From Rheinheimera mangrovi (GTDB lineage Bacteria > Pseudomonadota > Gammaproteobacteria > Enterobacterales > Alteromonadaceae): a DNA stretch of 64,000 nt. The notes under the pieces are model-generated. The model did not search any database. It was not told the origin of the DNA and saw only the letters and a program-made list of their open reading frames with translations. Position 1 is the stretch's first letter, and every line of letters begins with the position of its first letter. Below are positions 1 through 64,000 of this stretch, piece after piece. Where the stretch lies: assembly GCF_003990335.1 (NCBI RefSeq), contig NZ_CP034683.1, positions 1,192,501 to 1,256,500 on the forward strand, in the 5' to 3' direction. The position numbers and the translations under genes were made by a program.

Positions 1-2
1 TT

Positions 3-629
3 CATTACAAAGGACAAATTACGGCTCAGGATAATAACCATCTGATGCAGCTGTATCAGCAAGCCAAGAGCAAACCTAAGCGTTTAGTGATCCAAAGTGG
101 TGGTGGGAACATCGATTTGGGGATGGACTTAGCCGACTTTGTGTTGCAGCAACAGCTGGATGTGGAAGTACCGGATTTTTGCTTTTCCTCTTGTGCTAAT
201 TATGTTTTTGTCGCAGGAAAAACCAAATGGTTGGGAGAAAATGCAGTTTTAGGTTGGCATGGTAATGCTGCATCTGCACGCTGGCTTGATGCCGATATAG
301 ACGGCATGGTGAAAGATTTAAAAGGGGAAGAACGTCAACAACAATGGCAGAAACTCAGAGCTCATTATGATCAGGTGATTGTAAAAGCGAGTCAAAGAGA
401 AGCTTTGTTGTATCAACAACTTGGTGTTGATCCAGCCTTATTAACTCTGGGCCTGCAGCCTGAATTACGCAGGCTTGCAACACAGCAGCGTTACCGCGGC
501 TGGACCTTTAACTCCTCAGTACTAAAGCAATTGGGGGTTAAATCTATCAATCCAGGTCGTGCAGACTGGCAGCCTAAGCTGCATCCGCGTTTTAAATTGA
601 TGATTATTAATGAACTGAGCGCTTCCTGA
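3..629 (+). CDS. Periplasmic ClpP/crotonase-fold protein, 5' end outside window
   Basis: The reading frame is open from the first bases, so the start lies upstream; the ATG at 45 is internal. The visible part has a GGGNIDLG segment, then a CFSSCANYVFVAG motif and LGWHG. This order (glycine loop, SxxC around the presumed nucleophile, GxHG) is typical of the COG3904 'predicted periplasmic protein' group with a ClpP-like fold. The C-terminal half is helical and not diagnostic. A catalytic role is inferred only; no substrate is known. It converges on the RND permease gene and shares a bidirectional hairpin terminator with it. Confidence 0.75.
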   Translation, partial: HYKGQITAQDNNHLMQLYQQAKSKPKRLVIQSGGGNIDLGMDLADFVLQQQLDVEVPDFCFSSCANYVFVAGKTKWLGENAVLGWHGNAASARWLDADIDGMVKDLKGEERQQQWQKLRAHYDQVIVKASQREALLYQQLGVDPALLTLGLQPELRRLATQQRYRGWTFNSSVLKQLGVKSINPGRADWQPKLHPRFKLMIINELSAS

Positions 630-653
630 GCTGACGACTTTGGGGGATCAAAA

Positions 654-675
654 AAGGCCACAACAAGGTGGCCTT
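654..675. terminator. Bidirectional intrinsic terminator
   Basis: Eight-base stem AAGGCCAC/GTGGCCTT with a six-base loop, an A-run before it and a T-rich stretch after it. It lies between the stops of two convergent genes and can serve both. Confidence 0.8.
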
Positions 676-694
676 CTTTAATTTTTAATGCTGA

Positions 695-3600
695 TTAATG
701 AGCATTTTTTGCTGTTGGCTCTGCCAATGCATCATCGTCTTCATCCATTACCTTGTCGTGGCTATGATCTTTTGCAATCAGCATATAGACAGAAGGCAAC
801 ACGAAAAGCGTCATAAAGGTACCAATAGTCATGCCCAGTACCAGCACTATACCTATAGAGTTACGGGCCGCAGCACCTGCACCTTCGGCGAAGATCAGCG
901 GAGTGTGGCCTGCGATAGTGGCGATACTGGTCATCATTACAGGGCGTAAACGCAGCACTGAAGCTTCACGAATAGCCTCCAGTTTGGATTTGCCTTGTTC
1001 CTGCAGCTTGTTGGCAAATTCCACCACCAAAATACCGTTACGCGCAATCAAACCTATCAGCGTGACTAATCCCACCTGCGAATAGATATTCAGTGTGCTG
1101 GTAAAGCCGTCGGTGTAAAACGGCATTGGTGCCGGAATTTTCAGGAAGGTAAACACCAGCGCACCAAACAGAGCCAGAGGCACCGAACCTAACAAGATGA
1201 CGATAGGGTCACGGAAGCTGTTGTACTGAGCTGCCAGCACCAGGAAAATCATAGTCACGGCCAAAGTAAAAGCTGGCAGGAAGGTGTTGCCTTCACGTTT
1301 TAACTGACGGGATTCACCTGTGTAATCAACCGAATAATTACTTGGCAGTAACTTTTTCGCTTCAGTTTCAAGGAAGGTTAAGGTTTCATCCAGTGGCTTA
1401 ATAGTCACACCACTGATTTTCACTGCGTTCAGTTGCTGCATACGGTTGATACTGCGTGGCACAGTGCTGTGCGTCAGGCTGGCAATTTGATCGACCCGTA
1501 TCATCTGGTCTTGTGGACCTTTGATATAGAGGTTGGTTAAATCATCAGGGGTTAAACGCTCTATACGTTTCACTTGGGGCACCACTTTGTAGCTTTGACC
1601 GGCCATGTTAAAGCGGTTGACATAACCACCGCCTAACAAGGTGCCTAAGTCCTGTACTACATCCTTCATATTCAGGCCTAAATCGGCCACTTTATCGCGG
1701 TCGATATTCAGTTGATACTCAGGTTGATCTACTTTCATATCAATCACCTGGAACGGGAACATGCCGCTTTCGCGCATTACTTTTTCCAGTTTCAGCGCGT
1801 AGTCGTAAATCTCCGTGGATTCGGCCGTAGAAGCAATTACGAACTCGACCGGGAATTGACCACCACCAGGTAACGAAGGTGGAGTGATAGGTAAAATCCG
1901 TACGCCAGAAATTTCAGTCAGTTTTTGTTGTACTTCCGGCATCAGTTCAAACACGGTGCGTTCACGTTCTGCCCAGGGTTTGGTCACCATACCGCCAAAA
2001 CCGCCCGTCGGAGTGGTGATTTGGAAGGTAAAGTCGGTTTCAGGCACTGACATAAAAGCTTCGTTAACGTACTTGCCATAATAAGACGATTGATCAACAG
2101 TCGAGTTGGCAGGAGAGTCAACAATACCAAAGATCACACCTTGATCTTCCACTGGTGCCAGCTCTTTCGGCGAATAGTTGTACAAAGGTACACAGAGCAG
2201 CATAATGCCAAACCAGAACACATAGACCCCAAGCCTGTTATTTAAACTGCTTTCCAGCTTACGGCTGTAAAAATGCTGGAAACGGTTGAAAATACCATCC
2301 AGTGGCGCTTTTAAACTGGTATGAGGTTTTAACATACGTGAGGCCATCATAGGCGATAGCGTAATAGCCACTATGGCAGAAATAGCTACAGCACCTGCCA
2401 GTGTAATGGCAAATTCGCGGAATAAAGTACCGGTTAAACCGCCTTGTAAACCTATAGGCACATAGACTGAAATCAGCGTCACTGTCATCGCAATAATAGG
2501 GCCACCCAATTCGCGGGCCGCCACTAAGGCTGCTTTAAATGGCTTCAGGCCGTTTTGAATATGACGTTCAATGTTTTCTACCATAACAATGGCGTCATCC
2601 ACCACCAGACCGACAGACAATACGATCGACAGCAAGGTGAGCAGGTTTAATGAGAAGCCAAAGAGTTTCATAATAAACATGGCGCCAATCAGAGACAGCG
2701 GAATGGCGATAATAGGAATAAGCACTGAACGGCTGAAGCCTAAAAACAGGAATATCACCACTATGATGATCAGCAAGGTTTCACCGAGCGTCTTAATGAC
2801 ATCGTCAATGGCAGCTTCAATGTATTTAGTCGCATCGTAGGAGACTTCTCCTGTTAAACCGCTGGGCAAGTCTGCTTTGATCTGTTCCATCTCTTTGGTG
2901 ACAGCTTTAATGACATCTAAAGAGTTGGCGTTAGGTGCAACAAACACCCCCATAAAGACCGCTGTTTCACCTGAGTAGTTGACGTTCGTGTTGTAATCGT
3001 CAGCACCCAAAACTACATCGGCTACATCAGATAAACGCACTATACCGTCGCTATTCTGACGTAAAATCATGCGCTTAAATTCGTCCACACCTTTCATATC
3101 TGTGTTGGCGCGTAAATTCACCTGAGTGTAAGCACCACGGGTTTGGCCTATAGTGGCCTGAATATTATTGTCGGTCAGCGCTGTACGGATATCAGAAGCC
3201 GTAATGCCTAAAGCGGCCATACGCTCTGGTTTTAACCAGACCCGCATTGCAAAGGTGCGGCCACCGAGAATATCGGCTTTTTGTACACCACTGATCGCAA
3301 TTAAACGCGGCTGCACTGAGCGGCTTAAAAATTCAGTGATTTGATTTTGTTCCAGAATATCTGAGCTGAAGCTTAAATAAGCTGAGGCAAACTGACTGTC
3401 AGCCGCTTCAATGGCAATAGCCGGTACTTCGGCTTCTGGTGGCAAATCACCACGCACCTGGTTGACCTTAGCGCTGATTTCCGTCATGGCTTTGAGCGGG
3501 TCATAGTTCAGATGCAAATGCGCTACAACGCTCGATACGCCCATAGTGCTCTGCGACTCGATGTAGTCGATACCACCGGCAGAGGCTATAGCTCGTTCGA

Positions 3601-3799
3601 TAGGCGTGGTAATAAAACCACGGACTAAATCAGCATTTGCGCCTATATAAGCTGTGGTAATTCTTATCACAGCTATATCTGAACGTGGGTACTGCCGTAC
3701 CGTCATATTGCTCATCGACTGGAAACCAGCCAGCAATATCAGCAGGCTGACCACTATGGCCAGCACAGGCTTTTTAATAAAAATATCGGTAAAATTCAT
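695..3799 (-). CDS. RND efflux pump, inner-membrane permease (HAE1 type)
   Basis: Proton-driven inner-membrane exporter of the resistance-nodulation-division class, 1034 residues, normal for AcrB/MexB-like permeases. It opens with the usual MNFTDIFIKKPVLA cap and first membrane helix. TM4 holds the paired acidic relay GLVVDDAIVMVENIER, with Asp401-Asp402 matching the proton-relay aspartates of AcrB. The late LIGLIARNGILVVEF segment is also typical. The adaptor gene lies 41 bp upstream in the same direction, so the two form an operon. No outer-membrane channel gene is adjacent, so a TolC-type protein encoded elsewhere is presumably used. Substrates cannot be read from the sequence. Confidence 0.95.
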   Translation of the reverse strand: MNFTDIFIKKPVLAIVVSLLILLAGFQSMSNMTVRQYPRSDIAVIRITTAYIGANADLVRGFITTPIERAIASAGGIDYIESQSTMGVSSVVAHLHLNYDPLKAMTEISAKVNQVRGDLPPEAEVPAIAIEAADSQFASAYLSFSSDILEQNQITEFLSRSVQPRLIAISGVQKADILGGRTFAMRVWLKPERMAALGITASDIRTALTDNNIQATIGQTRGAYTQVNLRANTDMKGVDEFKRMILRQNSDGIVRLSDVADVVLGADDYNTNVNYSGETAVFMGVFVAPNANSLDVIKAVTKEMEQIKADLPSGLTGEVSYDATKYIEAAIDDVIKTLGETLLIIIVVIFLFLGFSRSVLIPIIAIPLSLIGAMFIMKLFGFSLNLLTLLSIVLSVGLVVDDAIVMVENIERHIQNGLKPFKAALVAARELGGPIIAMTVTLISVYVPIGLQGGLTGTLFREFAITLAGAVAISAIVAITLSPMMASRMLKPHTSLKAPLDGIFNRFQHFYSRKLESSLNNRLGVYVFWFGIMLLCVPLYNYSPKELAPVEDQGVIFGIVDSPANSTVDQSSYYGKYVNEAFMSVPETDFTFQITTPTGGFGGMVTKPWAERERTVFELMPEVQQKLTEISGVRILPITPPSLPGGGQFPVEFVIASTAESTEIYDYALKLEKVMRESGMFPFQVIDMKVDQPEYQLNIDRDKVADLGLNMKDVVQDLGTLLGGGYVNRFNMAGQSYKVVPQVKRIERLTPDDLTNLYIKGPQDQMIRVDQIASLTHSTVPRSINRMQQLNAVKISGVTIKPLDETLTFLETEAKKLLPSNYSVDYTGESRQLKREGNTFLPAFTLAVTMIFLVLAAQYNSFRDPIVILLGSVPLALFGALVFTFLKIPAPMPFYTDGFTSTLNIYSQVGLVTLIGLIARNGILVVEFANKLQEQGKSKLEAIREASVLRLRPVMMTSIATIAGHTPLIFAEGAGAAARNSIGIVLVLGMTIGTFMTLFVLPSVYMLIAKDHSHDKVMDEDDDALAEPTAKNAH

Positions 3800-3840
3800 A
3801 ATCTGCTCATTGTTAATGGCTGGTGATGATGTTCGTCAAA

Positions 3841-4959
3841 TCAGGTATCAGCTGGTGTTGGCGCAGCTTTAAATTCTGGTGGCTGAGTTTTGCTCAGTAC
3901 CACAGACTGGCCATTAAATAATTTAAATGCACCTGCACTTACCACCTGATCACCGGCTTTAAGGCCATTGATCACCTCAACAAAATCACCACGGGCTTTG
4001 CCTAAGCGGACAAACTGCTGACGGGCTTTTAAGCCGCCTTTGTCATCTTTTTCCACTACAAATACAGTGTCACCAAAAGGAGCGTAAATAATGGCTGTGC
4101 TTGGCACCACCAGCAACTGATGCGGCTCTGTTAAGGTCACAGTGCTCGATACGGCCATACCTGGTATTAACACGTTAGTGCTGTTGTCTAAAATAGACTG
4201 CACTATGACATTACGGGTACTGGTATTAATTTCGGCGCCAATAGCACTGATTTCACCTTTGACTATTACAGCACCATCTCCTACTGACACTTCAACAGGT
4301 AAACCTTTAGTGATCTGAGTCAGCCAGTTTTGCGGCACGGGGAAGTTTACCCGTACTTTGTTGGTGGCTTGTAATGACACTATGGCAGTACCAGCCTGTA
4401 AATCTGTACCTAAGTCAACCTGACGAATACCAATACGACCATCAAAAGGTGCGCGAATGACTTTTTTCTGTAAGGTTGCTTTTAAGTTGTCGACCTGAGC
4501 TAAAGCGCTGTCGAGTTGTTGTTTGGCGTTGTCTAATTCACTTTGAGTGGCAATGTTGGTGCGGCGTAACTGCACTAAGCGCTCATAACTGGTTTTTGCC
4601 AACTTGAAGCTGGCTTCGGCTGAACGCAACTGAGCTTGCTCGTTTGTCACGTCCTGTTCAATCAACACAGTACCAGCTTTCACTTGCTGGCCATTGCTAA
4701 AGCTTATTTTTTTCACCCGGCCCGGTACTTCGGCAGCTACCACAATACCTTCGTCTGCCAGCACTGTGCCAATAGCATTATAGGTATTGGGCCAGCTTTG
4801 TTGTTCGACACTAAAAGTGCTGACATAGGCAGGAGGAGGGACAAAGGTTTCGCCCGATTTGATCATGGTCAAAATCTGGTCAAACTTTATCCCGGCAAGT
4901 AACGCAAACACACAGAGCAAGCCAAGAATAGCGAATAGTATGGATTTAAATCTTTTCAT
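3841..4959 (-). CDS. RND efflux periplasmic adaptor (membrane fusion protein)
   Basis: Links the RND permease to an outer-membrane channel. I choose the ATG at 4959 (372 residues, MKRFKSILFAILGLL), which starts directly with a membrane anchor. A TTG further up at 5091 would add 44 residues unlike any signal sequence and make the protein too long for the family. After the anchor come a lipoyl half (GTVLADEGIVVAAEVPGRV), a coiled-coil hairpin around residues 95-150 (QLRSAEASFKLAKTSYERL), the second lipoyl half (RAPFDGRIGIRQVDLGT) and beta-barrel/MP domains. The ribosome-binding site is weak. It is first gene of the two-gene efflux operon. Confidence 0.92.
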   Translation of the reverse strand: MKRFKSILFAILGLLCVFALLAGIKFDQILTMIKSGETFVPPPAYVSTFSVEQQSWPNTYNAIGTVLADEGIVVAAEVPGRVKKISFSNGQQVKAGTVLIEQDVTNEQAQLRSAEASFKLAKTSYERLVQLRRTNIATQSELDNAKQQLDSALAQVDNLKATLQKKVIRAPFDGRIGIRQVDLGTDLQAGTAIVSLQATNKVRVNFPVPQNWLTQITKGLPVEVSVGDGAVIVKGEISAIGAEINTSTRNVIVQSILDNSTNVLIPGMAVSSTVTLTEPHQLLVVPSTAIIYAPFGDTVFVVEKDDKGGLKARQQFVRLGKARGDFVEVINGLKAGDQVVSAGAFKLFNGQSVVLSKTQPPEFKAAPTPADT

Positions 4960-5433
4960 AACAGTAACCAGATTAAAAGTTAATATTGACCCAAGAGTTT
5001 CAGTCTTGAGAATACGACTTAGCAGCACTTTCGGATTCGCAGTGCGGAAAAAGTCAGCCCGAGTGAGCTTTTTATTATTGAACAGCCGCAATCAGGTTTA
5101 GCGGGCAAGCTAGTGTGCCACGTTTTATTAAAAATTGTGACGATTAGTCATAACTTAATAAAAATTTAAGAAAGATGAAGCTGAAGCTCCTGGATTTGTG
5201 TAAGCCTGCGTCTGTTTTTCCGTAGGTTTTATCTGTTTTGAACAGCAACAATGCTCAGAAAAAAGACAGCTATAGTGTAACGAGCAAAACTGGTTTCACC
5301 TATGGGATAGTCGGAAATATTTGTAACCAAATTGCAGGGAATTTAACAAATAGCAATTGAGCTGACGGACGCGCTCAGAGACCTAATTAAAAATGAGGCC
5401 GCCAGGCGGCGGCCTCATCAGGTTTCGCCTGAA
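4960..5433. other. Intergenic region upstream of the RND operon
   Basis: 474 bases between two genes transcribed in the same (minus) direction. It must contain the promoter of the efflux operon, but I cannot fix -35/-10 boxes with confidence. An AT-rich dyad, CTTAA-N7-TTAAG at 5154-5170, lies about 195 bp upstream of the adaptor ATG and could be a regulator site. No regulator gene is adjacent and I see no convincing small gene here. The left end carries the terminator of the M16 peptidase gene. Confidence 0.5.
5394..5417 (-). terminator. Intrinsic terminator of the M16 peptidase gene
   Basis: Perfect ten-base stem TGAGGCCGCC/GGCGGCCTCA with a four-base loop. On the minus strand it is followed by TTTTTAATTA. 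It starts 16 bases after the peptidase stop codon. Confidence 0.88.
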
Positions 5434-8286
5434 TTACAGGCTGATTTTTTCTACCGGATAACCCAGTTTTTCCAGTTCAGGCGTTAAGCTTTTTGCATCG
5501 CCAACCACCAAAATTGTCATTTCTTTGGTATTCAGGTGTTTGGCGGCTAAAGCATTGAGTTGCTCTTTGCTGATGGTTGAAACTATCTGATTACGTTCAC
5601 GTACAAAGTCCGGAGTTAAATCAAATTCCAGAATTTGTGCCATAAAACCTAATTTTGCGTTAGGCGTTTCGTATTTCAATGCATCAGATTGATTAATAGC
5701 CAGGCGCATAAAGGCCAGCTCATCATCCTGAATACCGTTTTGCTGATAGGTATTCATTTCATTGATAAATTGACGGATAGAGTCGGCTGTTGCGTCAGCA
5801 CGTACTGCGGCAGATGCGGTGTAAGTACCCGCAAACTTGTCGGCATTAAAGCTGGCGCGGGCACCATAGGTATAGCCTTTATCTTCACGCAGATTAAGGT
5901 TAATACGACTATTAAAAGTACCTCCCAATACAAAGTTCATCAGGCCAGCCTTATAAAATTCGCCGGTGATATCTTGTGTCAGTGAACGCTTACCAATGCG
6001 GATTTCTGACTGTGGCGCATCAGGTTTATCCAACAGATAAATAGTGCCTGGTTTGGCCGTCATTTTACCTGTATTGACCTGCACATCCGGGCCTTTACCT
6101 TGCCAGTCAGACAATTGGTTTTTCAGCTCTGTAGCCACTTTGTCCTGTGTTAAGTCGGACACTACAATCAACTGACCACCTGCTGGTTTGAAGTAGGTTT
6201 GATACCAGTTCTTCACATCGTCCAGTGTCAACTTGCTGACAGAGTCCAGAGTACCGGCGCCTGGCAGCGCAGCAATACTGCCGTCGTACATCATTTTGTT
6301 GTAAGTTGTTGCTGCTATATAAGCTGGGTTCGTCGCGCTGTGCTGAATACCCTGCAGGGTTTGTTGTTGCAGGCGGTTGAAGTCTTCAGCTTTAAAAGCA
6401 GGGCTACGTAATTTCTCTTCCAGCAGCACTAAGGTTTGTGGCAGGTTTTTACTTAAGCTTGAAACAAATACATTAATGTAACTGTCACCTGAGCTAATGC
6501 TGATATTGCTACCCAGTTTTTCCAGCTCCAGACTCATTTGTTCTGTGCTGTAATTTTGAGTACTTTCATTCAGAATGGAAGCCAGCATTGCGGATATACC
6601 CGCTTTATCAGCAGTTTCGTAATAACGGCCCACCGGAATTTTTAACAATAAAGAGGTGGTTGGAGTTTCAGTACTTTGACTACCCAGCACTTTAATACCG
6701 TTACCGAGATCTGTAGTCCATGTTGCCGGCAATTCAACTGCAGGGTTCATACCCGCCATAGGTTGTTTGCTGCGATCAAAAGTATCTGTCGCTTTACGCA
6801 CTTGCAAATCTTCAGCTTTGGTCGTCGACGGGCCACCAAAATCATGTTTTACAGGTGTAAAGTTATCAGCTTTGGCAATAAGTTGTTTCTTACCCTTTGG
6901 TACTACACTCATCACCACTGAGTTTTGATTTTTAATGTAGGTGTTGTATACCCGCATTACATCTTCTTTGGTGACTGCGTTATAACGGGCTATGTCGTCA
7001 CCAATGGTGTCTGGTTTGCCCTGGAAGGTTTGGCTGGCTGCCAGTTGACTGACTTTTCCTGCTACGCTTTGCAGGCCAAAAATGCTATCTGCTTCTATCT
7101 TGGCTTTTACTTTTAACAAGTCGTCGTCTGTCACGCCGCGTTGTTCAAACTCAGTCAGACTGGCACGGATGATCTGCTCGATATCAGCCAGGTTTTTACC
7201 TGAAGCCGGGTGAGCCAATGCATACAAAGAAAACTCACAGGCCAACTCGCGGCACGGGTGTGAAACGGAAGCCTGAACGGCCAGCTGATTTTTCACCAGA
7301 TTTTTATACAACAGCGAATTATTACCGCCACCTAAAATTTCCGACAAGATATCTAAAGCAGCTTCGTCTTTGTGATTGGCATAAGCTGTTGGGTAAGCGA
7401 TATACACCAGCGGCAAATGCACATTGTCTTCCATTGATATATAACGGGTTTCCGGCAGTTTCACCAGGGACTTGGTTGCATCCGTGACTTCAGGACCACG
7501 TGGAATAGAGCCAAAGTATTTTTGTACCATAGGTAAAATATCTTCGGCTTTGACAGCACCACCTACAGTTAAAGTTGCGTTATTCGGGCCGTACCAACGC
7601 AGGAAGAAGGCTTTTACGTCATTGACGTTAGCGCGGTTTAAATCGTCCATATAACCAATCACTGGCCAGGAATACGGATGGCCATCAGGATACAAAGCCT
7701 GAGATACCCGCTCATTTAAGCGGCCGTACGGCTGGTTGTCGACACGCTGGCCGCGTTCGTTTTTCACAGTTTCGCGTTGTACTTCAAATTTCTTCTCTGT
7801 CACTGCATCCAGTAAAAAACCCATACGATCGGCTTCTAACCACAGCATTTTTTCGACCTGATTCACTGGTACTGTTTCAAAGTAGTTAGTGCGGTCTGAG
7901 TTGGTGGTGCCGTTTAAAGTACCGCCAGCTTCTGTAATAATTTTGAAGTGCTGTTCGTCACCAACGTTTTCTGAACCCTGAAACATCATGTGTTCAAAAA
8001 AGTGGGCAAAACCTGATTTACCTAATTCTTCGCGGGCTGAACCAACGTGATAAGTGACATCAACATGCACCAGTGGGTCTGAGTTGTCTTCATGAACAAT
8101 AACAGTTAAACCATTGTCCAACTGATACTTTTTGTATGGGATATGAATACCTTGCGAAGGTGCTGACTGTTCTATTAGTTTTACACCAGCAGGTAAGTTC
8201 GATTGGGTTTGAGTCTGAGTCTGAGTGCCACAGGCTGCTAAGGTCACGGCAAAAGCGACGGCAATTGCCAGTTTAGATTTGTTCAT
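5434..8286 (-). CDS. M16 family zinc metallopeptidase, lipoprotein, two-domain
   Basis: Pitrilysin-family (M16) protein of 950 residues with two peptidase halves, each with its M16_C partner. The first half has the inverted zinc motif HFFEH (about residues 95-99, GFAHFFEHMMFQG) and a downstream ETVKNERGQ glutamate that completes the metal site. The second half (from about residue 520) lacks the motif and is the usual inactive half. The start is the ATG at 8286: AAGGAGG lies just upstream, and the protein then begins with a lipoprotein signal ending LAAC. An upstream ATG would add 20 residues ahead of the signal. A TQTQTQTQ run directly follows the lipidated cysteine. Likely a periplasm-facing membrane-anchored protease; substrate unknown. 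Confidence 0.93.
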   Translation of the reverse strand: MNKSKLAIAVAFAVTLAACGTQTQTQTQSNLPAGVKLIEQSAPSQGIHIPYKKYQLDNGLTVIVHEDNSDPLVHVDVTYHVGSAREELGKSGFAHFFEHMMFQGSENVGDEQHFKIITEAGGTLNGTTNSDRTNYFETVPVNQVEKMLWLEADRMGFLLDAVTEKKFEVQRETVKNERGQRVDNQPYGRLNERVSQALYPDGHPYSWPVIGYMDDLNRANVNDVKAFFLRWYGPNNATLTVGGAVKAEDILPMVQKYFGSIPRGPEVTDATKSLVKLPETRYISMEDNVHLPLVYIAYPTAYANHKDEAALDILSEILGGGNNSLLYKNLVKNQLAVQASVSHPCRELACEFSLYALAHPASGKNLADIEQIIRASLTEFEQRGVTDDDLLKVKAKIEADSIFGLQSVAGKVSQLAASQTFQGKPDTIGDDIARYNAVTKEDVMRVYNTYIKNQNSVVMSVVPKGKKQLIAKADNFTPVKHDFGGPSTTKAEDLQVRKATDTFDRSKQPMAGMNPAVELPATWTTDLGNGIKVLGSQSTETPTTSLLLKIPVGRYYETADKAGISAMLASILNESTQNYSTEQMSLELEKLGSNISISSGDSYINVFVSSLSKNLPQTLVLLEEKLRSPAFKAEDFNRLQQQTLQGIQHSATNPAYIAATTYNKMMYDGSIAALPGAGTLDSVSKLTLDDVKNWYQTYFKPAGGQLIVVSDLTQDKVATELKNQLSDWQGKGPDVQVNTGKMTAKPGTIYLLDKPDAPQSEIRIGKRSLTQDITGEFYKAGLMNFVLGGTFNSRINLNLREDKGYTYGARASFNADKFAGTYTASAAVRADATADSIRQFINEMNTYQQNGIQDDELAFMRLAINQSDALKYETPNAKLGFMAQILEFDLTPDFVRERNQIVSTISKEQLNALAAKHLNTKEMTILVVGDAKSLTPELEKLGYPVEKISL

Positions 8287-8488
8287 ATGTTCCTCCTTGT
8301 TAACCGCCTGATTAAAGCACGTTTCTTTTGGGTTAAAAAGATACAACTATGTAACAAAACGATACAATGCCGTTGGAGCAGGTTCAAATGTACTGGCCCA
8401 CTGCGCAGTTTAACGCCAGACTAGGGTAAAAATTCACTTACTGTTCAGTCTGATGACTTAAGGTTTGAATAAGCAAAAAGGGCATGAC

Positions 8489-10495
8489 GTGGCGAAGACG
8501 GGGTCAGGCGTGAAGAAATCAAGTTCCTGGTTAAAGTGGAACCTGTTGTTACTGTTGCTGGCAGGCGCTTTGTTCGCTTTTATCCAGTTGCAATTCTGGT
8601 GGACTCAATTGAATCCCAAATGGCAAGGCCTGGACTTGTCATGGGGCTCGGCCCGTGTTGAGCTGTTGTCCTTACAGTTGCCGTTTTCCGGTCATCAGCA
8701 GGTGCAACTGGAACAGCTGGAGCTCGGCTGGACTGGCTTGCCCTGGCCTTTAGACCGGGTTGTGGCTACATCACTTAAAGCTCAGTTGGATTTACAATTA
8801 GAGGCATCCACAGCAGCAGAGCCTGACGCGACCTTGTCAGTGCCTACTTTGCCGCTTTGGTTGCCGAAGGTGTTGTCCTTTGAACAGTTAGAAGTCTCGC
8901 TGCCTTGTGCCCGTTTAAATACTAAACTCAGCAATAGCAGCGGTACTGACAAGGCTGACTGCCAACTGACAGGTTCATTAACCTACAGCGAACAAAACCA
9001 GCAAATACAGCTGCAACTGGCAAATCAACAAGCCGTATTTATTGAAGGTGTGGGTGATGCAAAGTTGGCGCTCAAAGCTTTGATCACACCAACAGCCGAA
9101 CAGCTGAACATTCCACAGTTTGAACTGAGCCTTACAAGCAGCAAGTTGCAGTGGCAGCAGCATCAGCTGTCTGATTTGGATCTAAAGTTGAGTGGTCGCG
9201 CTGTCTGGCAAAACAATCAGCTGCAATTTGAAACCACAAATCCGCTGCATCTGAAAGCCGGTTATCAGCAGCCACAACTGCAGATCCAACAGTTGGTAGT
9301 GAATGCGCAGTCACTGCAGCTGGAGCTGGACCCAACGCAATTGGCAAATGCACAGCTGAAAAGCGATCTGAAACTTGAGCTGACGCAACTGCAGCATCCG
9401 ATGCTAAAGACACTGGACTGGAACTGGGCTGGTTCGGCCTTGTACCAGCAGCATCAAGCACAAATCGAAGGTCGGTTAGAGAACAGTTTATCTTTGGCGC
9501 TTGAGCATAAAGTACAACTGGCGGAGCAAAACATCAGTGTCAGCTGGGCCTTGCCAGAGCTGTTTTTTCTGGCTGGAAACCCGCTACAAATTGGGCCTTT
9601 TTGGCCAGAACTGCTGACATTGCAAAAAGGTAAAGCCTCAGGCAAAGGCCAGCTGGAGTTTGACCTTGGCAGCATGGCACTGACCAAACAGCAAACAGAA
9701 CTGGTGCTGCGGGATTTGAGCGGTATTTACGACAGAACTGTATTTAGTGGTTTAACCACCACACTGAAGTTGTTCAGCGAAGGTGCGGTCTGGACAGTTC
9801 AGACTGGTGATCTCAAGCTGCAACAGGTCAATCATGGTTTGGTGATGGGGCCTTTGGAGCTGAATGCGGTGTACCAAACAACAGCACCGGATTGGTTCAA
9901 AGGGAAGTTAGATCTGAAGCAGCTGCAACTGGCTTTATTTGGCGGACAGGTTCGAGGCACCGGGCAGCAGATTGATTTAAGTAAAGATGCTAAAGTGCTG
10001 CTGCAGCTGGATAAACTGCAATTGGCAGAGTTATTGAAGCAGCATCCAAGCGCCGATATCTCCGGGCAGGGAACTCTGTCCGGAACTTTGCCTCTGAGCA
10101 TAGAACAAGGCAAGCTGACGGTCGCTCAGGGCTCTGTGGCGGCTTTAGAGCCTGGTGGCCAAATTGCCTATCAGTCTGAGAAAGCCCAGGCCATGGCCGC
10201 ATCGAATCAGGGCATGAAGATTGTGATGCAGGCGCTGCAGAATTTTCATTTTTCAGTGCTGTCGGCTGGAATCAGTTACAGCAAAGAAGGTCAGTTAGTA
10301 CTGGCGCTTAAACTGGAAGGCAATAACCCGGATTTCGAAAAAGGCCGGGCTGTGAATTTCAGTATTAATTTAGAAGAGAATTTACCGGCTATGATCACCA
10401 GCCTACAGTTAAGTGGTCAGGTCAGCGACGTAGTTAAAAAACGGGTTCAACAGCGTCTGGCCGCCCAAAAAGCCAAAGACGCCCGCAAGGAGTAA
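8489..10495 (+). CDS. ydbH: YdbH-like AsmA-family intermembrane phospholipid transport protein
   Basis: Large envelope protein with one N-terminal membrane helix (WNLLLLLLAGALFAFIQLQFWW) followed by a long beta-rich periplasmic part rich in L and Q repeats, as in AsmA-like bridge proteins. The C-terminal region (residues 560 onward) fits the YdbH family. In E. coli YdbH, TamB and YhdP act redundantly in outer-membrane lipid homeostasis. Identity rests strongly on the next two genes, ynbE and ydbL, in the conserved order. I prefer the GTG at 8489 (668 residues), preceded by AAAAAGGG with six-base spacing; a TTG at 8465 would give 676 residues but has AAGG almost touching it. The stop overlaps the next possible start. 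Confidence 0.88.
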   Translation: MAKTGSGVKKSSSWLKWNLLLLLLAGALFAFIQLQFWWTQLNPKWQGLDLSWGSARVELLSLQLPFSGHQQVQLEQLELGWTGLPWPLDRVVATSLKAQLDLQLEASTAAEPDATLSVPTLPLWLPKVLSFEQLEVSLPCARLNTKLSNSSGTDKADCQLTGSLTYSEQNQQIQLQLANQQAVFIEGVGDAKLALKALITPTAEQLNIPQFELSLTSSKLQWQQHQLSDLDLKLSGRAVWQNNQLQFETTNPLHLKAGYQQPQLQIQQLVVNAQSLQLELDPTQLANAQLKSDLKLELTQLQHPMLKTLDWNWAGSALYQQHQAQIEGRLENSLSLALEHKVQLAEQNISVSWALPELFFLAGNPLQIGPFWPELLTLQKGKASGKGQLEFDLGSMALTKQQTELVLRDLSGIYDRTVFSGLTTTLKLFSEGAVWTVQTGDLKLQQVNHGLVMGPLELNAVYQTTAPDWFKGKLDLKQLQLALFGGQVRGTGQQIDLSKDAKVLLQLDKLQLAELLKQHPSADISGQGTLSGTLPLSIEQGKLTVAQGSVAALEPGGQIAYQSEKAQAMAASNQGMKIVMQALQNFHFSVLSAGISYSKEGQLVLALKLEGNNPDFEKGRAVNFSINLEENLPAMITSLQLSGQVSDVVKKRVQQRLAAQKAKDARKE

Positions 10496-10497
10496 TG

Positions 10498-10743
10498 ATG
10501 CGAAATTGGCAGGAAAAACCATGTTCACAGCCGCTGGCTCTAGGTCAGGGGAGGCTTGTAAAGCAAGGCCTGAGCCTTTGTTTGGCCATTTTAGTAACCA
10601 CAGCCTGTACACCCACAGTGCAGGTGGCTATGCCAAATGAGCCCATTAATATCAATTTGAATGTCAAAATTCAGCATGAAATTTTGATTAAAGTGGACAA
10701 AGAACTGGACGAATTAATCAGTGATTCCAGCGGTTTATTTTAA
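10498..10743 (+). CDS. ynbE: YnbE-like outer-membrane lipoprotein
   Basis: Small lipoprotein partner of YdbH. Lipobox LVTTAC, then TPTVQVAMPNEPININLNVKIQHEI, which is the YnbE signature segment. In E. coli YnbE is reported to pair with the YdbH C-terminus in the outer membrane. I choose the ATG at 10498, five bases after AAGGAG; the ATG at 10495 overlaps the ydbH stop and is only two bases from the Shine-Dalgarno. The N-terminus has about 25 residues before the hydrophobic part, longer than usual for the family, so an internal non-ATG start is possible. Confidence 0.88.
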   Translation: MRNWQEKPCSQPLALGQGRLVKQGLSLCLAILVTTACTPTVQVAMPNEPININLNVKIQHEILIKVDKELDELISDSSGLF

Positions 10744-10755
10744 GGAAGCCAAGAT

Positions 10756-11097
10756 ATGAAAACTTTAACTAAATTAGCCCTTTCAGCTGTATTTGCTATC
10801 AGTTTGCCTGTAATGTCCATGGATTTACAACAAGCTATGTCGGCCTTAGGCGCGGCAAAAACTCAGGGCTTGGTTGGTGAACAACCAAACGGTTACTTGG
10901 GCGTAGTGGGCTCATCAGCTCAAGCCAAAGAAATAGCGGAATTAATTAACAAAGCCCGCAAAGCTGAGTATCAAAAACTGGCCGCTAAAAACGGCATTCA
11001 GTTAGCTGATGTCGAAGCTATTGCAGGTAAAAAAGCCATTGAAAAAACCGACCCCGGCCAGTTTATTTATCTGAACGGCCAGTGGCAGAAAAAATAA
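10756..11097 (+). CDS. ydbL: YdbL family (DUF1318) periplasmic protein
   Basis: 113 residues with a Sec signal peptide (about residues 1-21, MKTLTKLALSAVFAISLPVMS) and the DUF1318 body: LGAAKTQGLVGEQPNGYLGVV, the A-K-E-I-A-E-L-I-N-K-A-R region and the C-terminal PGQFIYLNGQW. It is the third gene of the ydbH-ynbE-ydbL operon, 12 bases after ynbE. In E. coli it is proposed to modulate YdbH-YnbE assembly. Confidence 0.92.
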   Translation: MKTLTKLALSAVFAISLPVMSMDLQQAMSALGAAKTQGLVGEQPNGYLGVVGSSAQAKEIAELINKARKAEYQKLAAKNGIQLADVEAIAGKKAIEKTDPGQFIYLNGQWQKK

Positions 11098-11394
11098 TTA
11101 ACGAACCGGATTCGCGGCTTGCTCACCCACTACTGTATGCCATGGCAGGATACGGTAGCTGCTGACCAAGCCGTTAATCACGTAGGGATCCGATTCTGCA
11201 AAGGCTTGAACCTGCGCCGGATCTGCAACATTAAACAGCAGCAGAGCGCTTTCGATGGGCTCGCCAACTGCTCCGCCTAATACCAATTCTCCGCGCTCTG
11301 CGGCCAACCAGGCCAATTGCAAATGTTCGGCACGAAACAACACCCGTTTTTCCAGATAATCGGCTGAGGTTTGATACTGCAATAAATAATGCAT
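11098..11394 (-). CDS. YciI-like protein
   Basis: 98-residue cytosolic protein of the YCII family (ferredoxin-like fold). MHYLLQYQTSADYLEKR at the start, HLQLAWLAAERGELVLGGA in the middle and the ESDPYVINGLV segment near the end give the family pattern, including the conserved His and Asp often proposed as active-site residues. GGAGTAAC gives a good ribosome-binding site. It converges on ydbL and faces away from the ABC operon. No function can be assigned. Confidence 0.9.
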   Translation of the reverse strand: MHYLLQYQTSADYLEKRVLFRAEHLQLAWLAAERGELVLGGAVGEPIESALLLFNVADPAQVQAFAESDPYVINGLVSSYRILPWHTVVGEQAANPVR

Positions 11395-11415
11395 TGTTAC
11401 TCCTTCGTTTCTTTA

Positions 11416-11465
11416 TGTCCGCTGTCCGCTTGATTTGTGCGGACACTTTATCTGTCCGCGGACAG
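11416..11465. promoter_or_regulatory. Clustered TGTCCGC dyads, probable upstream activating sites
   Basis: Within 50 bases there are five copies of the heptamer TGTCCGC or its complement: direct copies at 11416-11422, 11423-11429 and 11453-11459, inverted copies at 11439-11445 and 11458-11464. Positions 11452-11465 form a perfect 14-base palindrome, CTGTCCGCGGACAG. The cluster is 67-116 bases upstream of the -24 box of a sigma-54 promoter, the normal place for an NtrC-type activator. An NtrC-type regulator is encoded at the end of the same block. Confidence 0.7.
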
Positions 11466-11531
11466 TTTTAATTAGTCAGTGGTTTTTCATCATTTAAATA
11501 TAAAACAATAGCTTACACCAATTTTTTGCGA

Positions 11532-11546
11532 TGGCACGTTCCCTGC
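11532..11546 (+). promoter_or_regulatory. Sigma-54 (-24/-12) promoter of the ABC efflux operon
   Basis: TGGCACG-N4-CTGC matches the consensus TGGCACG-N4-TTGC at all fixed bases except one, with correct -24/-12 spacing. The predicted transcript start is near 11557, about 20 bases ahead of the adaptor gene. Confidence 0.85.
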
Positions 11547-11579
11547 TATATCTGGTTAATCAGATGATGGAGAACAGTG

Positions 11580-12848
11580 ATGATCCAGGGTACAGAAAAT
11601 CAGGATATTCAAATCCAACCGAACAAAACCAGGCAGTGGCGTCGCCCTGTAGTGGCAATTTTGTTTATGGCAGGCGTTAGTTATATCAGTTATAGCCTGA
11701 TGGCGGCCAGCTCGGCTCAGGCTTCTTTAGTCTTGCCAAAAGATCAGGTGCAACTGGCTATAGTAGAACGAGGCAGCTTTACCCGCGACTTATCAGTGCA
11801 GGGTAGGGTCGTAGCAGCCAATGCTCCAACCTTATTTAGTCAGGAAGCAGGCCAGGTACAGTACTTGAAGCAACCTGGTGAAGCTGTGCAATTAGGCGAT
11901 TTGCTGGCAGTGGTCTCCAGTCCGGCTTTAGATAACGAGTTGGAACAACAACGGGCTTTGCTCGCCAGTATGGAATCCGATTTTGAGCGTTCAGCTTTAT
12001 TAGCCCGTGAACTGCAACTGGATATGGAACAAGTGCAAAACACAGCTCAGGTGAATTTAGTGGCTGCGAAACGTGAGCTGGCCCGGGCTGAACAATCGAT
12101 CAAAATGGGGGTGATTCGCCAACTGGATTACGACGTCGCCAAAGACAAATTATTACAGGCTGAGCTGGAATTTGATCATGCCAAACGCAAGGTCGCATTG
12201 GCCACTGATAAATTGAGTTTCGAAAAAAAGTCTGGTCAGTCCGCCTTAGCTCGTCAGGCTTTGGTGGTTGCTGAACTGGATCGGAAACTGGCGGCATTAC
12301 AAATTAAAGCACCTGTCACGGGTCAGGTCGGCAACTGGCTGGTCGAGCAGCAAAGCCATGTAGTGGCGGGCACTGGGTTATTGACTGTTATCGACTTAAG
12401 CCGTTACGAGGCCGAGCTGTCGGTGCAGGAAAGTTATATCCGCGATTTAGCTGTAGGTATGTTAGTTGAAGTGAATTTGGGCAATCAGCAACTCAAAGGT
12501 GAGCTGAGCCATATAGCGCCTGAAGTCAAAGACAACTTAGTCACAGCCCGTGTCCGTTTTTCTCAGAACGACAGCACCAGCTTACGTCAAAACCAGCGTT
12601 TATCAGCCCGCGTCATTATTGAGCAAAAAGACAATGTACTTCGCATTAAACGTGGCGACTTTGTTGGCTCTGGTGCCAGCCGTATTGCTTATCAGGTGAC
12701 GAATAATCTGGCGGTGAAAACCCCGGTGGTGTTAGGTGCATCGTCCGTGCAGTACGTCGAAATATTACAAGGTGCCAAAGAAGGTGACCAATGGGTCATT
12801 TCTAATCTGGATGAATTTAAGCAACAAGACAGAGTTCAACTGAACTAA
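11580..12848 (+). CDS. HlyD/MacA-type periplasmic adaptor of an ABC exporter
   Basis: Single N-terminal membrane segment (about residues 24-44), then lipoyl half, a long coiled coil (about residues 120-220, rich in E, Q, L and A), second lipoyl half (KAPVTGQVGNWLVEQQSHV) and a beta-barrel region. This is the layout of adaptors that pair with MacB-like ABC transporters. Start at ATG 11580; a GTG three bases upstream is equally possible and adds one residue. First gene of the sigma-54-controlled operon, followed by an ATPase and two permeases. Probably exports a peptide or antibiotic-like compound or an envelope component; substrate unknown. Confidence 0.9.
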   Translation: MIQGTENQDIQIQPNKTRQWRRPVVAILFMAGVSYISYSLMAASSAQASLVLPKDQVQLAIVERGSFTRDLSVQGRVVAANAPTLFSQEAGQVQYLKQPGEAVQLGDLLAVVSSPALDNELEQQRALLASMESDFERSALLARELQLDMEQVQNTAQVNLVAAKRELARAEQSIKMGVIRQLDYDVAKDKLLQAELEFDHAKRKVALATDKLSFEKKSGQSALARQALVVAELDRKLAALQIKAPVTGQVGNWLVEQQSHVVAGTGLLTVIDLSRYEAELSVQESYIRDLAVGMLVEVNLGNQQLKGELSHIAPEVKDNLVTARVRFSQNDSTSLRQNQRLSARVIIEQKDNVLRIKRGDFVGSGASRIAYQVTNNLAVKTPVVLGASSVQYVEILQGAKEGDQWVISNLDEFKQQDRVQLN

Positions 12849-12892
12849 GGCTTTCACAGGAATCTTGGGCTTGAGCCCTAAAGGAGAAAATC

Positions 12893-13603
12893 ATGATTAA
12901 AATTAATAACCTGAGCAAAATTTTCCGAACCGACTTAATTGAAACTCATGCCCTGCGTCAGATTAATCTGCAGGTGAACGAAGGCGAATTTGCCGCTTTA
13001 ACTGGCCCGTCTGGTTCCGGTAAATCTACCTTGCTGAATGTGCTTGGCACTTTAGAAAGTTTTGATCAGGGCGATTATTTACTGGACGGCCGCTCTGTCA
13101 AAGGCTTGTCGGACCGGGAACTGTCAGCACTTCGCAATGAAAAAATAGGTTTTATTTTTCAGGGCTTTAACCTGATTAAAGATTTCAGCTTGTTCGACAA
13201 TATCGAGCTGCCGCTGCGTTACCGTGGTTTTAGTGCAGCTGAGCGTAAACGCCGGGTGGAACAGGCGCTGGAAACTGTGGGTTTAGCGGCGCGCCGTGAT
13301 TATCACCCAAGCCAGCTGTCTGGTGGTCAGCAGCAACGTGTCGCTATAGCCCGGGCTATTGCCGGTGAGCCACGCATTCTGCTGGCGGATGAACCTACAG
13401 GGAATCTGGACTCACTGATGGCGCGTCAGGTGATGGAGCTGTTGGAAAAAATTAACCAGCAAGGTTGCACCATTCTAATGGTGACACACGATCCGGATCA
13501 GGCCCGTCGTGCCAACCGTCATATTCAGATTGTTGATGGACAGCTGAATGACGCGACATTATATGAACCTCTTGGGTACGAACCTTTAGTCGCAGGAGCT
13601 TAA
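12893..13603 (+). CDS. ABC transporter ATP-binding protein, MacB/LolD type
   Basis: 236-residue nucleotide-binding subunit. Walker A GPSGSGKST (about residues 38-46), Q-loop FIFQGFNLI, signature LSGGQQQRVAIARA, Walker B ILLADEPTGNLD and the switch histidine in MVTHD are all present. The NLIKDFSLFDNIELPL stretch is typical of the MacB/LolD/FtsE group, whose permeases are FtsX-like, as here. GGAG lies nine bases ahead of the ATG. One base separates its stop from the next gene. Confidence 0.95.
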   Translation: MIKINNLSKIFRTDLIETHALRQINLQVNEGEFAALTGPSGSGKSTLLNVLGTLESFDQGDYLLDGRSVKGLSDRELSALRNEKIGFIFQGFNLIKDFSLFDNIELPLRYRGFSAAERKRRVEQALETVGLAARRDYHPSQLSGGQQQRVAIARAIAGEPRILLADEPTGNLDSLMARQVMELLEKINQQGCTILMVTHDPDQARRANRHIQIVDGQLNDATLYEPLGYEPLVAGA

Positions 13604-13604
13604 G

Positions 13605-14921
13605 ATGGAAGCCTTAATTCATAACCTGAAGCTAAGCTGGTACAGCATTAAAAGAGCCCCTTTGCCTTATGCTTTAACCTTACTGATTTTAAGTTTAGGG
13701 TTAGGCACTTTTTTCAGTAATGCCACTTTGTATTACTGGATGAACCGCGACCCTATTCCGGAAAAAAGCGCCACTCTGTTTATGGCTCGCATTAACTCAG
13801 TACCAGGAGATTGCACCGATTGTTTTGATCCGCCCCGGGTCATGAGTTACATGGATATGCAAAAGATGAGTGGCAGCGGTATTACTTCAGCCGAAGCGGC
13901 GATGTTTTCCAGCGATGCTTATGCTAAAACTGTAGAAAATCAGCAAGCTACACCCAGTCAGGTGGAATTGCGTATTACCCAGCGTGATTTTTTTAAGCTG
14001 TTTAATGTGCCTTTTTTACATGGTGAAACCTGGCCTGATAATAAAGCGCGAATGGAAGTAGTGATCAGCAAAAATACCGCGTTGAAGTTTTTTAGCCGCA
14101 CTGATGTGGTAGGGCAGGAGATGCTGATTGATGACAAGCTGTATAAAGTCATAGGCGTGCTGAATGACTGGGCTATGTTGCCGCGTTTGTATGACGTCAA
14201 TGGTCGTCGCTCTGCTGAACCCGCTGAAGATATCTATATCCCATTAGAGACTGCTTACGATCTGGCAATTCAGTCCAATACTCAAAATTCTTATTTTGAT
14301 GTGGACTGGGATGGCAATATGGCCACTTACCCACAAATGGCCAGAAACAATTTTGCTAATCAGCTGCAGTTTTGGGTGCAATTAGATAGCCCGGAAAAAG
14401 TGCAGCAGTACCAACAATTTCTGAAAAATCTGGTGGCTGACGAAAAAGCTGCTGGCCGTCATCAGCGTCCAGAAAGCAATAAGCTGGATAATATTCTGAA
14501 CGTACAGAAGGCACTGCGTGCAACCAATGATCAACTGGATGCTTTTGCTTTAGTGGCTTCATTATTCTTGCTGGTCTGTGTAGTGAACGCAGGTCACTTA
14601 TCGTTAAACCGTTATATGGCGAATCAATATGAATTCAGTTTGCGCCGGGCTTTAGGTGCCAGCCGCTGGCAGTTACAAAGCCAGATTATGGCGGATGTGT
14701 TATTAAGTTCAGCTTTAGCTTTTGCCGCAGCTTTATTCTTTGCGCAGCTGGGCTTATGGACCATTAACTCCTTATTGCCAGGAACCCGCGCTTTAGCTAG
14801 CTGGGACTGGCAGATGTTAGGCGTCATGGCGCTCTTTGTGCTGCTAATCAGCTACCTGGTGACCTTGTATCCAGCCTTAAAAACCTCATTCAGCCCGTTG
14901 AATCAGCAGTTAAAACAATAA
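13605..14921 (+). CDS. ABC transporter permease, FtsX/MacB type (first of two)
   Basis: 438 residues: TM1 around residues 18-38, a long periplasmic MacB-PCD domain (about 45-300), then three helices in the C-terminal third. The FSLRRALGASRWQLQSQIM segment is the coupling region typical of FtsX permeases. Contains a CTDC pair in the periplasmic domain. Probably forms a heterodimer with the following permease, since the operon has one ATPase and two different permeases. Confidence 0.92.
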   Translation: MEALIHNLKLSWYSIKRAPLPYALTLLILSLGLGTFFSNATLYYWMNRDPIPEKSATLFMARINSVPGDCTDCFDPPRVMSYMDMQKMSGSGITSAEAAMFSSDAYAKTVENQQATPSQVELRITQRDFFKLFNVPFLHGETWPDNKARMEVVISKNTALKFFSRTDVVGQEMLIDDKLYKVIGVLNDWAMLPRLYDVNGRRSAEPAEDIYIPLETAYDLAIQSNTQNSYFDVDWDGNMATYPQMARNNFANQLQFWVQLDSPEKVQQYQQFLKNLVADEKAAGRHQRPESNKLDNILNVQKALRATNDQLDAFALVASLFLLVCVVNAGHLSLNRYMANQYEFSLRRALGASRWQLQSQIMADVLLSSALAFAAALFFAQLGLWTINSLLPGTRALASWDWQMLGVMALFVLLISYLVTLYPALKTSFSPLNQQLKQ

Positions 14922-14931
14922 GGAGATCATC

Positions 14932-16113
14932 ATGTCGGTATTTTTAATTATTAAATCCTTATTACGCCGTAAAGTGGTGACAGCTTTATTGCTGCTGCAG
15001 CTGGCTGTCACCTTAGGTTTAGTGGTGAATTCCTTGCTGTTGGCCAGTGCAGCTAAAGACTTGGTGGATCAACCAACAGGTTTAGCGCTGGAACAAATTC
15101 TGACTGTGAGGGTGAAACCGACCAGTACAGCGATGCGGGTTGAGCCTGCATTATCCGAAGTGATCAGTCGGCAATTAGCCGCAGTGCGACTTATCCCAGG
15201 TGTTGAAGCTGCTGAATACACCAATCAGATCCCTTTACGGCAGGGCGGCTCAAATTCCAATATCTTTGAAACGGACCGTCAGGACGAAAGTAATGTCGAT
15301 TCAGTGCCATATTACAATACGGGTAGTCAGATTTTTCAGGTGCTTGGCACTCAGTTAGTCGCAGGCAGAGAGCTGACCGAGCTGGATAAAGGCACTCAAA
15401 ATATTATTCTGACTGAAAAGCTGGCGAAGCAGCTGTTTGCAGAGCAAAACCCTGTGGGAAAATCCACCAATCAGGGCACTGTGGTTGGCGTAGTGTCTGA
15501 CTTTTATTCGCAACGATATGCCAGTGATCCTTTGTTCGGCGCAATCAATTTTGTGCCTATGGCAAGGGCGGAAATGGGCTATCAGCTGATCATCCGTGTC
15601 GCCCCTGGTCAATCTGAAGCAGTGCGTCAGCAACTCACAGATGTGATCAGAAATGCCGAACCAGAGATGGATATTGGCACTGTAATGCGGATGGATGAAA
15701 ATCGTGATGAAGTATTCCGCTCTGAAATTGGTTTAGCCACTTTACTCGCCGTATTAAGTGGTCTGATGCTGCTGGTGGCTATGATTTCTGCCTACAGCCA
15801 CGCCCATTTCCACGCGCTGCAAATGCAAAAAGAAGTAGGCATAAAACGGGCTTTGGGTGCCAGTAAAGCGCGGGTGTTGTTGGATGTATTAAGTGAAAGC
15901 TGGCTGACCACAGCCATAGGTGCGGGTTTTGGTATTCTGGTTTGTTATGCTCTCAATATCAGTCTGGCCAAAGTGATTAGCATACCTGCAGTACCAGTCT
16001 GGCTGCCGCTGCTGACACTGGTTTTATTGCTGCTTTGTGTCACACTGGCCACATGGTATCCTGCCAGAATAGCAACCAGAATTTCACCAGCAACAGCAAC
16101 TAAGACACTGTAA
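14932..16113 (+). CDS. ABC transporter permease, FtsX/MacB type (second of two)
   Basis: 393 residues with one N-terminal helix (about 14-36), periplasmic PCD domain, and three C-terminal helices. MQKEVGIKRALGASKARVLLDVL is the FtsX coupling motif. AAGGAG sits ahead of the ATG. Last structural gene of the exporter operon. I see no strong terminator after it; a palindromic intergenic repeat follows. Confidence 0.92.
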   Translation: MSVFLIIKSLLRRKVVTALLLLQLAVTLGLVVNSLLLASAAKDLVDQPTGLALEQILTVRVKPTSTAMRVEPALSEVISRQLAAVRLIPGVEAAEYTNQIPLRQGGSNSNIFETDRQDESNVDSVPYYNTGSQIFQVLGTQLVAGRELTELDKGTQNIILTEKLAKQLFAEQNPVGKSTNQGTVVGVVSDFYSQRYASDPLFGAINFVPMARAEMGYQLIIRVAPGQSEAVRQQLTDVIRNAEPEMDIGTVMRMDENRDEVFRSEIGLATLLAVLSGLMLLVAMISAYSHAHFHALQMQKEVGIKRALGASKARVLLDVLSESWLTTAIGAGFGILVCYALNISLAKVISIPAVPVWLPLLTLVLLLLCVTLATWYPARIATRISPATATKTL

Positions 16114-16170
16114 ATAACCTGAACTCGGGATAAGCAGCGCCACTGAACAGGCATCTTTTTGTGCCTCTCT

Positions 16171-16217
16171 GCGTTGCTCTTTCTAGCCATAGTTCACTAT
16201 GGCGTACGAAAGAGCGC
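16171..16217. repeat. Palindromic intergenic repeat (REP-like)
   Basis: Nested dyad: outer arms GCTCTTTC (16176-16183) and GAAAGAGC (16208-16215), inner arms GCCATAGT (16186-16193) and ACTATGGC (16196-16203) with a two-base loop. It resembles the element near 55927 in architecture: a CATAG/CTATG core, flanking complementary arms and a following GCGCCTTG/CGCCCTTG. It lies between the exporter operon and the regulator genes. Confidence 0.65.
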
Positions 16218-16348
16218 CTTGAGATCCGCAAAAATTTGCACGTTCAGTCAAATGCTGAGTTATCTTCATAAGTTGAATGGTTTATCTCATTGATTTTATT
16301 TGTTAAATTGAAATGTCGACACTCATTATCCCGACTTCAGGTTATAAG

Positions 16349-17683
16349 ATGAAAAAAATACTGGTCATCGACGATAACGAGGCGGTGTGCACCGCCCTGA
16401 TGACCCTGTTTCAGTTGCAGGGTTATCAGGTGTTTATTGCGCAGCATCCGGCTCTGGCCAAAAGCATTTTGCAGCAGCAAGCTATAGATCTGATTTTGCA
16501 GGATATGAACTTTGCCCAAGGCGAAATGAGTGGTGCCCAGGGCAAAGCACTGTTTTATCAGCTGCGCTCTGATTACCCGGCCATTCCGGTGGTGCTGCTG
16601 ACGGCCTGGACTCATTTGGATATGGTAGTGGAGCTGGTGAAAGCCGGTGCTACCGACTATATCGCCAAACCATGGGATGACCAGCGTTTATTAACCACAG
16701 TGGCGAACGCACTGAAAATCAAACAACTGACCGAACAAAACTTAAAAGCCGAGCGCAAGCAGCAGGAAAGGTTAGGCCTTTTTGCCGGTAAAGACTTATG
16801 CGGCTTAGTGTTTGCCAGCACAGCCATGGAACAACTGCTGCAAATGGCCTTGCAACTGGCTCCCAGCAATGCCGCTGTGCTGATCACAGGTGAAAACGGC
16901 GCAGGCAAAGAGGGTATAGCTCAGGTGCTGCATGCCAATTCCAGTCGTAAACAACAGCCTTTAATTAAAGTAAATATGGGCGCATTGCCTGCCGATTTAA
17001 TGGAAGCTGAGCTGTTCGGTGCTGAAGCGGGTGCTTACAGCGGTGCCAGCAAAACCCGGATAGGCCGTTTTGAAGCTGCAGATGGCGGCACTTTATTTCT
17101 GGATGAAATTGGCAACCTGTCGTTATCAGGCCAGATGAAGTTACTGCGGGTATTACAAACCGGTGAGTTTGAGCGTTTAGGCTCCAGTCAGACCCGTAAA
17201 GTGGATGTCCGTATTATCAGCGCCACCAATGCCGATTTAACCAAAGCCATAGCTGCAGGTGGTTTTCGTCAGGATTTGTATTACCGCATCAACGTAGTAC
17301 AGCTGCATTTGCCTGCTTTGAAAGACAGAGTGGATGACATAGTGCCTCTGGCGCGGCATTTTTTAGCAGGACAAAAAAGCCTGACCAAAGCTGCTGAACA
17401 GGCACTCCAGCAGTACAGCTGGCCTGGCAATGTACGTGAACTGCAAAATTTATGTCAACGCGCTTTATTGCTGACTTTGGCCGATGAAATTAGCGCCGCT
17501 GATTTAGCTTTACCACAAGAGCACAACTCAGCGAAAAAAGCCCTGGATGATTTGGACAAAGAGCAGATAGAACAGGCCTTGCAACAGGCTCAGGGGGTAG
17601 TAGCAAGAGCTGCTAAACAATTGGGCATTAGCCGTCAGGCCTTGTACAGGCGCATGGAGTTTTATGGCATTGAACCAGTGTAA
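16349..17683 (+). CDS. Sigma-54-dependent response regulator (NtrC family)
   Basis: 444 residues from the ATG at 16349 (MKKILVIDDNEAVC), which starts exactly at the receiver domain; an ATG at 16313 would add 12 residues without a ribosome-binding site. Receiver: acidic DD pair, phospho-acceptor Asp52 in ILQDMNF, LLTAW, and Lys in YIAKPW. AAA+ domain: Walker A GENGAGKE (about 181-188), Walker B GGTLFLDEIGN, sensor RISATNADL. The sigma-54 contact loop reads GAYSGA (about 228-233) instead of GAFTGA. C-terminal Fis-type helix-turn-helix, AAKQLGISRQALYRRM. With the next gene it forms a two-component pair that likely activates the sigma-54 promoter of the upstream exporter operon. Confidence 0.93.
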   Translation: MKKILVIDDNEAVCTALMTLFQLQGYQVFIAQHPALAKSILQQQAIDLILQDMNFAQGEMSGAQGKALFYQLRSDYPAIPVVLLTAWTHLDMVVELVKAGATDYIAKPWDDQRLLTTVANALKIKQLTEQNLKAERKQQERLGLFAGKDLCGLVFASTAMEQLLQMALQLAPSNAAVLITGENGAGKEGIAQVLHANSSRKQQPLIKVNMGALPADLMEAELFGAEAGAYSGASKTRIGRFEAADGGTLFLDEIGNLSLSGQMKLLRVLQTGEFERLGSSQTRKVDVRIISATNADLTKAIAAGGFRQDLYYRINVVQLHLPALKDRVDDIVPLARHFLAGQKSLTKAAEQALQQYSWPGNVRELQNLCQRALLLTLADEISAADLALPQEHNSAKKALDDLDKEQIEQALQQAQGVVARAAKQLGISRQALYRRMEFYGIEPV

Positions 17684-17689
17684 TTTCTT

Positions 17690-18991
17690 ATGCAGCTGAT
17701 CCGCCGTGTTTATGTGCTGGTGCTGGCTTTATTAGTGCCGGTTTTTGGCCTTTTGTCTTATCTGAAGGCGGAACCGTTTTGGTTCGGAATTTTTGTTGGC
17801 TTTACTCTGCTGATTTTGCTGGTACTGCACCTGGCGTTAAACCCTTTACTGCAGGAAATTGAAGCGCTGAATTTACATGCGCAAAACCTGCAGGATGGTA
17901 GTTTTAATGTCGACGCCAATCGTCAGCTGCTGCGTGAATTAAGACCTTTAGCTGAAGTATTGCAGCAAATGTCGGCACAATTGCGGCAGGAACGCGCCAC
18001 TTTGTATCAGCGTGAATTACTGCTCGATACCGTATTGCAATCCAGCCCCAGTGCTATGGTGTTAACAGATCAGACTGGTCGGGTGCTGATGACTAATCCG
18101 GCAGCCCGGGTTTTACTGCATCAGGGCCTGAAGTTTGAAGGACTGCTGTTTGCTGAATTAACGGCAAAACTACCTGAACTGGCCTTGGCAATTCAAAGCG
18201 GGCAACAAGGTTTGCTGCATTTAGGCGAACCTGTATCGATTTGGCATTTGTCGGTAAGTTCGTTTTCGCTGAATCAAAAACCACATCAGCTGTATTTGCT
18301 CAAACCTATGACTCGCGAAATTCACCGTGAAGAAGTTAAAGCCTGGAAAAAACTGCTGCGGGTGATAGGGCACGAATTAAATAATACGCTGGCACCTTTG
18401 TCTTCACTGGCTTACTCAGGCCAGTTGGTCGCTACGGAGCTGCAGCACAAACAGTTGCAACAAATTTTCCAGACCATCAGTGAGCGTCAGCGGCATTTAA
18501 ATCAGTTTTTACAGTCTTATATTCAGTTTGCCAAACTACCGACGCCGGTATTGGCTCCAGTGCAATGGGCGCGGCTGATTAACCAATTGCAGGATCAGTA
18601 TGAGTTTGAACTGGAAGGTGATTTGCCACGCCGTGTCTGGTTGGCCGACTCGTTGCAGTTGTCGCAGTTGCTGTTAAATCTATTAAAAAACGCCCATGAA
18701 TCGGGCTCGGATCCAGAACAAATTCAGCTTAGTTTTACCGAACTGCCAGATCAGTTGCTTATTCGTTTGCAGGACGCTGGTGGCGGTATGACTAGCGAAG
18801 CTTTAGCTCATGCCATGGTGCCTTTTTACACCAGCAAGGAGAATGGCTCTGGCATAGGCTTAACCTTATGCCGTGATATAGCTGAAGCCCATGGTGGTAG
18901 TTTAAGCCTGCAAAATCAGGGCGCGGGGCTTTTGGTAGGCCTTACATTACCGGCTTCAGGCGCTGGCAATTCCGCTGCTGAACAGGCATGA
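17690..18991 (+). CDS. Sensor histidine kinase, NtrB/NtrY-like
   Basis: 433 residues: two close membrane helices (about 8-24 and 30-48) with almost no periplasmic loop, a linker, a PAS-like domain (about 105-200, SSPSAMVLTDQTGRVLMTNPAA) and the catalytic core. H-box RVIGHELNNTLAPLSS with His228, N-box LLNLLKNAHESG, G1 LQDAGGGM, G2 GSGIGLTLCRDIAEAHGG. The small sensor loop suggests it senses a signal in or at the membrane. It follows its cognate regulator by six bases, and its stop overlaps the possible start of the LacI gene. Confidence 0.93.
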   Translation: MQLIRRVYVLVLALLVPVFGLLSYLKAEPFWFGIFVGFTLLILLVLHLALNPLLQEIEALNLHAQNLQDGSFNVDANRQLLRELRPLAEVLQQMSAQLRQERATLYQRELLLDTVLQSSPSAMVLTDQTGRVLMTNPAARVLLHQGLKFEGLLFAELTAKLPELALAIQSGQQGLLHLGEPVSIWHLSVSSFSLNQKPHQLYLLKPMTREIHREEVKAWKKLLRVIGHELNNTLAPLSSLAYSGQLVATELQHKQLQQIFQTISERQRHLNQFLQSYIQFAKLPTPVLAPVQWARLINQLQDQYEFELEGDLPRRVWLADSLQLSQLLLNLLKNAHESGSDPEQIQLSFTELPDQLLIRLQDAGGGMTSEALAHAMVPFYTSKENGSGIGLTLCRDIAEAHGGSLSLQNQGAGLLVGLTLPASGAGNSAAEQA

Positions 18992-19017
18992 TAAAGCCTG
19001 AACTAAAACAGGGTGTT

Positions 19018-20070
19018 ATGGCTGTGTCGGCAACTGAAAAACCAAAAAAACTGAATTTAAAAACTGTCGCCTCCTACTTAGGTGTATCGGTCGCAACTGT
19101 CTCTAATGCCTACAATAGACCCGACCAACTTTCCCCTGAATTACGCCAGCGTATTTTGCAGCAATGCACTGAGTTAGGTTACGACGGCCCAAACGCTGCA
19201 GCCCGCAGTTTGCGGACTGGTCGCTCCGGCATAGTGGCCATATTGCTGTCAGACACGCTGGAGTATTCAGTCAGCGACCCTGTTGCTAACCAGTTTATTA
19301 AAGGTGTGGCTGAGGTGCTGCAAGAGCAGGGCATGGACATGCTGTTGTTGTCTGGTCGTCACGATACCAGCAGCAGTAGCGCTGAAGCTGTGCCCGATGC
19401 TTTTATTTTGTATGGCGCGCCCAGTAACCCGGAACAGCTGCAACGTATTATCAAAAGTGGTAAGCCTTTGATCACAGTGGACTGCAACCTGGACCATGTG
19501 ATGTCGGTGAACGTCGACAACTATGCGGCTGCCCATCGTATTGCCGAACACGCCTTGAAAAAAATGCCGGGTAAAGTGGCGGTGTTGGGGCTGCGTTTAA
19601 TAGAATCAGACCGGGTTTGTCGTATTCAGCCGCATGAGCTATACAGCACAGAACAAGCTATTTCGCGCCGCCGTTTAGATGGTTATTTAGCCGCAGTGCA
19701 GGAGCAAGGCCGCGATTTACCTGCCGATGCCGTCTGGCATATTCCGGTCAATACCCACCATTTTGCTTTGATAGCAGCTCGTGAAGCTTTAACTCAATAT
19801 CCACGGCCTCAAGTACTGCTGTGCATGAGCGACCGTATAGCCCTGGCTGCTATGGCAGTGGCCCGTGAGCTCGACATCAATATTCCAGATGATTTAGTGG
19901 TGGTTGGTTTCGACGGCATTGATGAAGCTGAACGCGCTTATCCCAGCCTGACCACTATTGCCCAGCATAGCGATGAAAAAGGCCGCACTGCAGCCCGTAT
20001 CTTGTTGTCGGGCGAGTTAGGCGCTGACCTTTTAATGCCATCTGAATTAATAATACGGCAAAGTTGTTAG
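19018..20070 (+). CDS. LacI-family transcriptional regulator
   Basis: N-terminal helix-turn-helix (LNLKTVASYLGVSVATVSNAYNRP) with hinge-helix region, then a periplasmic-binding-protein-like effector domain ending GFDGIDEAERAYPSLTTI, the usual LacI-family close. The ATG at 18988 overlaps the kinase stop and would add ten residues; I prefer 19018 (350 residues), closer to family length and with CAGGG upstream. It is a candidate for the factor that reads the CTTAAWCGWTTAAG sites upstream of the carbohydrate genes, but nothing proves that. Effector unknown. Confidence 0.9.
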   Translation: MAVSATEKPKKLNLKTVASYLGVSVATVSNAYNRPDQLSPELRQRILQQCTELGYDGPNAAARSLRTGRSGIVAILLSDTLEYSVSDPVANQFIKGVAEVLQEQGMDMLLLSGRHDTSSSSAEAVPDAFILYGAPSNPEQLQRIIKSGKPLITVDCNLDHVMSVNVDNYAAAHRIAEHALKKMPGKVAVLGLRLIESDRVCRIQPHELYSTEQAISRRRLDGYLAAVQEQGRDLPADAVWHIPVNTHHFALIAAREALTQYPRPQVLLCMSDRIALAAMAVARELDINIPDDLVVVGFDGIDEAERAYPSLTTIAQHSDEKGRTAARILLSGELGADLLMPSELIIRQSC

Positions 20071-20111
20071 GTTAGTCTGGTTGCTTCTTTTTGCTTAAAC
20101 AGGCTCAGTGT

Positions 20112-20966
20112 ATGAAACTTTTACTGCTTCTTTTATCTCTGCTGGTTTTGCCGCAACTGGTTTTGCCACAACGGGCGCATGCCGAATCACTCAAACTAAT
20201 GAGCTACAACATTCGTTGTGGTTTATGCGAAGCCGAAGGTACGCCTCAGTACTGGCCAGAGCGTAAGTTTCTGCTGGCGCATTTAATTCAAACCCAGCAA
20301 CCGGATTTAATTGGCCTGCAGGAAGCTGAACTCTTTCAGGTGCATGATTTAATTGCTATGTTGCCGCAGTACCAGTGGTATGCAAAAGGCCGTGACGATG
20401 GCAAAACCAAGGGCGAAAGTACAGCTGTTCTTTACCGTAAAGGCAAACTGCAGCTGTTATCAGCCAAAACTTTATGGTTATCGGAAACGCCTGAACAAGT
20501 CTCCAAAGGCTGGGATGCCGCCTTAAACCGCACTTTTACTAAAACTCAGTTTAAAACGCTGAAATCCGGCCAAAGCTTTTATTTTTTGAATACCCATTTT
20601 GACCATATGGGCCAGCAGGCGCAGCTGCAAAGTGCCTTGTTACTGAAAGCCGAGGCGGAAAAGTTAGCAGCCAACAGCAAAGTGCTACTGACCGGCGATT
20701 TTAATGTCGAGCCCGGCAGCGAGCCCTACAAAGCGCTGAGCAAAAGCTTAAACGACAGTGCTTTGGTTGCTAAACAAAAGCTATCCAAAAATGCCGGTAC
20801 TTTTAACGGTTTTGGCCGCGAGTCCAATAGCCCAAGCCAAACCATAGATTTTATTTTTGTAAGTAAAAACCTGCAGGTCAGCAGTTATCAGGTGGACAAC
20901 AGAAGATACAACGGTATGTATCCTTCGGATCATGAGGCGCTGGTGGCTGTAGTAGAGCTAGACTGA
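20112..20966 (+). CDS. Secreted endonuclease/exonuclease/phosphatase-family protein
   Basis: 284 residues from the ATG at 20112, with a Sec signal peptide rich in L (cleavage around RAHA-ES). EEP catalytic landmarks follow: LMSYNIRCG, LQEAE with the metal-binding Glu, NTHFDH, TGDFNVEPGS and the closing SDHEAL. This fold covers secreted nucleases, phosphodiesterases and sugar-phosphate or lipid phosphatases, so the substrate cannot be named. A TTG at 20091 would add seven residues before the signal and is less likely. It may be co-transcribed with the LacI gene, 42 bases upstream. Confidence 0.9.
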   Translation: MKLLLLLLSLLVLPQLVLPQRAHAESLKLMSYNIRCGLCEAEGTPQYWPERKFLLAHLIQTQQPDLIGLQEAELFQVHDLIAMLPQYQWYAKGRDDGKTKGESTAVLYRKGKLQLLSAKTLWLSETPEQVSKGWDAALNRTFTKTQFKTLKSGQSFYFLNTHFDHMGQQAQLQSALLLKAEAEKLAANSKVLLTGDFNVEPGSEPYKALSKSLNDSALVAKQKLSKNAGTFNGFGRESNSPSQTIDFIFVSKNLQVSSYQVDNRRYNGMYPSDHEALVAVVELD

Positions 20967-21038
20967 ACTCGGAAAATCCAGCACATTATCTTTTAAAGGC
21001 AGAGCAGGCCGTTATCAATAGAAAAGGCAGGAGCAGCT

Positions 21039-21854
21039 ATGAACAGAGGTTTGGCAGCGGTGTTGTTTTTGTTTTGTGGCGTTTTATCTACAGCGCTTTA
21101 TGCTCAGAGCCTGGACATTCAGCTGCCTGATCAGAAGCTAAGCTGGACGCTGGCCGAGATTAAACAAAAAGTACCAGTGCAGCAGATCAAGCTGTTTGAC
21201 CCTGTCTATAACAGCGACAAAAGCTTTGCAGGTGTGTCTTTACTGCAGCTGTTAAAAGCTGCAGGTTACAAGTCCGGTCAGGCAGCTGATGAAGTGGTGT
21301 TAACCGCCTCTGACGGCTATGCCCCTAGTATGCCACTGGAGTTTTTGCTGGATGATCAGGCTGTATTGGTCTTTGCTGAAAGCGGCAAAAAGGATTTTGA
21401 CTTTGCGTTAGTCGCCCAGGGCAAAGCTATGGTGTCACCTGCACCCTTTTATCTGGTGTGGAAACAAGGCAAAGCGGTGGAAAAAACCAGACCCTGGCCT
21501 TATCAATTAGTAAAGTTAGAGCTGGTTAGTTTCCAGCAACGTTACCCCAAACTCTATCCAACCAACGCAACACAAAACTCAGCGGCATATCAGGGCTTTT
21601 TGCTGTTTAAACAAAGCTGCATCAGCTGCCATTCCATCAACCTGCAAGGTGGCGAGCTGGGCCCTGAGCTTAACGCTCCGAAAAACGTTACCGAATACTG
21701 GACTGACGATCACCTAAAAGCCTTTATCCCCAACGCCTCCGGCTACAGATACAAAAGCAAAATGCCCACTTTTCCGCAGTTTAGCGCAGAAGATATTGAC
21801 CACTTAGTGGCTTATTTAAAGCATATGAAGAGCTATAAAGTTCAGTTGCCTTAG
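21039..21854 (+). CDS. Secreted c-type cytochrome with N-terminal oxidoreductase-like domain
   Basis: 271 residues with a Sec signal (cleavage near LYAQ). The first part (about 25-170) resembles the oxidoreductase molybdopterin-binding (SUOX-like) fold: LLQLLKAAGY and TASDGYAPSMPLEFLL. The C-terminal part is a class I cytochrome c with CISCH haem site (Cys194, Cys197, His198) and Met242 in YKSKMPTF as probable axial ligand. AGGAGC precedes the ATG. It could carry electrons for a periplasmic dehydrogenase; the GMC enzyme 19 kb away lacks an adjacent cytochrome, but a link is speculative. Confidence 0.85.
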   Translation: MNRGLAAVLFLFCGVLSTALYAQSLDIQLPDQKLSWTLAEIKQKVPVQQIKLFDPVYNSDKSFAGVSLLQLLKAAGYKSGQAADEVVLTASDGYAPSMPLEFLLDDQAVLVFAESGKKDFDFALVAQGKAMVSPAPFYLVWKQGKAVEKTRPWPYQLVKLELVSFQQRYPKLYPTNATQNSAAYQGFLLFKQSCISCHSINLQGGELGPELNAPKNVTEYWTDDHLKAFIPNASGYRYKSKMPTFPQFSAEDIDHLVAYLKHMKSYKVQLP

Positions 21855-22358
21855 GGACTTAGTTGACGAGTTGAGTAGTCTACTTTGGCGTAGCAAGTAA
21901 GGTTGCAGCGGAATGGGCATAGTCCACGCAGACACGCCGTAAACCCGTCCTTGGGGGCTCGCGTTTCGCTATCCCTGCGAAACACGGTCTGCTTAGCACT
22001 ACGCCCATCCTCGCTTTGGCAAAGTTCAGTTTTGTGCCAAAAGAGGAAATTCACTGAAATTTGATTAATCAGCGCTTTTCACTGAAATCAGACATTACTG
22101 AAAATCAATAAACCAAGGGGCTCTAAAATTTCGAGAACCGGTAATCCCCCACCTATCAACTGCCGAAACCGGCAGGCGGCGTGCAACTGGAAACATTTAA
22201 GAAACGAGTAAAAAAATCTTAACCGGATAAGGGTTAGGATTTCACATTATGGTGGAGCTGGGGGGAGGTTATGCTGTTCAGTGTCGGAAGCCTTTAAATC
22301 CAATATTTGATGGGTTTCTGGTTTCGTTAGGTCTACGAAAGTGGTCTACGAAGATTGG
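21855..22358. other. Repeat-rich intergenic region
   Basis: 504 bases without a credible gene. It holds a long interrupted inverted repeat (listed separately, 21909-22013), a second short stretch with CGAGAACCGG and a GCCG-AAACC-GGC hairpin around 22163-22175, and at 22250-22267 a sequence equal to the complement of a typical tmRNA 3' end (ends AGCTCCACCA). The last could be an attachment-site remnant. A short minus-strand reading frame at 21851-22054 lies inside the repeat and has no protein-like character. Confidence 0.5.
21909..22013. repeat. Nested inverted-repeat intergenic element
   Basis: Outer arms GGAATGGGCATAGT and ACTACGCCCATCC pair with few mismatches. Inside, GCAGAC pairs with GTCTGC, and the centre has GTTTCG/CGAAAC. 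The middle contains the ACGCCGTAAACCCGTCC block that I associate with dispersed intergenic repeats in this group of bacteria (from memory, not searched). It follows the cytochrome gene immediately. Confidence 0.55.
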
Positions 22359-23198
22359 CTATTTCAAGGAACTGATGTCCTCGAATATAAATTCGTCAAA
22401 CCGAAGTGCTTCAAGCTGCTTATTATAATCGACCACCTCGGACGGAGGTTTCTCACCAAGGGCTTTGTAAACCTCCTCAATGGCGCGATTTAAAATCTTT
22501 ATTCCACAATAGGTATTACTCGAGTAATGCTTGAAGTTCTGGGGATTTACAAAGTTTGCCTGTGTAAAGTCGTCAGCGATTTTTAAGTGCTCCTGTAAAC
22601 TGCCCAGTGATGAATGTGTGGCCTTGCTCAGAGGTCTATAAAGCAAGTCGTACCAAGATTGCATATTGGCCTCCTTTGCCAACCTCTCTAACTTTCCTAT
22701 AGATTCAATAGACAAGGAATTTAAAACATTTTGACGTTCTTGCAGCTCAGCAATTTTATCCTCCAATGCTTTAATGCGGTCAGGCCCAATATTCGGATTT
22801 TGGGAATGATAACTTTTGTAACTGTTTAGATAAGTTAGCGTATCCTTAAAACTCTGGCTTACAAGTCCATCCATCAGTGCTGTGTTGTTGTTTAACGCAG
22901 CTAATTGAAATAGGCACTCTAGTCCTGCCCTACATTGATTCGAGCTTTGTGCTCCCAGACCATATACCGCTAGTAGATGCGAGGCTTGAATTGAGTTTAG
23001 TATGCGTGCATACAAAGTAACGGAATGTAGTTGAGTCAGGTTAGATGGATCGATCTCGAGGTCAAACTGAAGTTGCCAGCCCCTCTCTGTTATTATTATT
23101 AAGAATTCTGTAAGGGTTTTCTCAACTTCTTCCTTTACCTTTTTTAGATTGCTTCGATAGCTCAAAGCAAGGAATCCCTTTTTATTAAATTGTTTCAT
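22359..23198 (-). CDS. DUF5677-like hypothetical protein
   Basis: 279 residues, mainly helical, no signal or membrane segment. The RAGLECLFQLAALN helix and the WYDLLYRPLSKATHSSLGSL segment (R-x-L-E and H-x-S pattern) resemble DUF5677 proteins, a family of unknown function often found in accessory DNA. It has a predicted coiled coil around residues 140-165 (ALEDKIAELQERQNVLNSL). Its base composition is AT-richer than its neighbours and it lies alone between two repeat-bearing spacers, which suggests acquisition by transfer. Function unknown; a defence or toxin-related role is possible but unsupported. Confidence 0.7.
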   Translation of the reverse strand: MKQFNKKGFLALSYRSNLKKVKEEVEKTLTEFLIIITERGWQLQFDLEIDPSNLTQLHSVTLYARILNSIQASHLLAVYGLGAQSSNQCRAGLECLFQLAALNNNTALMDGLVSQSFKDTLTYLNSYKSYHSQNPNIGPDRIKALEDKIAELQERQNVLNSLSIESIGKLERLAKEANMQSWYDLLYRPLSKATHSSLGSLQEHLKIADDFTQANFVNPQNFKHYSSNTYCGIKILNRAIEEVYKALGEKPPSEVVDYNKQLEALRFDEFIFEDISSLK

Positions 23199-23761
23199 CT
23201 GTGAATATCTCCCTAAACTTGTCTCTAGTATATCGTGTGATTAAATACTTGGAGCATAGACTTTAAGGTACAGCTAGACGTCCACTGGGCGAACTCCATG
23301 AAATCCTGAACAAAAAGATGGATATTGGGTTCTTTTCTCGATAACTTGATGACCTCTAGACCTCAATGTCCATCGAGAAAACCATGACTGTAGTGGCACA
23401 CTGAAATTTCCCACCCGATGAGCAACCGCTATTCGCTCCTACCACCCCTTCATTCAAAAGCCCCACCACCAAGCCTCAACAAAACTCCTTATAAACAAAC
23501 CAACTCCAACCAAAACCCAGCTGAAATAAATTTACCTGATACTTGAAGTTTTTTATTGCCACTTAAACGATTAAGATGTAGTTTTAACGCAGGAACAGAT
23601 GAACAGAATCTGACCAACCGGAAACGTTGTTCTAGTGCCCTGGGGAGGGTGAAAACGCGCCGGTTTTTATGGATCTTGCCGTATAAACCGCTAAGGTGAA
23701 TAAGACCAAAGATCCTGATAAAAAACAGCGCTGCTAAAGCGCACCACGACAGGGTAGACCT
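23199..23761. other. Intergenic region between DUF5677 gene and MFS gene
   Basis: 563 bases. An inverted repeat TTTTCTCGAT/ATCGAGAAAA (about 23333-23380, arms ten bases, spacer about 30) marks the middle-left part and might be the edge of the accessory segment. The right part carries the MFS promoter and operator (listed separately). A minus-strand reading frame at 23489-23776 overlaps both the promoter and the MFS start, lacks a ribosome-binding site and is judged not real. Confidence 0.5.
23556..23584 (+). promoter_or_regulatory. MFS gene promoter with embedded operator
   Basis: TTGCCA (23556-23561) and TAGTTT (23579-23584) are separated by 17 bases, giving a plausible sigma-70 promoter. 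The first 14 bases of the spacer are CTTAAACGATTAAG (23562-23575), a near-perfect dyad with central CG, the usual shape of a LacI-family operator. A repressor bound here would block RNA polymerase. Related sites occur at 33353 and 48878. Confidence 0.65.
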
Positions 23762-25027
23762 ATGCAACAAGTTCACTCTTTAAATACCAGTTCACCAACT
23801 TCTGCTGGTTCACCAGCTATCAGTAGTGCAGCGCTGTCGCCCAGCGCTTTTACTCAGGTGAAGTGGATGACCTGCCTGATGTTTTTTGTATTTGCCATGA
23901 CCACAGATGCGGTCGGCGTCATTATTCCACAGGTCGTAGCGCAGTTTCAGTTGAGCCTGACCGAAGCCGCCGCCTTTCATTATGTGCCCATGCTGTTTAT
24001 CGGTTTGTCCGGTTTGTTTTTGGGCCGCTATGCCGACCGTTTTGGCCGGAAAAAGGTGATATTGGCGGGCTTGGCTTTGTACGCTGTGGCTTGTGTGGCT
24101 TTTATTTTTGGCGAAAGTTTTCTGTATTACCTGCTACTGTTGGGGGTTAGTGGTTTGAGTATTGGTTTATTTAAAACCGGTGCTTTGGCCTTAGTAGGCG
24201 ATGTTAGTGCTGACTGTCAGAGCCACACCCGATTGATGAACAGAGTCGAAGGCTTTTTTGGTTTAGGTGCTATTTTTGGCCCGGCTTTAGTGGGGTTGTT
24301 ATTAGCTGCATCACTCGATTGGACTCAACTTTATCTGCTGGCTGGGCTGATTTGTGCCGTGTTGCTGATGATGGCGTCCTTTCTGGATTATCCGGCTTAC
24401 CAGCCACAGCAACATAGCTCAATCTGGCAAAGTCTGGTGTTGGTGAAAGACAAATACGCGCTGGGTTTTTCGCTGGCCATCGCCTGTTATGTGGCGACCG
24501 AAGTGGCTATTTTTGTCTGGTTGCCAACCTTATTGCAAAGTTACGATGGCAATTACACTGTGCTGGCCACTCATGCCATTACCGTATTTTTTATTCTGCG
24601 TACCGCTGGCCGTTTTCTGGCGGAATGGTTACTGCTGAGATTTAGCTGGACAGTTTTATTGGCCTGGTTTGGCAGCGCCATTTTTGTCTGTTTTGCCCTA
24701 AGTATGTTTTACGGTGTAGCTCTGGCCTTATGGCTAATGCCGCTGTCAGGGCTTTTTATGTCGATGATGTACCCAACGCTGAATTCCAAAGGCATTAGTT
24801 GTTTCCCGCGGCAGCAGCATGGCGCAGCTGCAGGTTTAATTCTGGCTTTTACCGCCTTAGCGGCTGCCTTAGGGCCTTTACTGATGGGTTTAGTCGGCGA
24901 TGCTTTGGGCGATGTGCGTTATGGTTTTTATCTGGCTACTGGTTTTGCTTGTCTGCTGATGCTGGGGCTGTGGTGGAATCACTTAGTGCAGCCTGCGGCC
25001 AGACGCTTAGCGCTTGGACATGATTAA
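23762..25027 (+). CDS. MFS transporter, probable sugar permease
   Basis: 421 residues with twelve predicted helices after a 35-residue Ser/Ala-rich N-terminal tail. GRYADRFGRKKVILAG is the conserved MFS loop 2-3 motif. It lies beside GH97, a TonB receptor and a LacI-type operator in its promoter, which points to import of a glucose-type mono- or disaccharide released in the periplasm; sequence alone does not give the substrate. Convergent with the GH97 gene and sharing its terminator. Confidence 0.88.
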   Translation: MQQVHSLNTSSPTSAGSPAISSAALSPSAFTQVKWMTCLMFFVFAMTTDAVGVIIPQVVAQFQLSLTEAAAFHYVPMLFIGLSGLFLGRYADRFGRKKVILAGLALYAVACVAFIFGESFLYYLLLLGVSGLSIGLFKTGALALVGDVSADCQSHTRLMNRVEGFFGLGAIFGPALVGLLLAASLDWTQLYLLAGLICAVLLMMASFLDYPAYQPQQHSSIWQSLVLVKDKYALGFSLAIACYVATEVAIFVWLPTLLQSYDGNYTVLATHAITVFFILRTAGRFLAEWLLLRFSWTVLLAWFGSAIFVCFALSMFYGVALALWLMPLSGLFMSMMYPTLNSKGISCFPRQQHGAAAGLILAFTALAAALGPLLMGLVGDALGDVRYGFYLATGFACLLMLGLWWNHLVQPAARRLALGHD

Positions 25028-25050
25028 GCTATAAATATTTTAGATATAAC

Positions 25051-25072
25051 AAAGGCAGCCTTGGCTGCCTTT
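25051..25072. terminator. Bidirectional terminator between MFS and GH97 genes
   Basis: AAAGGCAGCC and GGCTGCCTTT form a perfect ten-base stem with a tiny loop, and T-rich DNA follows. Convergent genes on both sides. Confidence 0.8.
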
Positions 25073-25096
25073 GTCGTTTCTGTGTCAGAGCTTACT

Positions 25097-27118
25097 TTAT
25101 TTCAGTGGAATAAACTCAATGGCTGCGCCGCCGCCAGGCTGCATTACCAGGGGAATGGTATCTTTGGCTGTGACTTCACTGCGTTTGATGGCATAGGCTT
25201 CCGGCTTGGTTTCCCAGTGCGAATCGGCGGCGTCTGTATAGGCAATCATCTGGTAACGCACACCAGCTTTTAGAAAGCTTAACGGCTGTTGCAGCGTACG
25301 GGCTTCTTCGTTGCTGGTGGCACCTAAGTACCAGTTGTCAGAATGCTTATCCTGCCGTGCTATCACCAGATACTGGCCTATTTTGCCTTGCAGCGCCTGG
25401 CTTTGCTGCCAGTCGGTGGGCACAGCGTCGATAAAGGCAAAAGCCGGGTGGCCCTGATAGTTTTCCGGTAAATCCGCCACCATTTGCAGCGGGCTGTACA
25501 AAGTGACATACAAAGCGAGCTGATTGGCTAAAGTGCTGGGCACTCTGTTGTTGGGCCGGTATTTTTGGTAGTCGAAGTTAAAAATGCCAGGGGTAAAGTC
25601 GATAGGGCCGGATAAACCTCGGGTAAAAGGAATAATCACTGTATGGTTGGGCAAGTTACCGGTATCCGGGCTGCCGCCATTGTATTCCATGCCGCGCACC
25701 GACTCACGGGTCATCAGGTTGGGGTAAGTGCGGCTTAAGCCGGTGTCTTTTACTGTTTCATGGGCGTTTACCATCACTTTGTGGCGGGCTGCTGTTTCTG
25801 TCACTTTTTGAAAATGATTCACCATAAACTGGCCATGATGCCACTCTTTTTGCTCAACTCGGGTGCCGACATAACCCATTTTGACTGACGGAATGCCCAG
25901 CTTCTGGTAATAAGCAAAACCTTGTTTCATCTGTTTTTCGTAGTAGCTAATGCCAGCCGCTGTTTCGTGATGACCAGCTAAAGTCACTCCTTTGCTTTTG
26001 GCGTAGTTATTTACTTTTTCGATGTCAAAACCTTTGACCGCTTCAGTAAAACTAAAAGTGGGCGGCCTTTGCCACCAGTCGCCTTCCCAGCCTTTGTTCC
26101 AGCCTTCTATCAACACGCTGTCGATATTGTGCTGGCTGGCAAAGTCGATGTATTGCATGGCGCGCTCTGTGGTGGCGCCTTGTTTCGGGCCTGGTGACCA
26201 GTCTTTTTCGCCTATATGCATTTCCCACCAAATACCCATGTATTTGCCGGGTTTGATATAGCTGACATCTGTGTCTTTGGCGGCTGGCTCATTTAAATTC
26301 AGAATAAGATCTGAGTTCAGCAACGCCACTTCAGAATCCGCAATTTGAATAGTGCGCCAAGGCGTTTGAAAAGGCGTTTCGGTGTAGACCTTATCGCCAT
26401 TGGCCCAGGGCACTAAGTCGGCTTTGAGCGTGATATGGTTGTCGGTGATATGACGCAGCGTCATCGAAGCGTAATTGACTAAAGCCGCTTCATGCACCGA
26501 AATGGCGATGCCGTTATCCAGCAAAGTTAAAGGCGTATGGGCCACATTGACCGAGCTTAACGCCGAATTCAGATACTGGTATTCAAAACGCTGATCCTGA
26601 TAAGCTTGGATCCACCAGGCGGAAAAGTTACGGGCAAAGGCAAATTCGGTCAGCTCGTCGCTGATCACCACTTTGTTTAGGTGCGGCTGTTTAGGCAGCA
26701 GATAGCGAAAGGCGACGCCGTCGTTGTAAACCCGGAATACCAGCTGCATTTGCCGGGCTTTGTCGCCTTGTTCGCTTAAATCCAGACTGATTTCATTGTA
26801 GTTGTCCACTATGGTGGCGCGCTGGCCCCAGACCGGCTGCCAACTGCTGTTGTGGCTTTGTTTTTGCACTTTGTTGGCCTTTAAGTTGGCTTGCAGCTGC
26901 GGCTGATCCTTAAAAGCAAAACCTAAAGCGGAGGGCTTAAGCACAGCTTTGTTTTTATAGTCGACGCTGTAACTTAAGCTTTTATCCGACAAACTGAGCT
27001 TTAAACTGATTTGCTGATCCGGCGATTGCAGCTGCCAGCTTTGCTCGTCAGCAGGCTCTTTCGCTATAGCCTGCAGGCTAAGCACAGAGCTCAGGATTAA
27101 AACTATGCTCCACTTCAT
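25097..27118 (-). CDS. Glycoside hydrolase family 97, probable inverting alpha-glucosidase
   Basis: 673 residues with Sec signal (MKWSIVLILSSVLSLQAIA). N-terminal beta-sandwich, then a TIM barrel, then a C-terminal beta domain, as in SusB-type GH97. Key positions fit the inverting alpha-glucosidase branch: Glu in LIEGWNKGWE, Glu in NAHETVKDTG and Glu in VRGMEYNGG, around the TYPNLMTRE segment. The retaining galactosidase branch uses an aspartate instead. It follows the second halogenase-like gene with a one-base gap. Likely cleaves alpha-glucosides in the periplasm taken up by the TonB receptor of the same cluster. Confidence 0.93.
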   Translation of the reverse strand: MKWSIVLILSSVLSLQAIAKEPADEQSWQLQSPDQQISLKLSLSDKSLSYSVDYKNKAVLKPSALGFAFKDQPQLQANLKANKVQKQSHNSSWQPVWGQRATIVDNYNEISLDLSEQGDKARQMQLVFRVYNDGVAFRYLLPKQPHLNKVVISDELTEFAFARNFSAWWIQAYQDQRFEYQYLNSALSSVNVAHTPLTLLDNGIAISVHEAALVNYASMTLRHITDNHITLKADLVPWANGDKVYTETPFQTPWRTIQIADSEVALLNSDLILNLNEPAAKDTDVSYIKPGKYMGIWWEMHIGEKDWSPGPKQGATTERAMQYIDFASQHNIDSVLIEGWNKGWEGDWWQRPPTFSFTEAVKGFDIEKVNNYAKSKGVTLAGHHETAAGISYYEKQMKQGFAYYQKLGIPSVKMGYVGTRVEQKEWHHGQFMVNHFQKVTETAARHKVMVNAHETVKDTGLSRTYPNLMTRESVRGMEYNGGSPDTGNLPNHTVIIPFTRGLSGPIDFTPGIFNFDYQKYRPNNRVPSTLANQLALYVTLYSPLQMVADLPENYQGHPAFAFIDAVPTDWQQSQALQGKIGQYLVIARQDKHSDNWYLGATSNEEARTLQQPLSFLKAGVRYQMIAYTDAADSHWETKPEAYAIKRSEVTAKDTIPLVMQPGGGAAIEFIPLK

Positions 27119-27119
27119 A

Positions 27120-28625
27120 TTAGGTTCCTTGATAAATAGTAAGTAAGTCGTGTTGCGGCATAAAATTCAGCTGGCAAGCGGTAAAAAATGCGTCCAGCTG
27201 TAAGGTCTGGTAAGGATCCGGACGTTTTTCCAGCTGATCTTGCGTTGCAACCAAAGCCGGATAAACGCCATAGCCCGACAGCAGGCAATGCCAGGAACTG
27301 GTGCCAAAATGTGAGCTTAATTGCTGGCGTTTGATTTCCTGGTCCAGATCATGCCGGCGATACCAGCAGTCGAGGATCTGTAGCAAGGAATCCGATAGCT
27401 GGGTATTGGCTCTGTTGGCACGCCAGTAGTCGCTATCGTCGCGGCTGTTGAGTTTGTAATGCGCCACTATATAGTCGCGTACCCGCTCAAATCGCTCGCA
27501 AATCTGTTGGTTGTAGTGCTGTTGTTGCAGGGCTGTTGCTTGGCTGAACTGGTACTGGTCGATAAAAATCTGCACCGAGGTTTGTACCAGATGCAAAGCT
27601 GTGGCTTCTAAAGGCTCAATAAAACCCTGAGATAAGCCCACGGCTAAACAGTTTTTGTACCAATGCTGCTGCAGCTGACCCACCTTCATCTTTAAATGCC
27701 GGGCCTGAACTTTTGAATCTACTAACCCCAGTTCAGTGCGAAGCTCCAGCTCTGCCTGATCGGCACTGATAAAGGCTGAGCTATAGACATAACCATTGCC
27801 TGTTCTGTGCTGCAACGGAATTTGCCAGGCCCAGCCATTAGACAAGGCTGTGGCTGTAGTTTCGACTGGCAAGTCAGCTAAAGCTGCTGTGGGCAAGACC
27901 ACTGCCGCATCGTTAAACAAATTGCTGGCAAAGGACTGAAAGGGCACAGCCAGAGTTTTTTGCATCAGCAGACTGCTAAAGCCTGTGCAGTCGACAAATA
28001 AGTCGGCACTCAACACGCGGCCATCATTACAAATCAGCGCTTTAATGCGGCCATCCGGCTCTTGAGTTACGCTCTCTATGGTCAGTGGCCAATGCGTCAC
28101 ACCAAGTTGCAGCGCTTTCGTTTTTAAAAACTGGCCCAGCAAAGCCGAGTCAAAGTGGTAGCCGTACTCAATGCGAAACGGAAAATTCGCAGGTGTAATA
28201 GGGGCTTTTCCGGCCTTGGCCAGATAACTATTAAAGAAAAACTTGTCCGGGCTGGTTTCAAAATCCAACCCCATACGCCTGCTAAAGCAGTTGGAGTAAA
28301 AGGCTTTTTCACTAAAAGTATCGAGCTGCGAAATAAAAGGGTGACTATAACTTTGGTTGCCTGACGCAGGGCTCCAGTTGATAAAACGAATATTGGTTTT
28401 ATAAGTGGCGTTGCAGGCGCTCATCCATTCGCTGTCCGGGATATTTAGCTGATGGAAAAAAGCTTTCAGGCTGGGGGTTGAACCTTCACCTACACCAATA
28501 ATGCCGATATCAGGCGATTCAATCAGGCTAATCTGTGCATCAGGCCAGGCTTGGGCCATTAAACAGGCTGTCATCCAGCCTGCTGTGCCGCCACCTGCAA
28601 TCAGTATGGAATGGTTTTGCTGCAT
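27120..28625 (-). CDS. Tryptophan halogenase-family flavoprotein (A)
   Basis: 501 residues. FAD-binding GGGTAGW at residues 11-17, GVGEGSTP, the lysine in ATYKTNIRFINW that matches the catalytic Lys79 of PrnA, and the WAWQIP signature (W-x-W-x-I-P) that keeps these enzymes from acting as monooxygenases. Family features are therefore intact. Members of this group are common beside TonB receptors and glycosidases in aquatic gammaproteobacteria and Caulobacterales; their physiological substrate there is not settled. It needs a reduced-flavin supplier, and none is encoded nearby. Confidence 0.9.
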   Translation of the reverse strand: MQQNHSILIAGGGTAGWMTACLMAQAWPDAQISLIESPDIGIIGVGEGSTPSLKAFFHQLNIPDSEWMSACNATYKTNIRFINWSPASGNQSYSHPFISQLDTFSEKAFYSNCFSRRMGLDFETSPDKFFFNSYLAKAGKAPITPANFPFRIEYGYHFDSALLGQFLKTKALQLGVTHWPLTIESVTQEPDGRIKALICNDGRVLSADLFVDCTGFSSLLMQKTLAVPFQSFASNLFNDAAVVLPTAALADLPVETTATALSNGWAWQIPLQHRTGNGYVYSSAFISADQAELELRTELGLVDSKVQARHLKMKVGQLQQHWYKNCLAVGLSQGFIEPLEATALHLVQTSVQIFIDQYQFSQATALQQQHYNQQICERFERVRDYIVAHYKLNSRDDSDYWRANRANTQLSDSLLQILDCWYRRHDLDQEIKRQQLSSHFGTSSWHCLLSGYGVYPALVATQDQLEKRPDPYQTLQLDAFFTACQLNFMPQHDLLTIYQGT

Positions 28626-28626
28626 C

Positions 28627-30117
28627 TTAGGCCCTTGTGTACAGATCCAAAAATTCGTCGTGGCCGGTTAATTTTTGCAAGGGTTGCTGCTTGGCCTTGC
28701 GGATGTTTTGCATCATGTCCAGTAACAGCTCTTTGGGGTAAGAGCGGGCTGCTGCATGATAATCCGTCGGCACTATGCCCTGGCCTAACATCACCTGCAG
28801 CCAGGATGAGTCGCGGAAAATATCATTGGCGTCGTTAAAAATAGCGGCTGTTTCTTTAAACAAGGCCAGCTTTTGCTCCAGCCGGTGAGGTATCGCCATC
28901 TGGCGCATATCCCGCCAAAAATCGGAGTCGTCGCGTTGGTTGACGTGATAATGCAGAATAATAAAGTCGCGGATGGTTTCAAATTCATCTTTGGATTCAG
29001 CGTTGTACGCCTTCACTTGCGCCTCGCTGATGCCGCGGTTGGGGAACATTTTCATCAGCCGCACTATGGCTGATTGGATCAGATGAATACTGGTGGATTC
29101 CAGTGGCTCCAGAAAACCGCTGGCTAAGCCAACAGCCACCACGTTTTTATGCCATTGCTCTGTAGTACGGCCTGTTTCAAAGCTGATTTTTTTCGGTTCA
29201 GCCAAAGCTTTGGAGTCGAGATTATTCATCAGCGTTTGATAGGCCTGGTCGTCGCTTAAATAGTTGGAGCTATAAACAATGCCGTTGCCATTGCGGTGCG
29301 TCAGCGGAATGCGCCATTGCCAGCCTGCGCTGTGCGCTATGCTGCGGGTGTAGGGCAGGGTTTGCTCAAAACGTTCTGTCGGCACAGCCAAAGCGCTGTT
29401 GGCGGGTAAATAGTGGTCCCAGTGTTCATAGGGCACACCCAAAGTCTTACGAATTAACAGGCCACGTAAGCCGGTGCAGTCGATAAATAAATCCCCTGCG
29501 ATTTCACGGCCATCTTTCAGCTGCAAAGCCTGAACAAAGCCGGTTTCAGGATTTTGTCTTACATGCTCTATCAAACCTTCAGTGCGGACAACGCCCGCCT
29601 GTTCTGCCAGTTTGCGTAGGTATTTGCCGTACAGGGCTGAGTCAAAATGATAGGCATAAGGCATGTCGTAGACAGGGTTAGGGGTTTTGATTTTGTTAAA
29701 TTTGCCTTGCTCGCAGCAAAGGTAATTTAAGTCAAAGTCCCATAAGGACTCCGCTAAACCCAGCTCTTTGCCCCTAAGCCAATAGTGCTGGAAATTGGTC
29801 ACGCCCATTGTGGCGCCCGGTGCACCAAAGGTATGGTAATAACTTTCGCCTTGCACCCGCCAGTTTTCGAATTTGATCGCCAATTTGATCGTTGCTTTGG
29901 TTTCGCGCAGAAATTCTTTTTCGTCCAGCCCCAGATACTGATTAAAGATCTGTATAGGCGGAATTGTTGCTTCACCCACACCAATAATGCCAATGTCTTC
30001 GGATTCAACCAGTTCTATGACCAGTGTATCGGCAAAGACCTTTTTTAGCAGAGCCGCTGCCATCCAGCCAGCTGTACCACCTCCTGCTATCACCAGTTTC
30101 TGAACTGCTGTTTGCAT
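28627..30117 (-). CDS. Tryptophan halogenase-family flavoprotein (B)
   Basis: 496 residues, paralogue of the next gene. GGGTAGW near the N-terminus, GVGEATIPPI, Lys in ATIKLAIKFENW, WQWRIP signature, and GLASGFLEPLESTSIHL near residue 335. A single base separates its stop from the start of paralogue A, so the two are translated as a unit and might work as a pair. A terminator-like hairpin separates it from the TonB receptor upstream, which may lower but not abolish read-through. Chemical substrate unknown. Confidence 0.9.
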   Translation of the reverse strand: MQTAVQKLVIAGGGTAGWMAAALLKKVFADTLVIELVESEDIGIIGVGEATIPPIQIFNQYLGLDEKEFLRETKATIKLAIKFENWRVQGESYYHTFGAPGATMGVTNFQHYWLRGKELGLAESLWDFDLNYLCCEQGKFNKIKTPNPVYDMPYAYHFDSALYGKYLRKLAEQAGVVRTEGLIEHVRQNPETGFVQALQLKDGREIAGDLFIDCTGLRGLLIRKTLGVPYEHWDHYLPANSALAVPTERFEQTLPYTRSIAHSAGWQWRIPLTHRNGNGIVYSSNYLSDDQAYQTLMNNLDSKALAEPKKISFETGRTTEQWHKNVVAVGLASGFLEPLESTSIHLIQSAIVRLMKMFPNRGISEAQVKAYNAESKDEFETIRDFIILHYHVNQRDDSDFWRDMRQMAIPHRLEQKLALFKETAAIFNDANDIFRDSSWLQVMLGQGIVPTDYHAAARSYPKELLLDMMQNIRKAKQQPLQKLTGHDEFLDLYTRA

Positions 30118-30262
30118 GCGCTATTCCTTGGAAAAATCTTTGTTTTATGTCTGCCCGTTTTATGTGCAGCTGCAACTTTGTCATTTGTGCGCTTCTGGTC
30201 GCATCCGGTAATTTCGGATTGCCAGAGTTTGGTCATCGGACTTCTCTAGTATGGCTATAAAA

Positions 30263-30297
30263 AAGCCCCTGACAATCATTAGATAGTTCAGGGGCTT
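30263..30297 (-). terminator. Terminator/attenuator after the TonB receptor gene
   Basis: AAGCCCCTGA and TCAGGGGCTT form a ten-base stem with a 15-base loop; on the minus strand it is followed by a run of T. It lies 18 bases after the receptor stop and 146 bases before the first halogenase start, so it could tune expression of the downstream genes. Confidence 0.75.
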
Positions 30298-30314
30298 ATA
30301 TCGTCTAGCTACTC

Positions 30315-33215
30315 TTAATAGAAAGAGTAGTTAAAGTTCAGCATATAAGAAGGGCCAAACTGACGGCGGGTAGTGACAATGCCGTTGCCATCCACAGTTT
30401 CTTCATCCACGTCGGTCAGGTTAGTGCCTTGCAGTGACACCCGCAGACCTTCAAGCATATCCCATGGGCTTTGAGTGAAGTCATAGCTGATTTGGGCATC
30501 CACTAAACGTACACCGTTGCGTGAAGCTGTCTCAATTTTGTTCGAGCCACCACGTTGGTAGGTGCTGAAGTCTGAGCGGTCTGTCGCTGCTACCCTGAAT
30601 TCAAAACCTTCCATTTCATAGTAGGCGGTTAAGGAGTACACGCGGTCAGACTGGCCTGGAATACGGCTGCCGTCTTCCAGTTCTGCGTCTATCAGTGTGG
30701 CTGAGGCGGCTATACCAAAACCTTCCAGACTGTCATGTACCATGCTCAATGGCGTGTTGGCTGTGAACTCCAGACCTTTCACTTTGCCTTTTAAGCCATC
30801 CTGGAAGAAAGAGTAGTAGCCATAATCTGGTGGTGTCACCAAATCACCTGTGGAGTAGGCAATATCGGCAGGACCATAAGTGCCGTCCTGATCGATAATA
30901 CGGTCATGGAAGCCTGGGATAAAGTAATCAGCGCCACCGTTGGTTTCGTCATTACGGAAGTTAATTAAGCTGTTGCCGTCACGAGTCCAGTTCACCAGAT
31001 CTTTGTAGAACAATGCCATAGAAACATAACCGTCAGTTTCAAAGTAGTTTTCAAAGGACAAGTCAAAGTTGTTGGATTCCAGTGGTTTTAGCAATGGGTT
31101 ACCGGCAAATTTAGACCAGGGAGTACCGTATTTTTCGACATCGGCCACTGTGTTAGGAATGGCAATTAAATCGATGTTTTGGTCGAACTTCACAAAACCA
31201 GAAGCTTTCATTTGGTCAATACGGGCACGACTGATAGTTTTATTGGCCGCAGCACGAACATACTTGTTGTCACCCACTTCAAAGCTGATGTTTAAGCTGG
31301 GTAATACATGGCTATAGCTGGAGCCTTGTGTAACGTTACAATCTGTATCTATGGCTTTGTCGTTGTTAGCGTCACAGACCGCGAAGTTAGCACCTACTAT
31401 GCCGACATAACCGCTGGATGATTGGTCAGTTTTGACATACTGCAAGCCAATATTACCTGTGTAAGGAATACCGCCAACTTCGTTTTCAAAATCACCTTTT
31501 ACGTAAACAGTGCTGACTTCTTCATCGACACTGTAGGTATCACCTAAACGATCTGGTTCTAATAAACCCGCGTCATTTAAGGTGTAGGTGCCATCTCTGT
31601 AAGGGGCAAAACCATCATAAGCTACTACCTGACCAAAGCCAGCCCAGGTTAAATCTGCCAGACCATAGACATAGGCAGAAGGTATAGCGCTGGAGAATGG
31701 ATAAGACTCAGCTGTTGCGAAAAAGCCTTTGTTTTCCTTATCTTTGTAACGGTCGCTGTAGTTAACACCTAAAGTCACTTTGTTAAAGAAGGGGCTATCG
31801 ATAATACCGACAGTTTCAAAGCGATAGGTTTTTAACTCTTCAGTAAAGTCGGCATAGTTCAGGAAGCCGTCCTGCGCATTAAAGTAGCTGAATGGCTCGC
31901 CGTTAGCCTGTAATTCGCCAGTGGTAAACTGGTCGGCAAGATTCGCCATACCACCACCCCAGACCTGAGGACCAGTCAGTTGTAACAAGGCTGGATCGGC
32001 AAAGGCTTCCAGGCCTGAAGAGCCGGTAAAGAAAATACCATCAGGAGTCATGACAAAATCACGGCTACCTAATTGTGAAGAATCCAATGCACCAGAGCGG
32101 GCCAAGCCTGAATACGACTCGCCACGAGAATCGTGTTTTTCTGATTCACTGGACGCGACATCTAATTCAACAGACCAGTTGTCATTCAGTTGATACTCCA
32201 GATTCAGTCCAAAGACCTGCAGCTTGCCGTCTTTTTGCAGTGGATCTGTACGCAGTACTGGATTGGCATTGATTTGAGTGCCTGTGGAATTAGCACCTGA
32301 GCCTGTTACGTTAGCGGAAGAGAAGGGTTCGATAAAACCACGTAATACGCCTGAGTCTGAGTAGTCGATATCCAAAGCATCGAGCGTAATATCCAGCTTA
32401 TCGTTAGGACGGAATTCTAAGACGGCAGAGATAGTGTCACGCTCTAATTCGGTGCTGATGGATTGAGTGTCCAGACCTGTTGGCAGTATTTGGCCGTCAG
32501 CATTTTCACTGTAACCCCATACACCGTATTTACGTTGGTTGTTAGGGGATTCAGTGGTCGCAGCGGCAAAAGCCAGACCTATGGTGTCGTCAGCAAACTT
32601 CTCAACGAATGATAAAGCCAGGCGTTTACCTTTGTTGTCGAATTCAGGGTTATCAGAGTCGCTCTGATTGGCCTCATAAGTGCCATTGACGGTTAAAGTT
32701 TCTTTGGCTTGCAGCGGACGCACTGTGCGTAAATCTACAGTACCGCCTATGCCTTGTACCATTAGTGTGGCGTCAGTGGTTTTGAAGATGGTGGCGCCAG
32801 TCATAATTTCTGACGGGTATAAATCGTATTCCACACCACGGTTATCGCCTATACCAATCAGCTCACGGCCGTTCAGCGATGTACCTGTAAAGTCTTCCTT
32901 GAAGCCACGTACTGAAATACCTGAAGTTCGGCCGCCAACACGTTCACCAGACAAACCTGGTAAACGCGACAAAGATTCGGCGATAGATGAGTCTGGTAAT
33001 TTACCTATGTCTTCAGCTGAGATGGATTCCACTATAGATGAATTACCCATCTTTTCCGCCTGAGCACGGATTAAAGAGCCACGAATACCTTTAACTTCAA
33101 TAACCTCGACCTTATCAGCAGTTTTGTCTGTGTCCTGCGCCAATACCTGCCCTGAGCACAGAGCTGAGGAGACGGCTAAAGATAACAAAGCTGGTTTAAA
33201 TATTTGTCTGTTCAT
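30315..33215 (-). CDS. TonB-dependent outer-membrane receptor, carbohydrate type
   Basis: 966 residues from the ATG at 33215 (a TTG two codons upstream is unlikely). Signal peptide ends ...GQVLAQ; a TonB-box-like EVIEVKGIRGSL follows, then the plug domain (SIVESISAEDIGKLPDSSIAESLSRLPG and ISVRGF) and a long beta-barrel ending NFNYSFY with a terminal aromatic residue. The EDIGKLPDSSIAESLSRLPG plug is typical of receptors in oligosaccharide loci of aquatic gammaproteobacteria. It heads a minus-strand cluster with two halogenase-like proteins and GH97. Probable role: uptake of alpha-linked oligosaccharides. Confidence 0.94.
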   Translation of the reverse strand: MNRQIFKPALLSLAVSSALCSGQVLAQDTDKTADKVEVIEVKGIRGSLIRAQAEKMGNSSIVESISAEDIGKLPDSSIAESLSRLPGLSGERVGGRTSGISVRGFKEDFTGTSLNGRELIGIGDNRGVEYDLYPSEIMTGATIFKTTDATLMVQGIGGTVDLRTVRPLQAKETLTVNGTYEANQSDSDNPEFDNKGKRLALSFVEKFADDTIGLAFAAATTESPNNQRKYGVWGYSENADGQILPTGLDTQSISTELERDTISAVLEFRPNDKLDITLDALDIDYSDSGVLRGFIEPFSSANVTGSGANSTGTQINANPVLRTDPLQKDGKLQVFGLNLEYQLNDNWSVELDVASSESEKHDSRGESYSGLARSGALDSSQLGSRDFVMTPDGIFFTGSSGLEAFADPALLQLTGPQVWGGGMANLADQFTTGELQANGEPFSYFNAQDGFLNYADFTEELKTYRFETVGIIDSPFFNKVTLGVNYSDRYKDKENKGFFATAESYPFSSAIPSAYVYGLADLTWAGFGQVVAYDGFAPYRDGTYTLNDAGLLEPDRLGDTYSVDEEVSTVYVKGDFENEVGGIPYTGNIGLQYVKTDQSSSGYVGIVGANFAVCDANNDKAIDTDCNVTQGSSYSHVLPSLNISFEVGDNKYVRAAANKTISRARIDQMKASGFVKFDQNIDLIAIPNTVADVEKYGTPWSKFAGNPLLKPLESNNFDLSFENYFETDGYVSMALFYKDLVNWTRDGNSLINFRNDETNGGADYFIPGFHDRIIDQDGTYGPADIAYSTGDLVTPPDYGYYSFFQDGLKGKVKGLEFTANTPLSMVHDSLEGFGIAASATLIDAELEDGSRIPGQSDRVYSLTAYYEMEGFEFRVAATDRSDFSTYQRGGSNKIETASRNGVRLVDAQISYDFTQSPWDMLEGLRVSLQGTNLTDVDEETVDGNGIVTTRRQFGPSYMLNFNYSFY

Positions 33216-33352
33216 ATCCAATTATCCTGTTGTCAATTTATGGTGCATCAAAATTTTTTTTATTATCTGTACGGTAATCTATGCTTTAGTTGCATTAATC
33301 GTTCAGGGCTCTGTGCCTTTGGTCCAATTTTGATGACCACTTGGCGAACTAG

Positions 33353-33366
33353 CTTAATCGATTAAG
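33353..33366. promoter_or_regulatory. LacI-type operator upstream of the TonB receptor
   Basis: CTTAATCGATTAAG, a perfect 14-base palindrome with central CG, 138 bases upstream of the receptor ATG. It differs by one base from the dyad in the MFS promoter (23562). An imperfect copy, CTTAATCGTTTTAC, starts exactly 100 bases away at 33453, a spacing compatible with DNA looping. Confidence 0.7.
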
Positions 33367-33378
33367 TTTATTCTTTTT

Positions 33379-33421
33379 AAAAAAGCAACTGTCGGCTGTT
33401 AGGCTATAGAGTTGCTTTTTT
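33379..33421 (-). terminator. Long-loop hairpin, possible second terminator
   Basis: AAAAAAGCAACT and AGTTGCTTTTTT pair perfectly over 12 bases with a 19-base loop. It would stop minus-strand read-through from the isomerase gene before the receptor promoter. Confidence 0.55.
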
Positions 33422-33555
33422 AAATCGTTGGATGACGTTTTTTAATTCATCTCTTAATCGTTTTACTTCTGAATTTGACTGCTGTCAAGTCTGACCAGAA
33501 AATAATCAGCTAGAGGACAGATAAGACTGTAAAAAAATAAATGCAGATAAAAAAT

Positions 33556-33577
33556 AACCGGGCCTAAAAGCCCGGTT
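33556..33577. terminator. Terminator of the Tat-exported isomerase gene
   Basis: AACCGGGC/GCCCGGTT stem with a six-base loop; A- and T-runs on either side make it usable in both directions. Starts 25 bases after the stop of the minus-strand gene. Confidence 0.8.
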
Positions 33578-33601
33578 GTTTTTATGAGTGTGAAGGTGGC
33601 A

Positions 33602-34495
33602 TCAGCTTAATAATTTACCTAAAGCACTAAAACCCTGACGAATAGTTTCTATTCTGTTGTCGGTTTGGTCGCGCTCAACAAAAGCGTGGCGTAAACCAGC
33701 TGCTTGTGCCTTGGCAAAAATAGGTTTGAAATCAATCACACCTTTGCCGACATCAGCAAAACCACCAGCTTTGTCCATGTCTTTGACATGCCAGAGTGGG
33801 AAACGGCCAGGTTGTCTGGCGAACAACTCCAGTGGGCTTAAGCCTGCTTTGACCACCCAGTATAAATCCAGCTCCATTTGCACCAGTTTGGCGTCTGTCT
33901 CATTCAGCAGCACATCGTAAGGGACTTGATCAGACAACTTCACAAACTCAAAGTCGTGGTTGTGATAAGTCAGTTGCATACCAGCAGAGCGAATTTTCTC
34001 GCCTGCTTTGTTTAAAAACGCCGCTAAGGCTTTGTATTGGTCAATAGTTTTTCGGTCTGTGTCCATCAGATAAGGTAACACCAGATAGCTGTGCCCCATG
34101 ATTAAAGCCTGTTCAATCACCTTATCCAGATCTTTTTGCATCACATCCAGAGGGACATGAGCGGATGGAGCATTGAGTCCTTCGCTGTCCATAATCTTTT
34201 TTAACTCAGTGGCGCTTTGTTCGTAATAACCGGCAAATTCAAGCTGGGTATAACCTACACCAGCCACCAGTTTTAAAGTGTCGGCCACACTTTGAGCCAT
34301 CAGATCCCGCAGCGTATAGAGCTGTAAACCCGGTACTACTCTAGCGGTTGAGGTTGTAGGTTCTGCAGATAATGGCAGGGATGCCATACCTAAACCTGCC
34401 ACGCCTAAGCCCAAAGCGCTGAGCTTCAGAAATTGTCGCCGCTGCTGATCCAGCAACTCCGGCTGTTGTTTTATGGTCGAATGGTCGTATGGCAT
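33602..34495 (-). CDS. Sugar phosphate isomerase/epimerase-like TIM barrel, Tat-exported (1)
   Basis: 297 residues with a twin-arginine signal RRQFLKLSALGLGVAG (about residues 19-34). The body is a xylose-isomerase-like TIM barrel: GLQLYTLRDLM, LEFAGYYEQ, SAHVPLD, YHNHDFEF, QMELDLYW, WHVKDMD and a final VERDQTDN. The His, Glu and Asp residues that bind a divalent metal in this family are present. AGGAG gives a clear start. Periplasmic homologues in oxidative sugar loci are candidate 3-keto-glycoside lyases or epimerases; that assignment here is inference. Close paralogue of the protein encoded at 43616-44500. Confidence 0.88.
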   Translation of the reverse strand: MPYDHSTIKQQPELLDQQRRQFLKLSALGLGVAGLGMASLPLSAEPTTSTARVVPGLQLYTLRDLMAQSVADTLKLVAGVGYTQLEFAGYYEQSATELKKIMDSEGLNAPSAHVPLDVMQKDLDKVIEQALIMGHSYLVLPYLMDTDRKTIDQYKALAAFLNKAGEKIRSAGMQLTYHNHDFEFVKLSDQVPYDVLLNETDAKLVQMELDLYWVVKAGLSPLELFARQPGRFPLWHVKDMDKAGGFADVGKGVIDFKPIFAKAQAAGLRHAFVERDQTDNRIETIRQGFSALGKLLS

Positions 34496-34527
34496 GGCTT
34501 GCTCCTGCGATGGCTCTGTGATTAAGG

Positions 34528-35541
34528 TCAGCCTAACCCTGCCGGAGCAGGACCTGTGCTGGCACGTTGAATAAGGTCAAAAGGTAAAATGACTTTAGGT
34601 GCTTTACCCAAACGACCTTCGAGTAAATCTATTAATAAAGTAACTGCTGTACTACCAAACTCTTCAGCGGGCTGAGCTATGGTGGTCAGTGGCGGATCGG
34701 CAAAGGCTGCAAATGAAATATCATCAAAGCCTGCTACCGATATATCGCCAGGTACGGCAAAACCTTTTTGTTTTATGCCTTGTATAGCGCCTATCGCCAT
34801 TTCATCGTTTTCACAAAACATGGCAGTAGGTGGATTGGGTAAGTTCAGCAGTTCAGTGGCAGCTTTATGGCCAGACTGCAAAGTAAAATCACCAGGATAA
34901 AGCAAGCTTTCATCAAAAGTGACACCAGCTGCATCTAAAGCATCACGATAACCCGCCACCCTGTCGCGGGTCAAAGGACTGCGGGCCGGGCCTTTTATCA
35001 TTGCAATACGCTTGTGACCCAGCTGTAGTAAATGTTCGGTCATAGCACTGGCTGCAGCTCTGTTGTCCAATAACACCGTAGGGCAGGCGATACGATCTAA
35101 TACTTCACAGGCATTGACCATAGGTAACACTGAGCCTGCTTTCATCTCCAACTGGGCAAAAGGATTATTTGCCCTCAGTTGAATTAAACCGTCCGCTTGT
35201 GAGGTATGCACCATGCGGGCATAACTTTGTTCCATCTCTTCATCGGCTAGCGTGTTACATAACAGCAATGAATAACCTTTGTCGTGAGCAGCTTGTTGCA
35301 TACCACTGATCACCCTGGCAAAAAACACGTTGGCGACAGTAGGCACAAGCACGACCAGATTGCGGGTTTTGCCTGAGCGAAATTTCACAGCCATCAGATT
35401 GGGCTTGTAACCTACCTGTTTCACCGCGGACAGCACTTTAGTGCGGGTTTTCAGCGACACCAAATCAGGTTGCTGCAAAGCACGAGACACTGTGGCTACT
35501 GATACTCCAGCCAGCTGTGCTACGTCACGAATGTTGGACAT
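34528..35541 (-). CDS. LacI-family transcriptional regulator of the oxidative sugar locus
   Basis: 337 residues. Helix-turn-helix IRDVAQLAGVSVATVSRALQQP, then a sugar-binding-type effector domain ending GFDDISFAAFADPPLTTIAQP. Divergent from the Gfo/Idh/MocA operon and 32 bases upstream of the Tat isomerase gene, with which it may be co-transcribed. It is the natural candidate to bind the dyads in the shared intergenic region (35648 and 35821). The exact inducer is unknown. Confidence 0.92.
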   Translation of the reverse strand: MSNIRDVAQLAGVSVATVSRALQQPDLVSLKTRTKVLSAVKQVGYKPNLMAVKFRSGKTRNLVVLVPTVANVFFARVISGMQQAAHDKGYSLLLCNTLADEEMEQSYARMVHTSQADGLIQLRANNPFAQLEMKAGSVLPMVNACEVLDRIACPTVLLDNRAAASAMTEHLLQLGHKRIAMIKGPARSPLTRDRVAGYRDALDAAGVTFDESLLYPGDFTLQSGHKAATELLNLPNPPTAMFCENDEMAIGAIQGIKQKGFAVPGDISVAGFDDISFAAFADPPLTTIAQPAEEFGSTAVTLLIDLLEGRLGKAPKVILPFDLIQRASTGPAPAGLG

Positions 35542-35904
35542 GAATGCATTTCATTTTATGGATTTGCTCCGGATTTTATCTGTATATTCAACACCGTGCA
35601 TCTGTTTAACCCGCTTATCTTCAGCGGGTTGCTTTATTTCAATACGGATGTAACCGATATCATTTATAAAGTACTTTTTTATAAAAGTGAAGATGATTTT
35701 GACAAAAGCACTTATCCGGTTTAGTGCAATTGCTCTTATTTGGTGCGCTCATTTTTAGCTTTTGTGTAATTAAAGTGCAGGATTTGCGACAAACAACGGA
35801 TTTTCTATTGACGACACAAAATGTAATCCGTTACATTTTTTACAGCTTAAATTTTTGTTCTACAGTCACTGTCTGTTTGTGTCTGTAAACCACAAGGAAA
35901 AACC
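35542..35904. other. Divergent regulatory region between LacI gene and oxidoreductase operon
   Basis: 363 bases, AT-rich. Contains a sigma-70 promoter overlapping a dyad at 35808-35836 (listed separately) and a second, weaker site ATGTAACCGATATCAT at 35648-35663, about 107 bases upstream of the LacI ATG, which shares the ATGTAA half-site. This arrangement suits combined control of the operon and of the regulator itself. Confidence 0.55.
35808..35836 (+). promoter_or_regulatory. Promoter with overlapping operator for the sugar-oxidation operon
   Basis: TTGACG (35808-35813), a 17-base spacer and TTACAT (35831-35836). The dyad ATGTAA-TCCG-TTACAT (35821-35836) covers the spacer end and the whole -10 box, so a bound LacI-family protein would repress. 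The first gene's ATG lies 68 bases downstream. Confidence 0.7.
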
Positions 35905-37071
35905 ATGAAAACCCCAGGCAAGCAAAAAATCCGTATGGGTATGGTCGGCGGCGGAGAAGGCGCCTTTATTGGTGCTGTACATCGTCATGCTGCAGCTTTA
36001 GATGGCCAGATTGAACTGGTATGCGGCGCTTTTAGCCGTGATGCCGGCAATAATCAGCGTACTGGTGACGATTTGTGTGTTGATCCGAATCGTCTGTACA
36101 GCAGCTGGCAAGAGTTACTACAAAAAGAAGCTGCATTGCCGGAAGATAAGCGGATGCAGCTTTTAGTGATAGTGACGCCAAATCAGCTACATGTGCCTAT
36201 CAGCCGTGCTGCTATAGCTGCGGGTTTTCATGTGTTTTGTGAAAAACCAGCTGGTGTCACGCTAGCTGAAACTCAGCAACTGGCGGTGGATCTAATTGCC
36301 AGCAACAGTCTATATGGTCTGGCTCATACCTACCTTGGTTACCCTATGGTGTGGCAAGCCAAAGAGTTGGTACAAAACGGTACTTTGGGCACTATTCGTA
36401 AAATTTTTGTTGAATACCCACAAGGCTGGCTGACCGATGATTTAGAAAGCAGTCAGAACAAACAGGCCAGCTGGCGTACTGATCCTGCTCAGGCAGGGGC
36501 CAGTGGTTGTATGGCCGATATTGGTACCCATGCTTTTGGTATGGCGGAATTTATCAGTGGCCAGCATATCACCGAGCTTTGTGCTGAACTCAAAAGCCAT
36601 GTGCCTGGCCGCCGTCTTGATGATGATGGTGCAGCTTTGTTCCGTACAAACGGCGGTGCCAGTGGTGTGCTACTCGCAAGCCAAATTTGTGCCGGTGAAG
36701 AAAACGCACTAAAAATCCGTATTTATGGTGATAAAGGCGGGCTGGAATGGCACCAGATGGAACCTAATACACTGCTTGTTAAACCTCATGGCGCTCCTGT
36801 GCAGCTATTGCGTGCCGGAGCAGGTCAGCCGGGTTTAGGTGCAGAAGCTTCACGTCGTTGTCGTTTACCTGCTGGTCATCCTGAAGGTTATCTGGAAGCT
36901 ATGGGTAATTTATACCGTGATTTTGCCGCAGCTATCCGCTCTGGAGAAAAAGGGACTCCAACTGGTGTGCCTGGTATTAAAGCCGGTATGCGGGGTATGG
37001 CATTTATTGAAACTGTCAGTAGCAGTCAGCACAGCGAAGAAAAATGGCTGTCCATTCCTGCGATAGATTAA
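35905..37071 (+). CDS. Gfo/Idh/MocA-family NAD(P)-dependent oxidoreductase
   Basis: 388 residues, cytosolic. Rossmann N-terminus with GMVGGGEGAFIGAVHRHAA, VIVTPNQLHVPIS and the family motif CEKPAGVT (EKP, around residue 113). The C-terminal alpha/beta domain has the MADIGTHAFGMAEF helix with the conserved Asp and His. First gene of a plus-strand operon with AAGGA six bases upstream of the ATG. In 3-keto-sugar pathways such enzymes interconvert the C3 hydroxyl and ketone; I infer a cytosolic reduction or oxidation step of that kind. Confidence 0.92.
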   Translation: MKTPGKQKIRMGMVGGGEGAFIGAVHRHAAALDGQIELVCGAFSRDAGNNQRTGDDLCVDPNRLYSSWQELLQKEAALPEDKRMQLLVIVTPNQLHVPISRAAIAAGFHVFCEKPAGVTLAETQQLAVDLIASNSLYGLAHTYLGYPMVWQAKELVQNGTLGTIRKIFVEYPQGWLTDDLESSQNKQASWRTDPAQAGASGCMADIGTHAFGMAEFISGQHITELCAELKSHVPGRRLDDDGAALFRTNGGASGVLLASQICAGEENALKIRIYGDKGGLEWHQMEPNTLLVKPHGAPVQLLRAGAGQPGLGAEASRRCRLPAGHPEGYLEAMGNLYRDFAAAIRSGEKGTPTGVPGIKAGMRGMAFIETVSSSQHSEEKWLSIPAID

Positions 37072-37138
37072 GCCGCTCGCGAGTGCAAAGCAGTGTTCAA
37101 TTTTTTGATTAGCCAGTGTGCTGGCTCTAGGACTACAG

Positions 37139-38197
37139 ATGAGTAAAATGAAAGGGCCTGCCATATTTTTGGCACAGTTTATGGGCGACGAAGCACCATT
37201 TAACCACGTGGTCAGCATGGCCAAATGGGCTGCAGATTTAGGCTACAAAGGCATTCAGGTGCCGACTAATAATCCGGCCTTTTTTGATTTGGAATTAGCG
37301 GCGACCAGTCAGGCTTATTGTGACGATATTCAGGCTCAGTGCCGCGCTGCTGGTGTTGAAATCACTGAACTGTCGACTCATTTACAGGGCCAACTTGTCG
37401 CTGTGCATCCTGCTTATGACGAGCTGTTTGATAACTTTGCACCCGAAGCTTTACGTGGTAAACCTGCAGAGCGCACCGAATGGGCAGTGCAACAACTGAA
37501 ACTTGCCGCCAAAGCCAGTCAGAATTTAGGCCTAAAAGCTCACGCTACTTTTTCCGGCGCTTTATTGTGGCATTTGGTTTATCCATGGCCACAACGTCCT
37601 GCGGGTTTGGTAGAGCAGGGTTTTGCAGAACTTGCCAAGCGCTGGTTGCCAATTCTTGATGCCTTTGACGAAGCTGGTGTGGATGTCTGTTATGAAATTC
37701 ACCCGGGAGAAGATTTACACGACGGCGCTACCTTTGAGATGTTTTTAGCCGCCACCAATAACCATCCGCGCGCTAATATTTTGTTCGACCCAAGTCATTT
37801 TGTGTTGCAACAATTGGACTATTTAGATTTTATCGACCGCTATCACAGCAGAATCAAAATGTTTCATGTCAAAGATGCTGAGTTCCGTCCTAATGGTCGC
37901 AGCGGTGTCTATGGCGGCTATCAGGATTGGGTCAACAGACCAGGACGTTTCCGTTCTTTAGGTGACGGTCAGGTTGATTTTAAAAGTATTTTCAGCAAGT
38001 TAACTCAATATGATTTCGATGGTTGGGCCGTGCTGGAATGGGAATGTTGTTTAAAAGATTCAACCCAGGGCGCGCGCGAAGGGGCTCCATTTATCGCGTC
38101 TCACCTGATTGAAAAAGCTGGCAGAGCCTTTGATGACTTCGCTGGCGCTAAAACAGACGAGGCGCGTAATCGTCGGATCTTGGGGTTAAAGCCGTAA
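37139..38197 (+). CDS. Sugar phosphate isomerase/epimerase-like TIM barrel, cytosolic (2)
   Basis: 352 residues from the ATG at 37139 (AGGA eight bases upstream); a GTG at 37118 would add seven residues. No export signal. Motifs: MAKWAADLGYKGIQVPTNNP, ITELSTHLQGQL, AHATFSGALLWH, CYEIHPGEDLHDG with the metal-binding Glu, FDPSHFVLQQ, MFHVKDAEF and VLEWECC. It lies 67 bases after the Gfo/Idh/MocA gene, a common pairing in inositol- and keto-sugar-related operons. Likely acts on the product of that oxidoreductase. Confidence 0.9.
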   Translation: MSKMKGPAIFLAQFMGDEAPFNHVVSMAKWAADLGYKGIQVPTNNPAFFDLELAATSQAYCDDIQAQCRAAGVEITELSTHLQGQLVAVHPAYDELFDNFAPEALRGKPAERTEWAVQQLKLAAKASQNLGLKAHATFSGALLWHLVYPWPQRPAGLVEQGFAELAKRWLPILDAFDEAGVDVCYEIHPGEDLHDGATFEMFLAATNNHPRANILFDPSHFVLQQLDYLDFIDRYHSRIKMFHVKDAEFRPNGRSGVYGGYQDWVNRPGRFRSLGDGQVDFKSIFSKLTQYDFDGWAVLEWECCLKDSTQGAREGAPFIASHLIEKAGRAFDDFAGAKTDEARNRRILGLKP

Positions 38198-38248
38198 TCG
38201 CATAAAAACAATAAGCACCGCTCTTACATAACGGGGAAGACGAATAGA

Positions 38249-39481
38249 ATGAACAGCATAAAAATACGCTTGTGCAGCATGATGTTTTTACAGTTTTTTA
38301 TCTGGGGTGGCTGGTTTGTCACTTTAGGTACTTTTTTAAGCCAGAACCTGCAGGCCACTGGTCCACAAACAGGCATGGCCTTTTCGACTCAATCCTGGGG
38401 GGCCATTATTGCGCCCTTTATCGTAGGTTTAATTGCCGACCGTTTTTTTAACGCTGAACGTTTATTGGGTATTTTGCACCTGGTAGGCGCTGTGCTGATG
38501 TACCTGATGTATCAGGCCGCTGATTTTACAACCTTTTATCCACTGGTTTTAGGCTACATGCTGGCCTATATGCCAACGTTGGCACTGGTGAACTCAGTCT
38601 CTTTTGGTCAATTAAAACAACCTGAACTGGAGTTTGGTCAAATCCGGGTTTGGGGCACTATTGGCTGGATAGCTGCTGGTTTGGTGATCAGTTATGCCTT
38701 TGGCTGGGATGCTCAGCAGGCTATAGCTGATGGCGCGCTGAAAAATACCTTCCTGATGTGTGCTGTGGCGTCCTTGGTGTTGGGTGTATATAGCTTTACT
38801 TTACCTGCAACACCACCTGCGGGTCGTGGCCAACAATTAAAATTAGGTGAGTTGCTGGGGCTGGATGCGTTAGCGTTGCTGAAAGACCGTAACTTCGCCT
38901 TGTTCTTTTTAGCCTCAGTGCTAATTTGTATTCCGCTGGCTTTTTATTACCAGAATGCCAACCCTTTCCTGACCGGAATTGGTGTTGAAAACGCCACAGG
39001 TAAAATGACCTTAGGGCAAGTGTCTGAAGTGTTATTTATGCTGGCTTTACCTGTCTTTCTGAATCGTTTTGGTATTCGCTGGACCTTATTATTAGGCATG
39101 GCGGCCTGGGTTTTACGTTATGTGCTGTTTGCTTATGGTGATGCAGGTCAAGGAGTGTGGTTGCTGGTCATTGGTATAGCACTGCATGGTATTTGTTATG
39201 ACTTCTTTTTTGTCTCGGGCCAGATTTATACCAACAGCAAAGCGGGCGTTAAAATTCGCAGTGCTGCACAGGGCCTGATCACTTTAGCGACTTACGGTAT
39301 AGGTATGCTGATAGGCTTTAGCGTGGCAGGTCAAATCACTCAGGCTTACACCAGTGCTGAAGCCACAGACTGGACTTCCATCTGGTTATTCCCAGCTGCT
39401 TTTGCTGGTGTTGTGCTGGTGCTGTTTGCGCTGATTTTCAAAAACGAGCCATTGCAGCAAGCCGAGGACAAACAGCCATGA
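38249..39481 (+). CDS. MFS permease of the nucleoside:H+ symporter (NupG-like) family
   Basis: 410 residues, twelve helices. MMFLQFFIWGGWFVTLGTFL at the N-terminus, FGQIRVWGTIGWIAAGL in the middle and the ICYDFFFVSGQIYTN segment are hallmarks of the NupG/XapB group. In sugar operons such members carry sugars rather than nucleosides. Its stop overlaps the next start (ATGA), so translation is coupled. Probably imports the keto-sugar or monosaccharide made in the periplasm. Confidence 0.88.
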   Translation: MNSIKIRLCSMMFLQFFIWGGWFVTLGTFLSQNLQATGPQTGMAFSTQSWGAIIAPFIVGLIADRFFNAERLLGILHLVGAVLMYLMYQAADFTTFYPLVLGYMLAYMPTLALVNSVSFGQLKQPELEFGQIRVWGTIGWIAAGLVISYAFGWDAQQAIADGALKNTFLMCAVASLVLGVYSFTLPATPPAGRGQQLKLGELLGLDALALLKDRNFALFFLASVLICIPLAFYYQNANPFLTGIGVENATGKMTLGQVSEVLFMLALPVFLNRFGIRWTLLLGMAAWVLRYVLFAYGDAGQGVWLLVIGIALHGICYDFFFVSGQIYTNSKAGVKIRSAAQGLITLATYGIGMLIGFSVAGQITQAYTSAEATDWTSIWLFPAAFAGVVLVLFALIFKNEPLQQAEDKQP

Positions 39482-40380
39482 AGCCACAACTTCCACGTCG
39501 TGAGTTGTTAAAACAACTGGCTGCTGGTGCTATTGGTGCTTCGGTCTTAGGTTCAGGTTTATTACTGTCAGGTGCTGCAGCTGCGGCGCCTGCGACAGCC
39601 GGCACACTGAAAGGCAATATCCGTCATTCAGTCAGCCGCTGGACTTATGGTGACTTATCCATTGAAGAGCTTTGCTTGCTGGTGAAGTCTTTAGGTTTTA
39701 ATGCGATAGACTTAGTGGGTCCTGAAGACTGGCCTGTGTTGAAAAAACATGGCGTGGACAGCTCCATGTGCAATGGCGCAGAGCTGAATCTGGTCGATGG
39801 CTGGTCCGATCCTAAGTTTCACCCAGAGCTGATTAAACGCTACTTAAAACACATAGATTTAGTGGCAGAGGCAGGCTACAAAAACCTGATCTGCTTTAGC
39901 GGCAATGCCCGTGGTATGGACAGAGAAATCGCCTTACAAAATGCAGTCACTGGTTTAAAACAGATTTTACCTCATGCTGAAAAGCGGGGTGTGGTGCTGC
40001 AAATGGAGCTGTTTAACAGCAAAGTCGATCACCCTGATTATCTGGCCGATGGCACAGCCTGGGCTATTGAGCTTTGCAAACGATTGAACTCGCCGAACTT
40101 TAAGCTTTTATATGACATCTACCATATGCAGATTATGGAAGGTGACATTATCCGCACTATCAAAGATAACCATCAATATTTTGGCCACTATCACACTGCA
40201 GGCGTGCCGGGCCGCCATGAAATTGATGACTCGCAGGAGCTGAACTATGTTGCTATAGCGAGCGCTATTCGTGACATAGGCTTTACCGGCTATCTGGCGC
40301 AGGAATTTGTACCAACACCAAAAACCAAAGAAGGCAGGGCGCAGTCATTGGCTCAGGCTATTCGTATTTGTGACGTTTAA
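39478..40380 (+). CDS. Hydroxypyruvate-isomerase-like TIM barrel, Tat-exported (3)
   Basis: 300 residues. Twin-arginine signal PRRELLKQLAAGAIGASVLG (residues 5-24), predicted cleavage after the A-rich run near residue 40. TIM-barrel markers: SRWTYGDLSIEELCLLVKSLGF, LICFSGNARGMDRE, LQMELFNSKVDHPDY, LLYDIYHMQIMEGD, HYHTAGVPGRHE and QEFVPT, which fit the hydroxypyruvate isomerase (Hyi) branch. Export makes a classical cytosolic Hyi role unlikely. Four-base overlap with the MFS gene. Confidence 0.9.
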   Translation: MKPQLPRRELLKQLAAGAIGASVLGSGLLLSGAAAAAPATAGTLKGNIRHSVSRWTYGDLSIEELCLLVKSLGFNAIDLVGPEDWPVLKKHGVDSSMCNGAELNLVDGWSDPKFHPELIKRYLKHIDLVAEAGYKNLICFSGNARGMDREIALQNAVTGLKQILPHAEKRGVVLQMELFNSKVDHPDYLADGTAWAIELCKRLNSPNFKLLYDIYHMQIMEGDIIRTIKDNHQYFGHYHTAGVPGRHEIDDSQELNYVAIASAIRDIGFTGYLAQEFVPTPKTKEGRAQSLAQAIRICDV

Positions 40381-40489
40381 ACCGAGACGAAGCGGCCTGA
40401 CCGCTTCGCCAATCATAATGAAAACAGGGCATGTAGCTAAAGTCATTCAGAGATGACTGGTACAAAACCCGCCCAACAGGGGACAACAG

Positions 40490-42181
40490 ATGACAGTTGC
40501 GCAGAATCATTACGACGCCATAGTGGTCGGGTCTGGCATCAGCGGTGGCTGGGCCGCCAAAGAGCTGACCGAAAAAGGCCTGAAAGTTTTATTGTTAGAA
40601 CGTGGCCGCGATATTGAACACATCAAAGATTACACCAATGCTTTTAAAGAGGCCTGGGACTACCCGCATCGCGACAAAGCCACAGTAAAAATGAAGGAAC
40701 TGCATCCGGTGTTAAAGCGGGATTATCCGCTCAACGAAAGCACTTACGGCATGTGGGCCAGCGATCAGGATTCGCCTTATGTCGAGAAAAAGCGCTTCGA
40801 CTGGTTCCGTGGTTATCATATGGGCGGACGCTCTTTGTTATGGGGTCGCCAGAGTTACCGCTTAAACGAAGCTGATTTTGAAGCCAATTTAAAAGAAGGC
40901 ATAGCGGTCGACTGGCCTATCCGTTACAAGGATCTGGCGCCCTGGTATGACTATGTCGAGCGTTTTGCTGGTATTTCAGGCAATAGGGATGGTCTGGACG
41001 TATTACCTGATGGTCAGTACCTGCCTGCTTTTCCTCTGAACATAGTGGAACAGTCTGTGTCTGAACGACTGAAAAAAGCTTTTGGTGGCACCCGACATTT
41101 GATCTGTGGCCGTACAGCCAACATTTCGCAGCCTAAACCTGAACAAAACCGCGTTAATTGCCAATACCGCAATAAATGCTGGTTGGGTTGTCCTTTTGGT
41201 GCTTATTTCAGTACTCAGTCTTCGACTTTGCCTGTGGCGATGAAAACCGGCAATTTAACAGTGCGTCCATTTTCTATCGTCACTCAAGTGTTGTATGACA
41301 AAGACAAAAAACGCGCCCGTGGTGTGGAAGTGCTGGATAGCGAAACTATGCAGACTTACGAGTTCACCAGCAAAATAGTATTTCTGAATGCGTCCGCCTT
41401 TAACTCGACCTGGGTGCTGATGAACTCAGCCACGGATATCTGGGAAGGTGGTCTGGGTAGCAGCAGCGGAGAGCTGGGTCACAACGTGATGGACCACCAC
41501 TTAAATGCTGGTGCTTTTGGTGAAATCGAAGGTTTTGACGACAAATACTATTTTGGCCGTCGTCCTACAGGTTTTTATATCCCACGCTTCCGTAACTGGG
41601 GCGGTGATAAACGTGATTATTTACGTGGTTTTGGTTATCAGGGCGCAGCCAGTCGTCAGGGCTGGCAAAGAAACGTGGCTGAGATGGGCATAGGTGCCGA
41701 TCTGAAAAACGCTTTAGCTGAACCTGGTACCTGGACTATAGGTATGAGTGGTTTTGGTGAGATTTTACCGGATCACAGCAATAAAATTTCGTTAGACCGT
41801 ACTGTCAAAGACAAATGGGGTTTACCAGTGCTGGCAATGGACGCTGAACTGAAAGCCAACGAAATCAAGATGCGTAAAGATATGATGCAGGATGGTATCG
41901 ATATCCTTACCGCTGGCGGCGCTAAAAACGTTCAGGGTTTTAATGGTGAATGCCATCCGGGCAAAGGTATCCATGAAATGGGCACTGCACGTATGGGTCG
42001 CGATCCTAAGACCTCGGTATTGAATGGCTTTAACCAGGTGTGGGATGCACCCAACGTCTTTATCACAGATGGTGCTGCTATGACCTCAGCTTCTTGTGTG
42101 AACCCGTCTTTAACCTATATGGCGCTGACAGCCCGTGCTGCGGCTTATGCTGTAGACGCGCTGAAAAAAGGAGACCTGTAA
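40490..42181 (+). CDS. GMC-family FAD dehydrogenase, large subunit (glucoside 3-dehydrogenase/gluconate dehydrogenase type)
   Basis: 563 residues. N-terminal FAD site VVGSGISGGWAAKEL (about 12-26), GGRSLLWGRQSYR, and C-terminal HEMGTARMG with His495 and Asn538 in VNPSLTYMAL as the GMC His/Asn pair. Cysteines 224, 230 and 234 in CQYRNKCWLGC have the spacing that binds a [3Fe-4S] cluster in FAD-dependent glucose dehydrogenase. It has no signal peptide; export is expected in complex with the Tat-bearing small subunit encoded one base downstream. No cytochrome subunit gene is adjacent, unlike classical three-gene gluconate or glucoside dehydrogenase operons. Confidence 0.92.
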   Translation: MTVAQNHYDAIVVGSGISGGWAAKELTEKGLKVLLLERGRDIEHIKDYTNAFKEAWDYPHRDKATVKMKELHPVLKRDYPLNESTYGMWASDQDSPYVEKKRFDWFRGYHMGGRSLLWGRQSYRLNEADFEANLKEGIAVDWPIRYKDLAPWYDYVERFAGISGNRDGLDVLPDGQYLPAFPLNIVEQSVSERLKKAFGGTRHLICGRTANISQPKPEQNRVNCQYRNKCWLGCPFGAYFSTQSSTLPVAMKTGNLTVRPFSIVTQVLYDKDKKRARGVEVLDSETMQTYEFTSKIVFLNASAFNSTWVLMNSATDIWEGGLGSSSGELGHNVMDHHLNAGAFGEIEGFDDKYYFGRRPTGFYIPRFRNWGGDKRDYLRGFGYQGAASRQGWQRNVAEMGIGADLKNALAEPGTWTIGMSGFGEILPDHSNKISLDRTVKDKWGLPVLAMDAELKANEIKMRKDMMQDGIDILTAGGAKNVQGFNGECHPGKGIHEMGTARMGRDPKTSVLNGFNQVWDAPNVFITDGAAMTSASCVNPSLTYMALTARAAAYAVDALKKGDL

Positions 42182-42182
42182 T

Positions 42183-42731
42183 ATGGACAGACGCGACCTT
42201 TTGAAAATGATAGCGGCCGCAACCGGTATGGCTATGGTTGGCGGCGATTTATGGGCTGCAGATCAGAAATCAGCGGATGCGGGTAAAGCACTGTTTACCC
42301 AGTCAGATATCGCCTTTTTGGATGAAATTGCCGAAACCATTTTGCCAAAAACCGACACGCCAGGTGCCAAAGAGGCGGGCTGTGGTGCTGCAATGGCGGT
42401 GATGGTGGCTGATTGTTACGATTTGCCGCAACAAACTATTTTCTTTGAAGGCTTAAAAAGCATTAAAGCCTTAGCGAAAAAGCAGTTTGGCAAAGACTTT
42501 ATGCAACTGACTGCGGCGCAGAAACATGAATTACTGTCGAAGCTGGATCAGGAAGCCAAACAAGCTTCAGGCCCGGCACCTCATTATTTTATCTTGGTAA
42601 AACAGCTGACACTGATGGTGTTTTTCACCTCTAAAGTCGGAGCCACTGAAGTGCTGCGTTATGTCGCAGTACCAGGCCGTTATGACGGCAATATGCCGTA
42701 TAAAAAAGGCGATCGCGCCTGGGCGACCTGA
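42183..42731 (+). CDS. Gluconate 2-dehydrogenase subunit 3-family small subunit, Tat signal
   Basis: 182 residues. Twin-arginine signal MDRRDLLKMIAAATGMAMVGG, then FLDEIAETILPKTDTPGAKEAGC, the conserved opening of the family, and a C-terminal VPGRYDGNMPYKKGDRAWAT. Its known job is to escort the FAD subunit through the Tat pathway and stabilise it. AAGGAG inside the end of the large-subunit gene serves as ribosome-binding site. Confidence 0.93.
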   Translation: MDRRDLLKMIAAATGMAMVGGDLWAADQKSADAGKALFTQSDIAFLDEIAETILPKTDTPGAKEAGCGAAMAVMVADCYDLPQQTIFFEGLKSIKALAKKQFGKDFMQLTAAQKHELLSKLDQEAKQASGPAPHYFILVKQLTLMVFFTSKVGATEVLRYVAVPGRYDGNMPYKKGDRAWAT

Positions 42732-42760
42732 TCCGGCTTCGCTTTTTCCTGTGTTTAATC

Positions 42761-42783
42761 AGGCGGCTTAGTCCGCCTTTTTT
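42761..42783 (+). terminator. Terminator after the dehydrogenase subunits
   Basis: AGGCGG/CCGCCT hairpin followed by a run of T. It separates the dehydrogenase genes from the DUF1080 gene by 30 bases, so part of the transcript may end here and part read through. Confidence 0.65.
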
Positions 42784-42793
42784 AAAGGTAACT

Positions 42794-43555
42794 ATGATGA
42801 AATATGTATGGATTGGCGCCGCTTTATCCTTAAGCACAGCTGTGATGGCCGCCACGGATCTGAGCAAGTTAACAGATGCCGAGCGTCATGCCTTAGCTGC
42901 TAAAACTGAAGTCTGGACTCCAGTGCCGCCTGTAGTCACTGCAGCAGAAGGCCAGGCGCCTTCAGATGCGATACAACTGCTGGATAAAAACCTGTCACAG
43001 TGGACCTCAGTCAATACTGGTGCCGCAGCTCAGTGGACTATGACGGACGGTGTGTTAACGGTAAAACCTGGTACCGGCGATATCCGCAGCAAGGAGTCGT
43101 TTTGCGATATTCAGCTGCATCTGGAATGGCGTGTTGGTAAAGACCGGATGGATAAAGAAGGCCAGCTGCGTAACAACAGCGGTATCTTTTTACAGGAAAT
43201 GTACGAAATCCAGATTTTAGATTCCTACCAGAATAAAACCTATCCCAATGGTCAGGCTGGTGCTGTCTACAAACAGACTATTCCATTAGCCAATGCAACC
43301 CGTCCGTCGGGCGAGTGGCAGGAATACGACATTATCTACAAAGCGCCACGTTTTGACGGTGAAAAACGCTTATCGCCTGGTTATGTCACAGTGCTGCACA
43401 ATGGTGTGTTGTTGCAAAACCATACTGAAATTGCTGGCACCACAGAATGGATAGGTGCGCCGCAAGTCAAAGCGCATGGCTGCTTGCCACTGAAATTGCA
43501 GGATCATGGCGACAGTGTCAGTTTCCGCAATATCTGGGTTCGTAAGCTGGACTAA
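42794..43555 (+). CDS. DUF1080 protein (3-keto-disaccharide hydrolase family), secreted
   Basis: 253 residues with a Sec signal (MMKYVWIGAALSLSTAVMA). The concanavalin-like DUF1080 fold is shown by LLDKNLSQWTS, WTMTDGVLTVKPGTGDIRSKESFCDIQLHLEWRV taken in parts, NNSGIFLQEMYEIQILDS and the closing LQDHGDSVSFRNIWVRKL. Members are described as hydrolases (or lyase/hydratase partners) of 3-keto-glycosides. Position right after a GMC dehydrogenase supports that. Starts at 42794 or the next ATG three bases on. Confidence 0.93.
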   Translation: MMKYVWIGAALSLSTAVMAATDLSKLTDAERHALAAKTEVWTPVPPVVTAAEGQAPSDAIQLLDKNLSQWTSVNTGAAAQWTMTDGVLTVKPGTGDIRSKESFCDIQLHLEWRVGKDRMDKEGQLRNNSGIFLQEMYEIQILDSYQNKTYPNGQAGAVYKQTIPLANATRPSGEWQEYDIIYKAPRFDGEKRLSPGYVTVLHNGVLLQNHTEIAGTTEWIGAPQVKAHGCLPLKLQDHGDSVSFRNIWVRKLD

Positions 43556-43570
43556 TTGTGTCTTTATGAC

Positions 43571-43596
43571 AAAAGGCTGGTTGATACCAGCCTTTT
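43571..43596. terminator. Bidirectional terminator
   Basis: AAAAGGCTGG and CCAGCCTTTT form a ten-base stem with a six-base loop and continue into T/A runs. It serves the DUF1080 gene and the convergent isomerase gene. Confidence 0.85.
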
Positions 43597-43615
43597 TTAT
43601 GAGCAAAACCTGTTG

Positions 43616-44500
43616 TTACTTCATATCCGCAATAATAGCCTGCAAGCCTTTCAGTGAAGCTTCCACACTTTGCATCGGTGTCATACCTTGAGGGTAAGAT
43701 TCCTGTTCCACCACCAGCCATTGAGTGCCACCTATAGTTTTATTGGCGGTGATTAAGGCTTTCCAGTCAGTTGTGTCTTTGCCAATAATTGGATCTTCAG
43801 TATTACCTGGCTCTGGCGCCGAAGCTTTGTAGTGAGTGGTGATAGTACGGCCCGGATAAGCTTTGACAAAATCCACCGGATCTTTGCCTGCTACTTCAGT
43901 CCAGCCGACATCTTGCTGCAAAATCACTTTGCTATTGGTGTTTTTGCCAATTACATCCCATGGGGTTTTGCCCATTTCACCGAGCATTTCAGGTTTGTGG
44001 TTGTGATAACCGACATGCATGCCATGTGGCGTCAGTTTTTCCTGCACTGCGGCTAAATCAGCGGCCACAGCTTTGGCACCTTCGACGGTAAAAGCACGCT
44101 GATCCATTGGAATAATTAAATAATGGCAATCTATGGCTTTGTAAAAAGCCACTGTGGCGTCAAGTTGCTCCGGGCTAAGCTTTTCAAAAGGCACATGAGC
44201 GCCTGAAGCTTTTAAGCCAAGTGTGTTTAAAAAAGCTTTTAAACCAGCAGGGTCATTGGCATATTTGCCAAAAAAGCCTGCAAACTCAACACCATCAAAA
44301 CCCATAGCGGCGAGTTTAGTTAGTGTGCCTTCAAAGTCGGCTTGCATCGCATCTTTGACTGACCATAACTGCACACTCAATTGAGGTGTTGTGGCAGAAA
44401 CTGGCGCTGTATCGGCATAGCTGAAGCCTGCCGCAGTGCTTGCTAAAATCAGGCTGAGTACCTGTGCGGTTTTTGTCAGTTTTTTCTTTAAAAAAAGCAT
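43616..44500 (-). CDS. Sugar phosphate isomerase/epimerase-like TIM barrel, Sec-exported (4)
   Basis: 294 residues with a Sec signal peptide (about residues 1-29, ending near FSYA-DT). Same motif series as the Tat-exported paralogue at 33602: VQLWSVKDAM, GVEFAGFFGKYA, SGAHVPFE, YHNHKPEM, QQDVGWTEVAG, THYKASAP and VEQESYPQG. Metal-ligand positions are kept. Why two related periplasmic enzymes use different export routes is unclear; a Tat substrate folds with its metal in the cytosol. A LacI-type operator lies 24 bases upstream of its ATG. Confidence 0.9.
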   Translation of the reverse strand: MLFLKKKLTKTAQVLSLILASTAAGFSYADTAPVSATTPQLSVQLWSVKDAMQADFEGTLTKLAAMGFDGVEFAGFFGKYANDPAGLKAFLNTLGLKASGAHVPFEKLSPEQLDATVAFYKAIDCHYLIIPMDQRAFTVEGAKAVAADLAAVQEKLTPHGMHVGYHNHKPEMLGEMGKTPWDVIGKNTNSKVILQQDVGWTEVAGKDPVDFVKAYPGRTITTHYKASAPEPGNTEDPIIGKDTTDWKALITANKTIGGTQWLVVEQESYPQGMTPMQSVEASLKGLQAIIADMK

Positions 44501-44523
44501 AACCCTGTCCTTTTTATTGTCAT

Positions 44524-44537
44524 TGGAAGCGGTTTCA
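44524..44537. promoter_or_regulatory. LacI-type operator upstream of the Sec-exported isomerase gene
   Basis: TGGAAGCGGTTTCA is an imperfect 14-base dyad (TG-AA-CG-TT-CA positions match) with central CG. It lies just ahead of the ribosome-binding site of the minus-strand gene, in the place expected for a repressor site. It differs from the other operators in this window, so a third regulator may read it. Confidence 0.55.
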
Positions 44538-44653
44538 GAGTGCTTGATTTTAGCTTATAGATCAATGCTAAATGCGTTAGTTGGCAGGTTCTTGGCGGAT
44601 TAAACTACTGGATGAAATAAATGGGCTGCAGTAATGCAGCCCAATGCATAAAA

Positions 44654-45856
44654 TTAACCGGATTTAGCCTTTAATCTGACCAGTAAACTGGCTAGTGCAG
44701 CTGCAGTGGCCAGGCTGATGACGCCAGTCCAGCCAAACTGCGAAAGTGCTGTACTGCCAAGTGCTGAACCTGCAGCCATACCAATAAATACAGAGGTAAA
44801 CAACAGCGCATTTAAGCGGCCTCGGGCCGGAGGCTCCAGTCCATACACCAGAGTTTGATTAGCGATAAGTGCAGCCTGTACACCTAAATCAAAACCTATA
44901 GCGCTCAGCAGGATCAAGGCGATCTGGCCAATCACTGGCAGAAGTGGTAGTAAAAACATAGCAGCGAAAGATAAAGCCACCAAAGCCGCTGCAAATTGAG
45001 TGACACGCTCCGGCCCCTGTTTATCAGCGATAGCACCAGCCAAAGGCGCAGCTAAAGCCCCTGCAGCTCCTGCTAAACCAAAGGCACCAGCCACTGCGCT
45101 GCCAAATTGGAAGTCTGTGTGTAGCATCACCGCCAAAGTTGACCAAAAAGCGCTGAAGGCGACAGACAATAAACCCTGGGATAAAGCAGCACGGCGCAAA
45201 TTGGTATATTTGGTCCAGAGCCCGGCCATAGATTTCAACAGCGCCGGATAACTCAGTTGGGTGTCGGCAGCAAAATCAGGCAATAACCACCAGAGCCGAA
45301 AACCAATCAGCAGAATACTCAGAGCTGCCAGTTCGTACATAAAACGCCAGCCGTAATACTCGCCAACAGTGCCACTTAATACTCTGGACAATAAAATGCC
45401 GGTTAATAATCCGGTCATCACTGTGCCTACAGTTCGACCTCTATGTTCAGCTGGGGCTAAAGCTGCAGTGGCAGGCACTATATCCTGTGCCATAGTGGCC
45501 AGAATACCTATAGCGAGGCTGGCCAGTAGCAGACCTTCAACAGCTGGCATCAGCGAGCAAATCAACAGGGCTAAGCTCAACAACAGGCTTTTGAGCAAAA
45601 TAATGTATCGTCTGTTGAATTTATCGCCTAAAGGCACCAACAGCAGAATCCCCAGCGCATAGCCTATTTGGGTGAAAGTGGGGACAAACCCAGTGCGACT
45701 GACACTGGCCTGTAAGTCCTGAGCCATCAACCCAAGCAACGGCTGATTGTAATAAATAGTCGCGACGCTTAAACCTGCGCCTGTCGCCAGAGTAAAAATA
45801 GTCTGACGGGACAAGGGCTTTATTTCTGCGCTGTGTAATACGTCTTGTGCTGACAT
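44654..45856 (-). CDS. MFS transporter (efflux-type)
   Basis: 400 residues from the ATG at 45856; a GTG three bases earlier is possible. Twelve helices, with IYYNQPLLGLMAQDL near the N-terminus and GDKFNRRYIILLKSLLL as loop 2-3 motif. The TIYYNQPLL opening is typical of a widespread MFS exporter group that is usually divergent from a LysR gene, as here. Substrate unknown; not evidently part of the sugar loci. Confidence 0.9.
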   Translation of the reverse strand: MSAQDVLHSAEIKPLSRQTIFTLATGAGLSVATIYYNQPLLGLMAQDLQASVSRTGFVPTFTQIGYALGILLLVPLGDKFNRRYIILLKSLLLSLALLICSLMPAVEGLLLASLAIGILATMAQDIVPATAALAPAEHRGRTVGTVMTGLLTGILLSRVLSGTVGEYYGWRFMYELAALSILLIGFRLWWLLPDFAADTQLSYPALLKSMAGLWTKYTNLRRAALSQGLLSVAFSAFWSTLAVMLHTDFQFGSAVAGAFGLAGAAGALAAPLAGAIADKQGPERVTQFAAALVALSFAAMFLLPLLPVIGQIALILLSAIGFDLGVQAALIANQTLVYGLEPPARGRLNALLFTSVFIGMAAGSALGSTALSQFGWTGVISLATAAALASLLVRLKAKSG

Positions 45857-45972
45857 CACTCAACCTCAAAATCCAGATTTGCTGGAGGAATATTGTTCTG
45901 AGCGAGTATTTTTCAGCATAGGGATAACAAGTGGTAGCCACAGCCAAAGTAAAACTGATATACGTATAGCGT

Positions 45973-46914
45973 ATGAGCACTTTTAAAAATTCTGGCATCG
46001 ATCGTATAGACCTGATGCAAAGCTTTGTGCGTATAGTGGAAAGCGGCAGCTTATCTGCAGCAGCTACTCAGCTGCATACGACACAACCAACCATCAGCCG
46101 GCGCTTACAGACGCTGGAAAGCCTGCTTGGGGTAAAACTGCTGCTGCGCACTACTCATGCAATGAAGTTAACGGACGATGGCCAGCGTTGTTATCAACAT
46201 GCCAAAACACTGATCAACTGTTGGAATGAACTGGAAGACGATTTAAAACAAGCGTCAGATGAACCTGTCGGGACTTTGAAAGTAAGGGCGCCTCATGCTT
46301 TTGGTCAACAGCAGTTGATTGAGCCTTTGGTGCGTTATTTGGATCAATACCCACAGATGAGTGTCGACTGGCAGTTGAATGACCATTCGCCCAACTTTAT
46401 TCACGATGGCATAGACTGCGCTATTCACGTCGGAGAAATTACCGATACCTCTATGGTGGCGGTTTTATTAGCCGAGGTGCCACGTTTTGTTGTTGCATCA
46501 CCAGAGCTGCTGGCTCGCTATCCACAGATCAGTAGGGTAGAGCAGCTTGCCACTTTGCCTTGGCTGGCGCTGAGTAGTTTTTACCGCAGCCATATCCTGT
46601 TAAAAAGTAGTCAGCTCAATGCCAGCCATCAGCTGGAGTTTCAGCCAAAATTCAGCACCGACAGCTTGTTTGCGCTGCGCAACACAATTTTATCCGGTTT
46701 GGGAGTAGGGGTTTGCTCAGCCTGGATAGTGCAGGACGATATAACCCAAGGCAAGCTGGTGCATTTGTTGCCCCAGTGGTGTGCCGCGCCTTTACCTGTG
46801 TATTTGATGTACCCTTACGCCAGTTATTATCCGGCCCGGCTTCGTAAATTTTTACAGCTGATCCGTGAAGCTATGCCAGGTATAGCCGGGACCAGAGCAC
46901 CTACGGCTGGATAG
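45973..46914 (+). CDS. LysR-family regulator, divergent from MFS exporter
   Basis: 313 residues. N-terminal winged helix (SFVRIVESGSLSAAATQLHTTQPTISRRLQTLE) and a LysR substrate-binding domain. The pattern is that of the CrgA/AaeR-like branch. It shares a 116-base intergenic region with the MFS gene, so it likely controls that gene and itself. Confidence 0.92.
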   Translation: MSTFKNSGIDRIDLMQSFVRIVESGSLSAAATQLHTTQPTISRRLQTLESLLGVKLLLRTTHAMKLTDDGQRCYQHAKTLINCWNELEDDLKQASDEPVGTLKVRAPHAFGQQQLIEPLVRYLDQYPQMSVDWQLNDHSPNFIHDGIDCAIHVGEITDTSMVAVLLAEVPRFVVASPELLARYPQISRVEQLATLPWLALSSFYRSHILLKSSQLNASHQLEFQPKFSTDSLFALRNTILSGLGVGVCSAWIVQDDITQGKLVHLLPQWCAAPLPVYLMYPYASYYPARLRKFLQLIREAMPGIAGTRAPTAG

Positions 46915-46961
46915 CGGGTCGTATTGGGCGAAAGGAGCTGTCTATTACAAAGGCTGTAGCC

Positions 46962-46990
46962 AGAAAAATAGCCCCTTTGCAGGGGCTTCA
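46962..46990 (-). terminator. Terminator of the amylosucrase gene
   Basis: GCCCCT-TTGC-AGGGGC hairpin; on the minus strand it runs into ATTTTTCTG. It begins about 40 bases after the amylosucrase stop codon. Confidence 0.65.
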
Positions 46991-47031
46991 AAAGTCAAAC
47001 ACCCGGGGAGGTGTTATCAGGGAATCGGCTC

Positions 47032-48957
47032 TTAGTGTGTTGGTGTTAACCACAGCACCTGATAAGGTAAAAGCTGCAACTGACCAGCTGGCAGCTTCTG
47101 AGCTGTCAGTTCGTCGAACCATAACTGGCCTGCCAATGAGCTGCAAAGCTGCATATGTTCAGAAAAATTCACCACAGCCAACAGGCGTTTTCCGTCCAGT
47201 TGACGTTGGTATAAAAACAGATGTGGATTGTCATCCCGTAGTATTTCTGTGCTGCCTGAACCTAGCAGTGGTAACTGTGCCCTGGTTTGGATCAAGTGCT
47301 GTAATTGCTGATAAATACGGCCAGATAACGAGTCTGCTGTATTCGCCAGTGCCAGTTGAGATTCTGATACCGCAACTCTATTTACCCAACGGCTATCGTC
47401 TTTTTTCGCAGGATCAAGCACATAGCTGTAATCGTTTTTTAAGCCCAGTTCGTCACCCATATACAGCAGCGGCAAACCGCCGATACTTAAAATGACTGAA
47501 TTGAGCAGGTAAATCCGCTGTAGCGCATGCTCCAGATACAGTGGATTTTTGTCTATTTCAGCTTTTTCCACCCCAGCCAACGATGACAACATACCAGCTA
47601 CCCGGCAATCACCTGTGACAGGGTTTTGCTGAAAAGGCACACCAGCAGCAAAACTGCCTTCGAACTGACCCGTATAAAACTGATTTAAAAACTGGCGGTG
47701 ATGATCCGGATTAATACCCAGTTGCCAGGCAATACTGTCATCGAATGTCCAGCCGATATCGTCATGGCAACGGATGTAATTCACCCAGCTGCAGTGAGGG
47801 TGAATTGCAAAACGTTTACTTAAGGATGCAGTTAATAAGTTGGTTTTGCGGGTGGCTAAACTATCCCACAGCAGTGCCATCAGCAGCGGGTTGTACGACA
47901 GCTGACATTCCTCCGGCGCTATGTATTTCACCACTTCATCCGGGTGCACTATAGCTTCAGATTTAAATTGCAAAGCCGGAGCCGCGATGCGGGCTACAGC
48001 ATTAAAAGCTTTGATTAAGGTGTGGGCTTTAGGCAGATTTTCGCAGTTTGTGCCTGCTTGTTTCCAGACAAAAGCCAGCGCATCCAAGCGCAGTACCGAA
48101 GCGCCCTGATTGGCCAGAAATAACATTTCTTCCGCCATGGCATTAAATACCGCCGGATTGGCGTAGTTTAAGTCCCATTGAAAGCTGTTAAAGGTAGTCC
48201 AGACCCATAAACCAGAGGCTTTATCCTGAGTAAAGCTACCACGGCGAATTTCCGGGAAAATCTCACGTAAGCTTGGTGCAAACAGGTCACGTTCCTGTTC
48301 GGTTAGGAAAAAGTAGAAGTCGCGGTACTCTGCATCACCAGCTTTGGCTTTTTCCGCCCAGCGGTGTTCGTCGGATGTATGGTTAAAAACAAAATCCAAT
48401 ACCGGCTTAATGCCTTGTTGATGTAACTGCTGCATCAAATCGGCTAACTGCTGCATCGAGCCAAGTTGAGGCATGGTGCTGCGATAATCAGAGACGGCAT
48501 AACCACCGTCGCTGTTTGGCTCCGGGGCTTTAAATAGTGGCATCAGGTGCAGATAGTTAATGCCACTTTGCTTTAAATAGGGAATACGTTCTGAAAGGCC
48601 CTGAAAGTCTTTAGCAAATAAGTCGACATAACAAGCTGCGCCTAAAACAGTGGCGTCTTTGTGCCAGTTCTGTGGTTCAGCATCTTCCTTACGTAAATAA
48701 ACCGGACGCTGAGCTGCACTTTTAGCCAGCAGTTTTAAAAGCTGTTCCAGATGATAATAGCAGTCGTAATGATCAGCATATAAACTCAGATAAAGCTCAA
48801 GCAAAGCGGGCAGTTGCTGTTCCAGCCTGTTATGCAGTTCTGGCCAGCTGTCTTTTGCTGCAGCTTTTAAAGATTGACTTAATCGTTTAAGTGTTTTTTT
48901 GCTTTCAAATTGCAACAGCTTTGGATTATCCAGTAACTGTGCTGTAGTTTTTTGCAT
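47032..48957 (-). CDS. Amylosucrase (GH13 subfamily 4)
   Basis: Converts sucrose to an alpha-1,4-glucan plus fructose. I choose the ATG at 48957 (641 residues), close to the length of the Neisseria polysaccharea enzyme; an ATG at 49011 adds 18 residues with no ribosome-binding site. Motifs: DFVFNHTSDEHRWA, GASVLRLDALAFVWKQ with nucleophile Asp292, FKSEAIVHPDEVV with acid/base Glu334, and YIRCHDDIGWTFDD. WTTFNSFQWDLNYANP is specific to amylosucrase rather than general amylases. No signal peptide, so probably cytosolic. Divergent from fructokinase, which would phosphorylate the fructose released. A LacI-type dyad lies inside codons 23-27 (48878-48891). Confidence 0.93.
   Translation of the reverse strand: MQKTTAQLLDNPKLLQFESKKTLKRLSQSLKAAAKDSWPELHNRLEQQLPALLELYLSLYADHYDCYYHLEQLLKLLAKSAAQRPVYLRKEDAEPQNWHKDATVLGAACYVDLFAKDFQGLSERIPYLKQSGINYLHLMPLFKAPEPNSDGGYAVSDYRSTMPQLGSMQQLADLMQQLHQQGIKPVLDFVFNHTSDEHRWAEKAKAGDAEYRDFYFFLTEQERDLFAPSLREIFPEIRRGSFTQDKASGLWVWTTFNSFQWDLNYANPAVFNAMAEEMLFLANQGASVLRLDALAFVWKQAGTNCENLPKAHTLIKAFNAVARIAAPALQFKSEAIVHPDEVVKYIAPEECQLSYNPLLMALLWDSLATRKTNLLTASLSKRFAIHPHCSWVNYIRCHDDIGWTFDDSIAWQLGINPDHHRQFLNQFYTGQFEGSFAAGVPFQQNPVTGDCRVAGMLSSLAGVEKAEIDKNPLYLEHALQRIYLLNSVILSIGGLPLLYMGDELGLKNDYSYVLDPAKKDDSRWVNRVAVSESQLALANTADSLSGRIYQQLQHLIQTRAQLPLLGSGSTEILRDDNPHLFLYQRQLDGKRLLAVVNFSEHMQLCSSLAGQLWFDELTAQKLPAGQLQLLPYQVLWLTPTH
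48878..48891. promoter_or_regulatory. CTTAATCGTTTAAG dyad inside the amylosucrase 5' coding region
   Basis: Exact reverse complement of the operator in the MFS promoter (23562) and one base from the perfect palindrome at 33353. It lies 67 bases inside the coding sequence. It may act as an internal or roadblock operator, or be coincidence within Lys/Arg/Leu codons. Confidence 0.45.
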
Positions 48958-49060
48958 GTGAACTGTTCCGCGACTGCAGTGTGATATGCTTAATAAAACT
49001 TCATTTTTCATATTTTGGCAAGGCTTTTAGCGGCGAAATGTTTAAATTTTGTGTTGAACA

Positions 49061-49107
49061 TTTACACCGGGGTGTTAAATAGCTAGAATCGAACTGAAAC
49101 GTTTTAG
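49061..49107 (+). promoter_or_regulatory. Fructokinase promoter with downstream operator
   Basis: TTTACA (49061-49066), 17-base spacer, TAGAAT (49084-49089). The dyad CTGAAACGTTTTAG (49094-49107, central CG) covers the expected transcription start, a standard repressor position. It resembles operators of LacI-type sucrose regulators such as ScrR, recalled from memory. No such regulator gene is adjacent. Confidence 0.65.
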
Positions 49108-49151
49108 AATGTGATGATATTTTCTGGTCTCACTCAAAAGGAATAATGCAG

Positions 49152-50102
49152 ATGAAGCAGACACCTGTGTGTTGTTTTGGTGAAGTACTGATCGACTTTT
49201 TGCAGGACAAAGCCCAGCCTGGCTTGTTTCATCGTTTTGCTGGTGGTGCTCCTGCCAATGTGGCTGTAGCTGTTGCCAGATTAGGCGGACATAGCAAATT
49301 TATTGGCATGTTGGGCAAGGACATGTTCGGTGATTTTTTGTTGCAGGAGCTGCAAAGTTACGGTGTCGATTGCAGCGCAGTGCGTCAAACTCTGGATGCT
49401 AAAACCGCTCTTGCTTTTGTGGCTTTAAATGATCACGGCGATCGCAGTTTTTCTTTTTACCGACCGCCAGCCGCAGATTTACTTTATAAAGTAGAGCATT
49501 GCCCAAGCGATCTTTGGCTGCAAAAAGGCATTCTGCATTTATGCTCTAACAGTCTGACCGAACCTGATATAGCGCAAACTAGTTTTGCTTTGGTACGACT
49601 GGCGCAACAACATGGCTGGCTGGTTTCGGTGGACGCTAATTTACGTCACAACTTATGGAGTGAAGGCAAAGCCTGCAGAGAGTTGGTGATCCAATTGCTG
49701 GAAATGGCTGATCTAGTGAAATTAAGTGAAGACGAGCTGGAATATCTTGCCGATGGCCAAAGTACAGAGAACTGGTTGCAGCATATTCTGGCGTTTCGCC
49801 CGGCCTGGCTGGTAGTGACAGCTGGTGCTAATGAAGTACAAAGTTACAGCAACATAGATTCGTTTTCTGTGCCAGTTTCCTCAGTTCCTGTGTTGGATAC
49901 AACCGCAGCAGGCGATGCTTTTGTTGGCGCCTGGTTGAATCAGGTGGCTATGCAACTGACGCAGGGGCTCAACTTTGCTAATGTACTCAACCACAAAGAA
50001 CTGCGCCGGCAAATGATTGAAAAAGCCATTAAGGCAGGCTCGTTAACTTGTCAGAAATATGGTGCTTTTGCTGCTTTACCTACAGCACAAGAGTGGGACT
50101 AA
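49152..50102 (+). CDS. PfkB-family fructokinase
   Basis: Phosphorylates fructose with ATP in the cytosol. 316 residues from the ATG at 49152, nine bases after AAGGA; an ATG at 49146 is only three bases from it. Ribokinase-family signatures: GGAPANVAVAVARLGG at the N-terminus and DTTAAGDAFVGAW with the catalytic Asp near residue 250. VSVDANLRHNLW is typical of fructokinases. Divergent from amylosucrase, forming a sucrose-use pair. Confidence 0.93.
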   Translation: MKQTPVCCFGEVLIDFLQDKAQPGLFHRFAGGAPANVAVAVARLGGHSKFIGMLGKDMFGDFLLQELQSYGVDCSAVRQTLDAKTALAFVALNDHGDRSFSFYRPPAADLLYKVEHCPSDLWLQKGILHLCSNSLTEPDIAQTSFALVRLAQQHGWLVSVDANLRHNLWSEGKACRELVIQLLEMADLVKLSEDELEYLADGQSTENWLQHILAFRPAWLVVTAGANEVQSYSNIDSFSVPVSSVPVLDTTAAGDAFVGAWLNQVAMQLTQGLNFANVLNHKELRRQMIEKAIKAGSLTCQKYGAFAALPTAQEWD

Positions 50103-50121
50103 TGATGTTTTCTTCGAAAAT

Positions 50122-50151
50122 AAAAAGGGCTAACTTTCGTTAGCCCTTTTT
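50122..50151 (+). terminator. Terminator of the fructokinase gene
   Basis: Perfect 13-base stem AAAAAGGGCTAAC/GTTAGCCCTTTTT with a four-base loop and T-rich tail, 20 bases after the stop. Confidence 0.9.
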
Positions 50152-50203
50152 TATTTGCAGCCATCCATGGCGCTCACCCTTTGGGCCACTGCTTCGCAGT
50201 GTT

Positions 50204-50226
50204 AAAAATCGTTCCTGACGATTTTT
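50204..50226. terminator. Bidirectional hairpin overlapping the stop of the YjfB-like gene
   Basis: AAAAATCGT/ACGATTTTT stem with a five-base loop. Its right arm overlaps the TAA of the minus-strand small gene. Confidence 0.65.
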
Positions 50227-50426
50227 TATACTGAGATGTCAATATTCTGACCCAGGTTGCCGACAGGACCCGGACTTGGCGACTGCAATGCCGGAGACGA
50301 AGTTACAGCGCTTTCCAGCAACTGCATAGTTTGTCTCCCTTCCTGTTTTTGCTGGGATTTTGCCAGACTGGCACCCAGTAGTTCATAGCTCTGGCTGACT
50401 GCAGCTGAGCCTACGGATTGTGTCAT
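50226..50426 (-). CDS. YjfB-like small protein
   Basis: 66 residues from the ATG at 50426, six bases after GGGAG. The layout, a helical part (SYELLGASLAKSQQKQEGRQTMQLLESA) followed by a proline-rich tail ending GPVGNLGQNIDISV, matches the YjfB 'putative motility protein' family, whose members end in a similar P-rich G-N-x-I-D motif. No signal or membrane segment. Monocistronic with its own terminator. Role unknown. Confidence 0.72.
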   Translation of the reverse strand: MTQSVGSAAVSQSYELLGASLAKSQQKQEGRQTMQLLESAVTSSPALQSPSPGPVGNLGQNIDISV

Positions 50427-50510
50427 AGTCACTCCCATGCCATGTTTCCATACAACATATCGGCAAAAGGATCGCGGACTTTAGAATTATTTTCAGGATC
50501 GGAAAAAAAT

Positions 50511-50538
50511 GAAGCCGCTCGTTGCAGCGAGCGGCTTC
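50511..50538 (-). terminator. Terminator of the DUF2726 gene
   Basis: Perfect 11-base stem GAAGCCGCTCG/CGAGCGGCTTC with a six-base loop; on the minus strand it runs into ATTTTTTT. Confidence 0.8.
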
Positions 50539-50611
50539 GGTCTTTAGGCGAGCGGAGTGACTTATGTTCCAAATGCCTGAAGTTGTTGAACTCTTTGCAG
50601 CAGTGTTTCTG

Positions 50612-51253
50612 CTAGTGGATAATGGCCGTTGATTGAGAACGAATGCTACGCTCCGGAATAATCGAAGGTAAAGTATTGGCCTGCACCACTGGTTCTAAAG
50701 GGCGTATCGGCCGGGTTGGGCTTTTCTTCACAGTGCCTTTTAATAAAGGTTCTGGTTTTAAACCACTTTGACCAATTTTAGCTGCTAAACCTTGTTGAAT
50801 ATCCGCTATGGTATAGCCAGTTTTAATTTTCATCCGAACGTAAGGAATGCCTGCTGCTTCAAAAGCACCGCTGACAAACCAGTCAGGTACTGCTTTATGA
50901 CCGTCTTTACTGTTGTTATTCACCAGATCAACCACAGCAACAATGCTCATATCGGCTGGATCGCAAAGGACAAAATCCAGATACTTGGCATTCAGTTTGA
51001 CTGAAGCAGCGATACGGGACTTGGCGTCTACATTGTTTTTTAGTTCCAGAATGTCGGCCATTTTCACTCTGTTCATTACTTTGTACTTTCCTTTCACCGC
51101 TTGTTCCAGCATGTTCAGGTAAGAACGTTCGACCTGAGTAAAAAGGCTGCTTTTCTTACTAAATGGAAAAGGATTGCCATGGCTCATAAAGCGGCTGGCT
51201 AAAAAAGCTGCAACCACAACCAACACGGCTAATACTAAAATTAAAACTTCCAT
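50612..51253 (-). CDS. DUF2726 domain protein with N-terminal membrane anchor
   Basis: 213 residues. One membrane helix (residues 2-20, VLILVLAVLVVVAAFLA), then a DUF2726 domain: SLFTQVERSYLNMLEQAV, KYLDFVLCDPADMSIVAVVDL and FEAAGIPYVRMK. This domain has the core of a restriction-endonuclease-like fold (D-x-V-L-C-D ... V-x-x-D-L), but activity is not shown for the family. Good ribosome-binding site GGAGG. Function unknown. Confidence 0.87.
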   Translation of the reverse strand: MEVLILVLAVLVVVAAFLASRFMSHGNPFPFSKKSSLFTQVERSYLNMLEQAVKGKYKVMNRVKMADILELKNNVDAKSRIAASVKLNAKYLDFVLCDPADMSIVAVVDLVNNNSKDGHKAVPDWFVSGAFEAAGIPYVRMKIKTGYTIADIQQGLAAKIGQSGLKPEPLLKGTVKKSPTRPIRPLEPVVQANTLPSIIPERSIRSQSTAIIH

Positions 51254-51474
51254 TAATGACCTCCGACAAACTTTTGACTCTTGCAGCTCAGGTGAGGTGG
51301 CTGCATAGGGGTTAAAGCATAAGCTGTGCCAATAAGTTAGATTAAATGCTCTAATTGGTATAAATTTGCTGAATGTTTGCCATATAGACTATTGATGGCT
51401 GAAATGGTGGGGATTGGGCTGGGTTCGGCTTATAGTGAAAAGAACTCTTATTGCTACAGACAAGGATCACCAGA

Positions 51475-53079
51475 ATGACAAGCAGCAACACTGCAGGATT
51501 AGAGATCAAAGGCCGCCTGCCGGCAGAATTTCAACACATATTAACGCCAGAAGCGTGCCGTCTAATTGTAGAGCTGACCCGCGAGTTTCGTGCCCCTTTA
51601 AAGCAATTGTTGCAACAGCGTAGCGTCGAACAAGCGCATTATGATGCAGGCGCTTTGCCGGATTTCCGTGCTGACACAACTGATATTCGTAGCGGTGACT
51701 GGAAAGTGGCGGCAATTCCGGCTGACCTGCAGGACAGAAGGGTAGAAATTACCGGTCCAGTGGATCGCAAAATGATCATTAACGCCTTAAATGCTGACGT
51801 AAAAGTCTTTATGGCCGACTTTGAGGACTCGCAGGCACCCAGCTGGGATGGTGTGATCGAAGGTCAGATCAACTTACGTGATGCTAATTTAGGCACTATC
51901 AGCTACAGCGACCCACAATCAGGCAAACAATATGCGCTGCGGGATAAGCAGGCGTTATTGATAGCACGGGTTCGTGGTTTGCACTTGTGGGAAAAACATT
52001 TAGAAGTAGATGGCGAGGCTGTACCTGGCTCTTTGGTTGATTTTGCCTTGTATTTTTTCCATAACTACCAAACCCGTTTAGCCAAAGGTTCTGGTGTTTA
52101 TTATTACCTGCCGAAGCTGCAAAGTTACAAAGAAGCCGCCTGGTGGGATGCAGTATTTAGATTTACTCAGGCCAAATTCAACCAGCCTGTTGGTACTATC
52201 CGCGCTACTGTACTGATTGAAACCTTGCCAGCTGTGTTTGAAATGGACGAAATTCTGTATGCGCTGCGTGAGCATATTGTGGCGTTGAACTGTGGCCGTT
52301 GGGACTATATTTTTAGTTATATCAAAACCTTAAAGAATCATGCTGACCGTGTACTGCCGGATCGTCAGGTGGTTACTATGGACCAGCCGTTTTTATCGGC
52401 CTATTCCAAACTGCTGATTAAAACCTGCCACAAGCGCGGGGCTTTGGCTATGGGCGGTATGGCGGCTTTTATTCCGGCAAAAGACCCTGTTGCGAACCAG
52501 GCGATTTTAACCAAAGTAACGGCCGATAAAGAGCGCGAAGCCAGCAATGGTCATGACGGCACCTGGGTGGCGCATCCGGGTTTAGCTGCGACAGCTAATG
52601 AAGTGTTTAATAAATACCTGACGGGTGGTAAAACCAATCAACTGCATATCAGCCGCTCTGACGATGCACCTGTGACTGCCGCCGATTTATTGGCGCCAAG
52701 CGCTGGTGAGCGCACTGAAGCCGGTATGCGCATCAATATCCGCGTAGCTTTACAGTACATAGCAGCTTGGATCAGCGGCAAAGGTTGTGTGCCTATTTAT
52801 GGCCTGATGGAAGATGCGGCGACGGCGGAAATTTGCCGTACTTCTATTTGGCAGTGGATTAAACACGGTAAAAGCTTAAACAATGGCCAGTTGGTCACCA
52901 AAGACTTGTTTGCTCAAATGCTGCAGCAAGAAGCCGCTGTGGTGCGAGAAGAAGTAGGAGAGGCGTTGTGGCAACAGCAGCAGTTTGAGCGGGCTCAGGC
53001 ACTACTTTTGCAAATTACCACAGCGGATCAACTGGTTGATTTCCTGACCCTGCCAGCTTATGAGTTATTAACCGCCTGA
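51475..53079 (+). CDS. aceB: Malate synthase A
   Basis: Condenses glyoxylate and acetyl-CoA to malate in the glyoxylate shunt. 534 residues from the ATG at 51475, eight bases after AAGGA; a TTG at 51451 is less likely. Motifs: FMADFEDSQAPSWDGVIEGQINLRDA taken in parts, RGLHLWEKH, IRATVLIETLPAVFEMDEILY, LNCGRWDYIFSYIK and MGGMAAFIPAKDP. Length and motifs match form A rather than the 720-residue form G. Isocitrate lyase is 1.2 kb downstream, with a LysR gene between. Confidence 0.96.
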   Translation: MTSSNTAGLEIKGRLPAEFQHILTPEACRLIVELTREFRAPLKQLLQQRSVEQAHYDAGALPDFRADTTDIRSGDWKVAAIPADLQDRRVEITGPVDRKMIINALNADVKVFMADFEDSQAPSWDGVIEGQINLRDANLGTISYSDPQSGKQYALRDKQALLIARVRGLHLWEKHLEVDGEAVPGSLVDFALYFFHNYQTRLAKGSGVYYYLPKLQSYKEAAWWDAVFRFTQAKFNQPVGTIRATVLIETLPAVFEMDEILYALREHIVALNCGRWDYIFSYIKTLKNHADRVLPDRQVVTMDQPFLSAYSKLLIKTCHKRGALAMGGMAAFIPAKDPVANQAILTKVTADKEREASNGHDGTWVAHPGLAATANEVFNKYLTGGKTNQLHISRSDDAPVTAADLLAPSAGERTEAGMRINIRVALQYIAAWISGKGCVPIYGLMEDAATAEICRTSIWQWIKHGKSLNNGQLVTKDLFAQMLQQEAAVVREEVGEALWQQQQFERAQALLLQITTADQLVDFLTLPAYELLTA

Positions 53080-53100
53080 TCGTCAGGCAAACCGGATAAT

Positions 53101-53122
53101 AAAGGCCACAGTTGTGGCCTTT
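53101..53122. terminator. Bidirectional terminator between aceB and the LysR gene
   Basis: AAAGGCCAC/GTGGCCTTT with a four-base loop and T-run; convergent genes on both sides. Confidence 0.85.
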
Positions 53123-53139
53123 TTACTTCGTGTGTTCTG

Positions 53140-54081
53140 TTAAAGATGCAGCTCGTCTGCCACTTCGGTAATTAAGCGCCGCAGCCAGATATGACTGGCA
53201 TCCTGATGCAATAACGGACTCCAGATCATTTTCAGCTCGATAGACGGAATTGGAAAAGGCGGATCCAGTACTTTCATCGTCGCGTCATTCTGATACAAAA
53301 GCGCGGCCCGTAAAGGCAAAGTCGCAATCAAATCTGTTTCCACTGCTAAATGCATAGCCACATGATAGTTACGGGTAAATACGCTGATGCTGCGCTGTTT
53401 GCCGAACTTAGCTAAGGCTTCATCCACCCAACCGAGTTTTTGTACATCGGCCGGATCCATACCCACACCTACACCAAAACCAGTTTTACTGACCCAGATA
53501 TGCTGGGCTTTTAAGTAAGTGTCTAAATTAAAGTTGCCAAGAATTGGATTTAAGCTGTTGACCAGACAGGCGAAACTATCACGCCAAATAGTCTTCTGGT
53601 GAAAAGATTGTGGTAGCTGATCAAAACGGTTAATCGCCATATCCACTTTGCCGTTTTCTACATCATGAAATGTCACGTCAGACGGCGTCATAATATCCAG
53701 CGAAGTGCCTGGCGCCTGAGCCCGCAGCTTTTTCAGCAAAGCAGGAATAAGAGTAGAAGCCGCATAATCGCTGGCCATAATACGAAATACGCGATGACTG
53801 TGTTCTGGCTCAAAATCTTTATTTGGCTGTAGGGTTTCTTCCAACGTCAGCAAAATACCCCGTACTACAGGTGCTAATTCTTTGGCTCGTTCTGTCGGCA
53901 CCATACCGTCAGAAGTGCGCACCAGAATAGGGTCGTTTAGCAAATCCCGCAGCCGTTTTAAGCCATTACTCATAGCTGGCTGAGTGATATTGAGCTGATT
54001 AGCAGCACGGGTGACATTTTTTTCCCGTAACAACACATCCAGGTACACCAACAAATTCAGGTCGATTTTACTGATATTCAT
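53140..54081 (-). CDS. LysR-family regulator between the glyoxylate shunt genes
   Basis: 313 residues. LNLLVYLDVLLREKNVTRAANQLNITQPAMSNGLKRLRDLL is the NodD/LeuO-type winged helix, and the rest is the effector domain. Divergent from isocitrate lyase, with a dyad in the gap. It is therefore a candidate regulator of the shunt, different from the IclR (E. coli) scheme. Effector unknown. Confidence 0.9.
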   Translation of the reverse strand: MNISKIDLNLLVYLDVLLREKNVTRAANQLNITQPAMSNGLKRLRDLLNDPILVRTSDGMVPTERAKELAPVVRGILLTLEETLQPNKDFEPEHSHRVFRIMASDYAASTLIPALLKKLRAQAPGTSLDIMTPSDVTFHDVENGKVDMAINRFDQLPQSFHQKTIWRDSFACLVNSLNPILGNFNLDTYLKAQHIWVSKTGFGVGVGMDPADVQKLGWVDEALAKFGKQRSISVFTRNYHVAMHLAVETDLIATLPLRAALLYQNDATMKVLDPPFPIPSIELKMIWSPLLHQDASHIWLRRLITEVADELHL

Positions 54082-54141
54082 CTGCTTTCACTTCTTATGG
54101 CTACTGAGGTGCCGATTAAGCGCTGATTTAAGGCTTTCTAT

Positions 54142-54156
54142 ATTCACACAATGAAT
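54142..54156. promoter_or_regulatory. LysR-type dyad between LysR gene and aceA
   Basis: ATTCA-CACAA-TGAAT, a 15-base interrupted palindrome containing T-N11-A, the core shape of LysR-family sites. It lies 60 bases from the LysR ATG and 118 bases from the aceA ATG in a divergent gap. Confidence 0.55.
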
Positions 54157-54273
54157 GACGAGAATCAAAAAAATCAGCTACATGAATTCTTGTTTTGAAA
54201 CCTATAGTGGATGTCAACAGGGGCAGTTACCAAATGCCTGACAAACAAAAGACAACACCATAGAGGATGCATT

Positions 54274-55872
54274 ATGTCAGCTTATCAACAGACGATTAAA
54301 CAACTGGAACAGAGCTGCAAAGCACAAGGAACAGGCTGGGCCGCTATAAATGCTGAGTCGGCTGCCCGTATGCAGCTACAAAACCGCTTTAAAACAGGTT
54401 TGGATATAGCACAATACACAGCCGACATTATGCGTGCAGATATGGCGGCCTATGATGCCGACAGCAGTCAGTACACTCAGTCGTTAGGCTGCTGGCATGG
54501 CTTTATCGGCCAACAAAAACTGATCGCCATTAAGAAACATTTTGGCAGCACTAAACGAAAATACCTGTATTTGTCCGGTTGGATGATTGCAGCGCTGCGT
54601 TCTGAATTTGGTCCTCAGCCTGATCAGTCGATGCACGAAAAAACTGCAGTGCCAGCTTTAATCGAAGAGTTATATACCTTCTTAAAACAAGCCGATGCTC
54701 GTGAGTTAGGTGGTTTATTCCGTGAGCTGGACGACGCCCGTGCCAAAGATGATCAAGCCAAAGCGGCCGAAGTGCTGAATAAAATCGACAATTTTGAAAC
54801 TCATGTAGTGCCAATTATCGCCGACATTGATGCAGGTTTTGGTAATGCCGAAGCCACGTATTTGCTGGCGAAAAAGATGATTGAAGCTGGTGCCTGTGCC
54901 ATTCAGATTGAAAATCAGGTGTCGGATGAAAAACAATGTGGTCACCAGGACGGTAAAGTCACAGTGCCACACGCGGATTTTTTAGCAAAAATTAATGCAG
55001 TGCGTTACGCCTTTTTAGAATTAGGCATTGAAAACGGCATTATTGTGGCCCGTACTGACTCCTTAGGTGCAGGTTTAACTAAACAAATTGCTGTTACCAA
55101 CGAAGCTGGTGATTTAGGCGATTTATACAACAGCTTTTTAGATGGTGATTACATTCAAAGCGCCTCTGATATTCAAAACGGCGATGTGGTAGTAAAAGCC
55201 AACGGCAAGTTGTTAAAACCAAAACGTTTAGCCAGTGGTTTATTCCAGTTTAAGCAGGGCAGTGGTGTCGATCGTGTGGTGTTGGACTGTATTACATCGC
55301 TTCAGCACGGTGCCGATTTACTGTGGATTGAAACGGAAAAACCTCATGTCGGCCAAATCGCAGAGATGGTCAACCGTATTCGCGAAGTAGTACCTAATGC
55401 CAAGCTGGTCTACAACAACAGTCCGTCTTTTAACTGGACGCTGAACTTCCGCCAGCAGGTATTTGATGCCTGGAACACAGCGGGTAAAGATGTATCTGCT
55501 TACGACAGAGCCAAACTGATGAGTGCAGATTACGACACCACAGAATTAGCGCTGGAAGCAGACAACCGTATCCAGACCTTCCAGGCTGATGCTGCCCGTG
55601 AAGCTGGCATTTTCCACCACCTGATCACTTTGCCTACTTACCATACTGCTGCATTGTCGACCGACAATCTGGCGAAAGAGTACTTTGGTGCTGCAGGTAT
55701 GTTGGGTTATGTGGCTGGTGTACAACGCAAAGAAATTCGTCAGGGCATTGCCTGTGTTAAACACCAGAATATGTCTGGCTCTGACATTGGCGATGATCAT
55801 AAAGAGTACTTCTCTGGAGAAGCTGCGCTGAAGGCTTCAGGGAAAGACAACACTATGAATCAGTTCTCCTAA
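54274..55872 (+). CDS. aceA: Isocitrate lyase (long, Pseudomonas-type)
   Basis: Splits isocitrate to glyoxylate and succinate. 532 residues from the ATG at 54274 with AGAGGA upstream; an upstream start would add 21 unrelated residues. VSDEKQCGHQDGKVTVPH carries catalytic Cys222 in KQCGH rather than the KKCGH of E. coli. Together with the length this puts it in the subfamily of the 531-residue P. aeruginosa enzyme. IIADIDAGFGN and IVARTDSLGAGLTKQ are metal and substrate regions. Confidence 0.96.
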   Translation: MSAYQQTIKQLEQSCKAQGTGWAAINAESAARMQLQNRFKTGLDIAQYTADIMRADMAAYDADSSQYTQSLGCWHGFIGQQKLIAIKKHFGSTKRKYLYLSGWMIAALRSEFGPQPDQSMHEKTAVPALIEELYTFLKQADARELGGLFRELDDARAKDDQAKAAEVLNKIDNFETHVVPIIADIDAGFGNAEATYLLAKKMIEAGACAIQIENQVSDEKQCGHQDGKVTVPHADFLAKINAVRYAFLELGIENGIIVARTDSLGAGLTKQIAVTNEAGDLGDLYNSFLDGDYIQSASDIQNGDVVVKANGKLLKPKRLASGLFQFKQGSGVDRVVLDCITSLQHGADLLWIETEKPHVGQIAEMVNRIREVVPNAKLVYNNSPSFNWTLNFRQQVFDAWNTAGKDVSAYDRAKLMSADYDTTELALEADNRIQTFQADAAREAGIFHHLITLPTYHTAALSTDNLAKEYFGAAGMLGYVAGVQRKEIRQGIACVKHQNMSGSDIGDDHKEYFSGEAALKASGKDNTMNQFS

Positions 55873-56205
55873 CCAACTGATCCCCTTCGTACTTGAAGCT
55901 GCAGCTTTGTTGACTTCGTGCTCTCGCCCCAGTCACATAGGTGAACTATGCTCCTGGGGTCTCACGCCCTTGTCGCCTCGCTGCAACTCCAATTACTTTG
56001 GGTATATCAAAGAACTGAAAGGCTTAGACGTATATTCCCTTCGAAATTGTTGATTTACGTGGTCGGGTTACACTGACATTGGCAGCCGTGAGGCTGCCTT
56101 TTTTATTCCACTTTTATATTGTAATTACGTTGCTTTAACAATAATGTTTCATAAAACGCCTTGAGTTGAAGGCTGCAGGTAAAAGCTTTGGTACGGGAGG
56201 TTTGT
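55873..56205. other. Intergenic region with palindromic repeat
   Basis: 333 bases between aceA and the broken lipoprotein gene. It contains the REP-like element around 55927-55959 and, at 56083-56104, a GGCAGCC-GTGA-GGCTGCC hairpin with a T-run (GGCTGCCTTTTTT) that is a good intrinsic terminator candidate for plus-strand transcripts. The rest shows nothing I recognise. Confidence 0.5.
55927..55959. repeat. Palindromic intergenic repeat (REP-like), second copy
   Basis: Outer arms CCCCAG (55927-55932) and CTGGGG (55954-55959), inner arms CATAG (55936-55940) and CTATG (55946-55950) with a GTGAA loop. The core and the trailing CGCCCTTG parallel the element at 16171-16217. Distal GCTGCAG and CTGCAAC extend the symmetry. 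Confidence 0.6.
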
Positions 56206-56472
56206 TTGAAATACTTTTTACTCGTGATCAGTTGTATCACCCTTATTGGCGGTTGTATGGTGATGCCGGAAAAAGATCAGACTTATACCAATAAGTGTGA
56301 AATGTTCAGTGACCGTAAAACCTTATAAGTGATAGACGCAAGCAAAGGTACCAACAGTTACTACTCGATCAGCGGCTTGATCCTCCTACCTGTTTCCGGC
56401 ATAGTTTCAGGAACTTGTGTCGCCATTAACAATGTCTACCATATGGGAGAAGAAAAAATAGTTTGTGGCTAA
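56206..56472 (+). pseudogene. Small lipoprotein gene interrupted by an in-frame stop
   Basis: A frame begins at TTG 56206, five bases after a strong GGGAGG, with a lipoprotein signal KYFLLVISCITLIGGC. Codon 41 is TAA (56326-56328, after DRKTL), but the same frame continues with a protein-like stretch (VIDASKGTNSYYSISG, then VSGTCVAINNVYHMGEEK) to a stop at 56470. One base change (from AAA or CAA) would restore an 88-residue lipoprotein. I read it as a nonsense-inactivated gene; a sequencing error or a short 40-residue product cannot be excluded. Confidence 0.65.
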
Positions 56473-56507
56473 ATGGGGTTTGATTGATAAAAAGGGAGTT
56501 TGAATAA

Positions 56508-56747
56508 GTGACAAGCGCAGTACAAAACGCAAAACGTAAAGACTTAAAAAACACTTTAAAGTTTGTTGTTATTGCTTTGACATTAGTAGGGGTTTTGTTT
56601 GGTACAGCTTTAGGTGTAGCTTTAGCTGCCAGTTTTAGCACAGAGGCCGGCCTGTTGCAGTCTCCTGCGTTTTTTCCGCTACTGTTTGGCGGACTTTTTC
56701 TGATCGCAATAGCCTGGCATTACACTAAAAAAATCGACCAGCTCTGA
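56508..56747 (+). CDS. Small two-helix membrane protein
   Basis: 79 residues from a GTG start; GGGAG lies about a dozen bases upstream, which is longer than ideal. Two predicted membrane helices (about residues 18-42 and 54-70) with a positively charged N-terminus (NAKRKDLKN) and a short KKIDQL tail. I do not recognise the family. A strong terminator follows directly, which supports a real gene. A minus-strand frame at 56426-56641 overlaps it and is less protein-like. Confidence 0.6.
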   Translation: MTSAVQNAKRKDLKNTLKFVVIALTLVGVLFGTALGVALAASFSTEAGLLQSPAFFPLLFGGLFLIAIAWHYTKKIDQL

Positions 56748-56778
56748 ACCACGTTTTTAAAGTTTTTCCCGCGAATAA

Positions 56779-56815
56779 AAAAGCCGCTTGATCTTCATGA
56801 AGATCAGCGGCTTTT
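56779..56815 (+). terminator. Strong terminator after the small membrane protein gene
   Basis: Long hairpin: outer AAAAGCCGC/GCGGCTTTT and inner TGATCTT/AAGATCA around CATG, followed by a T-run. Confidence 0.85.
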
Positions 56816-56939
56816 TGCATTAATTTCAAGCTTTGACGAGGAGTTTAAGAAAGTTTAAACCGGTAAGGTCGGTCTTTAGAAAAATGCTCATTCGATCGGA
56901 TGAGTTTGCATCGATTTATTTTATCTACCGGAGGAGCCT

Positions 56940-58541
56940 ATGGCCCTGATGCTTCACTCTATACGTCATAAAATTATTGCAGGCTATGCGGCTGTATTGA
57001 TCGTTGCTCTGGTGTCAGCTGCAGTGCTGCTGAGCAATAATCAGCAAATCCGGCAGCGGGTCGATAATTTTACCGGAACGACTTTACCTGTTTTAGCTCA
57101 GTTGGATATGTTGCTGTCCAATAGCAAGGAGCTGGTGTTGGCAAGTTATTCTCTGTATGGCACGACTTTGGACAGCGCTGGTTTTGCTGACAGGCAACAG
57201 CAACTCGAACAGAATTTACAGCAGGCTAACCAGCAGTTAAGTCAGCAATTACAGCTTTCTCTGGACCCGGAGTTGTCCGCTTTCCAACAGGCCGTCAATG
57301 ACCTGAGTGCAGTAATGGCACAATCTGATGTTAACTGGGATTTAGCCCGTGAACGTTTGACTGATTTAACGCGGCACGCTGCAGTTTTGGCAAAACGTTT
57401 GGATGAGTTGCGCAGCGAAGTCGCAGCGGAAGCTAATGCTGGTTCCATGGCAATAGCGCAACAATTGTCTTTAAGTCTGGTGGTGATCTTAAGTTTAATC
57501 TCTCTGTTGGTTTTGGTCGCGCTGGGTGCTTTTATCATGGCTCAGCGCCAAATCGCCGTTCCGATACAGCAATTGTCCGGACAAATTAATCAACTGGCAC
57601 AACAACGTGATTTAACAGTGCAGTTTAACTCAGAGCAACAAGGCGAAATAGGGCAAATGTCCGGCAGTCTGACCACATTATTGCAGATGTTCAGCGCCGG
57701 TATGCATGATGTCCGAACTGCGATAAGCCGCATTGGCTCTGCGGTGGCTGAGCTACGCAGCAGCACAGACGGATCAGCCCATTCAGTGCAACTTTTGCAG
57801 CAGGATATAGTGCGTTTAGTGACTCTGATGCAGCATTTAGAGCAGCACATGCTGCAAAGTGTCGAATGTTCGGCCTCCGCTGCAACCCAGGCCCAGCAAG
57901 GCGCTAAACAATTGGCACAGGCTCAGCTTGAGGTGAAACAAAGTTCTGACAGTATTCATACCTTAGCTCAGGATATAGAAACAACGGCTTCAATGCTGTT
58001 AACCCTGAAAGTAGCCGGGGATCAGGTTTCTACTGTGGTTAAAACTATTGCGGATATCGCAGCGCAAACAAACTTATTGGCGTTAAATGCAGCCATTGAA
58101 GCGGCGCGGGCCGGTGAATCAGGCCGGGGTTTTGCTGTGGTTGCAGATGAAGTCAGAACGTTGGCCACCCGTACTCATCAATCAACAGTCGAAATTAACA
58201 GCATGCTGGAAAGGATAGTAGGGGCAATTCAGTCGGCCGTCTGCACTATGGACTCGAATCAACAACAAGCTGCCCAGTCTGTTGAGTTGTCTTTGGCCTT
58301 GGTAGACACTTTACAGCAAAGCCGCACTGTCATTTTGCAACTTGCCGATGTCAGCCAGCAGTCAGCTACTATTGCCAGTGACGCTCAGCAAGATGTGGCT
58401 CATATCAGAGGACAAGTGCAGCAGTTCAGGCTGTTGGGGGATCAGGTGTTAACCGGCAACAGGCAAATTGGTCAGGCCGCGCAGTCTATGACTGAACTGG
58501 CTGACCAATTAAGCGCTAGGGTGTCACAATTCAAGCTATAG
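56940..58541 (+). CDS. Methyl-accepting chemotaxis protein
   Basis: 533 residues: TM1 about 12-30, a four-helix-bundle periplasmic sensor (about 35-175, rich in Q and L), TM2 about 178-200, HAMP (about 202-255) and cytoplasmic signalling domain. The hairpin tip [37 protein letters not shown] (parts) is the MCP hallmark. GGAGGAG precedes the ATG. No chemotaxis genes are adjacent. Ligand unknown; it ends without a CheR-binding pentapeptide. Confidence 0.95.
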
Positions 58542-58558
58542 GCTCCAGATTGCGTTTA

Positions 58559-58882
58559 TTAAGGTGCAACGATATCAGAAATGGAGACTTTACCTTTTGA
58601 ACGTTGTTCGTAAGGTTCAAGCATAGCAACAACTTTGTCAGCCTTTGCACTGCGAGCAAAGTTCACTAAGGTTTTGCCGTTACAGACTACTTTATCTACC
58701 GCCCTTTGTTTGGATAAGCGGTTGGCTTTGAGTGTTTTGTTCAGACTGATTCGATCATCATCCTGCGCATGGGTGCAGGTCTCAACTACTACATTTTCGA
58801 TCATCGGATCCATAGCGTTTTGAGCACTGGCGGTGGCGGATAAAGTAAATACAACTGCGGCAAAAATTAGTTTTGTGTTCAT
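58559..58882 (-). CDS. DUF3718-like secreted protein
   Basis: 107 residues from the ATG at 58882 (AGAGGG eight bases upstream), with a Sec signal MNTKLIFAAVVFTLSATASA. The mature part has two cysteines (ETCTHAQ and VVCNGKTLVNFARSAKADKVVAML); the C-N-G-x-x-L-x-x-F-A-R pattern is that of DUF3718, a family of Alteromonadales-type bacteria with no known function. The cysteines may form a disulphide in the periplasm. Converges on the chemoreceptor gene. Confidence 0.78.
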   Translation of the reverse strand: MNTKLIFAAVVFTLSATASAQNAMDPMIENVVVETCTHAQDDDRISLNKTLKANRLSKQRAVDKVVCNGKTLVNFARSAKADKVVAMLEPYEQRSKGKVSISDIVAP

Positions 58883-59042
58883 TTGATAGCCCTCTGTATT
58901 TTGATGTATGGCTTTTGCCATGACTGTATTTTGGCGCTGAAAGCCTTGATTTTCCTACCTTCTGTGACCAGAGGAACGGCAAAAGTGACCAGAGGACAGG
59001 CCTTGCTTTTGGTTACTTTTAGCGTAAAAAAGACACAAAAAA

Positions 59043-59070
59043 GCCCGCCAGATTTTGAACTTTGGCGGGC
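59043..59070 (-). terminator. Terminator of the LytTR operon
   Basis: GCCCGCCA/TGGCGGGC stem with a 12-base loop; the minus strand continues into CTTTTTTGTG. It starts 30 bases after the regulator stop. Confidence 0.75.
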
Positions 59071-59100
59071 TAATTGCTTCGCGATACTAAAGAGGACTGG

Positions 59101-59832
59101 CTATTTTCCCGGAAGTAATTGCGACGACCAATCCGCTTTAAAGCGTCTGGATGCAGCTACTGTCTGGCCATTTGACAGCAACAACTGGTAATCGTTGTTG
59201 TGAGGCTGAACCTTATGTACGTGATGCAAGTTTACAATAGTTGAGCGGTGTACCTGCGCAAACTGCACAGGTAAACGGTGCATTAGCTCTTTTATGGTTT
59301 CTCGGATGATCAGGTTTTCACTTAAGGTATAGACACACATGTAGTTGCCTGCGGCCTCAATCATCAGTACATCAATATCATCCAGCAACAAGGTTGAAGT
59401 CCCGGTTTTAAATGTCAGCTTACTTTGTGGTGCCGGGACTGGCATATCCTGTTGTTTATCCAAGGCCGTTTTGGCATCCAGCAGTGTTTGCGCCAATCTT
59501 TGGCGTGATACTGGTTTAAGCAGGTAGTCAAAAGCAAAATGCTCATAGGCTGAAAAGGCATAGTTGTCATAAGCCGTGACCAGAATAATGAGTGGTGCTG
59601 CCATAGCTGAGGATTTATTCAGCTGCTTTAGTACTTCAATGCCTTTAAGCCCTGGCATTTGAATATCTAAAAATACCAGATCCACAGCAGTGGTCTGTAA
59701 ATAGGCCAGTGTTTCGTCACCGTTATCAAAACAGGCATCAATTTGAATATTGGGATATGTAGCCAGCTTAGCTTTTAAATTACTGATGGCCAGCGGCTCA
59801 TCGTCAGCTATCACAGTTTTAATCTGCTGCAT
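59101..59832 (-). CDS. LytTR response regulator (LytR/AlgR family)
   Basis: 243 residues. Receiver with DDEP near the start, phospho-acceptor Asp in LVFLDIQMPG (about residue 55), and Lys in YLLKPVS; then a LytTR DNA-binding domain (MIEAAGNYMCVYTLSENLIIRETIKEL region, FAQVHRSTIVNLHHV). Third gene of a minus-strand operon behind two sensor kinases; overlaps the preceding kinase gene by 14 bases. Confidence 0.94.
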   Translation of the reverse strand: MQQIKTVIADDEPLAISNLKAKLATYPNIQIDACFDNGDETLAYLQTTAVDLVFLDIQMPGLKGIEVLKQLNKSSAMAAPLIILVTAYDNYAFSAYEHFAFDYLLKPVSRQRLAQTLLDAKTALDKQQDMPVPAPQSKLTFKTGTSTLLLDDIDVLMIEAAGNYMCVYTLSENLIIRETIKELMHRLPVQFAQVHRSTIVNLHHVHKVQPHNNDYQLLLSNGQTVAASRRFKADWSSQLLPGK

Positions 59833-60904
59833 GCAGTAACTCCAGAGGTAAAGATATTTGCCCGGTGAATTTATTAGGTTCCTGACTGAAACTTAAGCTG
59901 GCTTTACCGTCAAACAGCAAGCTCAGGCGTTCCGCCAGATTGTGCAGACTGCCAAAACTGGCTTGTTTTGGCCAACCTGCAGCCAATTCAGTGCCAGGGC
60001 CATTATCTGAAAGCTTTAGCACTAAAACTGCAGACTGTTGAGTCACTTCTACATTAATACAGGCATGGCCTTTAATTTCAGATACTGCATACTTTATGGC
60101 ATTTTCTGCTAAAGGCTGCAGCAAAAGCGGCGGTACTTTTTGCAACATGGCCTGCTCGTCTAACTGCCAGTTTATGTCCAGCCGATCACCAAAACGAACC
60201 TGTTGAATCGCCAGATAAGACGCTAAGGCGTCCAGTTCCTCTTTCAGTGGAATTAAATGTTCAGTATGGTTTTTCAGCGAGTGCCGTAAGAAAGTAGATA
60301 GCTGCAGGATCAGATTTTCAGCATCCATGCCTTTGTGTTGCACTATTAAAGAATTCAGGGCATTTAAGGTGTTAAACATAAAATGAGGATTAAGCTGATA
60401 ACGTAACACTTTTAAGCGGGCAATACGGGCCTGGCGGGCCAATTCCTGTTGTTGCCTGAACTCTGCTCTGTTTAACAGGTTGGCTTTATACACTAAAAAC
60501 AACGCAAACCAGCCAGCTATGGGCAGCAGCACCAAATTAAAAGCCAACGCATACCGCAGTAGGGAATCGGTTTCTGAGGGCAGCAAAGCATAATTCATCA
60601 TCAGATATTGACGTACAGGAGTTAATATCAGCCACAATGGGATCAGCCACCAGGCTAGCCGCATCGCCTGTTGTTTAATGCTGATGTTTTGTGTCAGCTC
60701 CTTCTGACCCAGATAACCTGTCACCACAAAGTTCACCAGACTAATCAGGGTGTAAATGACCAGATAAGGAAATACTGTCCTGTTCTCCAGCGGGACTAAC
60801 ACGGCCAGATGGATAAACTTAATCAGTAAATAAGTCAGCCAAAAGACTAAATGCCAGTACCAAAATCTGCCTTTGTCCACACTCCATGTCACAGTTGAAT
60901 TCAT
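59819..60904 (-). CDS. LytS-type sensor histidine kinase (second of two)
   Basis: 361 residues from the ATG at 60904 (AAGGGG seven bases upstream), overlapping the previous stop by four bases. About four membrane helices in the first 150 residues (WHLVFWLTYLLIKFIHLAVL, FPYLVIYTLISLVNFVVTGYL and so on). Then the His_kinase domain, LKVLRYQLNPHFMFNTLNALNSL with phospho-acceptor His, and an ATPase domain ending with LKLSDNGPG. Partner of the LytTR regulator next to it. Confidence 0.92.
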   Translation of the reverse strand: MNSTVTWSVDKGRFWYWHLVFWLTYLLIKFIHLAVLVPLENRTVFPYLVIYTLISLVNFVVTGYLGQKELTQNISIKQQAMRLAWWLIPLWLILTPVRQYLMMNYALLPSETDSLLRYALAFNLVLLPIAGWFALFLVYKANLLNRAEFRQQQELARQARIARLKVLRYQLNPHFMFNTLNALNSLIVQHKGMDAENLILQLSTFLRHSLKNHTEHLIPLKEELDALASYLAIQQVRFGDRLDINWQLDEQAMLQKVPPLLLQPLAENAIKYAVSEIKGHACINVEVTQQSAVLVLKLSDNGPGTELAAGWPKQASFGSLHNLAERLSLLFDGKASLSFSQEPNKFTGQISLPLELLHAAD

Positions 60905-62022
60905 CCGGAAACCCCTTGCAGCGGGAGTTGAATACAAACCAGAAAGCCTTGTTGCCTGGCTTGCACTACTAAACTGGCTGCACTGCCAAAGTGCTGGCTT
61001 AAGCGGTTTTGAATATTAGTTAAACCAACGCCTGAGCTTTGTGTTAACTGTTTCGCTGCGTGTTTGCCTGGGCCGTCGTCTTCAACCTGTAAGCAAAGCT
61101 TCCCCTTGTGTTGTTGTCCGGCAATGGTAATAGTGGCACCTTGTTGTTGAGTGGCAACAGCATATTTAATGGCATTCTCAACCAAAGGTTGCAGCAACAA
61201 AGGTGGAATAAGGTGCTGACCTATGTCCTGATCAATTTTCCAGTCCACTTTGAGTTTGTTGCCAAAGCGGGTTTTTTGTAAGGCCAGATAAGCTTCGATA
61301 GCAGCCAGTTCATCTGCCAGTTTTACCAGGCTATCCGGAGAGCTGCTCAAGGAGTAGCGTAAAAAAGACGCCAGTTGCTCAGACATTAATTCGGCGTCGT
61401 CAAAACGTTCAGCTTCAATAAGAGCGCATACGGAGTTCAGTGCATTAAAGGTAAAATGCGGATTCAACTGATGCCGCAAAGCCTGCAATTCAAGTTGCTG
61501 TATTTTCTGACTTAAACGAGCTGATTCTGCCAGACGAAACAAGCGTTGCTGGTTCAGAATATAGGCCAGATAAAGAGTGGTCCAGACAAAAAAAGCCAGG
61601 GTATTGCTGTCGAGATTGCTTAGCAGGAAGCGAGGATCAAATTGCTCATTTTTCATTGGCAGCAGCCAGAAGGCGTTTTCCAATGGCACATAGATACAGG
61701 TCAACAACAGTGCCGCCAGCGTCAATTGCCAAATAGAAAAACTATGCTGCCTAATTTTATATTGAGACCAGACAACTAAAGCTCCGGTGATCATCCACGC
61801 TGCAGCATCACTGGCAAAATTCATCCCTAAATAATATAGAGCCTCTGCTTTTTGCCAGATAAAAAAATCCAGACACCAGCTAAATGCACTGAGTGCAAAG
61901 ATAATCAGCCAAAACAGGCTGTGGTGACGCAACAAAGGCTTTATATCCGCATTAAACACCAGGAGAGCTCCCGCAGCTGTTGATGTAGCCAGTATAACCA
62001 AAGACTTAGTTAAATCGACCAT
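60901..62022 (-). CDS. LytS-type sensor histidine kinase (first of two)
   Basis: Most likely start is the ATG at 62022 (373 residues), which begins at the first membrane helix; upstream in-frame ATGs to 62196 would add 58 residues without membrane or domain character. Neither start has a clear ribosome-binding site, so this is uncertain. Four helices, then LELQALRHQLNPHFTFNALNSVCALIEAERF with the phospho-acceptor His and an ATPase domain with QVEDDGPGKHA. Same architecture as the following kinase, so the operon arose by duplication or has a heteromeric sensor. Confidence 0.88.
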   Translation of the reverse strand: MVDLTKSLVILATSTAAGALLVFNADIKPLLRHHSLFWLIIFALSAFSWCLDFFIWQKAEALYYLGMNFASDAAAWMITGALVVWSQYKIRQHSFSIWQLTLAALLLTCIYVPLENAFWLLPMKNEQFDPRFLLSNLDSNTLAFFVWTTLYLAYILNQQRLFRLAESARLSQKIQQLELQALRHQLNPHFTFNALNSVCALIEAERFDDAELMSEQLASFLRYSLSSSPDSLVKLADELAAIEAYLALQKTRFGNKLKVDWKIDQDIGQHLIPPLLLQPLVENAIKYAVATQQQGATITIAGQQHKGKLCLQVEDDGPGKHAAKQLTQSSGVGLTNIQNRLSQHFGSAASLVVQARQQGFLVCIQLPLQGVSG

Positions 62023-62311
62023 AACAATGGCCCACAGGAAGCTAAGCTGTGACAAGCGGCTATCAGCTGCAGTGCTTTGGTTAGATTGTGTTGGGATTTG
62101 CAGTGACAGATGAAAAAATAACGATAGGCGCACGCTTTTGCCTGCGTTATGGTAATAAGGTGCAACAAACACCAGATAAAAATGAGCTGGCATCATGCAA
62201 ATGGACGCAGAACTCAGGCAAATCAGCTGGCTGCGTAGCTATTCTGCTTTTGATATGGCAAATTAAGCGGCGTTTGAAAAGTTAAACTCAGAATAATTAT
62301 AAGGAAGGGAA

Positions 62312-63829
62312 ATGGAAGGCTTTATTAGTACGCTAAACAGCATAGTCTGGAGCCCGGCGCTGATTTACCTCTGCCTTGGTGCAGGGTTGTTTTACTCAAT
62401 ATTAACCCGCTTTGCTCAGGTGCGTCATTTCAAAGAAATGTGCAAACTGATGCTTAATAACAGTGAATCCGAGAAAGGTATTTCGTCATTTCAGGCTTTG
62501 GCTGTGTCTTTATCCGGCCGGGTTGGTGTAGGTAATATTGCCGGTGTCGCTGCCGCCATTGGTTTTGGTGGACCTGGTGCTGTGTTCTGGATGTGGATAG
62601 TGGCCTTTTTAGGCGCAAGTACTGCTTATGTGGAATCGACCTTAGGCCAAATTTATAAAGTGGAAGAAAACGGTCAGTACCGTGGTGGTCCTGCTTATTA
62701 TTTCGAACGTTGTCTGGGCTGGCGCTGGTTGGGTATTTTGTTTGCTATTTCTGCCATCATTGGCTGCGGTATCTTTTTGCCTGGCGTACAAGCCAATGCA
62801 GTTGGAAATGCTATCACTCAGGTTTTTGGTGAGGGCTCTGCAGTGGTGACCAGTTTTGGTGAAGTAGGTAGTAACAAGTTGATTGGGCTGGCTTTTATTC
62901 TGATTATTTTAGCTTTTATCATCTTTGGTGGTATCAAACGCATCGCTAACTTTACCCAAATTGTGGTGCCTTTTATGGCCTTGGGTTACATAGTGCTGGC
63001 ATTGATTGTTGTGTTTCTGAATCTGGACAGAGTTCCTGCCATATTCAGTTTGATTTTCAGTGATGCTTTTACCGCTCAGGCAGGTTTTGGCGCAGCAATA
63101 GGTTGGGGCGTGAAACGTGGTATTTATTCTAACGAAGCAGGTCAGGGCACTGGCCCGCATGCAGCCGCAGCTGCAGAGGTTGAACACCCTGCTCAGCAGG
63201 GGTTAGTGCAGGCATTTTCTGTTTATGTAGATACCTTGTTTGTGTGCACTGCAACGGCATTAATGATCCTGATCACTCAGCAATACAACATCCAGACCGA
63301 AGATTTTAATGCTGCTGCCGGCACTGGTACCATGATACTGCAGAATATTGACGCCGCCACAGTCGTTGCTTCACCTGCCTTTACCCAAATGGCCCTGCAT
63401 AGTGTGTTTGGGCAATTTGGTCAGGTATTTGCGGGCCTTGCTATTTTCTTCTTCGCTTTTACCACCATTTTAGCCTACTACTACATTACAGAAACTAATG
63501 TGGCTTACTTAAATCGCATATTTAACAATAAGTTACCAACACTGGTGTTCAAACTGTTGTTAATGTTTATGGTGGCCTACGGCACAGTGAACAGTGCTGG
63601 TTATATCTGGAATATTGGTGATTTGGGTGTTGGTATTATGGCGTGGGTCAACGTCATAGGCATATTGGTTATCTTCTTTATGTACAAGCCGACTATGCGC
63701 TGCTTACGTGACTATGAAGAGCAGAAAAAGAGTGGTGGACCTATTAACTTCGACCCAGTGAAATTAGGCATTAAAAATGCAACTTTCTGGGAAAAACGGC
63801 TGGAAAAACAGCAACAAGAAAATAAGTAA
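62312..63829 (+). CDS. Alanine/glycine:cation symporter (AGCS family)
   Basis: 505 residues, about eleven membrane helices. SLSGRVGVGNIAGVAAAIGFGGPGAVFWMW (parts) carries the AGCS signature, and RGIYSNEAGQGTGPHAAAAAE the second conserved block. AAGGAAGGG precedes the ATG. Takes up alanine or glycine with sodium. Divergent from the two-kinase operon with a gap of about 290 bases; the LytTR system might control it, as LytTR systems often govern an adjacent transporter. This is inference. Confidence 0.94.
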   Translation: MEGFISTLNSIVWSPALIYLCLGAGLFYSILTRFAQVRHFKEMCKLMLNNSESEKGISSFQALAVSLSGRVGVGNIAGVAAAIGFGGPGAVFWMWIVAFLGASTAYVESTLGQIYKVEENGQYRGGPAYYFERCLGWRWLGILFAISAIIGCGIFLPGVQANAVGNAITQVFGEGSAVVTSFGEVGSNKLIGLAFILIILAFIIFGGIKRIANFTQIVVPFMALGYIVLALIVVFLNLDRVPAIFSLIFSDAFTAQAGFGAAIGWGVKRGIYSNEAGQGTGPHAAAAAEVEHPAQQGLVQAFSVYVDTLFVCTATALMILITQQYNIQTEDFNAAAGTGTMILQNIDAATVVASPAFTQMALHSVFGQFGQVFAGLAIFFFAFTTILAYYYITETNVAYLNRIFNNKLPTLVFKLLLMFMVAYGTVNSAGYIWNIGDLGVGIMAWVNVIGILVIFFMYKPTMRCLRDYEEQKKSGGPINFDPVKLGIKNATFWEKRLEKQQQENK

Positions 63830-63848
63830 ATAAAGATGTCTGATCAAT

Positions 63849-63871
63849 AAGGAGCCTGAAAATGGCTCCTT
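63849..63871 (+). terminator. Terminator of the symporter gene
   Basis: AAGGAGCC/GGCTCCTT stem with a seven-base loop, followed by TATTTTTTT. Confidence 0.88.
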
Positions 63872-63907
63872 ATTTTTTTAACTAAAGAGATGGAATAGGA
63901 GGCTGAG

Positions 63908-64000
63908 TTGATTTGTAAAACTCTACGTTTAACCTTACGTGAACTTCAGCTGAGGGATGCGGCTTTTGCACTGCGTTTATATAGCGATCCGGCCTTCTTG
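63908..64000 (+). CDS. GNAT-family N-acetyltransferase, 3' end outside window
   Basis: Only 31 codons are visible. AGGAGG lies five bases before a TTG start, and the protein opens LICKTLRLTLRELQLRDAAFALRLYSDP. The RLTLREL-x-x-x-D-A pattern is the usual N-terminus of RimJ/RimL-like GNAT acetyltransferases. A non-ATG start is supported only by the perfect Shine-Dalgarno; the gene continues beyond the window. Confidence 0.7.
   Translation, partial: MICKTLRLTLRELQLRDAAFALRLYSDPAFL

Follow-up and report, generated by a model that had tools for sequence, protein, structure and literature searches.

The oxidation, elimination, hydration and reduction of glycosides have been described in several bacteria. 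In the Bacteroides broad-specificity oxidation/elimination pathway, the first step is said to be carried out by a Gfo/Idh/MocA dehydrogenase, and a DUF1080 protein reportedly takes part; we take 8tcd, 8tcr, 8tcs, 8tct, 8tda, 8tde and 8tdi to be the structures of this pathway from the 2024 Nature paper. The Agrobacterium tumefaciens pathway, published in 2023, consists of GlycDH with a Tat-signal partner, AtOGE, AtHYD (a putative hydratase on preliminary evidence) and a Gfo reductase (PMC10628242). The same report gives His132, Asp163 and His189 as metal ligands of AtOGE, with Glu233 binding weakly, and His134 as the catalytic residue. The lactose cluster of Caulobacter crescentus, described in 2022, holds LacABC, a DUF1080 protein, a transporter, two epimerases and a reductase; it has relatives in Halomonas titanicae BH1 and Bacteroidetes, and BT2157 is named there as a 3-ketotrehalose hydrolase (PMC9007349). 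The levoglucosan pathway, LgdA-B1-B2-C, runs through oxidation, elimination, hydration and reduction, and two of its proteins are annotated as sugar phosphate isomerase/epimerase (PMC7676230).

A ten-gene cluster of Rheinheimera mangrovi was compared with these systems. It spans positions 33602-44500 of the window, the whole stretch of 64,000 nucleotides that was analysed. Positions were checked gene by gene, and the export leaders of the window proteins were read by eye from the translations. The features are listed below.

33602..34495, minus strand: TIM_A, Tat-exported TIM barrel (Pfam AP_endonuc_2, leader RRQFLK), candidate AtOGE-like 3-keto-glycoside beta-eliminase (8bvk match, AtOGE residues)
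34528..35541, minus strand: LacI-family regulator, CytR-like (Pfam LacI and Peripla_BP_3)
35808..35837, plus strand: sigma-70-like promoter of the Gfo operon, TTGACG-18-TACATT (consensus scan)
35822..35835, no strand assigned: putative LacI-type operator TGTAATCCGTTACA, overlapping the Gfo-operon promoter (consensus match)
35905..37071, plus strand: Gfo/Idh/MocA oxidoreductase, cytosolic, candidate 3-keto-glucose reductase (Pfam; no leader)
37118..38197, plus strand: TIM_B, predicted cytosolic 2-hydroxy-3-keto-glucal hydratase (8ro4 match; no leader)
38249..39481, plus strand: NupG-like MFS protein (Pfam Nuc_H_symport, 403 bits), which may import the glucal or 3-keto-sugar once released, a substrate suggested by context
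39478..40380, plus strand: TIM_C, Tat-exported TIM barrel (leader RRELLK), candidate 3-keto-sugar epimerase or isomerase (alignment, PDB profile search, structure model, fold matches, gene position)
40490..42181, plus strand: GMC flavoprotein (Pfam GMC_oxred N and C) with C-x5-C-x3-C, the catalytic part of a presumed glycoside 3-dehydrogenase
42183..42731, plus strand: Gluconate_2-dh3 small subunit (subunit 3; Pfam PF13618, 126 bits), Tat leader RRDLLK, presumed to take the GMC subunit across the membrane
42794..43555, plus strand: DUF1080 protein (Pfam PF06439, 138 bits), Sec-exported (leader by eye), candidate 3-keto-glycoside lyase or hydrolase
43616..44500, minus strand: TIM_D, second AtOGE-like barrel, Sec-exported, accessory in Rheinheimera (8bvk match, five AtOGE residues)

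The gene set named in the first-pass annotation (GMC/subunit-3, DUF1080, Gfo/Idh/MocA, NupG-like MFS, LacI and four TIM barrels) was borne out by positions, Pfam and PDB matches. Nine of the ten proteins exceeded the Pfam cut-off of the family it had named (three AP_endonuc_2, LacI, Gfo/Idh/MocA, Nuc_H_symport, GMC N and C, Gluconate_2-dh3, and 3keto-disac_hyd, which is DUF1080), and TIM_D reached 30.7 bits for AP_endonuc_2 against a cut-off of 31.1. The targeting it had given for the barrels, two Tat, one Sec and one cytosolic, agreed with the translations, as did the RRDLLK leader of the subunit-3 protein and the cysteine motif of the GMC protein (CQYRNKCWLGC). All three PF01261 matches in the organism's own genome (one 4.63-Mb contig) were above cut-off and lay inside the locus, and the neighbourhood recurred, whole or in part, across 80 fetched loci; the locus is therefore not a chance grouping.

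The likeness to the Bacteroides pathway lies in TIM_A, which matched 8tct, 8tcd and 8tcs at 104-110 bits, and in the presence of a DUF1080 protein; the first step differs, being assigned here to a GMC/subunit-3 pair and not, as reported for Bacteroides, to a Gfo/Idh/MocA protein. Like the A. tumefaciens pathway as reported in PMC10628242, the locus has a dehydrogenase with a Tat partner, an eliminase barrel, a hydratase barrel and a Gfo reductase; beyond that set it has a second AtOGE-like barrel, TIM_C, a DUF1080 protein and a carrier of the NupG type. The levoglucosan pathway shares the reaction order and the two isomerase/epimerase-annotated proteins, but its first step is NAD-dependent, and the available part of that report (PMC7676230) does not describe a GMC protein, a DUF1080 protein or a split between compartments.

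From homology and predicted export, the locus likely codes for a glycoside pathway of oxidation, elimination, hydration and reduction that is split between two compartments. The Tat-carried GMC/subunit-3 enzyme would oxidise a glycoside at C3 in the periplasm, where TIM_A, together with TIM_D in Rheinheimera, would remove the aglycone by metal-assisted beta-elimination to give 2-hydroxy-3-keto-glucal. The DUF1080 protein may cut 3-keto-glycosides of a different linkage or anomer, and TIM_C may let other sugars feed into the same route by epimerising or isomerising the 3-keto sugar. The NupG-like carrier would bring the product into the cytosol, where hydration by TIM_B would yield 3-keto-glucose, which the Gfo protein would reduce to glucose. 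Homology thus supports the earlier placing of oxidation and cleavage in the periplasm and reduction in the cytosol, to which TIM_B adds a cytosolic hydration. The inferred chemistry is well supported and is not new: the idea of a proteobacterial oxidise-then-cleave pathway fits by homology, but such pathways, in Agrobacterium with the same four-step scheme, had already been published (PMC10628242, PMC9007349).

The best PDB match of TIM_A was 8bvk (AtOGE) at 114 bits, ahead of the three Bacteroides entries, and that of TIM_D was the same solved eliminase (75 bits, E 7.5e-20). Identity to AtOGE was 33% for TIM_A and 28% for TIM_D, and the AtOGE residues His132, His134, Asp163, His189 and Glu233 were all kept in both proteins and in 67 of 67 homologues. 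These residues support TIM_A and TIM_D as candidate AtOGE-type 3-keto-O-glucoside beta-eliminases. By a simple rule, leaders were Tat-like in 22, Sec-like in 20 and absent in 1 of the 43 analysable TIM_A homologues, and Sec-like in 8 of 8 for TIM_D, which was found in 8 of the 80 loci. The suggestion that the exported barrels include the bond-cleaving lyase is supported for these two and not for TIM_C, which looks epimerase/isomerase-like.

TIM_C is the uncharacterised, strongly conserved part of the locus and a compact gap in a pathway on plant O- and C-glycosides. The pathway also acts on thio-glycosides and drug pseudo-glycosides. The gene lies directly upstream of the GMC gene in 72 of 80 loci, and leaders were Tat-like by the simple rule in 65 of 71 analysable homologues. 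When TIM_C was considered as an AtOGE-type eliminase, the candidate was rejected: the strand-5 His-x-His is absent and M-E136-L-F138 stands in its place. A search of its profile against the PDB at E 1e-5 returned 23 chains, none an eliminase by name, and its Glu-Asp-His-Glu site residues aligned with those of psicose epimerases. The structure model (pLDDT 88) matched the folds of ketose 3-epimerases and of the 3-keto-glucoside 4-epimerase YcjR, a fold that several functions share about equally. YcjR of E. coli (6wn6, 3-keto-D-glucoside 4-epimerase) is 16-19% identical to TIM_C, which differs in being exported; ketose 3-epimerases and hydroxypyruvate-isomerase-like proteins scored at least as well as YcjR.

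From the alignments and the model, we propose that TIM_C may be a periplasmic 3-keto-sugar epimerase or isomerase. More tentatively, it could be an epimerase of 3-keto-glycosides or 3-keto-hexoses, the first to work in the periplasm, turning galacto- and other configurations, beside the membrane dehydrogenase, into the gluco form accepted by the eliminases, hydratase and reductase. If so, one small enzyme set could serve many glycosides, and the fate of 3-ketogalactose, given as unknown in PMC9007349, would be accounted for. Perhaps TIM_C instead moves ketones that have migrated back to C3, as a 2-keto/3-keto isomerase or repair enzyme, or helps the GMC protein to fold, or is a lyase of some other type. 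E136, D172, H198 and E235, its metal/catalytic positions, were invariant in 32 of 32 aligned sequences, so that catalysis is favoured over a scaffold role.

The make-up of a glycoside 3-dehydrogenase is present in the GMC protein with its cysteine motif, which we take to ligate an Fe-S cluster, and its Tat-bearing PF13618 partner, encoded directly downstream in 78 of 80 loci; C3 regiospecificity is inferred. GMC family membership is no proof of C3 oxidation, since the solved relatives in the PDB are fructose and glucose dehydrogenase chains. These relatives, and the likeness of TIM_C to ketose epimerases, would also suit a GMC enzyme that oxidises free sugars or polyols in a cluster that reshuffles monosaccharides through isomerases and a reductase, with no glycosidic cleavage. 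That reading is unlikely, as the same cluster holds two eliminase-like barrels in which the AtOGE site is complete, a 72% hydratase relative and the DUF1080 protein. The last has a Sec-type leader and exceeded the PF06439 cut-off of 26.8 bits, and its best PDB match was 4qhz, a 'putative glycosyl hydrolase' (250 bits). Unlike the Caulobacter LacABC cluster, known here by its published gene content (PMC9007349), the locus has no cytochrome gene: C-x-x-C-H did not occur in any frame of at least 50 residues between 33222 and 44653, and the cytochrome of the Xanthomonas sacchari cluster, used as a query, matched four places in the organism's own genome, none of them in the locus. The cytochrome c subunit of a LacABC-type enzyme is accordingly missing from it.

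At the cytosolic end, TIM_B matched 8ro4, named '2-hydroxy-3-keto-glucal hydratase', with 598 bits over residues 9-357 and 72.4% identity (252/348 positions). The PDB record states the molecule name only; 8ro4 is presumably AtHYD itself. By the simple rule, a leader was absent in 47 of 47 analysable TIM_B homologues. The best PDB match of the Gfo protein was 3v5n (357 bits), named only Oxidoreductase. A variant of inositol/inosose catabolism, with IolE/IolI-like barrels and the Gfo protein as inositol dehydrogenase, is very improbable: IolE was the sole NCBIfam match of TIM_A, TIM_B and TIM_D and IolG the second match of the Gfo protein, but the scores were 51-69 bits against a cut-off of 290 and 55 against 355, TIM_B had only 40 bits to the solved IolE 3cny, and GMC/subunit-3 and DUF1080 proteins are not known as inositol enzymes.

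Most of the ten genes are also clustered in Alteromonas, Halomonas, Xanthomonas and Hymenobacter. In X. sacchari and Hymenobacter (Bacteroidota) each cluster includes a c-type cytochrome gene. Locus L045, from H. titanicae BH1, lacks only TIM_D among the ten families, has a barrel 61% identical to AtOGE, and appears to be the Halomonas cluster drawn in Fig. 6B of PMC9007349. The pathway parts are separable between loci: the Rheinheimera-type loci L009 and L011-L013 are without Gfo, TIM_B and NupG genes within the fetched stretch, and the Cellvibrio-type loci have TIM_C-GMC-subunit 3 only. The set of three exported barrels, earlier called unusual, is not peculiar to this locus. Hymenobacter likewise has three with twin-arginine leaders beside a hydratase without a leader, Palleronia and Paracoccus have two leader-bearing barrels each, and an export-type leader is present as well on a Rhizobium protein that shares 72% identity with AtOGE over 131 residues. 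The oxidation-elimination route, known from a few enzymes, thus also exists in clustered form, with as many as ten genes and sometimes plasmid-borne, in Gammaproteobacteria, Alphaproteobacteria and Bacteroidota.

The best NCBIfam match of the LacI-family regulator was CytR (311 bits, below the cut-off of 436). It would repress the Gfo operon at TGTAATCCGTTACA, and a second DUF1080-GMC-subunit-3 operon through a near-copy. The sigma-70-like consensus scan of the region gave 14 sites compared with 15.0 in shuffles, and the promoter at 35808..35837 therefore gains weight only by its overlap with the operator. The operator consensus TGTAAYCSGTTACA was found exactly in 51 of the 80 loci (L004-L083), and a control pattern gave 0 sites. 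Upstream of the second operon, the site was absent in 1 of the 18 Rheinheimera genomes that have this operon, and near or exact copies of the consensus were present in the other 17. From these sites, the two operons probably form one regulon, for which the consensus provides a search handle.

All ten genes that the first-pass annotation had placed at 33602-44500 were confirmed in coordinates, families and leaders, the last by reading the translations.

Genes of the locus from left to right, and the second operon of the same genome
1, minus strand, TIM_A, a TIM barrel with a Tat leader
2, minus strand, LacI regulator
3, plus strand, Gfo, a Gfo/Idh/MocA oxidoreductase
4, plus strand, TIM_B, a TIM barrel without a leader
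5, plus strand, NupG-like MFS
6, plus strand, TIM_C, a TIM barrel with a Tat leader
7, plus strand, GMC flavoprotein without a leader
8, plus strand, subunit 3, with a Tat leader
9, plus strand, DUF1080 protein with a Sec leader
10, minus strand, TIM_D, a TIM barrel with a Sec leader
L090 9140-12347 (C1:2492139-2495346), second DUF1080-GMC-subunit-3 operon

The 4.63 Mb single-contig genome gave three PF01261 (AP_endonuc_2) matches, all above the cut-off and all in the locus (TIM_A, TIM_B and TIM_C), and TIM_D fell marginally below the cut-off. PF06439 (DUF1080) was found in three copies and PF13618 (subunit 3) in two, the second operon being among the additional copies. The first ten matches listed for the GMC gene had 94-98% identity and came from Rheinheimera or gammaproteobacterial bins, which places the organism in Rheinheimera.

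TIM_B matched 8ro4, the solved 2-hydroxy-3-keto-glucal hydratase, at 598 bits (252 identical of 348 aligned positions). The top solved match for both TIM_A (114 bits) and TIM_D (75 bits) was 8bvk, followed by the 8tct/8tcd/8tcs group. PMC10628242 describes 8bvk (AtOGE) as an Agrobacterium O-glycoside beta-eliminase that binds metal by His132, Asp163, His189 and, weakly, Glu233, with His134 as the catalytic residue (H134A inactive, H189A below 0.1%). In a MAFFT alignment limited to proteins longer than 250 aa and matches above 80 bits, these five residues were kept in TIM_A, TIM_D and all 67 homologues from L004-L084, while identity to AtOGE was modest for TIM_A (33.2%) and TIM_D (27.7%) and reached 60.9% in a protein from Halomonas titanicae BH1 (L045), a strain named in PMC9007349. 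At the AtOGE catalytic-site position, the alignments read E-I-H in TIM_B and E-L-F in TIM_C. By sequence, the four barrels thus fall into two eliminase-like proteins (TIM_A and TIM_D), one predicted hydratase (TIM_B) and a third group, TIM_C, which lacks the catalytic His.

PMC10628242 also sets out an Agrobacterium scheme in which GlycDH and its TAT partner are joined by AtOGE, a putative hydratase (AtHYD) and a Gfo protein, and the levoglucosan pathway has the same reaction order (PMC7676230). Given these precedents and that of Halomonas in PMC9007349, a paper that does not settle what becomes of 3-ketogalactose, the locus is a known kind of system and had been soundly read. What still makes it of interest is TIM_C (a candidate 3-keto-sugar epimerase or isomerase), the presence of two eliminase-like barrels and the probable regulon of two operons.

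Among the best 80 of 566 GMC relatives, matches above 80 bits were counted wherever they fell in the fetched stretch, giving at least GMC 80, subunit 3 79, TIM_C 73, DUF1080 68, TIM_A 58, TIM_B 53, Gfo 52, LacI 52, NupG 47 and TIM_D 8, these being lower bounds since some loci stop at contig ends. The order TIM_A-LacI-Gfo-TIM_B-NupG-TIM_C-GMC-subunit 3-DUF1080 held for the majority of Rheinheimera and Alteromonas loci and for some of those from Paraglaciecola, and was shuffled in Halomonas and Paracoccus relatives. Gfo, TIM_B and NupG were absent from the fetched stretches of L009 and L011-L013, and these queries found nothing beyond TIM_C-GMC-subunit 3 in Cellvibrio-type loci, which counts against a fixed gene unit. 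A TIM_C relative on a Parabacteroides distasonis plasmid (L102 8884-9765, 54% to the Xanthomonas protein) had no annotated GMC nearby, an exception to the TIM_C/GMC pairing. In Bowmanella denitrificans (L077 10004-16287), one cluster held two GMC/subunit-3 pairs, the second adjoining a TIM_D relative (49% identity), which suggests that TIM_D may have arrived with another dehydrogenase.

Annotated plasmids carried most of the gene set in Palleronia and Paracoccus, with ABC transporters, and in Xanthomonas sacchari, with a nucleoside permease, cytochrome c and one AtOGE-like barrel. A plasmid of Hymenobacter volaticus (Bacteroidota) encoded GMC, subunit 3, nucleoside permease, Gfo, hydratase, a c-type cytochrome, TIM_C, two TIM_A-like barrels and DUF1080. 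All three of its non-hydratase barrels had twin-arginine leaders (RRTVLK, RRSFLK, RRSFLT) and the hydratase had none, so that, like the window locus, it has three exported barrels and one cytosolic. The small c-type cytochromes lay within the clusters (L093 6775-7071 in X. sacchari, L101 8359-8832 in Hymenobacter); they are likely the electron acceptor, and Rheinheimera would need one encoded elsewhere.

The LacI/Gfo intergenic region contained TGTAATCCGTTACA at 35822-35835, within a promoter-like TTGACG-18-TACATT; promoter-like matches there were not enriched (14 versus 15.0 in shuffles). The consensus TGTAAYCSGTTACA, built from this site and Halomonas sites, occurred exactly in 51 of the 80 loci (59 sites in 1.55 Mb; none for the reversed pattern), a count that is no independent test since the loci are related and some were the source of the pattern. 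Allowing one mismatch, the genome itself gave 10 matches at 7 distinct places versus 4 control matches.

The second operon, with an ORF that by eye resembles a transposase on either side (5900-6730 and 13210-14061), had an operator-like site, TGTAATCGGTTTCA, 34 bases upstream of its DUF1080 ORF and probably belongs to the same regulon as the window locus. In 17 of 18 Rheinheimera genomes with this operon, the 400 bases upstream of DUF1080 held a site with up to two mismatches, with exact TGTAACCCGTTACA in L134 and L135; in L137 the region was covered and had no such site even at three mismatches. Across 22 Rheinheimera genomes, the locus GMC and the second-operon GMC were each present in 18 (both 17, one only 2, neither 3; Fisher p = 0.01, kinship ignored).

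Three near-copies of the operator lay in another sugar locus (L119 4397-14812, C1:4396396-4406811), which has its own LacI gene and also encodes a member of the GlcNAc-2-epimerase family, a protein resembling phosphomannomutase, an esterase and a TonB receptor; it is a sugar regulon of its own whose operator is almost the same. A one-mismatch site (L120 4923-4936, C1:1460422-1460435) preceded the gene of a TonB-dependent receptor by about 175 bases; the receptor may be an outer-membrane importer belonging to the regulon of the window locus, or the site may be there by chance. The consensus is thus not unique to the LacI regulator of the window locus.

Adjoining the locus, 25097-33221 encodes a GH97 protein (317 bits to the NCBIfam alpha-galactosidase, cut-off 800), two tryptophan-halogenase-like flavoproteins (one tested, the other called by eye) and a TonB-dependent receptor whose presence beside the locus is confined to some Rheinheimera. 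Past TIM_D, 47032-50102 encodes a GH13 enzyme with a weak amylosucrase-like C-terminal domain and a kinase resembling fructokinases (220 bits, cut-off 450); this stretch, conserved at several Rheinheimera loci, may serve sucrose use.
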